From NCBI GenBank assembly GCA_021018995.1, contig CM037596.1, positions 101,043,416 to 101,107,415 on the forward strand: 64,000 nucleotides of DNA. The letters are read 5' to 3'. The notes beneath the pieces were generated by a model, which saw only the letters and a list, made by a program, of their open reading frames with translations, had not been told where the DNA came from and made no database searches. The position numbers and the translations under genes were made by a program. Below are positions 1-64,000 of this stretch, piece after piece (positions within the stretch are counted from its first letter, which is position 1; every line of letters begins with the position of its first letter). This stretch comes from Chloranthus sessilifolius. Its lineage: Eukaryota; Streptophyta; Magnoliopsida; Chloranthales; Chloranthaceae.

Positions 1-129
1 CCATTTTTGGTTTTTGTTGATAGGATTTGCTTTGTTAGTCGTAGGATTAGGATTTAGGCTGTCATCAGTTTCTGGTCAATATAAGTTTAGGGGGTCCCCG
101 GGCATATAAGGTTCATTTTTCTGAACACT

Positions 130-460
130 TGCTCGAGCAACTTTGTCGCTTGCTCCAACGAGATATGCATTCACCCCTGCATTCACCCCTGCAGCCTAAT
201 TCTCTAGTTTGGATTGCTCGAGCGACTATTGGTTCCCGCTCGAGCGACCCATGCATTCTCCCCCGAAGCCTAATTCTCTGGTTTGGATCGCTTATTGGTT
301 CCCACTAGAGCGACCCATGCAATCGCCCCTGAAACATAATTCTCTGGTATGGATCACTAGAGTGACTTGTCGAGCGGCCCTTCGTAATTGGCTCACGTCG
401 CTCGAGCGACATTGGTTCCCGCTCGAGCGACCAGGAAGTATAAATGTCGATCTGCGGCTT
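130..460 (+). repeat. GCTCGAGCGAC-rich degenerate tandem repeats and TATA-like box
   Basis: Repeated blocks of the type GCTCGAGCGAC...TTGGTTCCCGCTCGAGCGACC occur near 130, 215-250, 285-315 and 405-432, with a spacing of about 75 bp in the middle copies. A GTATAAATG box follows at 436. The same CTCGAGCGA words recur in the 3' LTR (3590-3690). The open frames here only translate the repeat. Confidence 0.6.
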
Positions 461-664
461 TTGCACTTCATTCTCTCACAAGATCCAGGATTTGATGCTT
501 CGTGCTCCTCTCTCCGCCCACTGGAGCTCGTTCTTTTTCGCATGAAATCGTGTTATTGTCAACCATTCCTTCTCACCCGCATATCAAGTAAACCCTTGGC
601 GCCAAAAAGGTACCGTGTGTTTTTTGTGAACTTTTTTATTTGAAGCACCTTCCTTCTATTCTCA

Positions 665-1903
665 ATGGCATCCAAAAGGGTGGCTTCTTTGAAACGTACC
701 CGAAATGGCCCCCCTCCATCAAAAGAACAACCAAATCAGTGGAAGAGTGGACAGACGTTTGAGACCGAGTGAACGTTCAAGCAGGACTTCTTCATTGATG
801 AGGAATCCACCCAATGGGCTATGAGCTACCTTGTTCAAATCCGTGGTAGAGTGGACAGACTTTTGAGACCGAGTGGACGTTCAAGCAGGACTTCTTCATT
901 GATGAGGAATCCACCCAACGGGCTATGAAGTATGAACTTCCTTGTTCAAGCCCGGTTAAGGAGCTTGTTAACCCCCTTTCGCTCGCATTATTACTTGGGC
1001 CTACCAGAATCTCGAGCAGCATGGGAGTACGTCACTCACAATTAGGGACGATGGTCGAGTTTTACACTTTGATCTTGAAGCTATTGCTGCAGCAATGAGG
1101 TGTCCTTATGTATTCGCACAAAATATGCGTTTGGGGGCAGCAGTATCTGAATCTACCCCATTTGCCACAATGGCCGCAGAAATGGCTCATGGGGAACAAG
1201 AATCCGGCCTATCCGTGAAACGTGCCCAATTACCATCACATATGTGGCTTTTGGACATTATCTTCAAAAAAAATCTTTACCCCATCCGGCACGATCAAGA
1301 GCGTGTGGGTGTACTTTTACAAGTTCTTTACTCGATCTTTAAGGGACGTTGGTTTAATGCCCCAACAATTCTCTTTGAGGGTCTCACGTACGCTCATGGC
1401 GTTATGCTACCACCTACCTCCAAAAAGAAGCCATTGTCTAATCTTGCGACTATTTGATGATTATGAAGATGAGTTTGATGAGTTCACCATGCGTAGTGAC
1501 GAAGAAAAAAAGACTGATAATGTCGGAACCTACGGGGAGGATGAGTGGGGTCTTAGCTACCACAAGTTGGTAAAGAGTGTCCAAGATCGAGAGTATCAGC
1601 GCATAGCTGCACGAGCGCAAGCCCTACCCGCAGCACAGCCTCAAGTTCCTCAGCCACAACCAGCTCAGTTTCCCCCTCCGGATGTCCCCCCGAGGTGATT
1701 GGGTCACTCGCGTTGAGTTCAACAGTCGAATAAACTTTCAGGACGCCTTACTCATGGATATGATGAGACATTTGTTCCGACGGACTCAGCTGCACGGATT
1801 TCGAGGGCACGTGCGGGTGGTGCTTCTTCTAGTACAGGACCCAGAGGTGGCGTTGAGGATGAGATTGATTGGACGGATGATGATGGTGCCTAGTAATTTT
1901 TAG
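665..1903 (+). pseudogene. Decayed retrotransposon ORF (putative plant transposon protein family)
   Basis: It starts MASKRVASLKRTRNG at 665 and is soon broken by a stop near 768. A block around 738-830 is duplicated in tandem at 842-935 (offset 104 bp, which shifts frame). The best-preserved part (1095-1457) includes LPSHMWLLDIIFKKNLYP and VGVLLQVLYSIFKGR, which resemble the conserved core of this family. After a frameshift near 1435 it continues with an acidic stretch (DDYEDEFDEF), then a Pro/Gln-rich tail to about 1698. No catalytic residues are recognised. The family assignment is from memory. Confidence 0.5.
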
Positions 1904-3402
1904 TGTTTATATTTATCTTTTTGTTAAGTGTGTTTTGAGATATGTATTTGTCGGCCTTAAGGCCTCTTACTATCGATGGTTTTGTCCTGCTCTCCCTACA
2001 GCGCTTTACTGTAACATCATTTTATTTCTAATTATATATATACTTGTACATTCATATTCCTGGATCCCTGTTTACATATTTCACTAACAGTTTTCATTTG
2101 TAGTATATTTGTTGGATTGCAGGTATACTTCAGTGCGGGTTTGGGGGTGTCTCTACCTTCATTTTTCATTCTCAGGTCACGCTCCCAGTAAGGACGATGT
2201 ACTATCTCTTAAGTTTGAGGGAGAATTTTAGATGCATATTTTAGTGGTTTTAGTCGAGTCTTAGTGTAATGTACTTTCATTGTCCATTTAAGTGCTAAAG
2301 TGTTTAACCAAGGTGATAAGTATTGTTATGAAGTGGTACAGTACAATCACACTTTACTTCCTTCGGTACGGGTAGTTCTCATGGCATTTAGTCCACTGAG
2401 TCTTTCGAAACATACTTTAAAACACTACACTCATTGCACTAGGTCATGTGGGTAGCACACTAAGGATATGTGACTAACATGGACTCTCCAATTATTTTGA
2501 TGAAATTGAAATTAATGAGAAGCGATATGTATTCTTTGGCCTAGGAATTAGACATTCAAAAAAAAAACGAGAGAATAATGACAGTATTTCATGGAAAGTT
2601 TAATCACTGGGTAACCTGACCTCTTGCCTCAGTAAGCAAAGAGTGTTCGCATCAAAAGGTGAGAAAAGTAAAGTGAAATCACTTGTGTAATGGTTACACC
2701 GGTTTCATAGCCTGGTTGACTCGAGCCAATAGATTCGTAGGGTTGTCTTTACACCTAACGCCCCGAGCCATCTGGTTAAGGGAGCAATTGATCTATAACT
2801 CATTACATGGGTCAACTAGAAAGCTTAAGGGAACCCGATATTGCTGAACATTTTGAAAAGAAAAAATAAATAAATAAATAAAAATGTGAGTGATCATCTA
2901 ATAAGAAGAGAGAAGAAAAAGAATGATTAAAGAATGAAATGATTGCCCTAGTAATCTCAATGAAGTCTTAATAGGAGAAAGATTGTATTGGGAGCAAGTC
3001 TATAAGTTAATATTCACATGCACCTTACTCACTGCACAAGAACTTAAACAGAATATGGTTTGAACTGGAGGTGGATCGAGTGAAAAGTAACCCAAAGGTT
3101 GTGATAGTAGGGTATGATTGTATGAACAACGTTATTCTCTACCCGAGAACCTCTGGTTGGATGAATTACTTGTGTAAAATGGGCATAAGAGTACTTGAGT
3201 CCTTATCATGAAAAAAATGTTGGATAACATTACTGGAAACCCTCAGGAGACACAACTCCACCCCTAGGGATCACTTAGGGGTTTAAAGGCTTGTTACATA
3301 TGCAACATGTAACCGTGCTCCCTACGAAGTGGCGTAATTTTTTCCATTCTTGTTTCTTTATTTGTTTTACTCTGGGACTAGCAAAATATTAGTTTGGGGG
3401 TG
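1904..3402 (+). other. Non-coding internal region of the LTR element
   Basis: There is no convincing gene. It lies between the decayed ORF and the 3' LTR, is stop-rich, and is of the kind common in large plant Ty3 derivatives. It ends in the polypurine tract at 3391-3401. Confidence 0.5.
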
Positions 3403-3744
3403 TGATCAGGGCTAATTAGTTATACAAATTAGCCCCCAAACTTGTATTGCTAGGACTTAGAGTAGGTTAGGAGTAGGATATTAATGTGTTTGTGTGCTTG
3501 TAGGGAATGAATACCAAAGGAGCAGAATGGAGGAAGATCTACAGCAAGAACTGCTTAAAAGAAGTTGTTACTAGTATGGGTTGATCGAGCGAGATTGATT
3601 CCCTGCTCGAGCGAGATGCGTTAAAAGAAAATTGGGAAATTCTAGGGAAGAAGTTGCTCGAGCGACTTTGGCTCCCGCTCTCACGGACTGAAGTAGGGTT
3701 GACGATTGTTGACTTTTTTGGGAAGAGAAACCCTAACCAAAACA

Positions 3745-3754
3745 TATATAAATA
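3745..3754 (+). promoter_or_regulatory. LTR TATA box
   Basis: TATATAAATA is placed mid-LTR, as expected for the start of retrotransposon transcription. Confidence 0.5.
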
Positions 3755-4229
3755 GAAGTTGAAAACAAGGAAATTTTGACTTTTGGAGAAAGCTAGGAAA
3801 AGAGAGAATTAAACCCAACTCTTAGAGAGGAAGGTTGGAAGAGATGGAGCATTCTACCATCGTGAAAATCTGTCATGTGTGGCTAAATCTATACTCTAGG
3901 GGAGTAACGAAATGTAGCTTAGTGTCGAGGGTTTGTAGTTTGCTTGTGTTTATGATTGTCACAGTTGCACATTTTGAATTTTAATTGCATAATTTCTTGC
4001 GAACTGTTATTCATTTTTCTTCGCTCTTGTACTTGTAGAAATAAGAGCGGAGATAGATACTTTTTGGTTAATATTAGATCTGTGATTTAGGATTAATCTA
4101 TGTGCAACGAGATGTGTATTTTTCTTAATGTTGTGTGATTGGATGAGACTAGCTGAGAGATTATGACTTATCGCTAGTTGACAAATCATGCTAGATCAGT
4201 AGCCTCGTACTATGAGCAAGGGATTAAAT

Positions 4230-4691
4230 CAGTGTTACCTGGACACGTGGCACGGGTGCCAAGTGTCAAGGTGCCAATGGCACGCCAATCTCTAAAAATT
4301 CAAATACAGCGGCACAGCCATCAGAAAAATAAAATAAATAAATAAAACATATATAGAGGAAAATTGTAGGAATATCTTAGATAACTAATTTAGATATGTA
4401 ATAAAAAGATTCATGATATATGTCGTGAACCTAATAAATATATATTATAGTATAAAATGACCCAAACCTTTGTGTCAGTAGTTACTAAACTTTACACATT
4501 TTTCTTTTGAAACAAAGTTCATTTTATCGTTGTCCAATTGATAAGCATTTTAATAGTAATATGAGGTTTTTCATATATGTCTAGAAGTTTCATGTTGTTT
4601 GAGGAGTGTCCAAGTGTTGGCACGGGTGCCAAGTACCACCAAGTGTCGGCACGGCAAAAATTCCAAAAGTAGAAGTGCCAAGGCAACACTG
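4230..4691. mobile_element. hAT-type MITE (CAGTGTT ends) inside the LTR
   Basis: Terminal inverted repeats CAGTGTTACCT and (right end, reversed) CAGTGTTGCCT. Flanking 8-bp duplications GATTAAAT at 4222-4229 and 4692-4699 are identical. Subterminal GGCACGGGTGCCAAGT repeats occur near both ends. No coding capacity. Confidence 0.9.
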
Positions 4692-5039
4692 GATTAAATC
4701 CTATCAAAATATGAGCAGAGCTTGCAGCTCTGTGAAGGATATTTCTTTCATAAATAGAGTCAAGTAAACTTAAGCTCGACTCACCAAAGCGACGTGGAGT
4801 TACAAACCCTAGATCTTTTTCCTATTTGCACCCCCATATTTCGTTAATTAGTCTACAAGTTTTCCTTTCGTCAAAAATGTATTTTTCACAACAACTTCTC
4901 TTTAGAAAGTAACAATCAATTAGGTACGATCTCATACCAATTCATGTGGAATCGACACCTGAACTCAACGCTAGATCACTTTCTAGGGCTTAGGAGATCG
5001 AAATAATATTGATCAATGATGATGACGATGAATAATCAT

Positions 5040-5500
5040 GATATGAAGGAGATTTTGGAGAGCTTCAATTCATGCGATTTGGTGGGTCTTTGATCCGGAA
5101 GGAAACAGAGGATATTCCAGAATAGTCAAAGTGACATCAAGATAGTTCAAGTTTGTTAGGGATAGTAGTGGAAAAAGGGTGGGTGCTGCGGTGGCGGATG
5201 GTCAGGATTTGATGCAGAATGTTAGGGAGGTTTGGATGTCCTGGTCTCTGAGTAGTCTACTCCTGGTTTAGGTGAATCTCTGCTGGCTTGGGTTGCGGCC
5301 TGCCTGCTGGGATTGTTTTTCTGCTGGACCGACTCAATGTTTTCTTTACTTGTTTGTCTCTGTTTCTTTCTGCTGTGGTGTTCTTGGGTCCTTATTTGTC
5401 GTCTAGCCCATCGCTGCACTGCAGCTATGCACCTTTGCTCTCTTTTTTTTCAATTCAATTGGTGCTTCTTTATCGAACAAAAATATATATATAGCAGATC
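5040..5500 (+). other. Possible LINE 3' tail, plus strand
   Basis: A GC-richer stretch ends in a T-rich tract and 'cttctttatcgaacaaaaat', the kind of 3' end plant LINEs show. No recognisable reverse-transcriptase or zf-RVT residues remain. It lies directly after the LTR. Weak call. Confidence 0.3.
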
Positions 5501-6013
5501 TATGATAACGAGAAGTTCCATGAAAAAATACTTTTCATGGTTTTTTAATTAATATACGCAATTTTGGATTTTACAAAAAAAAAGGTTAGAGCTTTTTCAG
5601 TTTCAGTCTTAATTAGATAAATTTCTTTTAGTTATTAATTACTTTCTTAAGTTACTTGTTAATCTAGAATAAATTTTAAATTAACTAATTAGTTTCATGT
5701 GTTACTTTGTTAAGTTACTTGAACCCTTGACCTCAATGCTAGACGCTTGAGGGCATCACCACTTGAGGAAAGATCCAATCCCAGTTTTCCTAAATAAGCA
5801 TTTCATTGAAAGAAAATGTGTAAAAATTTTAAAAAACACTCTCAAGGATATGAAAGCTTCTGAATACAACAAAGTGAATCCATTAAAAAGATTGTCTGGA
5901 AGAGTTTAAATTTCATCTTAACCACTGTGCAACTGCCAACTACTGAGGAGAAATCCCCACTAAGAGAATTTTACATGTAAGATAAACTTAGCATAAATCC
6001 TGCAGTTTAATAC
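5500..6013. other. SCYL2 intron 5, proximal part
   Basis: AT-rich intron sequence. At 5712-5790 (minus strand) a tRNA-like pair of boxes can be seen (CTCAAGTGGTGATG and GGGTTCAAG), perhaps an old SINE. Otherwise nothing recognised. Confidence 0.35.
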
Positions 6014-6140
6014 CTGTGAAATCCAAGGCACTCGGCCGGGAAGCCTCATCCACAGATAGCATCCGCTGCAAATCGGCCACTAATTCAGATGGGATGCTCG
6101 AAAAAGCCTCGTGAGACAAGTAACTCAAATTGTTCAAGTA
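6014..6140 (-). CDS. SCYL2: SCYL2 exon 5 (residues 298-339)
   Basis: This exon is 127 nt: 42 codons plus one base, [10 protein letters not shown] to RPSALDFT and the first base of the next codon. The acceptor is ATGCAG at 6141-42 and the donor GTATTAAA at 6013. It matches the family segment that closes the pseudokinase domain ([26 protein letters not shown]). It follows exon 4 in phase across a 17.1-kb intron. No continuation was found between 1 and 6013, so exon 6 should lie left of the window. Confidence 0.92.
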
Positions 6141-6226
6141 CTGCATAAAAGAGATTTATACATTATTGCCACACAGAAAATTTATAGGCAAATGAATCTA
6201 TATTGCACCCTAGAAAGTAGAAACTG

Positions 6227-6284
<58 letters not shown>

Positions 6285-9200
6285 AGAGAGAGGCAGAGAG
6301 AGAAAGCGACTACAATGACCACCTTTAAACAGATTGTGCTATGACCATCCAATTTTTGGCCATATGGCACACATGTTTGATCAATCAAGGTTGTCCAACT
6401 AGCAGCTCATCAATTACATGTTTCTCAACCAAAAAATACATCTATAAGACGATTCGAACTATCCGATAGGTGCACCTTAAACTGAACCATTACAAAAATT
6501 GAAATACCATCTACTTTAGAGTGCATACGTCGGACGGTTATCCATCAATGAGGGATTTTTGCCCACTTTAGTTCAATACGTGAACTACCACCTTGAAGAC
6601 TTGGATTGCACAAAAACACCTGTCACTTGGTATAATAAATGGGCAGTCATGGCATAATTTGTCAAGGAAGGGTCATTTGCCATTATTAAAAAAGGACAAA
6701 CAAACAAACGAAATGAATGGTGAAAAATATCAAACAAGCAAGCACACACACGAAGCCCGAGACGCCGGACCTTAGACCTGCCAAGAAGGCTGTTCCAGGT
6801 CAGTTTGGTGCCACGTGGTGGCATGCAAGCTCAAATCATTATTGTGAAAATAAAAGCATTCACTACCGTTAACGGCGGTCAATGGTTTAAAAATGCACGG
6901 TAAAATGTTTCAACATTTCACCATTCACTTTCACACTGTTGGATTGATGGTCAATATAATTTATTTTTTAAAAAAAATAGGGAGAGGTGAACTATAGGGG
7001 AATGGGTCCCATGGGGGTGTTAGAGATATTGAGCTATATGTGTTTAGTTTAGTATATATGTGTGTCTTTAGCTATGGTTGAACTTAGCTTCTTTTTTTTT
7101 TGAAACGGTAACAAAGTATATTGTATTAAAATAGAAATAGAATTACATACCTTGGTGGGTAGTAAGGAACTACCCAAAAGCAAAAGGCCCCCCTAAAAAA
7201 CACTCACCCTAGGAGTAGGGGCTGGTCCACAAAGCAAAACAACACCCCATCGCAACCAGGCAGGACCGGCACTTCTACGAGCAGCAGTCCTCCCATAGCA
7301 GCGTTCCAACAACAACCACCAGGTCTCTAATATCCCGAATAACCAACAAAAATCGTTTAGCCTTATGCGTGAAGACTCTATCGTTTTTTCCACCCAAATA
7401 GCCCAAAAAATGGCGTACACCGTGAGCGGCCATATCTCTTTCCTATGGTCTTCCACTTCCATTTCTTTCCACATTTCCATCATGTGGGCAGGCCAGAAAG
7501 GGAGAACCCATTTGACATTATAGATATTAAAAATCTTGTGCCAAATAGTTCGAGTGTAAGGGCAATGAAGAAGAATGTGGGACACTGATTCTCTTCCCCT
7601 CAAGCATAGCAGGCATTTATTACGAACCGGCATGTTTCTTCTTAGCAACTGATCCCACATTAGAATTATCCCCTGGGTAAGCAACCACGCGAAATTTTTT
7701 ATCTTAGGAGGCATCCGGACCCTCCAAAAACTTGACCATCTCCTGTTATCATTATGGATCCTTTCATGCATCAGCAACTGATTATAAAAAGATTTCACCG
7801 TAGAGTTCCCTTTAACAGAGTATTTCCATAGCCTCCGGTCTCTATTTGCCGAGTTGGGAGTAAATCCCCCCAATGACTCAACAAATTTTGATATTCCTCC
7901 ATTTCCCAATCCCTCAATTGCAATCTAAGTCTAACGTTCCTCACCAGATTCTTATCAAAAGATTGCACAAAATTACTAATAACCGCATCCTTTGAGTCTG
8001 AGAGCATAAATATCGTTGGGAAAACCGTTTGTAAGGGTTGTTCCCCAGCCTATCCTTCCTTCCAAAATTGAATCCTCCAGCCATCACCCCAATTGAATTT
8101 GGTGCCCTCTAACACTTCCTGTCTACACCCTTTCACTGCCTTCCACCATGCCGACACCTGGTTGGAGTTGGGGTTGAAGTTCGTATCATCTTCTCTCGTT
8201 CCGTATTTGCTGGAGACGATTTGCCACCATAATTTGTTTCTCTCCCCCTCTTCGTCCAACCTCCAAAGCCATTTCGCTAAGAGAGCTTTATTGACTAGTT
8301 TTAGCTTTCTGATTCCCAAACCCCCATTTTCCTTCTTATCGCAGCACTCCTCCCATATAACTAGATGTAGCTTTTTTCAATCACCAGATCCTTCCCATAG
8401 AAAATCCCTTACAATTTTCTCAAGCTTCTTCGTAACGCATGTAGGTTCCATGAGAAGAGACATCATGAATACTGAAATGGACGCGAAGGTGGATGTTATC
8501 AAGGTTAGCCTTCCCCCATTACTAAGCAGCTTACTCTTCCATGTAGCTAGTCTTTTTTGGAACCGCTGAACCACCGTGTCCCATATTCGAACCTTGCACC
8601 TTCCGAAACCAAGGGGAATACCTAGGTAATTAATAGGGAAGATCTCTATCTTGCACCGAACTTCCCTAGCTACCCACTCCGACTCTTCAGTAGACATATT
8701 AATTCCGACCAAACTTGACTTATGGAGGTTAATTCTCTGACCTGATATCCCTTCAAAGATTGTCAACAAGTTCAAGACCACTTTTAATTCACGATCTCCA
8801 TTGCTTCCATCACAAAAAACCATAGTGTTGTCTGCATATTGAAGATGTGAAATTGGTGGCCCAAGCTCCGCCATCTTAAACCCCTTTATCAAGTTTATCT
8901 CTTATGCCCTCTTGAAGAGACTGTGAAGCGCTTCCTCTACGCAGTTAAACAATAAGGGTGATATCGGATCGCCCTGTCGCAACCCCCTTTTACTCTGAAA
9001 GTATCCTTGGGGGATCCCATTGATGAGTATCGAGAACCAAACCAACGAATAACCATGGATCAAAATCTTGGATTTTCGATACATATCGTCCCGCCCCAAA
9101 ACCGATACATACCGGACGATACGTATCGATTCCGAACGATACTTTCCAGTTTTTTCCCAAAAAAAAAAACATAACAAAAAAAATAACAAAACCGATAATT

Positions 9201-12200
9201 TGAAATTATCGGACGATAATTTCAAATTATCACCCGATATAAACGATACGAACGATACTTTGAACGATAATTTGATTGTTTTTTAAGGGGGCAATAAAAA
9301 CCCAATGTATCGTATCGCTCAAGTTCAAAACCGATACGTATCGTCTGATACGTGTCAGTATCGGACGATATTTTGATCCATGCGCATAACAGCCTTTCAT
9401 CCATTTTCTTCACTTGACCCCAAATCCCATTCTATGTAAAACGTAATCGAGGAAATCCCATTAGACCATGTCGTAAGCTTTCTCCATATCAATCTTAAAG
9501 ATCCAACCCTTCTCTTTTCGCTTTTTAATTAAGCCTATCATTTCCACCGCCGAAACCACAATATGCAGTAGTTGTCTACCCGGGATGAATGCCCCTTGCA
9601 CATTCGAGATAAGTTGTCCGATAACCTCCTTGAGGCGATTTGCCAACACTCTAGCAATGATCTTATATGCACACCCTATGAGACTGATCGGTCTATACTC
9701 CAAGATGTTAGTTGCCCTAGCACATTTCGGGATAAGTGTTATGAATGTAGAATTCAAACTCTTGGCCACTCTACTCGTCTCCTGAAATTCGCCTATCATG
9801 GCCATAAAGTCCACGCCTAAAGTCTCCTAGCACGCCTTGAAAAATTCCATAGTGAATCCATCTAGTGTCGGGGACTTGTTTCCCAAACTATCCAAGTCTT
9901 TCCTAACCTCATCTTCCCCAAACCCCTTTTCCAGATATGTGGCTTTTTCCGGATTAATGGAGTGAAAAGGAATTCCGTCCATATGAGGTTTGTGCACTTC
10001 CTCTATAGCATAAAGGTGCTCAAAAAATTCCACTATCTTGTTCTGGACATTGGTAGGGTCTGCATGCACGACCCCATCAATTGTGATAGCGGATATACGG
10101 TTGTTTTTTTTTCTCCCATTGGCAACCAAGTGGAAGAATTGTGTGTTTCCATCTCCTTCCCGCGACTAGTGTGCTTTAGATTTTTGCCGCCACAATTGTT
10201 CCTCCTCCAGAACCAGCCGGTTATACTCCAACTTTAGAGCCACTCTGACCTCCCTCTCTTCATTCGAAAGCTTGGCTCTTTCTTCCGCTCTATCCAAAAC
10301 TGTGATCTCAGCCAAGATGTTATCTTTCTTCTGAGGCAACTTCCCAAATCTGTCCTTGCTCCAATTATTTATCTTAGGTTTTAGGTTCTTAAGTTTAGAT
10401 GTAAAAATATAGGGTGCTGACCCCGTAACACCGTCTTGGATCCACCACTCGTGAATCTTTTGTTTGAATTCTTCATTCTGCAACCAAGCATTATTGAATC
10501 TGAACGGACTCGAGCGCGATCCTTCCCTGCTTGATTCGTTACATGACAGAACAATCAATCTGTGATCAGAGATAGTTGTAGTCCACATATGGACTATCGG
10601 ATCAGTTACCACCTGTAAGAACTCCACCCCACATAGAAATCTGTCCAACCTGCACATGATAGGATCTTCCTGACCATTGGTCCACGTAAATCTTCCCCTA
10701 GACATCCCCAAATCATAAAGAGTGCCTTGCAAGATACACTCCATAAATAACTCCATTGTCGTGGTATCGATAGGTTTACAGTTTTTCTCCTCCACACTCA
10801 AGAGGGCATTGAAACCCCCCCCCCCCAATACAAACAGGAAAGTCCCATTTGCTCATAACAGCACTTAATTCAAAGAAAAACTCCTTTCTAAGCAAGTTGT
10901 CGTTGGGTCCATAAATAGTAATAGCAACCCACTGTTATTCGTTCCTGCAATCTTGGAGGAGAGCCGCCACCATATAATTTCCGATCTCTAACTCCATAAT
11001 TTTAAAACAGTTGGAGTCCCAAGCCAAAAGAATGCTTCCCCTCGTTCCTTCTGCTTCCAAAACCAGCCACTCCCAAGTATTCCCAGCCAAAACAACTCGG
11101 ATCGTCGCCGCATTCACCTCCCCCCATTTGGTTTCTTGTAACCCAATCACCTCCGGTTTCTGGCTTTTGGTGAAAGATTTAACCAGAGCCCTTTTGTCTG
11201 CATCTCCCAAACCTTCAACATTCCAGCTTAAGAACTTCATAACGAAAACAGACGCTGAGAGATCCCAAAGCCCGAAAATGTAGGCCAGCCTCTAAGAGTC
11301 CCCGCCCGGTGCCCCTCTGTCTTGTACTCCTTCTGTGTTCCTCGTTTTCCTCTGTCCCTTCCTTAATCTCGAATAATACGAACCCCATCTCGACCTAACT
11401 CGGCCCTTTCTCCCTTTCAGACGCTCTGCCTTTGATAATTGTTTCCCCCTTTCGAGGATATTCCCACATAGCTTCAGTAAACCCTTTTGGTTAGCATCAG
11501 AGGAAATCCCCAAAGCCATCCTCACTGTAATCAATCTCTCCCCTTCCCGAATCATGTCTGTAGAGAGCTTACAATGGCTGTCATCGGAGTATTCTTGAAT
11601 AGGATCGGTGTCTCTGGAACCCTCCTCAGTAGTGCTCCTTCGCAACTTCAGAAGAGCAGCTTGGCGCAATGGGGAGAAGCTTTTGCAATCGGACCTACAG
11701 TCAGTCCCAATACATCTGCACTCAACACCCGAAGAGAAGTTAGAAACACAAGAAGGTTGCCCCAGTCTTAGTGACCCGGACTCTTTAACTATATTATTAA
11801 AAGATAAAGGCACAAAATCGAGAGCTTTATGTCCGAAAGTCGGCCCATAACCGAGATTGCACCCGTCATCAAATTGTCAGGACACGTTGGGCCACAAGTG
11901 GCCGCATGGTTGCCCCGGTAAAAGAAAAGGTTCACGTCCTTCAGTCTCGTTGTTGTCCATTTGGCTGACATGTGTCTCTGAGTCAGCATCGCCTAGTTTT
12001 TTGTCCTTCGTCGACGCCTGCACATGTCTATTGGTTACCATGCCCTGGGCTTTGTCTAGTATTTTGGGAAAGTATGTCAAAAGTTGGACATACGATCAGC
12101 CCTTCCCTTTGCATCTTCGAAAAACCGAGGAATCCTGTCCCGAATCTCGAGGCACTGTCCTTTCCTGCTTCCAATAATTAATGTGTCATGTTCTGTCATT

Positions 12201-15200
12201 AAGCCCAGCCGTCGACCACCCCTTTGATTGCAGCGCCCCTTTTACACCCCCCCCCCCCACGTGCATCACCAGTACTAGGAAACATTAATGAGATGTCCTC
12301 GTTAGTCCCTATATGACCGATTTGTCTTCTCGCCCCATAAATGAAATCAGGCACTTGGCTTCTTGAAGAGGGTGGATCTCCAAAGTTAATCGGGGTCGTC
12401 CGTTCCCCTTACGCCTCTATAAAAAGTTGGATCTTGTCTTTTTCCCCTCCAGGTAATACCTGAGCTTCTAGAAAAGTCTTTTTCCACCGGTCCAATACTC
12501 CTTTATCCGTTTGGCCCACCTTAGCATGGCCACAACAACCCGTTAGGGCAGTGGCGCAGCCCGTTACCGCGGTCGAGTACCTGCCCGAAGGGAGGCCGAC
12601 CATCATGCGTTGGAGTTCAGGGAGCTCCTTCGTCTATCGGCAATGACGTTTCCCATCAATCCGCCCCCCTCCTCCTTGCAAAAAGTTTCATCCCTTGTGA
12701 TTGTCGCGTCCTGTAGATCACCGGACCATACCCCTCCGTCTCTTATTTCGTCATGATCAACAATTGTTATCCGTTTATGTCGGTCCAGTTCAATCCTATA
12801 CCGACAACTGTTGACCAAGACGTCTCCCCGCCTAGGTATGTTGCTGATGGCGGAGGTGCAAACCACAATCCTGGCGAACCGGATGTCCTCCCGAGCAGTA
12901 GTGCAAGTATCGGTCCCGAGAAAAGTTCCGCACCGTCAGCCGATACCACTTAGGACTTCAATTGTCCATATGTAGGGAGGTAGTTCGTAAATGCGCAGCC
13001 AAACACAATCATCTTCTTCTTTTCGGACGCTAGTGCTAAAGAAATCCTCCTCCCACCTGGTGAAGCTGACGAGAGAACCCCCCCCCCCCAATATGAAGAA
13101 CCAGCTTTAGCAAGGAAGTCAACCATCGTTGTGTCCTCATCTGATAAGGCCGCGAGGAAGAAAAACTTTTTTATTTTTTATATTGTAATTTTCCTTTGAT
13201 ACTGTCGTCGAGCATACTTAGTAAATGTTCTTTTAACGTTAGAACAATTAAGGCGGTAGTTGTTCACATTGATGATGATGAGCCTCTGTCTGTTAATAAC
13301 TTTCCGACTCTCATAAATCTCCCCAACAACCGTAACGGTAGGGATACAACTATCAACCTTCCGATGAAGTTTGAAACTAGGCATGTCCTGGGCTAACTTC
13401 GTGCCTTGTTCCATCTGCCTTCTCTTCGTGGGCATAGCAGGGCACCGGCTGCGAGCCTCGTTAATCCAGTCCCCTCGCTGTCTTCCGGTATCGGAAACTG
13501 AAGATTTAAAAAAGTTGTTAGCTTTTTTGTAGTATCTTCCAGCAATATTCCAGCCATTCTTCAGGTCCCGCTCTTGTCGTCAGGTAATAGCCATTTGATT
13601 GTCAGAACCTCTTCTTCCACTGAATCTAGGCCTAAAGTTGATGCAGTTGGAGATACTGACCCCAGTACTCTAATGGGCATCGCATCCACGAGCATGGCAA
13701 CGGATTCTTCTTTTGAAGTTAAGGTTGCCACATGCCTCGCACATCCAATCTCCTTTCTACACCACCGGAATCCCTTTATTTAGATTAGGAATATCACTTA
13801 TCGCTCCAGTAGATCTCTTGTAGTTCGCCTCCCTAGACGCTCCATCCCTCTGCCTCCCTAGACGTTCCATCCCCTTTGAGGTTGCAGTATATGTTGAAGT
13901 TATCCTTTACTGTCCATTTCTCCCTTTTCTTCTACATCTCTCTCTCCTTCTAAACCATAAATGGGTATTTCTTTCAGTTGTTTATCTTTTACATTTAGCT
14001 ATTTTTAGTTTCCTACAAGATATCAAAGTCGGTCTTGCTCTATGTTGTTATTCCAATTTTTGTGGTAGTAGGCTAGTAGCCATTAACGGGGTTTTATCTG
14101 TAGACAACATTCCAAATTAGGTTTTTGGATATTTCACCATTGATCAGAGACTATCTGGACTAGCAACAGCAATATGTCTACCCAACAGCAGCATCTCCTG
14201 CCTCAAAAGTTGCTTTCATTCTATTTTGGTTTTTTTTCTTTTGGCTCTGTTTTTGGGTTCCATCTTCACATCTTTGACTGGCACTAACCCTAGAGTTTCT
14301 GACATCAGCTCCCCTCGACCCTTGACCTAGATTCAAATAGGAAGCATAGTTTCTTCGAGCTTACGTATATAAGATATTCACTGTTTTTTCTTTTAAATTT
14401 TTTTAGGGCTGTTTACTATGTGAAATATGGCCCAATGAGTTTCAGATCAATCTTCCTTTCATGTGTTTTTTTTCAGTTTTTTTATCAGTAAATGCCGCAA
14501 TCTATTAAAACCAACAGACAGAGACATAGGGGCAGGCGCAGTGAGATGCTGAACCACAAAAAACAAAAGAAAACAGCAAGACACCCTTAAAAATAAGGTA
14601 ACACCCACCCCAACCAATAACACAGTAGGGGCCAAAATCATAGAGGAAATAAATCCCACCCTCATACTGAGAGTGAAAAAATACTCCTGATGCAGGTCAT
14701 TCCACTTGTCCAAATTGTTTTCCTCAGTCCCAGGCCTCCCATCCTTACCGAAGACCAACCATTCAACTATCATGTCCTTAATACTCTTCATGATCATAAC
14801 TGTAGGTCGACGGATTTTCCTGAAAACCCTTTCGCTCCTTTCACCCGAAATTCCCCATAAAACAGAAAAAAGGATCCACCCTCCAGAATGCACTTTTTTT
14901 ACCATTAAACTGCATCCCAAACCAGCTCACAATCAACTGAGTATGATCCTCCGGCTGAACCGAACAAATATCAAAGACCTTGGTCCTTGGATAATATGCC
15001 CCATAATTTGGTAGCCACCCAGCAGTGAAGAAACAAATGATTAAACGACTCTTCAGATTGCAGGCACATGGCACAAACATTATTCATAACCTTGCCTACT
15101 TTAATCAATTGGTCCACAATAAGAATACGGCCCAAGTAGCAGCCTAAAAATCTCACTTTGTGGTGGTGGTGGTGGAGGCGGGGAGGGGGGGGGGGAGGAT

Positions 15201-18200
15201 TAAGGGTAGGAGCCTTCCACAACAAAGTCCAGTCATGCTTAGTTAAAAGGTCTTCTCGTGACAATTCTATAAAATGACTTGGCTGCAAAGCGAGCTTTCT
15301 TAATACATTTCCAGCCATGGATCAAAATTTCGTCCGATACGTATCGGAAGTCACTGATACGGTACATTGAATGTACCGTATCGGTGGTTTAAGTACCGTC
15401 CGATACCGATACGTATCGGTTTTGGCCTCGGACGATACGTATCAGTTTTCCGGCATTTTAATCCTTGTTTCCAGCATCTTTCATCAATCCCTTTATTGTT
15501 TTTTTGGGTAGAATATAGCAAATAGATCAGATCAGTGTATGTGGATGCCTCCTCGGTGAGACTTCCTCTGGTACGAAACTCCAAGCACACAACTTGAATC
15601 CGTATAGCTCGGCCACTGTTCTGCCCACATCCATAGAGATGTCAAAAATAGAAGCAAAGGAAATCTTTAAAGGCTAGTTTCCAATCCACACGTTATCCCA
15701 AAAACGAATCCTTTCCCCACTGCCCCAGTTAAACTCAATCTGCTTAATGAAATCTGGCCAGGCTGTACCTATACCTTTCCACCAGCCAGAAGCTCTCCGC
15801 GAGAGTATAATACTAACCCCCAGTGATGAGCCATCCATTCATACTTATCTGCTAAAATAGAAACCCACAGGCTATTTCTTTCCTTCTCTTCCTCAGCTCT
15901 CCACAGCCCTTTCCCAATAAGGACTTAATTCATGTATTCAAGATTCTGAAATATCAAGACCCCCAAATATTTTAGAAAACCAACAAATCTCCCCCAGCTC
16001 ACCAGTTGGTATTTTCTGTCCAGGCCTCCCCCTTCCCACAAGAAGTCCCTTTCAATGCACTCCAACCTATCAATCACCCCTTTAGGACAAGTGAACATGG
16101 GCATGTTAAAAATGGGAAGACTAGACAACACTTTTGACCAAAAGCAGACATCCTCCACTACTTAGCATCTTGCCCTTCAGGGTGGCCAATCTACTGTTCA
16201 AACCTCTGGATGACCGGATCCTACGACGAAGCATTAGGCTTTCCAATCCCTAGCGGCAAGCCCCAGATACCTTATTGGCAAGCTTTCAACTTGAAATCCC
16301 ACCTCTTCTGCTAGGTCTTGAATTATATCAGAATTAGCTCTAATACCAGAAATTTTGGACTTGTGGAGGTTGATTTTGCCTTGAAACCGCCTAGTAAATA
16401 GTAGGCACATCCTTAACAACTTTGATTTCTAGTGCATCAGCCTTAGCAGAAAATCATTGTGTCATTTGGATATTGTGTGTACTCTACCATTATTTCCCCC
16501 ATTGATGCTAGAAATGTAATTAAGATTACAAGATTTCCGATCAGACCTCCCAGGGCTTCCCCCACCATGTTGACCAACCCCTCTAGAATGTTTAAGGCAA
16601 TGTTGTAGAAATCGAATTGAGTCACAAAATCGTTTTGGAATTTGTGAATCAAATCGAATCGTTAAATCATAAGATTTAAAACTATTTTTTCAATAAGAAA
16701 AATTTTTGAAAACAAATATCCAATAAATCTTAAATATTAAATTACATCCAAATATGTTCACAATAAATTTTATAACAAGATACTTCATTCATAAATAGTA
16801 TAAAGATGTAAAACAAATACGATCATCAATTTATGACTGATGTCCTTAAATGAATCTTAAGAAAACACCAATCCTTAAAATTTTAAGTGAAATCTTCATG
16901 GGCATTTTAAAAGTCATTTCATCATAGCAGTCATTAGCAATAAACATAATTGAATTCTGAATCCCCAAAAAGTTATGAAGGAAGAACAAATTTGGGGTTT
17001 TACCGTATTTGAGACAAAGATGAGAAAGAAACCCAATTTTTTAACCCCACACAATAGACAAGAGTATTATAAAAAGGGTTTCTTATGTTATAAAGAGGTT
17101 TTTTAATTTTTAACGAGCAAAAAAGTAAAGAAAATAAAACTTTCTTAAGTTTTATGTCACGTGAACCGTGAAAGGCTAACTCATGTAAGTGAGTTTGTGA
17201 ATCGTTCGATTCATTAAATCATTCGATTCCCTTGAATCGTAGGATTCAGGCCCAACAACGATTTTATGTCAAAATCGAATTGTTTGGTGAGCGATTTGAC
17301 TTAAATCGTAGGATTCTAGTCATAATTCGTAGGATTTTGACATCATTGGTTTGAGGAAACCTTTTGGAGTACCGTGAATGATCACCTAGAACTATGCGGA
17401 GGAATAGCATGCTTTAATCCACCTTATCCATCTAGCATCAAACCCAAATCTGTCATCAGATATTCCAAACAACTCCAATTGACCCTACCATCAGTTTTCT
17501 CCATATCCATCTTCCAGATAACCCCAGGAGCTCTGCTTCTCTAGGCTGAGTCCACCACCTCTGGAGCAACCGCCACTACGTCAATCAGTTGCCTGCCCCC
17601 ATCAAAAGCTCCTTGGTTAATCGATATAATCCTGCCTATGCATGGCTTAAGTCTGTATCTAAGCACTTTTAGCCAACATTTTGTGAAGGCAGTTTAAGAG
17701 GCTAATAGGCCTAGTCTTTTATATCCTCGGCTCCTTCCTTTTTAGGGATCAAAGTAATAAGGGTCGAGTTCAAACTCCTTCCCACACGTCCCAATCTACG
17801 AAAATTCTTTGAAGAAATCCAAGATGTCCCCCTCCACTACATTCCAGAAGCATCTATAGAACCCAAGGGTATACCCACCAGGTGGGGCCTTATGTTTCCC
17901 ACTATGCATGATGGCTCTTCTAATTTCGTCCTCCCCAAACTTTCTCTCCGGCCCCAACTGATCTTCTCTAGAAATTTTATTAAACTCCAGCCCATCGAGC
18001 TCCGGTCCACACCAGCCCTCATCCTGATACAAATTCTCATAAAACTGAAGCACCTGCACCCCAATGTGATCCTTATCCTTATACCTATTCCCATCCACCA
18101 TATACTGCCTATCAATCTGCTCTTGCATCTCAAATTGGCCACTAACCTTAAATATTTAGTATTATTATCCCGTCATAAACCAGTGCACTGTGTATGTGTT

Positions 18201-19108
18201 GTTCGTCTTTAGATACAGTTGAAGTTAATCCCACATGTACCAAAAATAACCTAATTTTATCTAAATAGTAACGTTAGTGCCCATTTTTCTCTCTTCTCTC
18301 ACCCTCTTCTTCTCCATTTCTTTTTCTCCTAATAAACCATGAATGGGTATTTCTCTTTAGTTGTTTATTTTGTATATTTAGTTATGTATATAATATATAA
18401 ATAGCAGCAATGCTTCTAAATAAACCTTCACTAGCAATACACTACACGATAAACCGTATGAACTAAAATAGTACTCCCAATTTTTTTCCTACACTTGGAA
18501 TTGTTAAGTAATTTCCAGTTACAAGCAAATGTCCATGAAGGGCTGATATTGAGTAGCTTATGATTATGAGTATCTGGGACCATGACACTTCAGTTTCCAA
18601 TAACCAATTCTTACGTAAAATAGATGGATCGAGAGAATCAAATAAGCAAATTTAAAAAAAATTTAAAAAAAATAGTGCAAAAGTGCAATATTAAAGAAAT
18701 TAAAAAAAAAATGCAATTCCTTTATTTTGAATTATCACTGGAGATATCAACCCAAGTTGCACAAAACAGGAGCTGAAACAGAGGAAGACGGAAATAGGAA
18801 TTCATGTCTCTCAAAACTGCAGGGAAACAAGAGCTTCTAGAGACAATTATCATTATAGTGGCCAATCCCATGCTGTGAATGGTGGCAGATTTTTTTTTGG
18901 CAAACTATAAAAACTGATACAAGCTTTATTACATTGTATCATCCCACCCAGTGCTCTCAATGGGTCAGGCCGGGCCGGATTTTGGCCTGTACCTGGCCAG
19001 GAAAAAGTGGTATTTTATATCAAGCAAACCCGGCCCGGTATCCGGATCGGGTTAAACATGTTCCAATCCGGGCCGGGCTACTGTTGAGTGTTCTAACACC
19101 CGGTTCGG

Positions 19109-19139
<31 letters not shown>

Positions 19140-22100
19140 CTCTTATCCTTTTAAAGTTATAAAAAAAATTCTTTTTAATTAAATATAAATTACTTAAATG
19201 CCCTGAAATTAACCGTTGTCCATTATAACCATTGTGCAACAAACTAAAATGAAATACTTGAATAAAGCATGTACCTAAGCCTCTATAATGTTAATATAAT
19301 TATTTAATTAAATTTTTAACCTTCTTCAAACTTTTATTAGGAAAAAAAAAAGTTCAAGCCCAACCAAATTTTATTAGAAAAAAAAAACCCCGGAAAAACA
19401 CCCAAGCCCAGCCCGGCCCAGTAGGGGTCGGGCTTGGGCTGAGAAAATTTTGTGAACCCAGGCCGGGTACGTTAGGGCCAGGTTGAACCCCAGCCCGGCC
19501 CTAATCTGGCCCACTGAGAGCCCTAAATTCCCACCAAAACAAGCTTCGTCACATTGTAACATTCAGTTCAAACCGCTACAACTTTGTATCAGACAACAAA
19601 TATTAGTTCCCAGCTAACTCTCAATCAATGGCTGGAAAACATGTATGTAAAATAAGATAAACTATTTAGTATTATCACCATCATCAACATCTTAAATGGT
19701 TGAGCATAAAAAAAATTTACTGTACGGGCTATAACTAATAATATATAGTAAGCATACGGAGCTACAATTTAGTCCGGATACCTAAGGCATCCGCCCTAGG
19801 AGCAGGAATGAGAGAGGCCAGACCACTGCCAGTGGCAGAGATAAATGCAAGAGCCAGAACAAGTAGCTTCTTCAACTGCAGCAAGGCCGAGCAAAGGTAG
19901 GTTTGGGGGTTGCGGATTCAGTAATAATAGTAGTTAGCTTTCTTTATTCTGACGCAACGAGTAGGGATGAAAATTATGGGCCCCGGGTGGTCCACACCTA
20001 GGAGGCACAGGTTGTGATTGGACCCCCGTAAAAGCAAACCCAGGAATTAGAACCCAAACAGTTGATAGCATAGAATCCCAATGATTATTACCATTAAGAT
20101 AACAACTATATCCACACAATAATCAAAGCATCAAAATCACATAGGATGTATACCCTGTGTTGTCAAAGGCGCACCTAGGCATGCCTCGCTCCTAGGCACT
20201 CCCTCTGCACCTGCACCATGAAATTTAGGCGCAGGTGCAGTAAGGCACGCCTAGGCATGCACCTTTTGCACCTAGGAGCAAAAGTGCGCCTAGACACGCC
20301 TCGAGTTACTTTAATAAAAAGGGTTAAGAAAACCTTATATAACTCGGAACTCTTACACAAGTTATAAGTTAAACTTATATCTCTTAAGTTTATAAGCTAT
20401 AACTACACTTGAGAGTTAGAATTAGGGCTTGCTTGCTAGTTACTTAGACATCCTAATTGCTATTTGTTAAATTGGATTTTTTTAGTGCACATGAATACAT
20501 AATGTTGTATTGTTTATGGTATTTATTTGTTTCTCGGATTTCATATTTGTTGATTACTTGATTGCTATTATAGATTTATAGTATTATTCGTTAATGTGTG
20601 CATTGCTATTATAGATTTATAGTATTATTCGTTAATGTGTGCATATATATATATATATATATGTGATTTATGTTTAAATTGTATTTTTTTAGGTTTTTTT
20701 CGTTACAAGTATATTTAAAATATGTCACAAATTATTAATAGAAACATAAAATATAATTTATTAATAAAATTACATTATTTTATACTAGGAGCAAAAAGTG
20801 CAAAAGTGCACCTAGCTGCGCCTCGAGTTACTTTACTAAAAAGGTTTTAAAAACCTTATATAACTTGAAACTCTTACACAAGTTATAAGTTAAACTTATA
20901 CCTCTTAAGTTTATAATCTCTAACTACACTTGAGTCGAGAATTAGGGCTTGCTTGCTAGTTACTTAGACATCCTAATTGCTAGTTTGTTAAATTGTATTT
21001 TTTTAGTGCACATAAATACATAATGTTGTATTGTTTATGATGATTATTTGTTTCTTGGATTCCATATTTGTTGATTACTTGATTGCTATTATCGATTTAT
21101 AGTATTATTCATTTATTTATATATATTTATGATTTATGTTTAAAGATTAAATTTTCTTTTGTTATAAATATATTTAAAATCTATGTCACAAATTATTAAT
21201 AGAATATAGAATAGAATTTATTAATAGAATTATATCATTTTATACTAATAAATATATATATATATAATATATACAATTTAAAATTAAAATGCGCCCTTAC
21301 GCTTCGCCTAAGTCTCAAGGACCTTTGTCGCCTCAAGTGCGCCTAGCGCCTTTGACAACACTGTGTATACCATGACCAAGAGGAATAGTCCTCTCTTGTG
21401 CATAGGGGTGAGGGGGAAAAAAAAACCAAAACCGAAAAACAGAAACCGGTTTTGGATCGGTTCGGTTTCAGTTTTAGGCGCCAAAAACCGAAAACCAGTT
21501 GAGTTGGGAGAGAAAACAGGAAAAACAAAAAAAAAAAATTAACTAAAAATCTCTTTCAAAAAATATTATATATATATATATAATAATTCGAAAAACTGAA
21601 ACTGAACCAAAACCGAGTTTGATCGGTTCGGTTTCGGTTTCAGGGAATGGAGAGTTCGGTTAAGGAAACCAAAACCAAAATTTCAGTTTTGGTTCGGTAA
21701 CCCGAACCTCCACCCCTACTTGTGCAAAAGCATAAGGAGATGTTATGTTTAAGCTAAAACTATAAATGGATAGAGAGAAAGGATCTCCTCAAAGATCCTA
21801 TATATTAGAATTTCAAAGGTGTTGACTGTAACGGAAAAGAAGTCGCTCAGAAGATCTAAAAAAACTGCTTTGTTCCCATATCCCACCTATTTAAGGACAT
21901 TTGAGAACATCAAAATAACCCCTGCTGCATGCTTCTTTGTTGTCAACCATTACGATAGTCAAATCACCAAATTCCTTAAAATGTGATTAACTATAGCATG
22001 TGCAAGGTGATTCCCAATTTGGATTCAAATACAATTGCAACATTTATCTGCTTTGGACCATAGTCACCAATTCTCTGATTTTTTTAATAATTCATGAATG

Positions 22101-23016
22101 CAAGGTCTTACAAATTATTCACGAATTTTTTAAAAATTCATGTACTTTTTAAAAATTCACGAACTTTGCGACTAATTTGCTAATGATTCATGATTTTTTA
22201 AATAAATTCTATTTTTAATACCTTTTAAATTTTTTGTGTACTCTTTTTATCTTATTTTTTATTCTTTCTCTTAACTTTTCCCCAAACCTGTCGAATTTAT
22301 CCAGATTTTGTCAAATTGTAACCTCGCCGAACCTCGACTTTGTTACTATGGTTTGGACCAATCAACGGCACATTGATGAGATGAGTTGCCTAGAGTACCT
22401 AAGCAAACTCTTTATAAGTTAAGGGCACCAGAGAATTTGTCAATGGTCATTGATAGAGCATATCCAAAGGATTTTGTGGATCTAAGTGAAATTTTATGAA
22501 CATTGTTTAGCATCAAAACTATATCACTGATATCAAGAAAGCAGGTATAAACTGCATACATAAATCTTAATAAATAATATGTTTCCATAGATATAAACAT
22601 GAGTTGGGTTGCCCTAAAATATTGCTAGGCAACAAATAAGTTTGAAAAATGAACCATGAAATATGAGTAACTAAAAAGGTATAAAGTTTCATTTGGATAC
22701 ATTTCTGCAAGCATGATGCGATATGGCTGATGGCTGTCCAAATAAAAGAAAAAAATTGATAAAACACACATCATCAGGAAGGCCTATATTGCTAAATCCA
22801 TGTTTTGTGAACCAATAACATACAACCAGTGAAAAGAATAGCAGAAACATAAACTGATGATCTTCTGATTGACATGGAAATAGTAGATATTCAACTTGCA
22901 ATGCAGCCACACAGCCAACTAAAAGCAAAAATTGATCATCAACTCAAGAGACAGGGAAAATGAAGTAAACTGCATCGTAAGGCTCCAAGAATTTGCATGC
23001 AGAAGACTTTCGAAAG

Positions 23017-23087
<71 letters not shown>

Positions 23088-26000
23088 TAGAGCAATAATT
23101 CTTCATAAAGAAAAATGCACTTACTTGCCAACACATCCCTAAGTTCAAAAAAAAATTACTACACTGCCAATCGAGAAAAAATGACTGCAATTGAAGCCAG
23201 TAAAGTACCATCTTGACGTTGTTGTGGCAATCCAAGAAAGGCTTCCGGACGATCAGGTGGTAAGTAAGGCATCCAAAACTGAACATATCAGAAAACCATC
23301 CAGCAGAGGGTATTTTATTCCGAACCAATTCTGGGGCAGTGTAATCTAGGGATGGTTGTAGGGGTAGAACAGAATCCTCAACATCATACTCCTGCCCAAT
23401 TCACATACAATCAGGAAATAGAAAAATAAGATCCACATATGGCAGATCACTACAATTCGATGACTGCCCTCATGAAGGAGGGAATATAGCCCATCAATAA
23501 GAAGTGGATTAGTGCACTATGTAACATTATATCAACATCAGTAGGCATGACCGTACAGATGTATATGTACGATTGGCATGCTGTGATCCTACAGATGTAT
23601 ATGGTAAGATTGGCAAACTTGTAAAACTACGGCATAGGAATATACAGGGAATCACTTGATTATAATATTGTAGACATAAATACATTTTATAAGGGCATAG
23701 AGTACTTCAATTTTTATTCACCTAGATGAAAAAAATTAAAGCTTTCTGATAAGCCTATGCCAAATTTTTTCAGTTCTTCTACGCTCAGGATTCTGTATTT
23801 CAAAATTTTGATATGTAAGATGATGCATACAGTTCAACACAGCTATAGGGCATGCAATCACATATCATATATGGCCTGCATAAGAAGACTATTGCTGGAA
23901 AAGAAAGTCAGATGGTATGGCCGGTGATGCAAACCGCAGCTTGCCGACAAAGATCGACTGCAAATAGAGATACTCGAAAGCAGCTATAGAACATTAATCT
24001 AAGAAATAAAAAAAAATTGTGAAAAAATTATGGAAAATATCAAAAGGTGGGCAAAAAATAAAAGAAACACACACATGCATGTCACCCACCCATGGCCCCC
24101 CCCCGGCGCACGGGCGCATGCACAGACATGCGCGCGCACATGTAAAGCCCCTTATTGAATAGTTAATGAATATTGAGAATTGTGCTTTGTGCATATATTG
24201 AGAGAGATTCTTTCAACCATGAAAGCTTGTGAGAAGGTATCTTTGGAGCAAGAGTAATTCTCGTCCCTTGGTGAGAAGCCAACAACTTCTTTGGTGTGAT
24301 TCCAAAGAACTCCCTAGCTTCTTCTTTGTTCTTTATTCTTTATTCTTTATTTTATCCCGGAGATAAAAACCCTAATCCTATCATGTGGGATTTACGCTAT
24401 GTTAGGATTGTAGTGTGCCATTTTCCTGCATCAACTGCCCAATTGATCATAATTCTCTGTCGAAACAACATTCCAACAATTATATTCCATATATACAAGT
24501 AAGGACTTGAGAATGGGGGAGGAGTCAACGTTTGAATTGGACGGTGCTTTGTATCAAAATCATGAGGTCACAGGTTCAATACCAGATTGCCTTATGCCAA
24601 AGAAAAACTTCAGGGAGCTTCCACAGGAAGAAAAAACATATCAAAAGAAAACAGTTGTGCATAATTTTCTTAAGAGAACTAGTTAAGAAGAATTGATTAG
24701 TTTCTCAGAACCATATATTGGAACATTCCAATAAATTATTGTTTTCATTTTCATGATATGAGAGATTGATGTGAGCATGTGGGGATGATAAATGATTTCA
24801 TTACTGACCAACCAGCCAGCCAGCCAGTCAGTTAGAAACACTACTGAGACATACGGCAGAGAGATGGATTTGAACCGACCTTCTCGGTGAAATGGATAGA
24901 ATTGATTGCCAGTCAGTCAGAAACACTACTGAGACATACGGTAGAGATATGGACTTGAACGGACCTTCTCGGTGAAATGGATAGAATTGATTAATACCAA
25001 ACCTTTTTGTTACCATATCCTGATAGATCGGAGGTAAAAAATTGAAACTATTTCAATATAAAAAAAGAACAGGAAATAAACCTCCTCCTCCTATTTTCAG
25101 TTATATTGTACTCCTAAAGATAAAATCATGCTATATCCAATGAGCAACGAGAAAAGAAAAAGAGAGGAAATCATATAGTAGAACTGCCTAAGCTTAATGT
25201 ATCACTCACCGGATAATGAAAAGACTGCATGGTAGTCAAATCACCTGAATGATCTGCAGAAATTGCAAAACCAAAACCACCAAGCTTCCATGCTCCACTG
25301 GAAGTAATATATACAGTCTGCAGCAGGAAGATATGGTTAATAATATCATAATAATTATAATAATAACATATCATGGTGAACCCTAAATCTAGAAGAACCT
25401 CCAGTTGGTACTAAAGCCAAGGGAAAAAAGACGGTACACCCATTTTTACATTTTTATTAACAATATACCAGGAAAAAACAAAAAATATACATTCACTTTT
25501 TAGTAAAAGTTTACAAAAGAATACACAATGAATTTTCTCTTCGTTATTATCAAAATGCATGACAGTTGACACCGAAACAAAAGGTGAAAACAAATATTTT
25601 TAAAACGACTGTCATAAATAATAAAATAAAAGATAATAGCAAGCCAAATGAATACCTGACAGAGACTTGGGAATGCATGCTGACCAAGGTAGTTTCGATC
25701 TTTCAATATTAAGGTGTAATATTAGAAATAAGTAAGACCATTACAACTTAATAGAAACCAGACAAGTAAACTGCACGGTTCACAAAAGTCATATAATATT
25801 TAACTCGCCTTTTGGGGTTATCTTATTCCCATTTACTTTTTCCCCTTGTCCAATACCCTTTTGAACATATTATTTCCTTGTATTGTCGTATGCAACATTG
25901 CTTGACTCACTTTTTCTATTTATTTTTTGTAAATACTTTGTGTTTCTGATCTTTGTATGCATCTTGATTTCAATTTGTTTCCCTTCACTTGTGGGTCTTG

Positions 26001-26533
26001 GATTTGTTTGCATCTAATTCATTGCCTTCTTCCATTGGATTAGTTATCTTCCCCCATGAAGATTTGATGAAATTTTACAACTAGACTGAATCTTGAGATT
26101 TTATGCAGCTAAGTTAGAAGGAAATAGCAGCATAGCCCCAGTGACGTCAGATCACAATCAAGGAGCATTGAACTAGCAGTGCTACATTGCTATACCCTCC
26201 TCCCGCAGACCCACAAATGACAAAGTCAAAATTGACTTTGACAGCATTAGCACAAAATCGCAAATTGAAACATATAGATTGAAAAATAAATAAAATAAAA
26301 CCACAATCACTTGTACCATCTTTGGCCAAAAATCTTATGCAATGATTTAGTGGAGGTGTCAATAGCTAAATGCTGAAAGGCTACCACTGTACCCCAACAC
26401 CGTAATAATACATTGTGAAGAGAGAGAAAAGATACAAGAGGCACGTGCAATCTTAGTTGCACGAAGCGGGAGCGGGTGCGGAAGCGGGAGCGACGAAGCG
26501 GCAATTTTTTAAATTCTAGGAAGCGGGGGCGCC

Positions 26534-26566
<33 letters not shown>

Positions 26567-28126
26567 TATTGAACAGTCTAAATGGGCCATGACATCAGGA
26601 TCTGTTTTGTCAAAGATTGGAAAGAGAAAAGATTTCCATCGTTAGATTGAATGCAATCAAAGGTTTTAACAGTGAAAACCACAAGCTACGTGTAGATATT
26701 TGGGCTGTAAAATGTCTCTTTTTATCTTACACCGTTGAAGAGTGATTTATCATTGTGTTGTGTGGCACACATCTATGATCAATCTAAATTGCCCAAGCGG
26801 CAATCCATCGTTGGAACATGTCTCAGCCAAAAGATCATGCTATAAGTGGAAGTAAACCATCCATTCGGTGAACTTTACTATTAGCCATCAAAGTGAAGAA
26901 CAACCGTTCATATTAGAATGTACTGTCAGATGGTTCGAATCTCCCAAAAAGTGTCATTTTTTAACCCATAGCCCTTCAATTGATGATATATCACTACGAT
27001 GGTGTGGATTTCCAAGATCATAAGCCAATAAATGGTGTAAGATTGTTTGGTACTTAAATGACGTTCAGGAGAGTCGGTCCCTTCATGGGATAATGACTCC
27101 TGAGTCTTGACCGACATTTAAACACCAAATGGTGTTAAATGATCTTACACCATTACAATGTCACTTTTTATCTCACACCATTGAAGTGTGATTTATCATT
27201 ATGCCATGTGGCATACATCCATGATCAATCTAAATTGCCCAAGTGGCAATCTATTATTGGAATATGTATTAGGCCAATGAAACATGCCGATAAGTCGATG
27301 TGAACCATCCGATTGACAAACTTTAATATCAGCCATTAAAACTAACAACAACGGTTGATATTATAGTCAACAAATCGGATGGTTTGAATCTCCCTAAAAC
27401 ACCATTTTTGGGTCTGTGGCCTTTCAACCTATGATCTGTCACTTTGACGGTTCGGATCACCCGCATCTTAAATCATTAATGGTGTAAGATCATTTAAACA
27501 CCAAAATGTTTAAATGACGGTGAGGAGAGTCGGTATATATTATATAAAAAGATTTTATACATACACCCAGCCTCACCCAACCTTAATGGCAAAGGGTATT
27601 AATATTAAAAATCTTTTCAAGGTTTTTACTTTAAAGCCCCCTACTTACTATTATAAAGAAACCCAGCCTATTCATTTGAAAAACCAAGGGGGCATTCATT
27701 ATAAAAACCAAGGGTATTGAATTAAAAAACTCAATGAGATGGATTTTATATAGAAACCCTGCGTATCTAGAATCAATATCGCAGAGAGAGAGAGAGAGAT
27801 GTCGCGAAGATCTCTGCGATGGAAAATATATTTTTTAAAGGTATGGTCTTATATCTCCGCGATGATGCCGCCAAGATCTCCGCAATGATGCCGCGTAAAA
27901 ACGAAAACCCTAGAGTGTAGGGTTAAAGATTTGGCATTTCTTTTTGAAGGTATGATCTTAGATCTATTCTTTTTTAGTTTTTATGTTCTATTTATTTATT
28001 TTTTCAATTTTTCAAATATGCTTAGCAATTTTTTAAATTTATTTTCTAATGATGAAGAAACCCCATTTCTACAAGCATTTTTTTTTTTAAATATATAGTT
28101 TCATAGGTGTATAACTCAAACACCAG

Positions 28127-28176
<50 letters not shown>

Positions 28177-31100
28177 GCCAGAAGCGTTGGAACCGCAGTT
28201 CCTACTTTTAGGAACCGCGGTTCCTATGCGGGTCCGTTTCCGAAACGGGGAACCGCGGTTCCCCTAAGAATCATAAAGGGGTTTGGGCGTTTCTTGCTAC
28301 TAGGTGCACAATGAGGACTAAGGAGCTGGCCTACCAGAAAAAGATAACAAAAAAAAAGATTTAAAAGGAAAACTATGATACAAATAAATACAAAAAAATT
28401 CTACTCAAACCACACCCTAATACACAAAGCCTGCCCTTCACAGAGATCAATGAATTCTAAGATGTCAGATTGTGTAGAAACTTGAAGGATGAGGAAATTA
28501 TCTCAATGGAATCTCTGTTACAGTTGCTCAATTCCGCCTGTAGAAATGCAGCTCTTAGATATCTTTGAATTTGGAGTTCGAGTCCAAATCGATATATAGT
28601 TTTCTTACTCCTCTGGCATCTAGACCGGTTTGGAATAGAATTTCGAGACTTCGTATTCCATCGAAGATCAAGTTTTTTGGTTGGAGTGTGGGTTGGGGGA
28701 GAATTCTCACGATTGATCAGTTGCATAGAAGAGCTATGGGATTAAGAAACAGGCGTGTTATGTGTCTTCATACGGACAAGTCAATTAATCATCTGCTTAT
28801 TCATTGTTGGTTTGCTAGGGAGGTGTGGTATATTTTTCTCCGATTTTTTTATATGGCTTGGGTTTTTCCGAAGGATTGTAGAACTCTTATGGCCCCTTGG
28901 GGAAGGAGTAAATTTAGAAGGGGAGAAAGGAGAGATTTGGCATTCTCTAGCTCTAGCAGTGATGTGGGCTTTATGGAATGAAAGAAATAAGAGTCTTTTG
29001 CAGAAAAAGAATGCCGGTGAGGATGATGATAAAAGCTATTCGTGAACTTGTGGTGAATTGGAAGAGCAAGAAGGATAGCAACATGCTAAGCGAGAACAGA
29101 GAGGGGATTGCTGATTCAAATAGCCTGCTTCCTTAGCCTTTTTCGTCTCGCAGGAAGGGTCTATCCTTGGGATTGGAATTGTGATTGGCTGGGGGTGAGG
29201 TGCCTTTTTTTGAGTAGTTAGGTAGGTATTGCTTTTAGGTTTGGGTAGCATTTCGTTTTAGGTGGTTCCCAGTATCTCGCTGGCTGCCCAGCTATGTAAT
29301 TCTCCTTTTTAATAAATTTTGTTATTTACCGATAAAAATATCAATGAATTCCACAATCCAAACAAAAGTTCACAAATCTGTCATTTCATATATGCACCGC
29401 TAACTGTTGAAAAATGATTAGAAAAGAAACCCACCAGAAAACTGGATGGATTAAGAGTAACACTCCTGCAGAACCAGAAGCCCGAAGGGCTTACTCCAAA
29501 CACACGATGCAACCTTCTTTCCCCCCAAACCAACTTCCTTTTCCATACTCCGAACACACGAGGCAACGTTCTTTCCCCCAAAACCAACTTCCTTTTCAAT
29601 ACTGCAACGCACGAGGCAACCTTCTTCCCCCCCCCCCCCCAAAGCCAACTTCCTCTTCCAAATTCCTCATTCTTTCATCATCAAAAGGCAACCTATGAAA
29701 ATGTCCGCTAACTAGAAATTAGCGTAGAAACAGGACTCATGCAGCCAACCCCAAATAGATGTGACAAGACGATGATGAATGACAATTCAGGAAAGGGGAG
29801 GCCAGGAGAAAAACCTCTTGGAAAATTTCTACAAAATATAAAGAAGTCCACTAAAAAAAATTAAGTGGAGAAATAGGACTCATAAAACCAACCCAAATTA
29901 CATGGGATAAGGCGATCACGATGCTGATGAATTGATGAGATATATATGTATATATATCAAAATTAGGAAATCTGCCATTTTGTAGTTCAAAGTCTTCAGA
30001 CAGCTTCAGAATTGCAAGATGATGAAAAAAGCATAAGTCTCTGGAAATCGTTTGGTAAAACTATTTCTCTAATCAGTATTTTTCGTAAAACAAAAGAATA
30101 AATAAATTAATTAATTAATTAATGCACAATTACAAAAGAAATTTGGTTCTGCTTGTAACTTTTTTCATTGAAGTGTTTGTACTTTGTAAAATTAAATGCT
30201 TTATCAAAGGATAGCAATATGCAAAGTGTTAAATAAACATTCCGACACAAACAAACAAGATTATTGTAAAATAAAGAGTGGCTATAAACCATAAACCAAT
30301 ACAAACCCAACGAAAAGAGACATGGAAGCAAAAATCAAGTATAAACTAAAGGGCATGAATGAACCAATTTAAGTCATGATTTAACAACTACGTAATAGTA
30401 GTGAAATTCAATAACACAGAAAAATCCAAATAAGTAGATGTTAATTAAGATTTAAGATAACTTTCCTTTCAAAAAAGAAATGGTGCACGCTATTCAATTT
30501 AACTACAATATTAATAAAAAAATCTGAAAGGAAAATTGTATAAGTTTTTCAATTGTGACCTCAGGTGATATAGCCCGATGAATAAGACGTGCATTGTTAT
30601 GTAGAAAATCTAAGGATTCAGCAACCTGAAGCAGACCATGTTTCACCTCCAACAATCCCATTTCCTGCATAAAGCAATCTCTTTCAGCACAATATAGAAA
30701 CTAGAGGAACAGTTCATACTTGAACATCACATGTAAGTTGAGACTAGATATAATCCATATATAATGCATTATAAGGAAAATATGGATTCACTGAAACACA
30801 TACATGCATAACTGGATAATGACAAGAACAACATAAATAAAAATTGTAATAACCCATACTAGTGAAATAACTTGTTCTATTGGTAGGACGTAATGGTCAT
30901 TTCGGAGAAAGACAAGGGGTAAAAAAGGTAATTTTAGTCTAGTAATTTTAGATCTGAGACATGTAAGTTACTTTAAAAAAGACGAGTAAAACAATAATAG
31001 CAACTAAAGGATAAAAAGGCCATTTCTCATAAATATTGGGGACAAAGTGGTAATGTTACATGAGTTAATACCCCCAACTTAAGTGTAGCTACTTAACATC

Positions 31101-34100
31101 CTAACCCTAGATAGACAGCAAAGGAGGTGATGCAGCAACATGGACAAGGAAGTGACACGGCACTTAGCCCGTGGGAATGACCAAGAGGCAAAGTCAAGGA
31201 GGTGCCGCAGCACAGTTATTGAGGTGATACAGCACTTGGCCCTTGGAGATGGCCAAGGGGAAAAGTCAAGGAGGTGAAGCAACAAAGTCAATGAGCCCAC
31301 GCAACACAGTCAAGTAGGGAATTCCGTACTTGGCCCTTGGATGGCGAAGGGGCACGGTCAAGGAGGTGATGCAATACAGTCGAAGAGGCGATGCAGTACT
31401 TAACTCTTTAAAGATGGTCAAGGGGTTCAAGGGTTACCATCAAAGATAGGGATAAGTATAAAAGGGAGCAGTATTAGTATTTCCATACAAATAAAGGGCA
31501 AAAATGTAAATTTATAATAAAATATAAGGATAAGGGGCAAATTTGTAATTTTTCCATGAATATAAAAGGTTGATAGAAAAGGACAAAAGAAGAATGATAT
31601 AATAATAAGGAGGTGAAAGATTTGGTATTATAATAAAATAATAAATTGAAGCGAAAAAAACTAATATTTTAACTGGGGTAAAAATAATATTAATTTAATT
31701 AAGAAGGTGATTAGGATATGGACTAGAATACTAAACAAATACATGAGGCTCATAAGGAGCCACCTAGGTGTGTATGTGTGGGCATGCATGTGTGACACAT
31801 ATGATATGTGTGTGAATGCATGTGTGACATGTGTGTGCATGCACGTGTGACATACGTGTGCATGCATGTGTTACATATGTTTGCATATGATTGGCCAAAA
31901 GGTACCTCTATTCGCACCTACCGCTTTACTGAAAGCGCCTACGCTCCCACGTGAGAAGAAAAAATCATTTCCTTTTTTGAATCGCTGAAAGCACATGCAT
32001 GTGTCACATATGTGTGCATATTGGCTAAACGGTACCTCTATCCGCGCCTACTGCTTTACCGAAAGCGCCTATGCTCCCACGTGAGAGGAAAAAATATCTC
32101 CTTTAAATAACTAAAAGCGCCTACTTATGAAACCCAAAGTGGGGGCACCCACCTTTCTCCGTCAACTCTAGCAACCACAACGACATCGTCGGTATCGCTG
32201 AATCACCTTCTTCTTCTTCAACCAATCGCAAAAATGATGCCGACATCACCAAAGCACCCTCTTTTCTTCCTTTTCTTCATCTTCTTGCTCAACTCTGGCA
32301 AGCCACAAGAGTCACAACGACGAAGCAGGCATTACTGAAGCACCCTCTTTTCTTTTCCTTCTTCACCTCCAATGAAAACCTAAAAAAAAACTACAAAAAC
32401 AAAGAAGAAACCCTAAAAAAAAGAACAAACAAAAACCCTAAAACCTAAAAAGACCCTTAATCTTGTCACGGTGGAAACCCACTGTCGGGCCAATGTTTAA
32501 CAACTGACAATGGGTACCCCACTGTCATAGATCTAGGGATTTTTTTATGTTTTAAGTTACTTTTCTTTTTTAGGGATTCTTCTTTTTTTTTCGGGTTTTT
32601 TTTATTTTTTTAGATGCGATTGGTAGTTTGGTGATGTCATCGTTGTTACGAGTCACTAGAGTTGAAGAAGAAGAAAGATCGTGCTTCGACGGCGCCGTCA
32701 AGTAATTGCCGGAGAAGAAGGTGGGTGCTTTCACATAGGAGGGTGCTTTCATGTAGGGTAAAAAAAATGAATAAACATTAAGTGGGTGCCCCTCACTAAA
32801 ACCGCACTTCATAAGTGGATGCTTTCAGTAAAGCGGTAGGGGCGAATAGAGGTGCCCTTGGCCAAAAAGAAAGGTCCCTCCTCCCCTTGGGAAGTCTAAA
32901 TAAGGAAAGGGGGGATAGAAAGTCATTCCCACTCCCCAATTCATGAGAGAGAAGAAGATCGAGCTTAGGGGTCCAATTAGGGATGGTCAGAGCACAGCAG
33001 TTCAGTTTAGTCGATCTCCTCCAAGCAAGTCTCTCTTCCTTAAGCCCACTTAGTTAATTAAGTAGAATTAGGGGTAGATAATCCTACTTCGGGGGATTTA
33101 GAGCAGGTAATTCTAGTTCGAAGTAACAGCCCAGATTAGCCTATTAATCTTGTTTAGGGGTAATTAACTCTGATTAGTCTAATTAATCCTACTTATGATT
33201 AATTAACTTTGATTAGCCTAATTAATCCTACTTAGGATCATGGATCAAAATTTCGTCCGATACCGATACGTATCAGTATCGGTATCGGAGATCACCGATA
33301 CGGTACATTGAATGTACCGTATTGGTCATATATACGCATTAGCTGGACGATACATTCAATGTATTGTCCGGTACCGTCCGATACCGATACGTATCAATTT
33401 TGGGCTCGGACGATACGTATCGGTTTTCCGGCATTTTGATCCATGCTTAGGATTAATTAACTCTGATTAGCCAATTAATCCTGACTAGGGCTAATTAACC
33501 CGCTAGATGTCCAATTAATTTTGATTAACCAATTAATGTTGATTAAGGTTAATTAAACTGATTAACCTAATTAAGTATGACCAAATCAAGCAAGACTGTT
33601 TTCGTAAAAGACCACTTGCAAAGTTTCATAACCAAAATGGTTATTAGAAGCTGATTTCAATCTCTCTGGCAACAATAAAGTCATGAAGATATCAAAATTT
33701 TGTTTTCAACATTGAATTTTCATATCATTTTTTATCAATAAAAGGAATTTAATAGAAAAAGAAAACCAATACAAGTCTACCAAAAGCAAAAATCCCAATC
33801 AACAGTGAACACCCAAGAATCTAGCCAATTCGAACCCAAAGCTTAACGGAAGTCCATTGCAAGAGGAAAATAGGCTACATGACGAGGCTATCCAATCCCC
33901 ACTATGGTCTTGCCCATCCAAGTTCTCGCCTAAGAAACCAAGATAAATCCACGCCAACGCAAAATCTCTAACCTCCTTCAATATCATATTTATCGGTTTA
34001 CTAATCCTCCCAAAGATTCTACTTTTTTTTTTTCTTCCAGATGGACCACATAACTGCCAGAGCTATAATATGCCAGAAGTCACCCTTCTTACCTTCATAA

Positions 34101-36436
34101 CTAACTCCTCCCACACAGAAAGCAAGCTCTCCCATAGTCACTAGGGAAAACGATACAAACATCAAACATAGCCATAAAGACAACTATTGACAACCCACAT
34201 TTCTCTAGTCTCGCAAATTTTTATAGCATGTTTGTACATTAGAGTTTAGACTTTAGAATGAAAATGAGTTGATACCAAAGTAAATGTATTTCCTGATATC
34301 TGAAAAATATGAAAGCCTTTTGAAAGAAAAGTCAGTTTACGAAATACCTGGAGTAAAAAAACAGGCATGAATACCTGATTTAGTACTTGTAAAATCATGC
34401 ATACGCATCTCAGCTGTTCTCTATTTTTTATCATTTTCCCATAGCTCAACACTTTGCACCATATAATAATTTGTCTTAGCACTGCTTTATAAAAATGTCC
34501 TTTTAATCAAAGTGGCACTCGTTGTTGAACACATATCACTCGCTTGTCTCCAATCCGTCCAACGTGCATTGATCTTGTTGAAGATGTCATCTCCAAATCC
34601 ACCATTTGTTGTATAGTAGAGGCCAAAACCAAAATCTACGACATGGAATCCACAACCCAGTTACAAGGGTTTTATGCTGTCACTCTATCATATGTGATCT
34701 TGGATTATGTAGTACATAAGAAAATAAAATGTCTTTTTTCTTATTGGCAATAAAAATAAAATGTCAAGCGGCTGATTGAAAATATATGAATATGTATATA
34801 TATGGAAAAGGATTTGCACAGTATTTTTTACTGTCCAATCATATTTAATAACAAGATTGCACAAGCTTGATCAAGATGAGAGAGTGGCAACTCGTTTTAT
34901 TATCACATAATGGACATAGTTTGTGGAAGCACTTAAATGTAGATGTGTCAATAAAATGGGATTAAAAAAATACCTGGAAAGTGTGTTATGGGACTAATTG
35001 TTACCTAGAGGGCTAGCGGTCCTAATCGATAGTTTTACATTTTCACCCAAAGTAAACTATTAAAAAAATTAAATAAATAAATAAAGTTTTCACCCAATTA
35101 AACCTTTATACCTCATACAATTTCACACCCAACCTCTTTCCTATCTTCTACTTAAACTAAGAAATATCTATCTCAAGAAGGAGATCTCTACCTCAACTAG
35201 GAGACTTGAACTCCTAATAAGTATAACATAAGATTCAACTCCAAAACACGTGTGAGAAAGTACATATAGCTTTCAAAGATTAAGTAAATGGAGACCGACA
35301 ATGGGAGTGTAGTCCTTGGGAGTCTAGACCTCCGTATTGAGAATTATGGTTCAAAGTTTCATCATCAATAATCAAATCCATGATACACTGAGCTAACTTT
35401 CAATCATGTCTATTATTTCATTTAGGATTAAAATAACGATAGCATTGAATCAATAAAAATATTTAGCATCCATTTTTTCGTTAGATTTCAAATATTCAAT
35501 TTCCGAGCTTTAAAAGATATAAAGATCTGATTTTCTTTAACCATATGTGTACCACACAACCGAAGCTCCGACACATTAGTCCAAACTATGCGCCTTATGC
35601 AATGGTGCGACTGATCGCAACAAAAAACCCATACCCATCCACCACTACATCTAAATAGACCTAAATTCACTAAGCACAGAAACCAATTTAATCAATCAAT
35701 CAAAACCACCAATTCGAAATTTTCAAAACAAAGACAGCTATAAAATTAACTGCAACCTTAAAATCGATCAAGATCCACAAAATTGAAATTAAGATCAACT
35801 AAATCAACTAACCATATCAATCAATCATACCAAAATTTCAAATTTCTCTAAACAAAGTCAACTACAACATTTAAACCGATCGCAATCTACGAAATTGAAA
35901 TCAACAAAATTAAAAGCTCTGAATAGCTCAATATCACATACCATCCCCTTGAGCTCTTTAGGCACCTTCGCAATATTATCCACCCCACCGAGCGCATTCG
36001 CGACCGAGGCGAACAACGGCTCGGTGACCATCGCCATGGCATTTTTGCTCTCGTCCAATGCCTGCACCACGTGGACCACGCCAGGGTGCCGGAGCCTCAC
36101 GAGTTTGGCGGCGTCGGCCCGAATTATGTCAAAAAACGTGTCTTCGGCGGTTTTCGAGAGGCCGGCGCGAGCTCGGGCCTCCGATAGCGCGCGCTTGTCG
36201 AGGACCCAGACGCAGACGAGGGGGTACTGGCCGGTGGCCGGTCCGCGGGTTTTGGGCCGGGCGGAGAAGAGCTTCCAGGCGAGGCCTGGACCGCCCGATC
36301 CGATCTGGTCGAGGAGATCATAGTCTTGTAAGGGTTTTGGACCGGTGACTTCTTGAACCGTCGTTTGAACCGTTTTCTCGATTACGGCGGCCGTTTTGGC
36401 TAGGGCTTGGGTTAGGGTTTTCATGTTCAGGGCCAT
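6014..36436 (-). CDS. SCYL2: SCY1-like protein 2 (SCYL2), N-terminal five exons of a larger gene
   Basis: Joined exons 36436-35942, 30664-30560, 25317-25210, 23391-23209 and 6140-6014 give 339 codons plus one base, with no stop. Every junction has GT/AG borders and the phases agree (0,0,0,0, then 1). Recognised from family knowledge: an N-terminal [10 protein letters not shown]-like start, then a kinase-like fold. It is a pseudokinase: the HRD catalytic loop reads HRA (residues 194-196) and DFG reads GFG (214-216), while the APE motif (255-257) is kept. Known SCYL2 proteins bind clathrin and act in trans-Golgi/endosome traffic; in Arabidopsis they are needed for cell growth. Plant homologues are about 900 residues, so roughly a third is here and the HEAT-like and clathrin-binding C-terminal part lies beyond position 1. 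Introns total over 29 kb and are filled with transposons. Confidence 0.93.
6234..6277. repeat. (TA)n microsatellite
   Basis: About 22 TA units in SCYL2 intron 4, followed by a short GA-rich run. Confidence 0.95.
6330..7085. repeat. Relict of the TTAAACACC MITE group
   Basis: Weakly repeats phrases found in clearer copies at 26.7-27.5 kb and 39 kb ('atggcacacatg', 'gatcaatcaa', 'caattacatg'). A GGTCAATGGTTTAAAA block follows near 6880. No clear ends or target duplication. Confidence 0.4.
7193..11240 (-). pseudogene. LINE ORF2: endonuclease, reverse transcriptase and zf-RVT, broken
   Basis: It starts [12 protein letters not shown] at 11240. The endonuclease part shows [21 protein letters not shown] and SDHRLIV (about 10.56 kb). 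The RT part shows [33 protein letters not shown] (9.48 kb), then after the [17 protein letters not shown] (8.97 kb), QYADN (8.83 kb) and YLGIPLG. The catalytic YADD has become YADN. The tail has the zf-RVT signature ([25 protein letters not shown]; about 7.75-7.55 kb). Frames change at least seven times. Confidence 0.88.
9054..9382. mobile_element. hAT-type MITE, CGATACGTATCG family (subfamily A), inside LINE RT
   Basis: Terminal inverted repeats CATGGATCAAAAT / ATTTTGATCCATG. Target duplications CGAATAAC (9046-9053) and CGCATAAC (9383-9390) match at 7 of 8 bases. Removing the element and one duplication restores a continuous LINE reading frame (..MKGCYSLVWF..), which confirms both ends. The interior is packed with CGATACGTATCG-like half-palindromes. 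Confidence 0.92.
11292..13600 (-). pseudogene. LINE ORF1 (DUF4283-like nucleic-acid-binding protein), broken
   Basis: Reading leftward, an N-terminal part ([19 protein letters not shown] near 13.3 kb) stops at 13178. In another frame [15 protein letters not shown] is followed by [13 protein letters not shown] and [13 protein letters not shown] (about 13.15-12.86 kb), the order usual for the DUF4283 domain of plant LINE ORF1. Remnants run on to 11292. Several frame changes break it. Such proteins coat LINE RNA. Confidence 0.6.
13601..14455. other. Region between two LINEs
   Basis: May be the 5' leader of the first LINE. A block at about 13905-14010 (AACCATAAATGGGTATTTCT) is repeated at 18280-18385, also just upstream of a LINE. 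No gene seen. Confidence 0.4.
15316..15467. mobile_element. hAT-type MITE, CGATACGTATCG family (subfamily A)
   Basis: The left end is CATGGATCAAAAT; the right end is slightly mutated. Perfect 8-bp duplications TTTCCAGC lie at 15308-15315 and 15468-15475. 152 bp, the smallest copy, inserted in the zf-RVT end of the second LINE. The interior is GATACGTATCGG repeats. Confidence 0.92.
16598..17348. mobile_element. hAT-type MITE rich in GAATCGTAGGATTC words
   Basis: Ends CAATGTTGT / (right, reversed) CAATGATGT. Target duplications GTTTAAGG (16590-16597) and GTTTGAGG (17349-17356) match at 7 of 8. Subterminal GATTCGATTC/GAATCGTAGGATTC motifs form an imperfect dyad near the right end. AT-rich middle, no coding. 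Inserted in the second LINE's RT. Confidence 0.85.
18141..18948. other. SCYL2 intron 4 stretch without gene
   Basis: Holds the second copy (18280-18385) of the block shared with 13905-14010 and A-rich runs near 18650-18710. A T-run at 18891-18898 followed by 'ggcaaactataaaaactgat' looks like a LINE-type 3' end. Confidence 0.35.
18949..19527. mobile_element. hAT-type MITE (GGGCTCTCAATGGGCCAGG ends)
   Basis: Inverted ends CAGTGCTCTCAATGGGTCAG and (right, reversed) TTTAGGGCTCTCAGTGGGCC. Flanking ATCCCACC (18941-18948) and TTCCCACC (19528-19535) match at 7 of 8. Both arms are rich in GGCCGGGCC. A relative lies at about 45.39-45.84 kb. Confidence 0.8.
19536..20146. other. SCYL2 intron 4 stretch without gene
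   Basis: Nothing recognised. The sequence is of mixed composition and no motif or repeat boundary was seen. Confidence 0.3.
20155..21363. mobile_element. Non-autonomous hAT element, 1.2 kb, with internal duplication
   Basis: Ends CTGTGTTGTCAAAGGCGC and (right, reversed) CAGTGTTGTCAAAGGCGC. Perfect 8-bp duplications TGTATACC lie at 20147-20154 and 21364-21371. The interior has two copies of a block of about 400-500 bp, from CGCCTCGAGTTACTTTA at about 20297 and about 20819. Arms carry CGCCTAGGCGC-like words. No transposase. Confidence 0.93.
21403..21718. mobile_element. hAT-type MITE (TAGGGGTG ends)
   Basis: Ends TAGGGGTGAGG / CCTCCACCCCTA. Perfect 8-bp duplications CTTGTGCA lie at 21395-21402 and 21719-21726. 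The interior is rich in GGTTCGGTTTCGG and its complement, forming a long imperfect hairpin. It sits only 32 bp from the preceding hAT element's duplication. Confidence 0.93.
22059..22350. mobile_element. hAT-type MITE (CATAGT ends)
   Basis: Ends CATAGTCACC / (right, reversed) CATAGTAACA. Duplications CTTTGGAC (22051-22058) and GTTTGGAC (22351-22358) match at 7 of 8. The interior holds repeated AAAAATTCACGAA/TTTTTAAAAATTC palindromes. Confidence 0.82.
22359..23018. other. SCYL2 intron 4 stretch without gene
   Basis: AT-rich intron sequence near exon 4. No element ends or coding signal seen. Confidence 0.3.
23019..23084. repeat. (AT)n microsatellite, 66 bp
   Basis: 33 uninterrupted AT units in intron 4, close to the exon 4 donor. 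Confidence 0.97.
23209..23391 (-). CDS. SCYL2: SCYL2 exon 4 (residues 237-297)
   Basis: This exon is 183 nt, 61 codons, [10 protein letters not shown] to CHNNVKM. The acceptor is GGCAG at 23392-93 and the donor GTACTTTA at 23208. It contains [10 protein letters not shown] (activation-segment end, APE motif) and [13 protein letters not shown], the kinase subdomain IX equivalent. A 66-bp (AT)n tract lies 125 bp downstream in the intron. Confidence 0.94.
23392..24075. other. SCYL2 intron 3, proximal part
   Basis: No gene. Includes two near-identical short phrases around 23550-23610 ('acagatgtatatg..agattggca'), a small local duplication. Confidence 0.35.
24080..24140. repeat. Alternating purine-pyrimidine tract (ACACAC, GCGCGC)
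   Basis: ACACACACATGCATG and CATGCGCGCGCACATG flank a run of nine C. Such alternating tracts can adopt Z-DNA. The tract lies in SCYL2 intron 3. Confidence 0.6.
24141..24480. other. Possible solo-LTR remnant
   Basis: Begins TGTAAAGCCCC and ends CCAACA, with a T-rich 'ttctttattctttatt' region and AACCCTAATCC. No 5-bp target duplication matches, so this is only a suggestion. Confidence 0.25.
24520..24640 (+). other. Possible tRNA-derived SINE remnant
   Basis: GAGGTCACAGGTTCAATACC resembles a Pol III B box with its upstream context. No clear A box, tail or target duplication. Confidence 0.25.
24824..24993. repeat. Tandem duplication, 85-bp unit x2
   Basis: The phrase from CAGTCAG..GAAACACTACTGAG to CTCGGTGAAATGGATAGAAT is present twice with offset 85 bp and few differences. 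A CCAG-rich run precedes it. Confidence 0.9.
25210..25317 (-). CDS. SCYL2: SCYL2 exon 3 (residues 201-236)
   Basis: This exon is 108 nt, 36 codons, [10 protein letters not shown] to SFHYP. The acceptor is CTGCAG at 25318-19 and the donor GTGAGTGA at 25209. It holds [10 protein letters not shown], where GFG replaces DFG. The first residues read T-V-Y, where I recall relatives having N-V-L or N-V-F. That is a small divergence at the splice junction, not a break. Confidence 0.93.
25318..26440. other. SCYL2 intron 2, part without genes
   Basis: AT-rich. Nothing recognised except ordinary intron sequence. Confidence 0.3.
26445..26562. repeat. GAAGCGGGAGCG repeats and (TA)n, partial MITE end
   Basis: GTTGCACGAAGCGGGAGCGGG and further GCGGGAGCG words are followed by a TA run (26535-26561). 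It looks like one end of a MITE; the partner end is not seen. Confidence 0.4.
26710..27077. mobile_element. TTAAACACC-group MITE, copy 1 (left end lost)
   Basis: Shares the order ATCTTACACC - GATCAATCTAAATTGCCCAA - AATGGTGTAAGAT - GAGAGTCGG with the next element and with copies at 38.87, 39.86 and 43.64 kb. Right end GTTCAGGAGAGTCGG. Lies head-to-tail with copy 2. Confidence 0.65.
27095..27531. mobile_element. TTAAACACC-group MITE, copy 2
   Basis: Long terminal inverted repeats of about 50-55 bp: left GACTCC..CATTTAAACACCA, right (reversed) GACTCTCCTCA..CATTTAAACA, both followed by GATCTTACACCATTA. The target duplication is not certain, so the superfamily (Mutator-like is likely from the long ends) is open. 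Confidence 0.75.
27532..28130. other. SCYL2 intron 2 stretch without gene
   Basis: Repeats of 'aaaaaccaagggtatt' near 27600-27720 and a GA run at 27783-27800 next to TCGCGAAGATCTC words. No gene. Confidence 0.35.
28131..28174. repeat. (CT)22 microsatellite
   Basis: An uninterrupted CT run in SCYL2 intron 2; on the gene strand it is (GA)22. Confidence 0.97.
28189..28264. repeat. Cluster of GGAACCGCGGTTCC palindromes
   Basis: Three copies: GGAACCGCAGTTCC (28189-28202), GGAACCGCGGTTCC (28211-28224, perfect) and the 18-bp perfect palindrome GGGGAACCGCGGTTCCCC (28247-28264). CGTTTCCGAAACG lies between the last two. Directly follows the (CT)22 tract. Confidence 0.85.
28458..29339 (+). mobile_element. 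5'-truncated LINE with 12-bp target duplication
   Basis: ATCAATGAATTC occurs at 28446-28457 and 29340-29351 and brackets the insert exactly. The insert carries the C-terminal zf-RVT part of a LINE ORF2 ([39 protein letters not shown]), now frameshifted, and ends with an A-rich tail after 'aataaattttgttatttacc'. It lies in SCYL2 intron 2, antisense to the gene. Confidence 0.92.
28565..29045 (+). pseudogene. LINE ORF2 C-terminal fragment (zf-RVT)
   Basis: Two overlapping frames (28565-28981 and 28755-29045) together give the zf-RVT zinc-finger-like region (C-x2/3-H..HLLIHCW) and the following W-rich tail (ALWNERNK). A frameshift lies near 28900. No catalytic RT motif, so it is inactive. Confidence 0.82.
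29495..29665. repeat. Tandem repeat, about 55-60-bp unit x3
   Basis: The phrase CACGAGGCAACCTTCTTTCC..AACCAACTTCCTTTTC occurs three times, the last with a run of about 14 C. The open frames across it only translate the repeat. Confidence 0.85.
29666..30559. other. SCYL2 intron 2 stretch without gene
   Basis: AT-rich intron sequence. A short phrase is duplicated (29702-29745 and 29855-29895: 'gaaacaggactcat..ccaacc'). Nothing else recognised. Confidence 0.35.
30560..30664 (-). CDS. SCYL2: SCYL2 exon 2 (residues 166-200)
   Basis: This exon is 105 nt, exactly 35 codons, from [10 protein letters not shown] to IHRAISPE. The acceptor is TGCAG at 30665-66 and the donor GTCACAAT at 30559. It contains HRAISPE, the altered catalytic loop. 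It is too short to stand out as an open frame and was found by its homology and splice sites. Confidence 0.93.
30665..31119. other. SCYL2 intron 1, distal part
   Basis: No element recognised. Confidence 0.3.
31120..31450. repeat. Degenerate minisatellite (GTCAAGGAGGTGATGCAGCAC)
   Basis: AAGGAGGTG starts recur near 31125, 31197, 31267 and 31359, each followed by GCAGCAC.., CTTGGCCCTTGG.GATGGCCAAGGGG. Unit about 70-90 bp, at least four copies. Confidence 0.8.
31755..31890. repeat. TGTGTGCATGCATGTGTGACATA short tandem repeats
   Basis: About five copies of a roughly 25-30-bp unit built of TGTG, GCATGCATG and GACATATG. Alternating purine-pyrimidine; includes CATGCATG (RY-type) words. Immediately left of a Mutator-type element. 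Confidence 0.8.
31900..32857. mobile_element. Mutator-type non-autonomous element (MULE MITE)
   Basis: Terminal inverted repeats of roughly 45 bp (GGTACCTCTATTCGCACC.. ; right, reversed GGGCACCTCTATTCGCCCC..), both running into CTACCGCTTTACTGAAAGC. Perfect 9-bp duplications TTGGCCAAA lie at 31891-31899 and 32858-32866. The left end with its flank is duplicated again (about 31862-31990 and 31991-32110). The middle holds CAACTCTAGCAACCACAACG-like and CTTCTTCTTCAAC sequence that may be captured host DNA. Confidence 0.88.
32867..33090. other. SCYL2 intron 1 stretch without gene
   Basis: Purine-rich sequence, then the start of the AT-rich repeat. Nothing recognised. Confidence 0.3.
33095..33580. 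repeat. Minisatellite of CTAATTAATCCTACTTAGG type
   Basis: Degenerate units of about 40 bp (GATTAATTAACTCTGATTAG / CCTAATTAATCCTACTTAGG), interrupted by a MITE at 33239-33445. Confidence 0.85.
33239..33445. mobile_element. hAT-type MITE, CGATACGTATCG family (subfamily A)
   Basis: Ends CATGGATCAAAAT / ATTTTGATCCATG are perfect inverted copies. Perfect 8-bp duplications CTTAGGAT lie at 33231-33238 and 33446-33453. The interior is CGATACGTATCGGTATCGG-like repeats and a TGTACCGTAT dyad. Confidence 0.95.
33725..34215 (-). pseudogene. LINE 3' tail remnant
   Basis: The minus strand reads CGPSGRKK and [20 protein letters not shown], resembling the extreme C-terminus of plant LINE ORF2, with a T-rich end at 33725-33745 (A-tail on the minus strand). 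Frameshifted near a T10 run at about 34025. 5' truncated; no target duplication found. Confidence 0.55.
34216..35941. other. SCYL2 intron 1, part near exon 1
   Basis: AT-rich, no gene or element ends seen. Repeated AATCAATC/AAAATTTC phrases near 35690-35860 look like simple-sequence drift. Confidence 0.3.
35942..36436 (-). CDS. SCYL2: SCYL2 exon 1 (residues 1-165)
   Basis: The start is the ATG at 36436. It lies in a good context (GCCATGG) and gives the family-typical [10 protein letters not shown]. An in-frame ATG at 36484 would add 16 residues not usual in the family. The exon carries the degenerate glycine loop IGSGGPG (45-51), a VWVLDK segment in place of the kinase VAIK lysine strand, and [16 protein letters not shown]. 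It ends KELKGM, with donor G^GTATGTG at 35941. It is markedly GC-rich compared with the AT-rich DNA around it, and open frames on its other strand are shadows. Confidence 0.95.
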
Positions 36437-36640
36437 GGCGGTTTTAGAGAGAGAGAGAGAGACAGGAGAGAGTATAGGCTCCACCCTCTTTCACGATTCT
36501 CCTTCTGCTTTCTCTCTCTAGCATATTTGTCCCCGACAGTGAAGAGCAGGGATCAGGTGTATAACCTATAGATTTAATGGGTTGTTACAGTCACAAATTC
36601 TACGAATTAACAAAAATTTTGTAAAAATTCCCAAACGGTA
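36437..36640 (-). promoter_or_regulatory. SCYL2 5' leader and core promoter region
   Basis: On the minus strand the leader just before the ATG is a CT-rich tract (the plus strand shows GAGAGAGAGA around 36447-36461), a common plant 5'UTR feature and possible GAGA-factor site. No clear TATA box is seen. The transcription start cannot be fixed from sequence. Confidence 0.5.
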
Positions 36641-36960
36641 CGGCTATTGTCACCCGTTTTCGGCAAAGACCATTGACTGAATTAAATCAGACAATAGTGA
36701 ATATTTTTTGTTCCAATCTTCCAAAAAAACATACCCTAAGATCATGTTTCACCCATCAGACGGTAAGATGTTGATTACACATAGTATACATCCCCAAAAG
36801 TAACCTAGATCATACAAAGGAGATGATCATCACTTTTACAGATATGTGCGACGTGGAATCAACATCTGATACCATAATCTTTAGATCTATCGTGTAAGAG
36901 ATAGGAATAAAAAAAATCTCCATTGGCCGATTCAAATAATTTAGTTTTCATCCCTGAAAT
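36640..36960. repeat. MITE relict in the SCYL2 upstream region
   Basis: Contains the words typical of the GATCTCAAGATC/CAGACGGT MITE group seen at 38028, 42650, 50650 and 63480: 'cccatcagacggtaagatg', then a dyad-like return around 36858-36900. The ends are not resolved. It begins about 200 bp upstream of the SCYL2 start codon. Confidence 0.5.
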
Positions 36961-38018
36961 GTTGTATGATATTTTCTTCAAAAACAGGTGATAATAGCCG
37001 GACCTATTCGCTTTATTCATTGATCCGCGGAGCTTTTCTCCAGATTGATGAATTTTTTAAAAAAATGGATATATCTATCATTGTGATACATATAACATAC
37101 TTCCGATGTGGATTATGGATCACACTTATTTCATTACTTAAGGATTTCACTGAAATATATTGTAGTATATTTAGATAAATTTTTATTACTTTTACAGTCC
37201 TCGAATTTTCTCTGAATATTTAGCGACTTTATCTGAATTAAACAGAATTGACGCCCTGCCAAATAATTGCCCAATTCAAACTCAATTAAGACTAATTTAA
37301 GAGAGTAATCTAAAAAAAAGACTAATTTAACGGAGTGACTAGTTGCACATGAGATTTGTTTTGTTGCAGATAATTTAAGATGATTTCATGTTTTTAGGAC
37401 ATGCCACTTGAAACACCATCTACAATGTACGATTTAAAAATTCATTATGGAAAGACTTTTGTCGTACATTGACATGAAACACGATTTTTATTATCTAATT
37501 CAATACAGTAAAAGCTCATCATATAATTCAATGGTCAGTTGTTTTGAAGCATATGATAGAAAGAATGTTTCATGCCAATTTTCAGTTCAATGGTTGATTG
37601 TATTAAATCGTAGGATAGAGATCATATTTCATGCTAATCTTTAGTAACAAAGAACATCATAGCCTTTAAATGAAAGGTTTTACATTTTATGTGACCAAGG
37701 TTCTAAAGGTACTAAGTTTGTGTTTGGCAATGAGACAAAGGGGTGCACGCCACCGCCCTGCCCGCACCTCACCGAAGCAGTTTTCAACCGCTCAAGCAAA
37801 CTGTGGCTAGAGCCACTCCCCCACAGCTCCCCACCCGCTCTTTGTCAACTTTGTGTTGTTACCGGATTTGCTCAACACAGGAGGGTGGTGGAAGAGCATC
37901 TAATGCAGGTGGGAAGCGTTACCAATCAAGCCCGAGTCTGTTTTTTTCTTAAAATTAAGCACGACGCCACAAATCTCGTGTGCAATTAGTTGACCCCGAC
38001 ATTTAAACATGCATGTAG
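36961..38018. other. Intergenic stretch upstream of SCYL2
   Basis: No gene. A GC-rich block at 37700-37960 (CACCGCCCTGCCCGCACC) resembles parts of the GC-rich block at 44475-44715 and is probably a MITE remnant. The small open frames there are not supported. Confidence 0.35.
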
Positions 38019-38027
38019 TATTTAACT

Positions 38028-38443
38028 GGGTGCCTCTTTTTGCGCCCACGCACTCTCTGAAAGCCCCCATCACTCAAACCCCTTGAAAATTAATGATTGC
38101 TTAAGATCAGTTGATGGATATAGCTTTCCACCTTGATATCCACACAATAGAGCTTGAGATCATGGAGAACCTATTAGATGGTCAGTTTTTGGTTATATGT
38201 GTACCGGATTCATATGACACATAACACACTCAAACGTGAATTTAGGGCCATTGTTTGGGGATCTGCAACACATTGAACAAAAAATTGACCGTCTGATAGG
38301 CGCACTATGATCTCAAGAACAATTGTATGGAAGATCGGTATAAAAATCGACCTTCATCATCTGATACAAAACAATCAATGGTTTCCAAGGGATTTGGGAC
38401 CTAGTCACTTTCAAAGAAGGTGTGGGTGCAAACAGAGGTACCC
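38028..38443. mobile_element. Mutator-type MITE (GGGTACCTCT..GCACCCAC ends)
   Basis: Left GGGTGCCTCTTTTTGCGCCC, right (reversed) GGGTACCTCTGTTTGCACCC. Duplications TATTTAACT (38019-38027) and TATTTAAAA (38444-38452) match at 7 of 9. The body has the 'gatcatgg..gtcagttttt..gacacataacac' dyad of its group. Confidence 0.8.
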
Positions 38444-38452
38444 TATTTAAAA

Positions 38453-38836
38453 GGGAGTCGTGACTTGCAAGAAGTTTCCCCTTGCACATAACTTGGAAGG
38501 ACTTGGAATTTTGGACATATGTGCCATGTGAAAACACTATATTTGAGCCATCTGATTTGAAGGTCATGATCTAATAATCTTATGCAACAAAAGTTTGACA
38601 CGAAACATGATATTTATCAAATAATTCAATGCTGTCAACTATTTAATTAGATAATGTTGAATCATATGATTAAGATCATGTTTTATGTCAATCTTTTGCG
38701 TGTAAGATCTTTAGATCATGATCTTTAAATCAGATGGCTAGGATAGTGTTTTCACATGACAAAAGTCTCCAGATTACCAAGTCTTTCTTTCAAGCTATGT
38801 GTAAGGGCCAACTTCCTGTGTGCAAGAAATGACTCC
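38453..38836. mobile_element. Foldback Mutator-type MITE
   Basis: The element is nearly one long inverted repeat. Ends GGGAGTCGTGACTTGCA and (reversed) GGAGTCATTTCTTGCA; inner arms ATCTGATTTGAAGGTCATGA and (reversed) ATCTGATTTAAAGATCATGA. Perfect 9-bp duplications TATTTAAAA lie at 38444-38452 and 38837-38845. A relative is at 49843-50241. Confidence 0.92.
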
Positions 38837-38869
38837 TATTTAAAATGATATTACACTAATAACCATTAG

Positions 38870-39289
38870 GATGCCACTTGTCCTCCTTGATGACATTTAA
38901 ACGCCAAAATGGTGTTAAAATTATCTTACATCATTAAATTAAAATTATTGTCTTATACATGCCACATGGCACACATATGTAATCAAGCTAAATTGCCCAA
39001 GTGGCAATCCCTCATTAGAACATATCTTAGCTAAAGAATTATGCATCTATGTAGATGTAAATCATTTGATAGGTGAACTTTAATATCAGCTATAAAAATT
39101 TAAGAACAATGATTGATATTAGAGTCCACTAATTAGGTGATTCAAACTTCCCAAAAATATAACTTTCGAGCTGATTATTTTTCAATTTGTAATCCATCAA
39201 TTTTGCCGTTATGAACATCTTAGGCTATTAAATGGTGTAAAATAGTTTAAGCACCATTTTGATGTTTGAATTAGGATCATGAGAGTCAG
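38870..39289. mobile_element. TTAAACACC-group MITE
   Basis: Left GACATTTAAACGCCAAAATG, then TCTTACATCATTAA; the body has GCCACATGGCACACAT and AATTGCCCAAGTGGCAAT; right end ATGAGAGTCAGG. Same order as the 27-kb copies. Confidence 0.65.
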
Positions 39290-39489
39290 GTCATTAATAT
39301 AAATAGTCCAATTGGAAATTAAAATAAATATATAATAATAGAGGGCACAGATTGCATGATTCAAACATGTCCAAAAATGTGATTTTTCAAACTGTTAATC
39401 AATGTATGAGCTATCACTTTGGCTGCACAAATCTTTTAACTTTAGTGGTGTTGTATCATTTAAACACCAAAGTAGTGTTTAAATGGAGG

Positions 39490-39815
39490 TAGGGAAGCAA
39501 GTCTTGAACCGAACACTGAAACAGAACCGAAAACTAAGGAAACCGAACTGGATTGAACTACACCAAAACCTGACACAAACCAAACCGAACCCCAATTCGG
39601 TTCGGTTTTGGTTTGGATGGCTTGAAACCAAAAACTGAGGGAGTAGGTTGAGTAAATCAAAAAAAATTGCCAAAAAAAAAACCCTAAAAATAGGTTTTTT
39701 ACCTAAACCGAATCGGATCAGTTTCGATTTTGGATTCAAAAAAAAAAAACTGAACCAAATGAATTTCAGTTCAATTTCGGTTTGTGGTTTACCGAACCAA
39801 ACCTGCATCTCAAAG
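39490..39815. mobile_element. CCGAACC-rich hAT-like MITE, ends uncertain
   Basis: Both halves are GGTTCGGTTT/AAACCGAACC words, as in the 21403-21718 element. Flanks 'aaagtagtgtttaaa' and 'aaagtagcgtttaaa' look like a longer duplication, so the precise termini are not fixed. Open frames here are repeat translation. Confidence 0.5.
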
Positions 39816-40127
39816 TAGCGTTTAAAACTTTAAATGGAGGCTATAAGTGTGTCCACATATTAGGGAAGACTCTCCTAACTGGCAATTAAACATCATTTTG
39901 CCTATCTTGCGCCATTATTAGTTTACGATATCAGTAATTCATAAGGGCAAAGTCATCAATCATACATTGAAGGGCAAACAACTCAAAAATAACATTTTTT
40001 GGAGAGATCTGAAACATCCGATTTGGACACTCTATTATCAACAATAGTTGTTCTTAGTTTTAATGGCGGATATTAAAGTTCACTAATAAGATATTTTACA
40101 TCACTTATGATTTGATTGTTTGGCTAA

Positions 40128-42257
40128 GGCCCTGTTTGATAGCAATGAAACTCCAGAGAGGAAATGAAATCAATTTCTTAGTTGATTTCCTACGAAATGA
40201 TTTTCTCTATAAATGGATTTTTCACTGTTTGATTAGTGTGTTTGAGAAATGAATTTCATTGGAAATTGATTTCTCTTGTTTGATTAATCTCTTTCAAAAT
40301 GGGTTTTCAAGTTTTGATCATTTATTATTAAAATATAATTAAAGTCAAATATTAACCAATAATTTTTTTAATGATATTCTATTACGTTACAAATTAATAC
40401 TATAGTAATCACTATTTATTAGTAAGTTAATTAAGTCAAAGTTTGAAAAATCAAACTCAAATAAAAAGTCAAATTTTGACCAAACTTAAAATTTTGATTA
40501 AAAAAATATGTAAAGCTAAATAACAAAGTTGTAAATGCTAGTATCTAATATAAGTTTATACGTTGAAATGAAATTAAACTTTTATAAAAGTCAAACTTTG
40601 ACCAAAATTTCAACTTTGACCAAGAGAAAATTTTACGATATACCAACAAGTTACAAACGTTCAACTGCAAATTAATATAACAGTATTCATATGCATCGTT
40701 AGGTTACACTAGTCAAAATTTGATCAAATATTCATTTTTAATAAAAGTCAAATTTTGACCAAATGTAAAACTTTAATTAATAAAAAAATTTAAGAATAAA
40801 GTACAAAGTTATATAGTAAATGCTAGTATGTATTATAAGGTTACATGTTGAAACAAAATTCAATTTTTAAATTTGAAAGAAAATTTAATTTTTTTAAAAA
40901 GTCAAACTTTGATTATTTTTTTTACTTTGACCAATAAAAAATTTGACAATCTACCATCAACCTACAAATTAACATAACGTATTCGTGTCCATCACTAGGT
41001 TACACTATTAAAAAATTTGACAAAATATCAACTTTTTTAAAAGTCAAACTTTGACCAAATGTAAAAAAAAGTAAAATAAAATTTTGTAATATACTACAAA
41101 GTAATAAAAAAAAATGATAATCTCATTGGGGATATAGAAGTTCAAAAAAACAAATTGTGTTTAAAAGTCAAAGTTTGACTATATATATCAAACTTTGACT
41201 GATAAAAATTTATATTATCAAAATACAAATAACAATAATAATAATCACTATCTACTGTCAAGATACACTTCTCAAATTATTACTAAGGTCAAAATTCGAA
41301 TAAAAGTCAAACAGTGACTAAAGTCAAACTTTGACTAATAAAAAATAGGCAATATATTTTCAAGTTATAAATTAAAATAATGATATATATTTTTAATTAT
41401 AATATTTCACTAATAAAAATTTATAACATTTTATATAAAATCGAACTTTGACTAAAAGTCAAACTTTGACTAAGAAAAAATTACACTGATACGGTATAAA
41501 TTTATATAGTAGTAGACTCTATTTATAAGCAGGTTTTAGGTTTGACTAAAAATAAATTGTGTAAAAGTCAAAGTTTGACTAAAGGCCAAAGTATTGACTA
41601 ATACAATTGAGAATCTAGTATCAAATTATATATCAACATGACAGTATCTCTTTTTCGCTATCAAATTATTGGAGTCAATGTTTAATAAAAAGTAAAATTT
41701 TAATTAAAAGTCAAAGTTTGACTTCAAAGTCAACCTTTGACCCCTAAAAATTTGATAGTATATTACTATCTTACAACTTATATTCATATTTTAGTAGTCA
41801 AAGTTTGATCAAAAGTCAAAACTTTATATAACTTATAAATCCAATTAAAGTTTAATTAAAATTCAAACTTTGACCAAAGTCTAATATTAGCTGAAAAGAA
41901 TATGATGTAGATAATGTGATCGTCATAGTCATCGTGCTGGTATGATGGTCATAGAAATTGAAGTTACTTTTTAATAGTCAAAAAATAAATATTTTTTTGA
42001 TTTTAGATTTTTTACAAGTAACTTTAGATTTGCAATGACAAAAAATTATTATTTTGTTAGTAGGAAACTCAATTTCAGCCACTTAATAGGTTGAAATGGT
42101 TTCCTCCTAAAATGATTTGGTGTATGGAAATTCAATTTCTATGCGGGACCGACTTAATTTTATTTCCATCTCCTTAAATAATTATCAAACAACAATAATT
42201 GGAAACTAAATTTCATTTCCACTATGAAATTACATTTCCATGTTATCAAATAAGGCC
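40128..42257. mobile_element. Non-autonomous PIF/Harbinger element with TTTGAC array
   Basis: Ends GGCCCTGTTTGATAGCA and (right, reversed) GGCCTTATTTGATAACA. The 3-bp duplication TAA lies at 40125-40127 and 42258-42260. About 1.4 kb of the interior (40440-41890) is a loose array of AAAGTCAAACTTTGACC and its near-complement GTCAAAGTTTGACT. No transposase. Confidence 0.87.
40440..41890. repeat. GTCAAACTTTGACC repeat array
   Basis: By eye, 15-20 TTTGAC(C/T) words on the plus strand and at least as many GTCAAA on the other, spaced 15-100 bp. Many are paired as near-palindromes. TTGAC(C/T) is the core of the W-box bound by WRKY factors (established knowledge); function here is not shown. Confidence 0.85.
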
Positions 42258-42433
42258 TAAGACAAGTTCTAATAATGAATTCCCACTCGAACGATTTAGA
42301 TTGATCATAAATGTGTATCACGTGATATAACGATAAACCACACTTTAATGGTGTGAAATCAAAACTTTAATTTAATGATATAAGATCATTTAAATTCCAT
42401 TTTGGTGTTTAAAGTCGGCGAGAGCCATTATTT

Positions 42434-43018
42434 CTCTATATAGAGGGACGACTCTCTTAATCGGCAATTAAACACCATTGTGATGTTTAAATGATCTTAT
42501 ACCAATAAATATGTAAGATGTGAATCATCCAAGCTCATATTGCACAGAAATTGAATCAAAACTCACTGTCAATGTACAATTTGGATCATTCATTTAAATT
42601 AGACCAAGGTAGATCTATTTCCATCTATCGAATCTCGAAGGGCATCAACACTGAAAACAATTGATTGCTCTGAATCATACGATGGAGATTATTTTCTATA
42701 ACAATCTTCCACGCAAGGGATTTTTTATTATTATCAGTAAGTGGGGCACCAAATAGGCTACACAATGAATCTTGAGACTATAGGCACCACAAATCATATT
42801 TTGATTCTATCTGGCACACATCCCAAAAAGTGATTTGAGAATGATCGTTTGATCAAATGTGATTATCGGATCACTTTTTAGAATGTGTACCACATGAAAT
42901 CAAAATCATACCTTATATTATGCCCACAGTCTCAAGATCTATTGTGTGAAACATTGAGACGATTGAAACTAATTTGACGGCATTGGTATCTTAAGAGATT
43001 TCGTAGGTCGGAATAGTC
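42434..43018. repeat. MITE relicts
   Basis: A TTAAACACC-group left end (GACTCTCTTAATCGGCAATT, 42470) runs into a GATCTCAAGATC-group relict (42650-42990, with CACATCCCAAAAAGTGA and its return). No gene. Confidence 0.45.
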
Positions 43019-43028
43019 CTACCCATTA

Positions 43029-43437
43029 TTCCTTAGAGATTCGGGCTGCGTATGGCATAACTCTCTGCTAGCCCCTACCACAGTAGAGTTCACCTGCTTT
43101 AGTTGGTTTACATTCTCTTTTCTAACTCCCTTCAAATGAGGATTTACTTGCTCTATCACCAAGCTCCTTGGCTCTTTACTAACTCCCTATCAGAGCAAAT
43201 AAAATCTGCTCTGACAAGGAGTGAGTAGAAAGGAGGATAGAACTGCTGAACAGGTAAATCTTGCATAAAATCTTGTTATGCAAAGAGTTATCAAGGAGAA
43301 GGGGTACCTGCTAAAGCAGGTAACAAGATATTAGTAAAGAGGATAGGAACCTGTTAAAGCAAGTGAACTCTATCATGATAGGGGCTAGCAAAGAGCTATG
43401 CCATAAGCAACCTCAATGGCTGGAGATAGTGCTACCC
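43029..43437. mobile_element. MITE with GGCATAGCTCTTTGCTAGCCCC ends
   Basis: Left GCGTATGGCATAACTCTCTG, right (reversed) GCTTATGGCATAGCTCTTTG, both running on through CTAGCCCCTA and GAGTTCAC.TGCTTTA. CTACCCATTA flanks at 43019-43028 and after the right end may be the target duplication. Confidence 0.65.
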
Positions 43438-43622
43438 ATTAAACACCATTTTGGTTGTGGAGTTTTTCATCTTCTATCTATCGAATTAAAGCAAGTGAGC
43501 TCTGTCATGGCAGGGGCTAGCAAAGAGCTATGCCATACGCAACCTCGATGGCTGGAGATAGTGCTACCCATTAAACACCATTTTGGTTGTGCAGTTTTTC
43601 ATCTTCTATCCATCGAATTAAA
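43358..43622. repeat. 132-bp tandem duplication of the MITE right end
   Basis: The block GCAAGTGAACTCTATCATG..CTATCGAATTAAA is present twice with offset about 132 bp (44 codons). The open frame at 43363-43635 is therefore a repeated peptide, not a gene. Confidence 0.85.
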
Positions 43623-43639
43623 GTACATTAATTAGACAG

Positions 43640-44115
43640 CTCCATCGTTGTTATAGGTGTGATTCTTTGGCTAAGGCATGTGTTACTATCATGGTATAAA
43701 AAATTGGCCGATACCGAAACCTTCGGTGATACGTATCGGTTTCTCGGCAAACTAATACGTATCGCTATCTCAACTAGGTATCGGTATCAGCAGATACGGG
43801 CTCGTATGGGTCGATATGGTATCGATTTCAGCCGATATCTCTATTTTTTAAAAGGCCGATACGTATCGGTATCGACCGAGTTGTATCGGTACTCTATGGA
43901 CTGATACCCGAGTCCGATAGCAATTTTGATACTTTGATTAGTGCTAATGAAGAACTGACACTTAGACAATTATGATTGATCACAAATGTGTGCAACATGA
44001 CATAACATTAAATGGTGCAAGATCCACAGAATAGTTTAATCCTTTAGTGGCATAAGATCTGGGTATTTAAGCGTCCATCACCTCCTCCTTTAAATGACAG
44101 TCAGAAGAGTTGGTA
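43640..44115. mobile_element. TTAAACACC-group MITE carrying a subfamily B MITE
   Basis: GTGATTCTTTGGCTAAGGCATGTGTT before and TGATTGATCACAAATGTG after the insert are the middle of this MITE group. The right end GACAGTCAGAAGAGTTGG is at about 44115. Confidence 0.55.
43690..43936. mobile_element. CGATACGTATCG-family MITE, subfamily B
   Basis: Left CATGGTATAAAAAATTGGCC; right (reversed) CAAAGTATCAAAATTGC. The interior is GGCCGATACGTATCGGTATC repeats. An 8-bp duplication could not be matched cleanly. Confidence 0.8.
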
Positions 44116-44474
44116 ACTATTTTATTATACTTAAAACATAGACGGCGACTCGCATTTAAAGCCAACCATTTTGGGGTTTAGATAATGGAGAGTGTTATAT
44201 GGTAGATAGATTTTAAGTAGACAAAATATAGGCGATTAATGTAGCGTCACATAATTGATTGTAAGTGTGGTGAGGCTCAATTAATTCAGGTCAGTGTAGC
44301 GGCTATATGGCACGACATCAACCGCCTGCACTTTGTCTGTATTAAATCTGTCCACTATTTATAATTCTCCTTAAATAATTTACACCATTAATGGTGTAAG
44401 ATGTAAGCAAGTTAAACCACGTAGCTCATAATTGGACAATAAATTGACTAAAACATCACTGTCATGAGGAATTT
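44116..44474. other. Intergenic, nothing recognised
   Basis: Ends in a fragment of the TTAAACACC group (CACCATTAATGGTGTAAGAT near 44388). Confidence 0.3.
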
Positions 44475-44715
44475 GGGGTCTGTTTGCCAGCGCTCCCTGC
44501 CCTTTCCCCGCCCCATCAGAGAGCGGCACGTGGCTCAATCGTGTTTGGTGAGCCATGCTAGTGTTGGTAGGGAGCGGAGCAGGGTGCACTGGGGCGCAAG
44601 GGAAGTAGTCTAGGGGAGCTTTGCGAAAGCGGCTTTCAACTGCTCTTGCCAGGAGCTGGCAGTGGATGGCTGAAGCGTTGGTGCGCACTCCTCCATCCCA
44701 ATGCCAAACAGACCT
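44475..44715. mobile_element. GC-rich Harbinger-like MITE
   Basis: Left GGGTCTGTTTGCCAGCGC, right (reversed) AGGTCTGTTTGGCATTGGG. The interior is GC-rich (GCTCCCTGCCCTTTCCCCGC, GAGCGG). No matching 3-bp duplication seen, so the superfamily is by end sequence only. The GC-rich open frames are not genes. Confidence 0.55.
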
Positions 44716-44755
44716 GTAAAATATATGGCTTATGTCATCTGATATCTAGAGTTCT

Positions 44756-45322
44756 ACTAGGAGGTCTGTCAATAAGAACCCGCCGACCCAACCCAATGGT
44801 GCACTCAAGCCGATCTCTCCTGACCTGACCCGACGCCTAACTCGAACCCCCCTGCCGATAAAAAAAACCTATATCTTTGATACTTTGTACATATAAGAAG
44901 TCGGGTCGGGTCGACCTAACCCGACACAAGCTCTTGGTTGACCCAATCTGATGCCCAACCCGATCTGATGCCCGAGCTAGTAAAATAACGGGTCAGATAT
45001 TAGGATTGAACCGACCGTTGGCAGCCCCAACTTTTAGATAACTTTGTAGGAGTTGATATTAAAGTGGACGTATGAACTTGACTCAGTCAAGTTGAGCATG
45101 AAGCATCCAACCCAAACTTCAGGTCTGGTCGACTTGACCCGATATTTTATGTAAAAATTTAAGGAAAAGAAGGGTTGTAACAGCTCAGGTCGGGTGTCAG
45201 ATAAAATTGGTTTTCCGGGTTGAGTCGGGCATATTATCTTGACTTGTTGGGTCAGGCGTATGCCCCTCACTAGTCAGGCAGCCAAAAATTTGGTCCGACC
45301 CTGCCCATTGATAGCTCTAGTC
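44756..45322. mobile_element. hAT-like MITE rich in GGGTCGGGT
   Basis: Left TAGGAGGTCTGTCAAT, right (reversed) TAGAGCTATCAATGGGCAGG, a common plant hAT end type. Body has GGGTCGGGTCGACC and its complement. The duplication is not matched. Confidence 0.6.
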
Positions 45323-45389
45323 GCAGGATCAATCTCATCTTTTTTGACATAGGAAATTGACCCATACAAACACCTCACTTCATAGGTAG

Positions 45390-45840
45390 GTAGGGGTCTC
45401 AAGAGGTCAGGCTTGAGCTCGGTTCAAACCACAATCCTGATCATGGTCTAAGGTAAGTAGGCCCGATGCATAAATTGGCTAGCCCGAACCTGATTTACTA
45501 GTAAGCCGGGTCGGGTACGGATGATCTGCTCCTTTAAGCTCGTCCCTGATCGGTTAGTAAGCCAGGCTGGGTACGAGCTCCAAGACTGTTTAGGTCCACC
45601 CCAAATCCATCAAATGAATTAATTTATATAAAATTTGATGGGCGGCCTATGGCCCGGCCCGACCTGAGGTTGGCTAGTTATGGGCTAAGGTAAGGTAAGC
45701 CTGATTAATAAATGGGTTGAACTGGCCTGGTCCGATTAATAATTGGGCCGGATACGGGCTAGTTTCAAAAAGCCTGATTATAAGTTGCCAGTTTAAGGCC
45801 CAGCCCGATAATGCCTGGTCTGGCCCATTGAGACCCTTAA
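45390..45840. mobile_element. hAT-like MITE (GGGTCTCAATGGGCCAG ends)
   Basis: Left TAGGGGTCTCAAGAGGTCAG, right (reversed) AAGGGTCTCAATGGGCCAG. The body repeats GGCCCGGCCCGA and CCGGGTCGGGTACG. Related to 18949-19527. Duplication not matched. Confidence 0.65.
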
Positions 45841-46365
45841 GTCCTGCTCCATGATTAAACTTCCTTCGGGTGCAGACACGTTGCTAAATTACTAAGTACA
45901 TGGTTGACCAAGTAGCTAAGATGACACATTCCATAATCAATGGGTCAATCATGCACCTTCAAACAAGTCAAAAGCACATGTGCACAGATTTAGAGGCCCC
46001 ATTTGAATTTGTGCCCCACTAAAACGTGATTTTAGGATATTTTTAGGGATTTATCCCACGCGGAATACAAAATTGACTGTATGTGCGAACAGAGGAACCC
46101 TTTTGTATTTTCACTTGATTAAATAAAATAATTTTTTTCTAGGCCTCACTCATTTAATAAAAAGAGGAGCTCTATGGGTGTCATTAGAAATAACACTATC
46201 ACATCCAACTACAGGTGAGTGCTTAATATTTATTGGTGGACCTGGCCTCAAGTAGTCACCTGACACAGTCAGGTCTCATCAGGCGTCAATCAACTGATTG
46301 ACTGACACAGGATTTGAGGGGCCGGTGTTACAGATATGCCAGATACATATCCGTTTTTAAATCCC
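45841..46365. other. Intergenic, MITE scraps only
   Basis: GCGAACAGAGGAACCC at about 46087 is a lone right end of the 38028-type MITE. Otherwise nothing. Confidence 0.3.
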
Positions 46366-46562
46366 TATGTATAATTAGCCAAGATCACAATTCAAGAAGC
46401 GGAGGTTCCGAGTTCGAATCCCACCCCTTGTTGGTCACTAGAAGGGATTTATCTCTCATGATTGGTACATATGATGTGTGGGTGTTACACATGCCGGAAG
46501 ACTTAGTGAGGCGCTTTAAGTGGCCAGATACCCGTAAAATAATAATAATAATAATAATAATA
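46366..46562 (+). mobile_element. tRNA-derived SINE
   Basis: An A-box-like TAGCCAAGATC (46376) and B-box GAGTTCGAATCCC (46408) are about 34 bp apart, as in tRNA genes. A unique body follows and ends in (AAT)n at 46539-46561. No target duplication located. The tRNA part does not fold into a complete tRNA. Confidence 0.6.
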
Positions 46563-47172
46563 AACAAAAAAGACATGATATTCTTCTCATATGTAAGAAC
46601 ATAACACTGTTCTTACCTTCTGAAAAATTTGGCTTGATGGGGGAGAATCTGGTTTGTATATTGAGTTAAAAGTTCGGAGGCCTTGAATGATAATGGAGAT
46701 GCTCCTCCTGTTTTTTATGTGTTGCTTCCATTTTGGGGCTAACTTCTTTGAATGCCTTAGAGGGTGGACTTTTATAAAGAGGGCTGCTATGCACGCACAA
46801 GAGTGGTGGGCGAAAAGGCAAGTTTCAGGTCCGTGTGAGTTAAAGTGCCAAAAGTGTTGGGCTTGCCTATATTTGACCTGCCCCATTCATCTAAGGTTGG
46901 GCATATAAATTTCACTAGTTTTTGCAATTATAAGAGCATCTCCAATAAGCATTTCATAGCTAGTCATGTCATGTGGCCACTTTAATGGCTAGTTATGAGA
47001 TATTCATCAATTCCAACTCATTCCATATCCCAATTATGAGAATTGACTAGTTTCATACTATATTTGGTATTAGTGAAATCCCTATACAATTTTTTATTTA
47101 TAGTAACTTTTTATTTTATAGTAACGTGATATAAAAGGTCATAGCGGACCCGCAGTTCACGAGGCAACTCGA
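46563..47172. other. Intergenic, no gene
   Basis: AAGAGCATCTCCAATAAGCA at 46930 is a common plant MITE end; its partner is not seen. Confidence 0.3.
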
Positions 47173-47372
47173 TGAGCTACCCCATAGTCAACTATCATTC
47201 TTAAGAAAACGACGATCATTGACAGTTGTCTTTTTGATAGGTTAATTGTCCAGAACTGAGTGATTAACTGTACCGGTTTACCACATAGTCAATCTACATT
47301 TTTCGGAAAGTGACTGGCATTGACAATGGTTGTTTTAACGGTTAACTGAGCACAATCGATTAATTACCGACC
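47173..47372. repeat. Degenerate tandem duplication, about 105-bp unit
   Basis: CCCCATAGTCAACTATCATT..GATTAAC is followed by CCACATAGTCAATCTACATT..GATTAAT, the same order of words with many differences. Confidence 0.6.
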
Positions 47373-48427
47373 TAGGAGCTTAAACGTTTGGTCATTCGAT
47401 CAACTCAAATAGATGAGTATAGATCTTGGGCAACAAAACCTTTCGTCTTTCAGTCAATAGATCCCTTAGTATACTGCTCGACTTGAGAAATTACTTTGTG
47501 AGAATATTTGGGTCCCATACAAAAATGATCGAAATTTCAGTCCAAATTAATTTAGACCCAAATTTCAGTCATTTCAACCGAAATTTTGATCCTTTGTGTG
47601 AAGAGAGGGTTCCTGTGTTCTCCACTAGTACTCATAGCTAACAAGTCGAGCTATGGAAATAAGCTGGCAAAGAGGAAATTTAAATAGAAAAGAAGATTAA
47701 AAGTATGAAAAATGTAAAAAAGTAGTGAATTGAAAAAGTCGTAATTAATTGTGATATAATTGCCAAATTCACAACTTTTCTTTTAAAATTATAATTGTTT
47801 TTCACTTTTTCTGTTCCCCTATTAACTGATTGTGTGGATAGACCAATCCGCATTAGAAAGCCGATCTTTCCGTATAAAAAAATAATTAAAAAAAAGTTGA
47901 TTTGGTTGCGGATATCGATTTTAAACCATGCTTTACTCACTGTCCTTAGATGTCACTGGTAAATGCAACCAGAACGGCTTTCTACAAGTTTTTATATTTT
48001 ATTTTATTTTAAGGAATCGATTTCATCATGGATTACCTCCTCCCAAAGACAGTAGAAGAAGACATTGCCTCCTCAAAAGTTAGGACATCATTTTCCCTTA
48101 GATCGATTTTAAGATCAGGACCAAAGCTAGTAGCGGTTCTTACTCATTTAATTTTTTTTAAAATTCTAGGCTCAACATTTTCTAAACTAGTTCGTAAAGA
48201 TTTTATTAGATCTTCAAAATAGGATGTTATCTATGAGATATTTACCCAACGTTTGAGAAAAACGAATTAGACTGGTCAGTCAAAATCTGGTCCGATTGGA
48301 ACTGAAAAATATGGCTGTAATAAGCCTGAGAACCATTTTTACCCAAGTTTTTAGACTTGGCCAGTTTAATAAAATTTCTAATGAAACCAAAGCTTACGAA
48401 ATAATGGTAGCAATAGAAGCCCGAATT
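47373..48427. other. Intergenic, nothing recognised
   Basis: Short open frames (for example 48028-48222) lack any family signal, codon pattern or splice context. Confidence 0.3.
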
Positions 48428-48641
48428 ACCAAAGAGGCATTAACCCCGTCGGTACACTCCCCCCATTGTGAGGGAGTGGGTCGTGGGTTCGATACTCGTC
48501 CTCCACTCCGTTTCCCTCTCTTGTCTTGGTGTTCCCTCACGCTGCTCCGCAACTGTCATATGTGTATGCGTGCTTGTTCCTCAATTCTCGAAACTGTCTC
48601 GGCCGAATGGCCTTATCACTAAAAAAATAATAATAAATAGT
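48428..48641 (+). mobile_element. tRNA-derived SINE with target duplication
   Basis: AGCCCGAATT at 48418-48427 and 48642-48651 flanks a 214-bp insert. Inside is a B-box GTGGGTTCGATACTC (48483) and a TATCACTAAAAAAATAATAATAAA tail, so orientation is plus. A CT-rich middle separates the two. Confidence 0.85.
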
Positions 48642-48651
48642 AGCCCGAATT

Positions 48652-48993
48652 GAGCTTCCAAAAAACATGTCATGCAGAAAAAAGATCGAGCTATGAGTCA
48701 ATACAGTCTTGAGAAGACCAACAAATGAGCAAGCTAAAGGAGGCCAACTTGAGCATCAAATCATTCTGATGAACCTCTCATGGTGCACTCTATTGGCCTG
48801 AAAAAGCTTAATTTGATCTCGAAAAGACCGAATCGTGATGCGACCTTTTCAGTTCTATATGGTCCCTTTTTCATAGTAAATAATTAAAAGATATTCACTG
48901 GACGGGCACTTTGGGCTTACATCGATCATCAGTATGCGCCATTTGGGTACGATTTGATGCTTATTGTTAGAGGAAATTAGATGATAGAAGTAG
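48652..48993. other. Intergenic, nothing recognised
   Basis: No repeat boundary or coding signal. Confidence 0.3.
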
Positions 48994-49192
48994 GGGACGT
49001 TTGATTGAAGACGCGTTTTCGTAACATGTCGCGACAATTGCAGACAAGGGTGCTCCTCGTATCCAATTTATGTATCTGTAAGCCAAAAAGCATCCAAACG
49101 CGTTTTCTCTGTGCCAATCAAACGACCACTTACGGTCAACCTATCCGTTAGAATAAAGAAAACGCGTTTGGGATCACAATCAAATGTGTCCT
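48994..49192. mobile_element. Small MITE (GGGACGTTTGATTG ends)
   Basis: Left GGGACGTTTGATTGAAGACG, right (reversed) AGGACACATTTGATTGTGATC. AAACGCGTTT words occur near both ends. The target duplication is unclear. Confidence 0.55.
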
Positions 49193-49842
49193 GAGGGTAA
49201 AATGACTATTGCCATTATGACAAGGTAGATATTGACTATTTTTTATTGGTGAGGAAAATTGTGACTATAAAAATCTTGCCTGACATTACGGCCACGTTCG
49301 GGTGTTTCCTGATTTTTTCCAGAAAAGCTCAGACTCTTGACGCTTAGATTTCTGACATATTCTTAGCAGACTTAGAATCTTAGTTTTTCCCATATATGTT
49401 CTTAAGTTACTCAGATTCTAGACAGATTCTTATAAAACTTAGAATCCTTTATTTTTAAGTTCATTTCAGAAAATCCTCAGAATCGATTCAATCAATGGTT
49501 ATGTTATGATCGTAGAAACGCAATCTAATAATCGATTTATGTGTCATATTCGGATTTCTTTCAAAATTTACGGGCAACCAATCGAGATGGGGCTCAACAT
49601 ATTTGACGGAATTTTTTTTCGAATATGATTTAATGACCATTACTTTTAAAATGGGCCACTAATACTCATTTACAGAATTAAATTGATATTTGCAGTTGGC
49701 AAAAATAGAATAAAAAATTAGGCTGTAATGATTCTAATATGCAAATAATTCAATTCGGGAAGCACCAACTTTGATGTTTTAGCTTGACATGGGATAGATA
49801 TCTATTACAATAAAAGAAAACCAAAATTTTAGGCTTTGTAAG

Positions 49843-50241
49843 TGGGAGCCATTACATGCACAAGCTTTTTAAGTGATTGCAACTAGGTTAAAGAAAGACT
49901 TTGTATTTTTGGGAGATGTGACATATGAAAACTCAATCTAGGCCGTCTGATTTAAAGTTCATGATCTATAGATAATTAGTGGATAAGATTGGAGCAAAAC
50001 ACGATATTTATCATATGATCTATTGTTGTCAACCGTTAAATCAAGTAATAATCTTTGATTATATTATCACATGATGAAGATTATATTTCATGTCAATCTT
50101 ATCCGCTAAGGATCAATAGATCATGAACTTTAAATCAGACGGCCAAGATCGCATTTTGACATATCAAATGCCTCTAAAATACAAAGTCTTTTTATAACCC
50201 TCGGTGCAATCACTTAAAAAGCTACTGCAAGTAATGGCCCC
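49843..50241. mobile_element. Foldback Mutator-type MITE
   Basis: Arms of about 190 bp. GGGAGCCATTACATGCAC.. AGCTTTTTAAGTGATTGC on the left is mirrored by GCAATCACTTAAAAAGCT.. on the right; inner arms GGCCGTCTGATTTAAAGTTC occur on both strands. Flanks TTTGTAAGT / TATTCAAGT match at 6 of 9. Sister of 38453-38836. Confidence 0.82.
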
Positions 50242-50321
50242 CTATTCAAGTCTGATGGCTTTGCTTTAAAGTCGATTGCCTTACATTGCTTGCCCTTTCT
50301 ATTATTATATCAATATTATAT

Positions 50322-52180
50322 AGGGTTTTTTGCATATACCCCCCGTGTTATGCTAATATTATAAGAAACCCCCTGAGTTATGGGTATTTATTCTGCCGCC
50401 CCTACTTTTGTGTTTATGTTTCAGATAACCCCCTGTCGTTAACTAGCCACCGTGAGTTTATGAACGGAAAGCCTATTTTGCCTTTAATGAAACCAATATT
50501 TTAAAAATACCACCATTCTAAAAAGCCCTTCATTCATCTATATTTACAAGTCATGCCATTAAAGTTTATCACCATTCTAAAAGGCCCTTCATTCACCTTT
50601 ATTTACAAGTCATGCCATTATAATTTACCACTATTCTAAAAGGAGTACCTTTAAATCCACCCACAAAATCTTTGAGTTCACCCACGCTGAAACACATCAA
50701 CTGCATTGAATCAAACGATGAAGATTTTTTATCGTCTCAATCTTTCATGAGATCGATCTTTAGATCATGGGTGTACCATCAGACGGTCGATTTTTTATTT
50801 CATGTGGTGCACACTCCTAAAAGTGACCTTAATATCAATTTTAAGCATGCATGTGATGTTAAGGTCACTTTTCTGAGATGTGTGCTACGTGAAATAAAAC
50901 ACTGACCGTCTGATGGAATGATCATGATCTCAAGATCAATCATGTGAAATAATGTGAGGATAAATGATCTTCATCGTTCGATTCAATTCAATCAACGTGT
51001 TTTAGCATGGGTGAACTTAAAGATTCAGTGGTTGGATTTAAAGGTACTCTTCTAAAAGACCCTTCATTCACCCATCAGATTTAAGACTCATCAGATGGGT
51101 GATTCCCCCATTAAAGCATGCCAACGTTTTGACGAATACTCAACCAATGGAGGATTTGTGGCAAACGATGCAATTATTCTTGAAAAGAAAACCTTCAATC
51201 TATATGTTCCACTCAAAATACTAGTCCCTCCAATTTCCTATATGATTCAAGACCCATTTTTAGGAATTTGATTGCCTAACCGCGTCTGCTTCCATCCACC
51301 AAATCTTTGAATTCACCCACGCTAAAACACATTGATTGCATTGAATAAGACGATGGAGATCGTTTAGGCATACCATTAGACGATCAGTGTTTTATTTCGT
51401 GACACACATCTCAGAAAAGTGACCTTAACATCACATATACGGTTAAGATTAATTTTAAGGTAATTTTTTTGGGTGTGTACCACATGAAATAAAAAATCAA
51501 CCATCTAATGGTGACACCATGATCTCAAGATCCATTGTGTGAAAGGTTGGGACGATAAACAATCTCCATCATCCGATTCAATGCAATCAGCCGTTTGATG
51601 GTGCCGCCATGATCTCAAGATCCATCGTGTGAATGGTTGGGATGATAAACGACCTCCATCATCCAATTCAATGCAGTCAACTGTTTGATGGTGCCACCAT
51701 GATCTTAAGATACATCGTGTGAAAGGTTGGGACGATAAATGATCTCTATCATCCGATTCAATGCAGTCAACCGTCTAATGGTGCCACTGTGATCTCAAGA
51801 TCCATCGTGTGAAAGGTTGGGACGATAAACGATCTCCATCGTCCGATTCAATGTAGTCAATATTTTTCAACGTGGGTGAACTCAAATATTTGGTGGGTAG
51901 ATTTAAAACTACTATTTTTTGTAAGTGGAGGGGTGAATTTAAAGTTACTCTTACCACGTGTAGAGGGTGATAATTTAGTAATTTAATTTAAAAAAGGATA
52001 AATATGATATTTAGACTATTCTTTAACGGTTGGTTAACCATTTAAAGTAGCATCCGATAAAGAGGGTGTTTTATAAACACCAAAATGCTAACTCAGGGGG
52101 TTTAAAGCAAATAGCTATAACTGGGGGGGGGGGTTATTTATAATATCAACATAACTCAGGGGGGTATTTGCAAAAAACCC
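50322..52180. mobile_element. MITE-like element (AGGGTTTTTTGCAAATACCCCCC ends)
   Basis: Inverted ends of about 55 bp (left AGGGTTTTTTGCATATACCC; right, reversed, GGGTTTTTTGCAAATACCCC, then GAGTTATG and ATATTATAA). TATTATAT occurs on both sides, but in AT-rich DNA, so the duplication is only suggestive. The interior carries GATCTCAAGATC-group sequence and the 90-bp repeat. Confidence 0.8.
51503..51865. repeat. 90-bp tandem repeat, 4 copies
   Basis: GATC(T)(C/T)TAAGA-type starts lie at exactly 51521, 51611, 51701 and 51791. Each unit reads CCATGATCTCAAGATCCATC.. GTTGGGACGATAAACGATCT..CCGATTCAATGCAGTCAACC. The period is exact and the units differ at only a few bases. Confidence 0.95.
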
Positions 52181-52215
52181 TATTATATATATATGCTTTC
52201 TCAAGAGGAGAGGTT

Positions 52216-52218
<3 letters not shown>

Positions 52219-52264
<46 letters not shown>
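52219..52264. repeat. (TA)n microsatellite
   Basis: About 22 TA units followed by CACACAC. Confidence 0.95.
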
Positions 52265-52271
<7 letters not shown>

Positions 52272-52921
52272 TTTACTTTACTTTCTGCAGGGAAGAGAGG
52301 CAGCTTAAAGTAGCTGCGATAGAACAGAGGATGCATCGGATAGGTGCCTCAGGATGACGGTACGCTGAAATCTTAACGGAGTAAACAGGACAAAAACGAC
52401 GGTCCAACACAGCGGCCATTGGCCCCCGACGCCAAGAATCGTCCGGTACCGGTCCGGTGGCCGTCAAATAAGCTAAAAAATCGTATCGGCGATAGTGAGT
52501 TTAAGGTATTGGCACCGTCATCTTCTCTAACTAGTTTTTTGCAAAAATAAAATAAAATTTTGTTTTGTTTTTAAGTATATATTGAGTTGGGATCAGATGT
52601 ATACAAATTTGGCAACTATACAATGCCGCCTACAATCTGAGGTCAGATTCTGAGCGTTTCTGACCAATTAGCTCGGATGACTTGCTGTCGCTTTCAGTCG
52701 GAAAATACTTGGATTCCCACTTCCCAAGTAATCTCTCGAACACCAGATTTCTCCTTCAAAACTCAGAATTTGGCACCTTTCTGAGTATAAACTCAGATTC
52801 TGAGCTTTTCCCAACTCTCGAACAGGGCCTACATGTCTTGGGGCTCAACGACAATAGACTTAACTTTGTCTCACCCTGAGACGCAATATAGAAAATATTC
52901 TTTTTATATTGTAATCCCTAA

Positions 52922-53953
52922 GGACTTGTTTGGTCTCAAGGGAAACAAAGGGAAATAAGGGAAAACTCATATGGGGCAAATGAATTACCGAGATTTTCGT
53001 TGTTTGGATGACATTCAAAGGGTCGAAAATTATCTTCACATTTTCCGTCAAAATCCGAGAAGAAATGTCGAGTGGGTCCCTTGGTTTTCTATCTTCCGAA
53101 CCTTCGGACTTCTCATCCGTACGACTCTTCTCATAATACCACAAATTTTTTTTAAGGACGAAAACCATTGACTGATTTGAATAAAACGATGGAGATTGTT
53201 TTTTTTGTCAATCTTCCTCAGAATAGATCTTAAGACCATGATGCCCCTATCAGATGGTCTGATGTTGATTCTATATGGTACACATCCCCAAAAATTAGAG
53301 GCAGAGCCACGTAATGACTTGGGTGGTCAATTGACCACCCAAACTTTCTAAAAATTTGTTACTAAGTTTTAGGGGTTCTAATTTATATTAGTGGATTCTC
53401 ATCCATCCAAAATTATCTTGACCACTCAAAATTATCAAAAATCTTCAAACAATTTTTTTTATGGTATTTGTTTTCATAACAAATATTTTTTCTTTGATTT
53501 TGTTTAACTAAATCCCACAATTTTGGCCTATTTTTAAGCTCCCCAATGTATATGCTCTAGTATAATTAATTAAAAAAAATAAACAATTTATTATATATAA
53601 CAAGGCTTGAACCTAGAACCTAACCTTCACAAAGCACCAAGTCTACCACTAGAGCAATTCAGTAATATATGTAAAAAGAAAAAAAAATCTTAATACATAT
53701 ATAATGTTTTAGTTATGTGGCTATTTTTTTTTGTTAGAATATGTTATTTTCCTACAATTTCCTGCTTATGTATCCAAACACAGGATTTGGTTAATCCTGC
53801 ATTTTCCTAGCTAGCAATGTGATTATCTAAACAACGAAAAACAAAGGGAAATAAAGGAATACCATGGTTTCCTACAGTTTAGGTATCCATGGGAAAATAT
53901 AGGAATATTATTTTACTTTCCCACGTTTCCCGTGTTTTTATCCAAATAAGCTC
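52922..53953. mobile_element. Harbinger-like element
   Basis: Left GGACTTGTTTGGTCTC, right (reversed) GAGCTTATTTGGATAAAAAC, both running into GGGAAA repeats. TAA flanks both ends (52919-52921, 53954-53956). Beyond it, a phrase of about 40 bp (GACGCAATA.AGAAAATATTC) stands on both sides. No transposase; the small open frames are unsupported. Confidence 0.75.
53600..53662 (-). other. tRNA-like A and B boxes, possible SINE remnant
   Basis: The minus strand reads GCTCTAGTGGTAGACTTGG and, about 30 bp on, AGGTTCAAGCC. Lies inside the Harbinger-like element. No complete tRNA fold. Confidence 0.35.
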
Positions 53954-54096
53954 TAAGACGCAATACAGAAAATATTCATTTTATATTATAATTTAGACAA
54001 AACGGTTGGTGCACTTCAATGTAGACCGCCATCAATACATGATCCCTGAAATAACATTCGTTTAAAAGAAAAAAAAATGATTTTAGGACTTTTTAC

Positions 54097-54382
54097 CAAG
54101 GTAATAAATATCGGCCGATATCGATACATATCAGTTTTTTAGCAAATCGGTATGTATCGGCGCAAATACGTATCAGGTATCAACTCAGGTATAGGTATCG
54201 GTGTGAGCTGATACGGGCACATATCGGCCAATACAATATCGGTATCGACCGATACCTCTATTTTCTTATTATTTTTTTAAAAAGTACTGATACAACTCGG
54301 TATCGACCGATACGTATCGGCCGATTCGTTATTTGTCCTCCGTGGACCAATACCCGATACCGATACTGAGTCTGACACCTTG
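54097..54382. mobile_element. CGATACGTATCG-family hAT MITE, subfamily B
   Basis: Ends CAAGGTAATAAATATCGGCC / (reversed) CAAGGTGTCAGACTC. Perfect 8-bp duplications CTTTTTAC lie at 54089-54096 and 54383-54390. The interior is GATACGTATCGGCCGAT-like repeats. Confidence 0.93.
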
Positions 54383-54390
54383 CTTTTTAC

Positions 54391-55700
54391 TGTTCAAATT
54401 AGTAGTCAAAGATAAGGTGGCACCCCATCAACTTGGTGCATTAATTTTTTGGACCTTTGACCATATTTTTAACTATGGATAAGCAACCTTCTAGAAAAAA
54501 GATTATATGATACTTGATCAACCTTGCCCAAGTTGTTGTAGGCTAGTAGCACTCGATCTCCTAATGGGATGGTGCCCAGGTGTAGCGTCTCATGCTGCAT
54601 TGAAAGATTGTTGACCTTGTCATCGTACATAAAGGCGTAATCTTATCTTAGCATATAGTATTTATGTGATGATACTGTGAACAGTTATCATGGTGTGTCA
54701 AAATATGTGCACTCTAATATCCGGTACAATTTTATTTTTTAACAGCTAATATTGAAGATCCTTGATTGGATGATATACAATTGATTTATGAGGCCAGGGA
54801 CTATGCACCTGGGTGTAGAGAAACTCTGCACCCACGTCAACTTGGGCATCATGTACCATCCATCATAAGGATCGGGTTATTCAGCAACTTGGATAAGATC
54901 AATTAATTGCTGAAAAAAATTTGGACATAATCCAAAATATAACCACCGATAAAAATATTGTCAAAGCTCTATAATAGTGATGCACCAAAGTTTTTGGCTA
55001 TTATCATATCTTGGACCCTTCAAATAAAGGTGAAAAAAGTAATACCGTGGAGTTAATTTGGGTGAAAATGTGACCGAGTGCATGTGTTCCGTGCAACCGG
55101 GTGTATACTCTCCTTAATTTATGGTTATGATTCTTTAACAAAGATAAGTTCCAATCATGACAACCATTTAGACCCTATGCAATTAATTTATAGGTAAAAA
55201 GGATTTTCTAATGGTGAAACATCAAACACCTATTTTAATTGGATAAGATCATTTAAAGGCTAATTTTTTATTCACACCGTTCACACTGTATCACCAATAC
55301 ATCTCGTTCAGGGGTGTAGCAGACAACAATTCCAAGATTTCACACCATGCTCATGACCCTTGAGCAAAGTTTGAAATCTCACCCGAGACATCATGCGCCT
55401 CGGCCCTTAGCGAGAAGAGAATGAGGTGTGAACCATTCCGAGATGCAATATTTAAAGTATTATATTTATATTATAATTAATATAAGGTGTTAAACTTATA
55501 TACTATAAAAAGTGTACTACTCATTCTCTTTATATATACAATATTATTTTACCTTATTGGAGCCTATCTATATGATGATGAATGGCTATGACTGTGTATC
55601 CATACACACTAATATCACTTTTATTCTTATTTTTCAACGGCTAATATTAAAGATTTTTTATTAGACATCATACGATAGATTCATAGGTATGATTCTTTAA
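54391..55700. other. Intergenic with old MITE scraps
   Basis: TTAAACACC-group phrases near 55110-55270 and 55560-55700. Nothing coding. Confidence 0.35.
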
Positions 55701-55717
55701 CTAAGATGTGTTCCAAT

Positions 55718-56028
55718 CAAGGAATCAAATCGGGTATTGGTACCGGGTATCGGTCCATGAAGGACCAATACAAATCAGCCGATACAGATACATATCAGCA
55801 GCTTAAAAAAAAGAAAAAGAAAAAAGAAAATACAAGTATCGACTGATACTTGATTCATATATGCCGATACCCGATATCCATCGGCTGACATGGGGCCACA
55901 TCGGCCGATACCGAAACTGATACCGAGTTGGATACTCGATACATATCGGAGCAGATACTTATTAGTTTGCCGAAAAACCGATACATATAACAAATACGTA
56001 TTGGAATCGGATGATTTTTTATTCCTTG
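55718..56028. mobile_element. CGATACGTATCG-family hAT MITE, subfamily B
   Basis: Ends CAAGGAATCAAATCGG / (reversed) CAAGGAATAAAAAATC. Flanks GTTCCAAT (55710-55717) and GATCAAAT (56029-56036) match at 6 of 8. Inserted in a TTAAACACC-group MITE at the same point as the 43690 copy. Confidence 0.82.
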
Positions 56029-56224
56029 GATCAAATAAAGAATAGCCACTTGGACTTTTAGATTGATCCCAAATGTTTGTCACATGGTATAACATTGAAA
56101 TATTTTTTAATGGTGTAATATCAAATGCCTATTATAATAGTGTATGATCATCCAAAGGATTATTTTTGTTTCATGCCATCTTACTGAGACATCTCGCACG
56201 GATACGTGAGACATCTCGGTCTCC

Positions 56225-59200
56225 GACTCTCCAGGATGTCCGAGACAACCCGGAACTGAGATTTTAAACCATGCTCGGAGGCACGATTTTTTGCAACTCT
56301 CTCCGTACTATCACATTAAAATTGTACTACTACAATGTACTCTAGAAAGGACAACTTTGTCTAGTGTAAAAATTCTGTTGTGATACATTCGCAAAATTAA
56401 ATCTATGCAAATGGACAATGTGGCCTATAAATAGCATCTCATCTACCCCCAATAAAGTATATTGAGCCACGGGTAAATCTCTTTTCACATATTTTTTGTA
56501 CGCCAAAAGCAAGAGAGTGAAAGCGTGTGTGTGCTTTCTTCTTCACTTACTTTCCCTCTTCTTTTATTTATTTATTTATTTATTTTTTCTCTTATTCTCC
56601 TCATCCACTCGTTTGTTTTTTTTTTTTTTTTTTTTAAATTTTCATGTCTTTTATACATTCATTTTCCTTAAACGTAAAATATTAGTTGAAATCAATCGAC
56701 TTCCATCTCTTTCTCTTAGGGGCTATTTGGATACAGGAAATACATAATAAAATATGGTATGGTAAACGACTTTACTATGGATTCAATTGTGTGTGTTTTT
56801 AAGGATGATAAATATATTACCCTTATTTAGCACAAAATACTCTCCGGGCTGTCCGAGACAAATCGAAAATGAGATTTTAAAACATGCTTAGAGGTACGAT
56901 TTTTTGCAACTCTCTCCGTAATATCACTTTAAAACGGTGTTACTATTTTGTACTCTAGAAATTACAATTTTGTCTAGTCTAAAAATTTTGTTGTGATACA
57001 TTCTCGAATTTAAGCCTGTGTAAATAGACAATGTGGCCTATAAATAGCATCTCATCTACCCTCAACGAAGTATTTGAGTCAAGGGTAAGTTTCCTTTTAC
57101 ATATTTTTTATATGCCAAGAGCGAGAGAAAGAGAGTGGAAGAATCTGTGTGCTTTCTTCTTCACTTACCTTCCCTCTTATGTTCTTTTTTCTTTTCTTTT
57201 CTTCTCTTGTTCTCCTTCTCAACTTGTTTGTTTTATTTATTTTTCTAAATTTTCATGTCTTTTATACAGTCATTTTCCTCAAACGAAAAATATTAGCTGG
57301 AATCAATTGACCTCCATCTTTTTCTCTTAGGGGCTGTTTGGATATAGGAAATACATGGTAAAACGTAGTGTTGTAAGTAACTTTACCATGGATTCAATTG
57401 TTTGTGTGTTTTTAAGGGTGGTAAATGTATTACCCTTATTTACCACAAATCACAAAACACTCTGTGGGCTGTCCGAGACAACTCAGAAATGATATTTTAA
57501 ACTATGCTCGGAGGGACGATTTTCCACAACTCTCTCCGTACTATCACATTAAAACTGTGCTACTGTTATGTACTCTAGAAAGGACAGTTTTGTCTAGTGT
57601 AAAAATTATGTTGTGATACATTCGCAAAATTAAGTCTGTGTAAGTAGACAATGTGGCCTATAAATAACATCTCATCTATCCTCAATGCAGTATATTGAGC
57701 CAAGGGTAAGTTTCCTTTCACATATTTTTTGTACACCAAGAGCGAGAGAGAGAGAGAGAGAGAGAATGAAAGCTTGGCGTGCTTTCTTCTTCACTTACCT
57801 TCCCTCTTATTTTATTTTCTTCTCTTATTCTCCTCATCCACTTGCTTGTTTTGTTTTTTTTTTAATTTTTATGTCTTTTATGCAATCATTTTTCTTAAAC
57901 GAAAAATATTAGTTAAAATCAATCGACTTCCATCTTTTCTCTTAGGGGTTGTTTGGATACAGGATAGCTTTGCTTATTCTAAAAATTCTGCTGTGATACA
58001 TTCGCAAAATTAAGTTTGTGTAAATGGATAATGTAGCCTATAAATAGCATCTCATCTACTCTCAATAAAGTATATTGAGCCAAGGGTAAGTTTCTTTTCA
58101 CATATTTTTTTATACGCCAAGAGCGAGCCAGAGAGAGAGAGTGAAAGCGTGTGTGTGCTTTCTTTTTCACTTACCTTCCCTCTTCTCTTCTTTTTTCTTT
58201 TCTTCTCTTCTCTTGTTCTTCTCTTCCATTTGTTTGTTTTATTTTTTTATTATTTTTCATGTCTTTTATGCAGTCATTTTCGTTAAACAAAAAATGTTAG
58301 CTGGAATCAATTGACCTCCATCTTTTTCTCTTAGGAGTTGTTTGGATACATGAAATACAATTTAAATGTGGAATAGTAAATGACATTATCATAGATTCAA
58401 CTGTTTGTATATTTTTAAGGGTGGTAAATGTATTACCCTTATTTACCACAATACACTCTCCGGGATGTCAAAGACTACTTGGAAATGAGATTTTAAACAA
58501 TGCTCGGCGGCACGATTTTCCGCAATTCTTTTCGTACTATCACGTTAAAACTGTGCTACTGCTATACACTCTAGAAAAGACAACTTTATCTAGTGTAAAA
58601 ATTCTATGTGATACATTCACAAAATTAAGTCTGTGAGAATGGACAATGTGGCCTATAAATAACATCTCATCCCCTAATGAAGTATATTGAGCAAAGGATA
58701 AGTTTCTTTTGACATATTTTTTGTATGCCGAGAGTGAGAGAAAGTGAGTGGAAGGGTGTGCGTGTTTTTTTCTTCACTTACCTTCCCTCTTTTTTTCTTT
58801 TCTTCTCTTGTTCTCCTCATCCACTCGTTTGTTTTGTTTTTTTTCTATATATTTAATTTTCATGTCTTTTATGCAGTTATTTTTCTTAAATGAAAATATT
58901 ATCTGTAATCAATCGACCTCCATCTTTTTCTCTCAGGGGCTGTTTGCATATAGGAAATACATGATAAAACATGGTATGGTAAACGGCTTTACTATGGATT
59001 CAATTGTTTGTGTGTTTTTAAGGGTGGTAAATTTATTACCCTTATTTACCACAAAACACTCTCCAGGCTGTCTAAGACAACTCGGAAATGAGATTTTAAA
59101 CCATGCTCGGAGGCACGATTTTCTATAACTCTCTCCATACTATCATGTTAAAACCGTGCTACTATTATGTACTCTAGAAAGAACGACTTTGTCAAGTATA

Positions 59201-60300
59201 AAAATTCTGTATTATGATACATTCGCAAAATTAAGTCTGTGTAAATGGACAATGGGCCTATTAATATCATCTCATCTACCCCTAATGAGCTATATGGAGC
59301 TAAGGGTAAGTTTCCTTTCACATATTTTTTAAGAGAGTGGAAGCGTATGTGTGCTTTCTTCTTCACTTACCTTCCCTCTTCTGTTCTTTTTTCTTTTCTT
59401 CTAATCTCTTATTCTCCTGCTCTACTCGTTTGTTTTGTTTTTATTAAATTTTCATGTCTTTTATACAGTCATTTTCCTCAAACGAAAAAATATTAGCTGG
59501 AATCAATCTACCTCCATCTTTTTCTCTTAGGGGCTATTTGGATACAGGACATACATGGTAAAGCGTGGTACGGTAAACGACTCTACCATGGATTCAACTA
59601 TTTGTGTGTTTTTAAGGGTGGTAAATATATTACTCTTATTTCCCACAAAACACTCTTTGGGTTGTTCGAGACAACTCAAAAATGAGATTTTAAACCATGC
59701 TTGGAGGCACGATTTTCCGCAACTCTCTCCATACTATCACGCTAGAACTCTGCTACTGCTATGTACTCTAGAAATGACAGCTTTGTCTAGTGTAAAAATT
59801 TTGTTGTGATACATTCGCAAAATTAAGTCTGTGTGAATAGACAATGTGACCTATAAATAGCATCTCAGAAATCCCCAATGAAGTATATTGAGTCAAGGGT
59901 AAGTTTCCTTTCACATATTTTTTGTATGCCAAGAGTGAGAGAAAGAGAGTGAAAGCGTGTGCGTGCTTTCTTCTTCACTTACCTTCCCCTTCCCCTTTCT
60001 CTTCTTTTTTCTTTTCTTCTCCTCTTGCTCTCCTCCTCCACTAGCTCGCTTGTTTTTTTTTTTTTTTTTTGTTTTTCATGTCTTTTATGTAGTCATTTTC
60101 CTTAAATGAAAAATATTAGACGGAATCACTCGACCTCCATCTTTTTCTCTTAGTGGTTGTTTGGATACAAGAAATACATGGTAAAACATGGTATGGTAAA
60201 AAGCGTTACTATGGATTCAACTATTTGTGTGTTTTTAAGGGTGATAAATGTATTACCCTTATTTACCCCAAAACACTAAAATATATTATTATCCCCCTTT
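56225..60300. repeat. Tandem array of about 600-bp units, seven copies
   Basis: The anchor TGATACATTC(G) recurs at about 56381, 56994, 57613, 57993, 58610, 59215 and 59808 (spacings 613, 619, 380, 617, 605, 593; the third unit has lost about 230 bp). Each unit contains, in order: GGCACGATTTTCCGCAACTC, the anchor, GGCCTATAAATAGCATCTCA, CAAGGGTAAGTTTCC, a CT/T-rich stretch, CATGTCTTTTATGCAGTC, GGGGCTGTTTGGATACAGG, and GGTAAATGTATTACCCTTAT. All open frames are stop-limited and change between units, so it is not protein-coding. Confidence 0.95.
56425..56433 (+). promoter_or_regulatory. TATA-like box of array unit 1 (repeated in other units)
   Basis: TATAAATAG; the same position holds TATAAATAG at about 57039, 58039 and 59852, TATAAATAA at about 57659 and 58654, and a decayed TATTAATA in the sixth unit. 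About 45 bp later most units have AAGGGTAAGTTTCC, which resembles a 5' splice site. Activity is unproven. Confidence 0.4.
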
Positions 60301-60409
60301 GAAAACAGGGGAGAAACGTAGTATTCCAGTAAGTTAGGAATACATGGTAAAACGTGGTAAAAAATTAACAACTTTACCTCGTTTTTCCTAATTCTATCCA
60401 AACAGACCT
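60153..60409. mobile_element. Harbinger-type MITE at the array's right edge
   Basis: Left GTGGTTGTTTGGATACAAG, right (reversed) AGGTCTGTTTGGATAGAATT. TTA duplicates lie at 60150-60152 and 60410-60412. Its left half is the same sequence as the distal part of every unit of the 600-bp array. Confidence 0.85.
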
Positions 60410-60412
60410 TTA

Positions 60413-60735
60413 AGATAAAAGCTTTTTTGGCTATAGTCCGAACCATGGTTTTAGCAGTTGGAAATTGACTGCCTTAGACCAGTAAGTGAGATCTTGTTTG
60501 GGTCCTAACATTTCACATAAGGGATATCTAAACTATGCAACAACAACCATCATCTTATGAGATGTTGATTCCACATGTGCACAATTCCAAGAATGATTTA
60601 TTATGGCAAACCATACGAAGGGTTAGATTACATTTTGGAGGAGTGCTTGGTGGAATCAATATCAGACAGTCTGGTTCTTTTGATGGTATGAAATAATTTT
60701 TTTTAAGTTGTGAAGCTCCCACCTTCTTCTCCACA
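60413..60735. other. Intergenic, nothing recognised
   Basis: No coding or repeat boundary. Confidence 0.3.
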
Positions 60736-60739
60736 AGCC

Positions 60740-60930
60740 TGAAGACTAGGACTGTCAACAAGCCGGGCTCGAGCTAGGCTGTCCTAAAATAAAGCCCGGC
60801 GTTAAGGACCAAGCTGAGGCCCTAGGCCGGCCTTAACTTAGGCAGGCATTGATTTGCCTAGCCCTAGCCCTAACATAGGCAGGTTGGGGTGGGCTCCCGT
60901 CAGGCTTTGACTTTATTGATCATGGGTATT
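60740..60930. repeat. hAT-like MITE left end (GGACTGTCAACAAGCCGGGC)
   Basis: TAGGACTGTCAACAAGCCGG followed by GGCC-rich sequence resembles the 44756 and 18949 hAT groups. The right end is not found. Confidence 0.4.
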
Positions 60931-62440
60931 TTTTTTTTCAAATTCTCATAAATGTTTTCATTTAATTTTTTTTTCATTAAAGATATAAATATATGTTTTG
61001 AGTGAGAAAAAAGAAAATCCTAAGACTTCTCTTTATAAATATTTAAATTACTAAAATACCGTTACAATTATCCACTTGATAAATCTAACGATAATATATT
61101 TAGTGCTATTTTGGTAATTTGATTATAAATAAGCTATTTTAGTTTTAAAAGTATAATCAGAAAATTAAAAGTTCAAACTAGAAAATAGTATAATTATATG
61201 AATACGGTCAGTATTTTGTGAACTCGATGAACCGGTCAGTTGACAAAAAAAAAGGGGGGATTCATCAGTTAAACCCAAAAAGCCCATTTTTTTTTTTTTT
61301 TGATTCAATTGAATCGGCTAGGGTTCCGGTTCTAATTGAACCAGGTCGGCCGACTAGCCTAGTTTGGTTTTCAAATCACTAGATTAAACTCTTCTTTTAA
61401 ATACTTCACTTTAATTCGTTTTTTATTATTTCTTCTTTTAGATAGTTTGACACTATTTTCTCACATTAATCTTTACACTGTTTTGTAATTAAATAAAACT
61501 CACACCACATCTCACATCACATGAGAAGCCCAGATTTACTAATGATTGACCCCCGAGAAATGACCCGTATTAGGACTAAGTCTATGTGATGATGTGGAGA
61601 TCATCATCAATGGTTTAGATTTTGATGATCATCACAATAATGTAAGTCAAAATAAACTCATAAACCGAAGAGAGTTAGATGCACTAACACCTTAAACAAT
61701 GTATATGTGTCTTGCATGGAATGAGGACATTTCTTGTAAATAGTAAAGAATAAGCCAAGGGCAATTACAATAAATTTACCTAATTTCTAGAATTAGAAAT
61801 TTGAACATATCAAATCTCTAGCAAATCTCAACTACTCATCTATTTGACTAGATTTGACTCAATCTTAGACCATAGCTTTCACATAAGGGAAATCTATGGT
61901 GTAAGATTGGCTTGAATACATGCACCACAAGATTTGTCAAAAAATTATACATTCACATAAGTTGGGAGCTTTAAAAAAGAGAAAAGACAAAATGAGACAA
62001 AAGGAAGGGTGAGAAGTGAGCCCATGTGCGGCCCACTTATCCCATTCCAGCCATTGACTCCAAGAAATTATGCACAAAAACAGCAAGTAGAAGCTAGAAG
62101 TTTGAAGGTATAATGTCTTAGTCTTTCTAGTTTTGGAATTTCTAGACTAGTTAGTGTAGGATTTTGCATAGAACTTGTATTTTCTTTTGATTTTGATGGC
62201 ATGGATGGTTAAGATAGGACTGTAGTGTGTGTGTGATTCTAGTGATCACCTACCACCTCCTCATCATCATAGATGAGAATCGAATGGCAAAGATCCATCA
62301 GTTTGATGGTGATGGTGCAATGAGTGTTGAGTTGAGTGCATGTGTCTTAATGGTTTAGCATGACTCCTCCTCCATTGACTATCTTGATTTGGACCATATG
62401 ATCTCAGAGATTTGGTGAAAAACTAGGCCTATGATCAGTT
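60931..62440. other. Intergenic, no gene
   Basis: AT-rich. No open frame, repeat boundary or motif worth naming. Confidence 0.3.
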
Positions 62441-63230
62441 TTGATCATGTGGTTCTAGATAGATTTGATGCATTTAGTCAATTTTCATAGTATGATCTTT
62501 CAAAAACAAGAGATCATATGATTTGAAATGTCTAAAGTATATACATGAAAATGGATTGTTTGATTCACTGATTTATCACTTTTTCATTCCAGAAATTTAA
62601 AAGTTTGACCACTGTTTTGACTATATAAATTAATGGTGATAGATGTATGTGATAGGATTGATGACTTCAGAAGTCTCATAGACTATAATTTGCTATTTAT
62701 CATAGAAGGATGGTAAATGATGATGATAGATAATTTGATTTACTAATTTCATGGATGTTATTCCAGAATTTTAGTTGTTTTGATTATTGATCTTGATCAT
62801 AAAAAATGGATGGCCATAGATGCATGTGAGTAGGAATGCTAGACATAAAATATTATGCATCATAGTTTTGGTTAATTGATATAGTAGGATGATAATTGAT
62901 AATATTAGATGATTGTATTTACTGATTTCATGCCCTTAACATTTACATTCTAAAATTTTATTTGTTTTGATTATTGATCTTGATCATAGAAAATGGATGG
63001 CCATAGATGCATGTGCTAGGATTTAAGCAATTGCATAGTATAGTGTATGATTGCCTAATCAATTTAGCATAGTAGTAGTAAACAATATGAAGGACTGTGA
63101 TGAATGATCTTTGAATTGGGTTATGGAATTTAGTTTGAAATATAATCACTGTTTTGATCACAAAAATTGGATAGTGCTAGATGCATGTGTAGGAAATTTT
63201 AGTATAGAGATCCCTAGAATACATTGTGTT
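62440..63230. repeat. Tandem repeat of about 180 bp, five degenerate copies
   Basis: GATGCATGTG-type anchors lie near 62468, 62644, 62821, 63008 and 63182 (spacings 176, 177, 187, 174). Units share TGATTATTGATCTTGATCAT, AAAATGGATGGCCATAGATG and TTTACTGATTTCATG. Copies 3 and 4 are closest. Confidence 0.85.
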
Positions 63231-63329
63231 TCATTTCTAGATTCTCTAAATGAACTAATTATTTGAATTTTGTGGCTCGACGATTGACTTATGGCTCTAA
63301 TGAGTTCCCAGACATTGGAAACTCATGAC

Positions 63330-63390
63330 CAAAGTGTCAAACTCGGTTTCGGTATCGGATATCAGTCTATGGAAGACTAGGCGCGCAACT
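63330..63390. repeat. Truncated subfamily B MITE end
   Basis: CAAAGTGTCAAACTCGGTTT then CGGTATCGGATATCAGTCTA matches, reversed, the right end of the 54097 copy. Confidence 0.65.
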
Positions 63391-63410
63391 TCAAAACCAT
63401 CCTTCTAACC

Positions 63411-63840
63411 CGGGTAACTATGTTGGTGCCCACTTACTAAGCACCCACGTGCCAAACTCCTTGAAAAACATTGATTATGTAGAATCCGATGATGGAAATC
63501 TCGTTTCACCCATATCATCCACACAATAGATCTTGAGATCATAGTTCACCTATCAGACGGTAAGTTTTTTATTTCACGTAACACAGATCCCCAAAAATGA
63601 CATTAAAATCACGTTTGAAGGTAATGTGTGTTATATGATTCAAGGGATTTTTTTTGGGATCTATGACACATTTAATCAAACATTGACTGTCTGATAGGTA
63701 CACCATGATCTCAAGATCTATTTTGTAAAAGATATCTGTGAAATACGACCTCCATCATGATCTAATGCAATCATCGGTGTTTTAGGGGTCCAATACATGG
63801 CGCTTTTAGTAATTAAACAGGTGGGTGCGACTAGAGGAAC
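63411..63840. mobile_element. Mutator-type MITE of the 38028 group
   Basis: Left GGGTAACTATGTTGGTGCCC, right (reversed) GTTCCTCTAGTCGCACCCAC. The body has GATCTTGAGATC..CAGACGGT and its mirrored return ..GTCTGATAGG..GATCTCAAGATC. The duplication is not matched. Confidence 0.65.
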
Positions 63841-64000
63841 TCTTTCCCTAAATCTATGCACTAGCAGAAACAACGTATGCAGTCCACTGTAACGTCACAA
63901 GATTGACATCACAGAAAAAATATTATAAAAAGCATTAAAAAACAAATAAACCAACAAAACCAAAATCAGAGATTGGTGATACCTTATACGTATCGGCACC

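Follow-up and report, generated by a model that had tools for sequence, protein, structure and literature searches.

The palindrome-rich repeats found in a 64,000-nucleotide stretch of the Chloranthus sessilifolius genome (the window) are best read as several related families of non-autonomous hAT elements (A1, A2 and B), and we consider it quite probable (roughly 0.8) that they are hAT MITEs whose inverted subterminal repeats are likely transposase sites, the partner element being either elsewhere or lost. The closest known kind is that of the hATpin/Ds-type hAT MITEs, and within this well-known kind the family looks new as judged by the papers searched, the likeness to hATpin being drawn from the title of the hATpin report. 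The elements would present a natural case of hAT ends pared down to recognition sites, in which a similar palindromic hexamer layout is kept despite different middles (A1 and A2) and different terminal sequences (A and B).

The window contains seven exact copies of the 12-bp palindrome CGATACGTATCG and 66 exact hexamers (CGATAC/GTATCG), with up to 10 per 250 bp, whereas in 40 first-order Markov simulations no palindrome appeared, hexamers averaged 12.4 (at most 20) and the densest cluster held 2. Just 11 hexamers lie in the 62,463 bases outside the six copies (Table 1), and a scan of the window with Rfam returned no match at gathering scores. The three A copies, all of which start with CATGGATCAAAAT, are located where the first-pass annotation had placed them and carry the 8-bp target site duplications (TSDs) it had described, two perfect and one 7/8. 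Among the three B copies of the window a duplication is present in two (perfect at 54097, 6/8 at 55718) but fails in the third, since the 43690 copy is flanked by GTTACTAT and ATTAGTGC with no recognisable TSD, and the supposed scrap of subfamily B at 63330 does look, on visual inspection, like a B right end that has been truncated. The description of the elements as consisting almost wholly of palindrome units was however overstated, since exact hexamers account for 14-29% of the sequence in the six window copies (37-49% allowing one mismatch) and 90 of the 215 bases (42%) of the A1 consensus. Size is indeed variable, but the number of units does not account for all of it, the 329-bp copy having a middle of its own and the 152-bp copy lacking an interior block. 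The 329-bp copy is furthermore reversed relative to A1, its right end corresponding to the A1 left end, and the 15316 copy has a non-canonical 3' end, ATTTTAATCCTTG, a variant seen again in further copies whose TSDs are perfect (for example L088, L094 and L108).

Table 1. Element copies, target site duplications and end motifs in the window.
Feature	Position	Strand	Remarks
A2 element, 329 bp	9054..9382	-	A-type ends, own A-rich middle
Left TSD of 9054-9382 element, CGAATAAC	9046..9053	.	7/8 match to right TSD
Right TSD of 9054-9382 element, CGCATAAC	9383..9390	.	7/8 match to left TSD
A1 element, short version, 152 bp	15316..15467	+	Part of interior missing
Left TSD of 15316-15467 element, TTTCCAGC	15308..15315	.	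Perfect match to right TSD
Right TSD of 15316-15467 element, TTTCCAGC	15468..15475	.	Perfect match to left TSD
A1 element, 207 bp	33239..33445	+	Perfect TSD; 39 other scored genomic places at 83-90% identity
Left TSD of 33239-33445 element, CTTAGGAT	33231..33238	.	Perfect match to right TSD
Right TSD of 33239-33445 element, CTTAGGAT	33446..33453	.	Perfect match to left TSD
Left subterminal repeats, 33239 copy	33258..33275	+	CGATAC at element positions 20 and 26; GTATCA at 32
Right-end 12-bp palindrome CGATACGTATCG, 33239 copy	33411..33422	.	24 and 30 from right terminus
Decayed B-type copy	43690..43936	+	Left end CATGGTATAAAAAATTGG, right end ...AATTTTGATACTTTG
B element	54097..54382	+	Perfect 8-bp TSD CTTTTTAC, at 54089-54096 and 54383-54390
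Second B-type group	55718..56028	+	Ends CAAGGAAT...ATTCCTTG; TSD 6/8, GTTCCAAT/GATCAAAT
Truncated B right end, CAAAGTGTCAAACTCGG...	63330..63377	.	Matched by eye to other B right ends

Beyond the window, A-type left ends occur 14,727 times in the genome at no more than three mismatches against none for the reversed control, and one single 14-bp palindrome, CCGATACGTATCGG, is found at 13,385 genomic sites against 2 for its reversed control. The 33239 copy scored at 40 genomic places, namely itself and 39 others of 83-90% identity, and the genome-wide copies with consistent ends and duplications to which the first-pass annotation had looked are clearly present, as TSDs of at least 6/8 flank 37 of 39 fetched A1 copies (perfect in 20), against 2 of 533 offset comparisons. 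A count with fixed flanks, which misses copies with trimmed ends, still gave 35 of 41 A1 copies at 6/8 or better. Where only the left end served to fetch the copies, the figure is 26 of 30 (16 perfect), and it does not change when the right end is chosen from its own sequence instead of with the TSD as a guide. The A2 copies have such a TSD in 10 of 10 cases (8 perfect) and the B copies in 9 of 10 (5 perfect), although the B ends were chosen with help of the TSD match, a procedure that favours TSDs, and one B copy (L117) has no TSD with its ends fixed. Of the four left-end-only copies below 6/8, L100 continues into LINE-like sequence and L110 into sequence of another kind, L086 forms a compound together with a second copy, and L091 is closed, 218 bp long and flanked by a 5/8 TSD, all as judged by eye, and no hAT transposase was seen by eye in any of them. 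The 26 closed copies of this set measure 148-260 bp and thus have no room for a transposase. The elements are accordingly short, non-coding, present in high copy number and bounded by inverted ends, as MITEs are. The terminal inverted repeats of hAT elements are short, start with CA or TA and finish with TG or TA, and most copies here have CA...TG ends of the CATGGATCAAAAT and CAWGGTATCAAA types, a few having a mutated end.

Subterminal repeats of CGATAC/GTATCG lie near both ends, as is characteristic of hATs, and they do so in a preferred register. A1 and the A2 copy at 9054 share both ends and differ in their middles, and hexamers are found on the left at 20, 26 and 32 in A1 and loosely, usually at one mismatch, in B, and at 20 in A2, and on the right at 24 and 30 in A1 and at 24 in A2. 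Among 41 A1 copies, 17 of which were reversed before alignment so that orientations agree, exact hexamers occupy the left positions 20, 26 and 32 in 25, 30 and 24 copies, respectively, and the right positions 24 and 30 in 25 copies each. Exact CGATAC is found in A2 at left 20 in 8 of 10 copies and at right 24 in 9 of 10, while B hexamers with at most one mismatch are found at left 20, 26 and 32 in 8, 10 and 8 of 10 copies. The last 60 bp of the 26 closed left-end-only copies have exact hexamers at 24 (14), 30 (20) and 50 (13) and elsewhere only twice. The register is nonetheless a preference and not a rule, given that any one of the five positions lacks an exact hexamer in 11-17 of the 41 A1 copies, and its occurrence in A1, A2 and B could reflect common descent alone. 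The notion that B has the same interior as A holds for the motif and the left-end layout, but the interior as such is not shared. Selection on the motif was considered and rejected, as an apparent excess of conservation is gone once the AT-rich centre is omitted: the A/T sites of the motif then have 25 substitutions in 1761 against 18 in 1535 for the rest, and this lack of better conservation gives no direct indication that the motif is under selection.

By analogy with better studied hAT transposons, the end palindromes are probably docking sites for the mobilising transposase. PMC10368747 describes for Hermes a pair of subterminal repeats arranged as a quasi-palindrome, to which two BED domains bind cooperatively, with rigid phasing of the repeats to the terminus, and for Tol2 a perfect palindrome directly after the terminus. 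The present elements resemble both in having inverted subterminal repeats arranged as a (quasi-)palindrome near the terminus, but the motif there has an AAGT core, while CGATAC here also fills the interior. Correspondingly, a hAT transposase acting in trans would bind the hexamers, as subterminal repeats, through its BED zinc fingers, one CGATAC|GTATCG palindrome taking two fingers in the manner of the Hermes STR1-STR2 quasi-palindrome. The short elements would be little beyond two recognition ends joined, padded by additional repeats and by filler able to form hairpins, and would owe their movement to a partner that resides at another place in the genome or has since been lost. From the layout being kept across the families we predict that CGATAC, in inverted pairs, is recognised by a transposase with BED fingers. 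The array of transposase-binding sites envisaged in the first-pass annotation is thus the best-supported mechanism in view of the preferred register and the Hermes and Ac parallels, even though binding itself is something we infer, and the presence of the motif in the interior, where subterminal repeats are not needed, counts against the docking reading.

A rather unlikely, though not negligible, alternative is that a hAT MITE was amplified for its capacity to fold back, in which case the palindromes would serve to build a stable hairpin like that of hATpin, and the repeats would have arisen incidentally as the hairpin grew. The hATpin elements of Moreno-Vazquez et al. 2005 are, going by the title, reportedly MITE-like hAT elements of diverse plants with highly stable secondary structures. 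The 33239 copy, the sole copy compared with shuffles, likewise is a hAT MITE that folds as a highly stable hairpin, with z-scores of -10.8 as DNA and -11.7 as RNA and none of 200 shuffles as good in either case, a likeness to hATpin that extends as far as that title. The elements furthermore match their own reverse strand, and interior hairpins (TACATTGAATGTA) lie partly outside the hexamers. Folding alone however leaves unexplained why one specific hexamer is used, and equally the differing left and right registers common to families with different middles.

The docking reading finds a further parallel in the Ds1 class of maize Ac/Ds, short non-autonomous hATs that, according to PMC3260210, have only the termini and a few subterminal hexamers in common with the autonomous element, the Ac transposase binding multiple subterminal AAACGG repeats. 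The likeness to the present elements lies in short non-autonomous hATs with subterminal hexamers, which in Ac/Ds bind transposase by that account, and the difference in the hexamer itself, CGATAC instead of AAACGG, and in its frequent head to head pairing as palindromes here. Indeed AAACGG occurs in none of the 41 A1 copies, nor in their consensus or the six window copies. Among the papers searched, none contains any of six palindrome strings, and none has GATACGTATC alongside 'hAT' and 'transposon'. MITEs as a class are very diverse in sequence, a survey of 207 genomes having given 54,998 families (PMC12550479).

It is improbable that the palindrome is mainly a site for a host factor, acting in transcription or chromatin, that was spread genome-wide by the element. 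The sheer abundance of the 14-bp site relative to its control agrees with such a function, as does the amplification of Brassicaceae E2F sites mainly in MITEs (PMC12595863), but the register relative to the ends is more readily accounted for by the transposition machinery. The more particular idea that more than 13,000 palindromes are now read as a regulatory or chromatin array by such a factor, perhaps a BED-finger protein that the host derived from a hAT transposase, appears slightly more improbable still.

An autonomous hAT with the same ends, for which the first-pass annotation had proposed a search, did not emerge among 30 fetched loci with hAT dimer domains (PF05699). Such domains are plentiful, with at least 150 scored matches from 4,130 first-look candidates. 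Within 1.5 kb on either side, these loci have neither the terminus nor a motif cluster except for L076, which was rejected as partner because its cluster is by eye an adjacent MITE with a 7/8 TSD. The six hAT loci viewed at 10 kb have other ends and lack any CGATAC cluster in their interior; five of them (L078, L080, L081, L083 and L084) have TAGGGCTGTCAACGGG-type ends with TSDs of 7-8 of 8 bp, and L082 has no convincing end. The resident TAGGGCTGTCAACGGG-type hAT of this genome thus resembles what is sought in its hAT dimer domain and TSD, but is not the partner given its other termini and lack of an internal CGATAC cluster. On C1, one of 18 transposase matches lies within 8 kb of an A left end among the 100 A ends listed, and the A copy concerned (L099) is closed at 260 bp and flanked by a perfect TSD of its own.

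The assignment to hAT is made from ends and TSDs only, and the P and Merlin superfamilies also make 8-bp duplications, but that such another superfamily is involved seems very unlikely. Plant hATs fit the combination of CA...TG ends, 8-bp TSDs and subterminal repeats, and hAT dimer domains are abundant in this genome, with 7-8/8 TSDs at five of the six loci viewed at 10 kb.

A satellite-like or simple repeat, as the unit-like sequence and variable unit number might suggest, can be dismissed, being refuted by the dispersal of the copies, their TSDs and an empty site. The latter belongs to the 9054 copy, whose precise insertion point is unoccupied in LINE paralogues, and together with the ends and 8-bp duplications it supports the hAT MITE identity first proposed for these elements. 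The joined flanks of the copy are matched over 240 of 240 bases on C9 at 93% identity, and the empty site is present in all six fetched LINE paralogues with gap-free centres, three of which read CGCATAAC at the target while the other three differ by one base.

The copies of types A (three) and B are situated where the first-pass annotation had placed them, and the CGATAC/GTATCG hexamers are clustered in these copies. The window contains 66 of them, with a maximum of 10 per 250 bp, whereas 40 Markov simulations of it gave 12.4 on average and no cluster larger than 2. The A and B copies are transposons. Target-site duplications (TSDs) matching in at least 6 of 8 positions flank 37 of the 39 other scored matches of the 33239 copy that are full-length or nearly so (20 perfect, 13 at 7/8 and 4 at 6/8), while only 2 of 533 comparisons at offset positions reach 6. 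The two exceptions are L029, with a TSD of 4/8, and L027 (C7:416507-417161), where a gap of about 30 bp separates two adjacent A1 copies and the outermost flanks lack a TSD (2/8). Since this sample had been picked by whole-length similarity, a second one was chosen by the left end alone, namely the first 30 sites on C1 with an exact match to the left 25 bases. A right end with a TSD of at least 6/8 is present in 26 of these (16 perfect), a number that is unchanged if the right end is chosen without regard to the TSD, and the closed copies measure 148-260 bp (median 211.5). TSDs of at least 6/8 are likewise found in all ten A2 copies with ends fetched, eight of them perfect, and TSDs in 9/10 fetched B copies. 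At L110 (C1:24770591), as judged by eye, an A1 left end gives way after about 60 bp to a sequence starting CAGTGGCGGAATCATG, possibly another hAT-like insertion.

Features of the window (C13:101043416-101107415), in window positions
Feature	Position	Strand	Remark
LINE-like frames	7193-11291	-	RVT_1 and zf-RVT domains on both sides of the 9054 copy
9054 copy	9054-9382		A2
15316 copy	15316-15467		A1
Possible kinase-like exon	22939-23400	-	weak Pkinase match, 22.1 bits (below cut-off 31.7)
33239 copy	33239-33445		A1
Possible kinase-like exon	35858-36490	-	no Pfam match at E 0.001
Tandem array	43354-43623		132-bp unit x 2.0; immediately upstream of the 43690 B copy
43690 copy	43690-43936		B
Tandem array	51497-51860		90-bp unit x 4.0
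54097 copy	54097-54382		B
55718 copy	55718-56028		B
Truncated scrap, matched by eye	63330-63377		B

The 9054 copy is inserted within the frames of a LINE reverse transcriptase, and when its flanks are joined minus one target duplication, 240/240 bases align to a LINE paralogue at 93% identity. The junction is furthermore gap-free with a single target in all six fetched LINE paralogue centres, and as this target reads CGCATAAC in three and is one base off in the other three, the mutation behind the 7/8 TSD of the 9054 copy probably sits in its left duplication. By eye, the 15316 copy likewise sits at the margin of a LINE-like frame.

Both ends are common to A1 (33239 and 15316 copies) and A2, while the middles differ, and since each A1 end aligns with the opposite end of A2 (left with right, right with left), the 9054 copy is in reverse orientation. 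A2 gave 40 scored matches of 307-352 bp, the 9054 copy itself included, and the B termini are CAWGGTATCAAATATCGGC (left) and CAAGGTGTCAAACTCGG (right). Measured from the termini of 41 A1 copies, exact hexamers occur at left positions 20 (25 copies), 26 (30) and 32 (24) and at right positions 24 and 30 (25 each). The A2 counts cover left 20 and right 24, with exact CGATAC in 8/10 and 9/10 copies, deeper positions being read in the 9054 copy alone, which has two mismatches at left 26 and one each at left 32 and right 30. Allowing at most one mismatch, the B left end carries hexamers at 20 (8/10), 26 (10/10) and 32 (8/10), and the layout of its right end is unlike that of A. At the right end of the 26 closed left-end-picked copies, the final 60 bp hold exact hexamers at 24 (14), 30 (20) and 50 (13), with 2 elsewhere. 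The register is a preference from which many copies deviate.

Repeated short motifs inside the termini are binding sites of hAT transposases. According to passages of two papers, Ac transposase binds AAACGG hexamers (PMC3260210), two subterminal repeats of Hermes make up a quasi-palindrome to which two BED domains bind cooperatively and which is rigidly phased to the terminus, and in Tol2 a perfect palindrome directly follows the terminus (PMC10368747). As a palindrome with a preferred spacing from both termini matches this plan, we infer by analogy that CGATAC/GTATCG is a pair of inverted subterminal repeats, putatively serving in transposase docking. Against this must be set that the motif is not conserved above the rest of the element, the AT-rich centre set aside, and that the register has many exceptions. 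An autonomous partner was likewise not found among 30 loci cut out around 150 scored of 4,130 first-look hAT candidates. A TAGGGCTGTCAACGGG-type word occurs with at most two mismatches in 15 of these 30 and TAGGGCTGTCAACGGG-type ends in 5/6 hATs fetched at 10 kb; L078, L080, L081, L083 and L084, which carry the hAT dimer domain and measure about 3.9-5.2 kb, have such ends and TSDs matching at 7-8 of 8 bp. Ac/Ds proper is ruled out, since AAACGG is missing from all 41 A1 copies.

hAT MITEs with stable hairpins are an already known kind, hATpin reportedly being, by the title of its paper, a hAT family with a highly stable secondary structure, and the strong fold of the 33239 copy (z -10.8 as DNA, -11.7 as RNA), to which interior hairpins contribute, matches the structure named there. 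Given this and the 54,998 MITE families listed by a 207-genome survey (PMC12550479), the A/B family may already be in a database, unnamed. A text search found the palindrome strings in none of the papers it covered, and what is distinctive is the palindromic subterminal-repeat layout, which is unusually clear and abundant.

The genome searched (2.17 Gb, 32 contigs) is presumably that of a plant, judging by its size, its element types and its LINEs with RVT_1 and zf-RVT domains. In it the 25-base A left end occurs 697 times exactly and 14,727 times at up to 3 mismatches (reversed controls 0), and CCGATACGTATCGG has 13,385 sites versus 2 for its reversed control. The 100 exact left ends listed of the 697 are all on C1 (199 Mb), where they reach as far as 194 Mb; 0-60 Mb holds 55 of them, 60-120 Mb 18, 120-160 Mb 3 and 160-200 Mb 24, a thinning in mid-chromosome among the matches listed. 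Identity to the A1 consensus averages 93.8% over the 41 A1 copies (range 89.8-97.5), whereas the 54097 copy shows 71-83% identity to the other members of its 40 scored matches and the 55718 copy has matches, many of them partial, at 68-88%, so that on sequence divergence B looks older than A1. Copies like 54097 and 55718 are also neighbours at G000:C7:43190022-43192251 and G000:C16:5575019-5577246 (82% and 79% identity), which suggests that these regions are segmental paralogues of window 54097-56028 with both insertions in common.

The two minus-strand kinase-like stretches are possible exons of one gene or more, and the one beginning at 35858 resembles what we take to be the N-terminus of a SCY1-like kinase.
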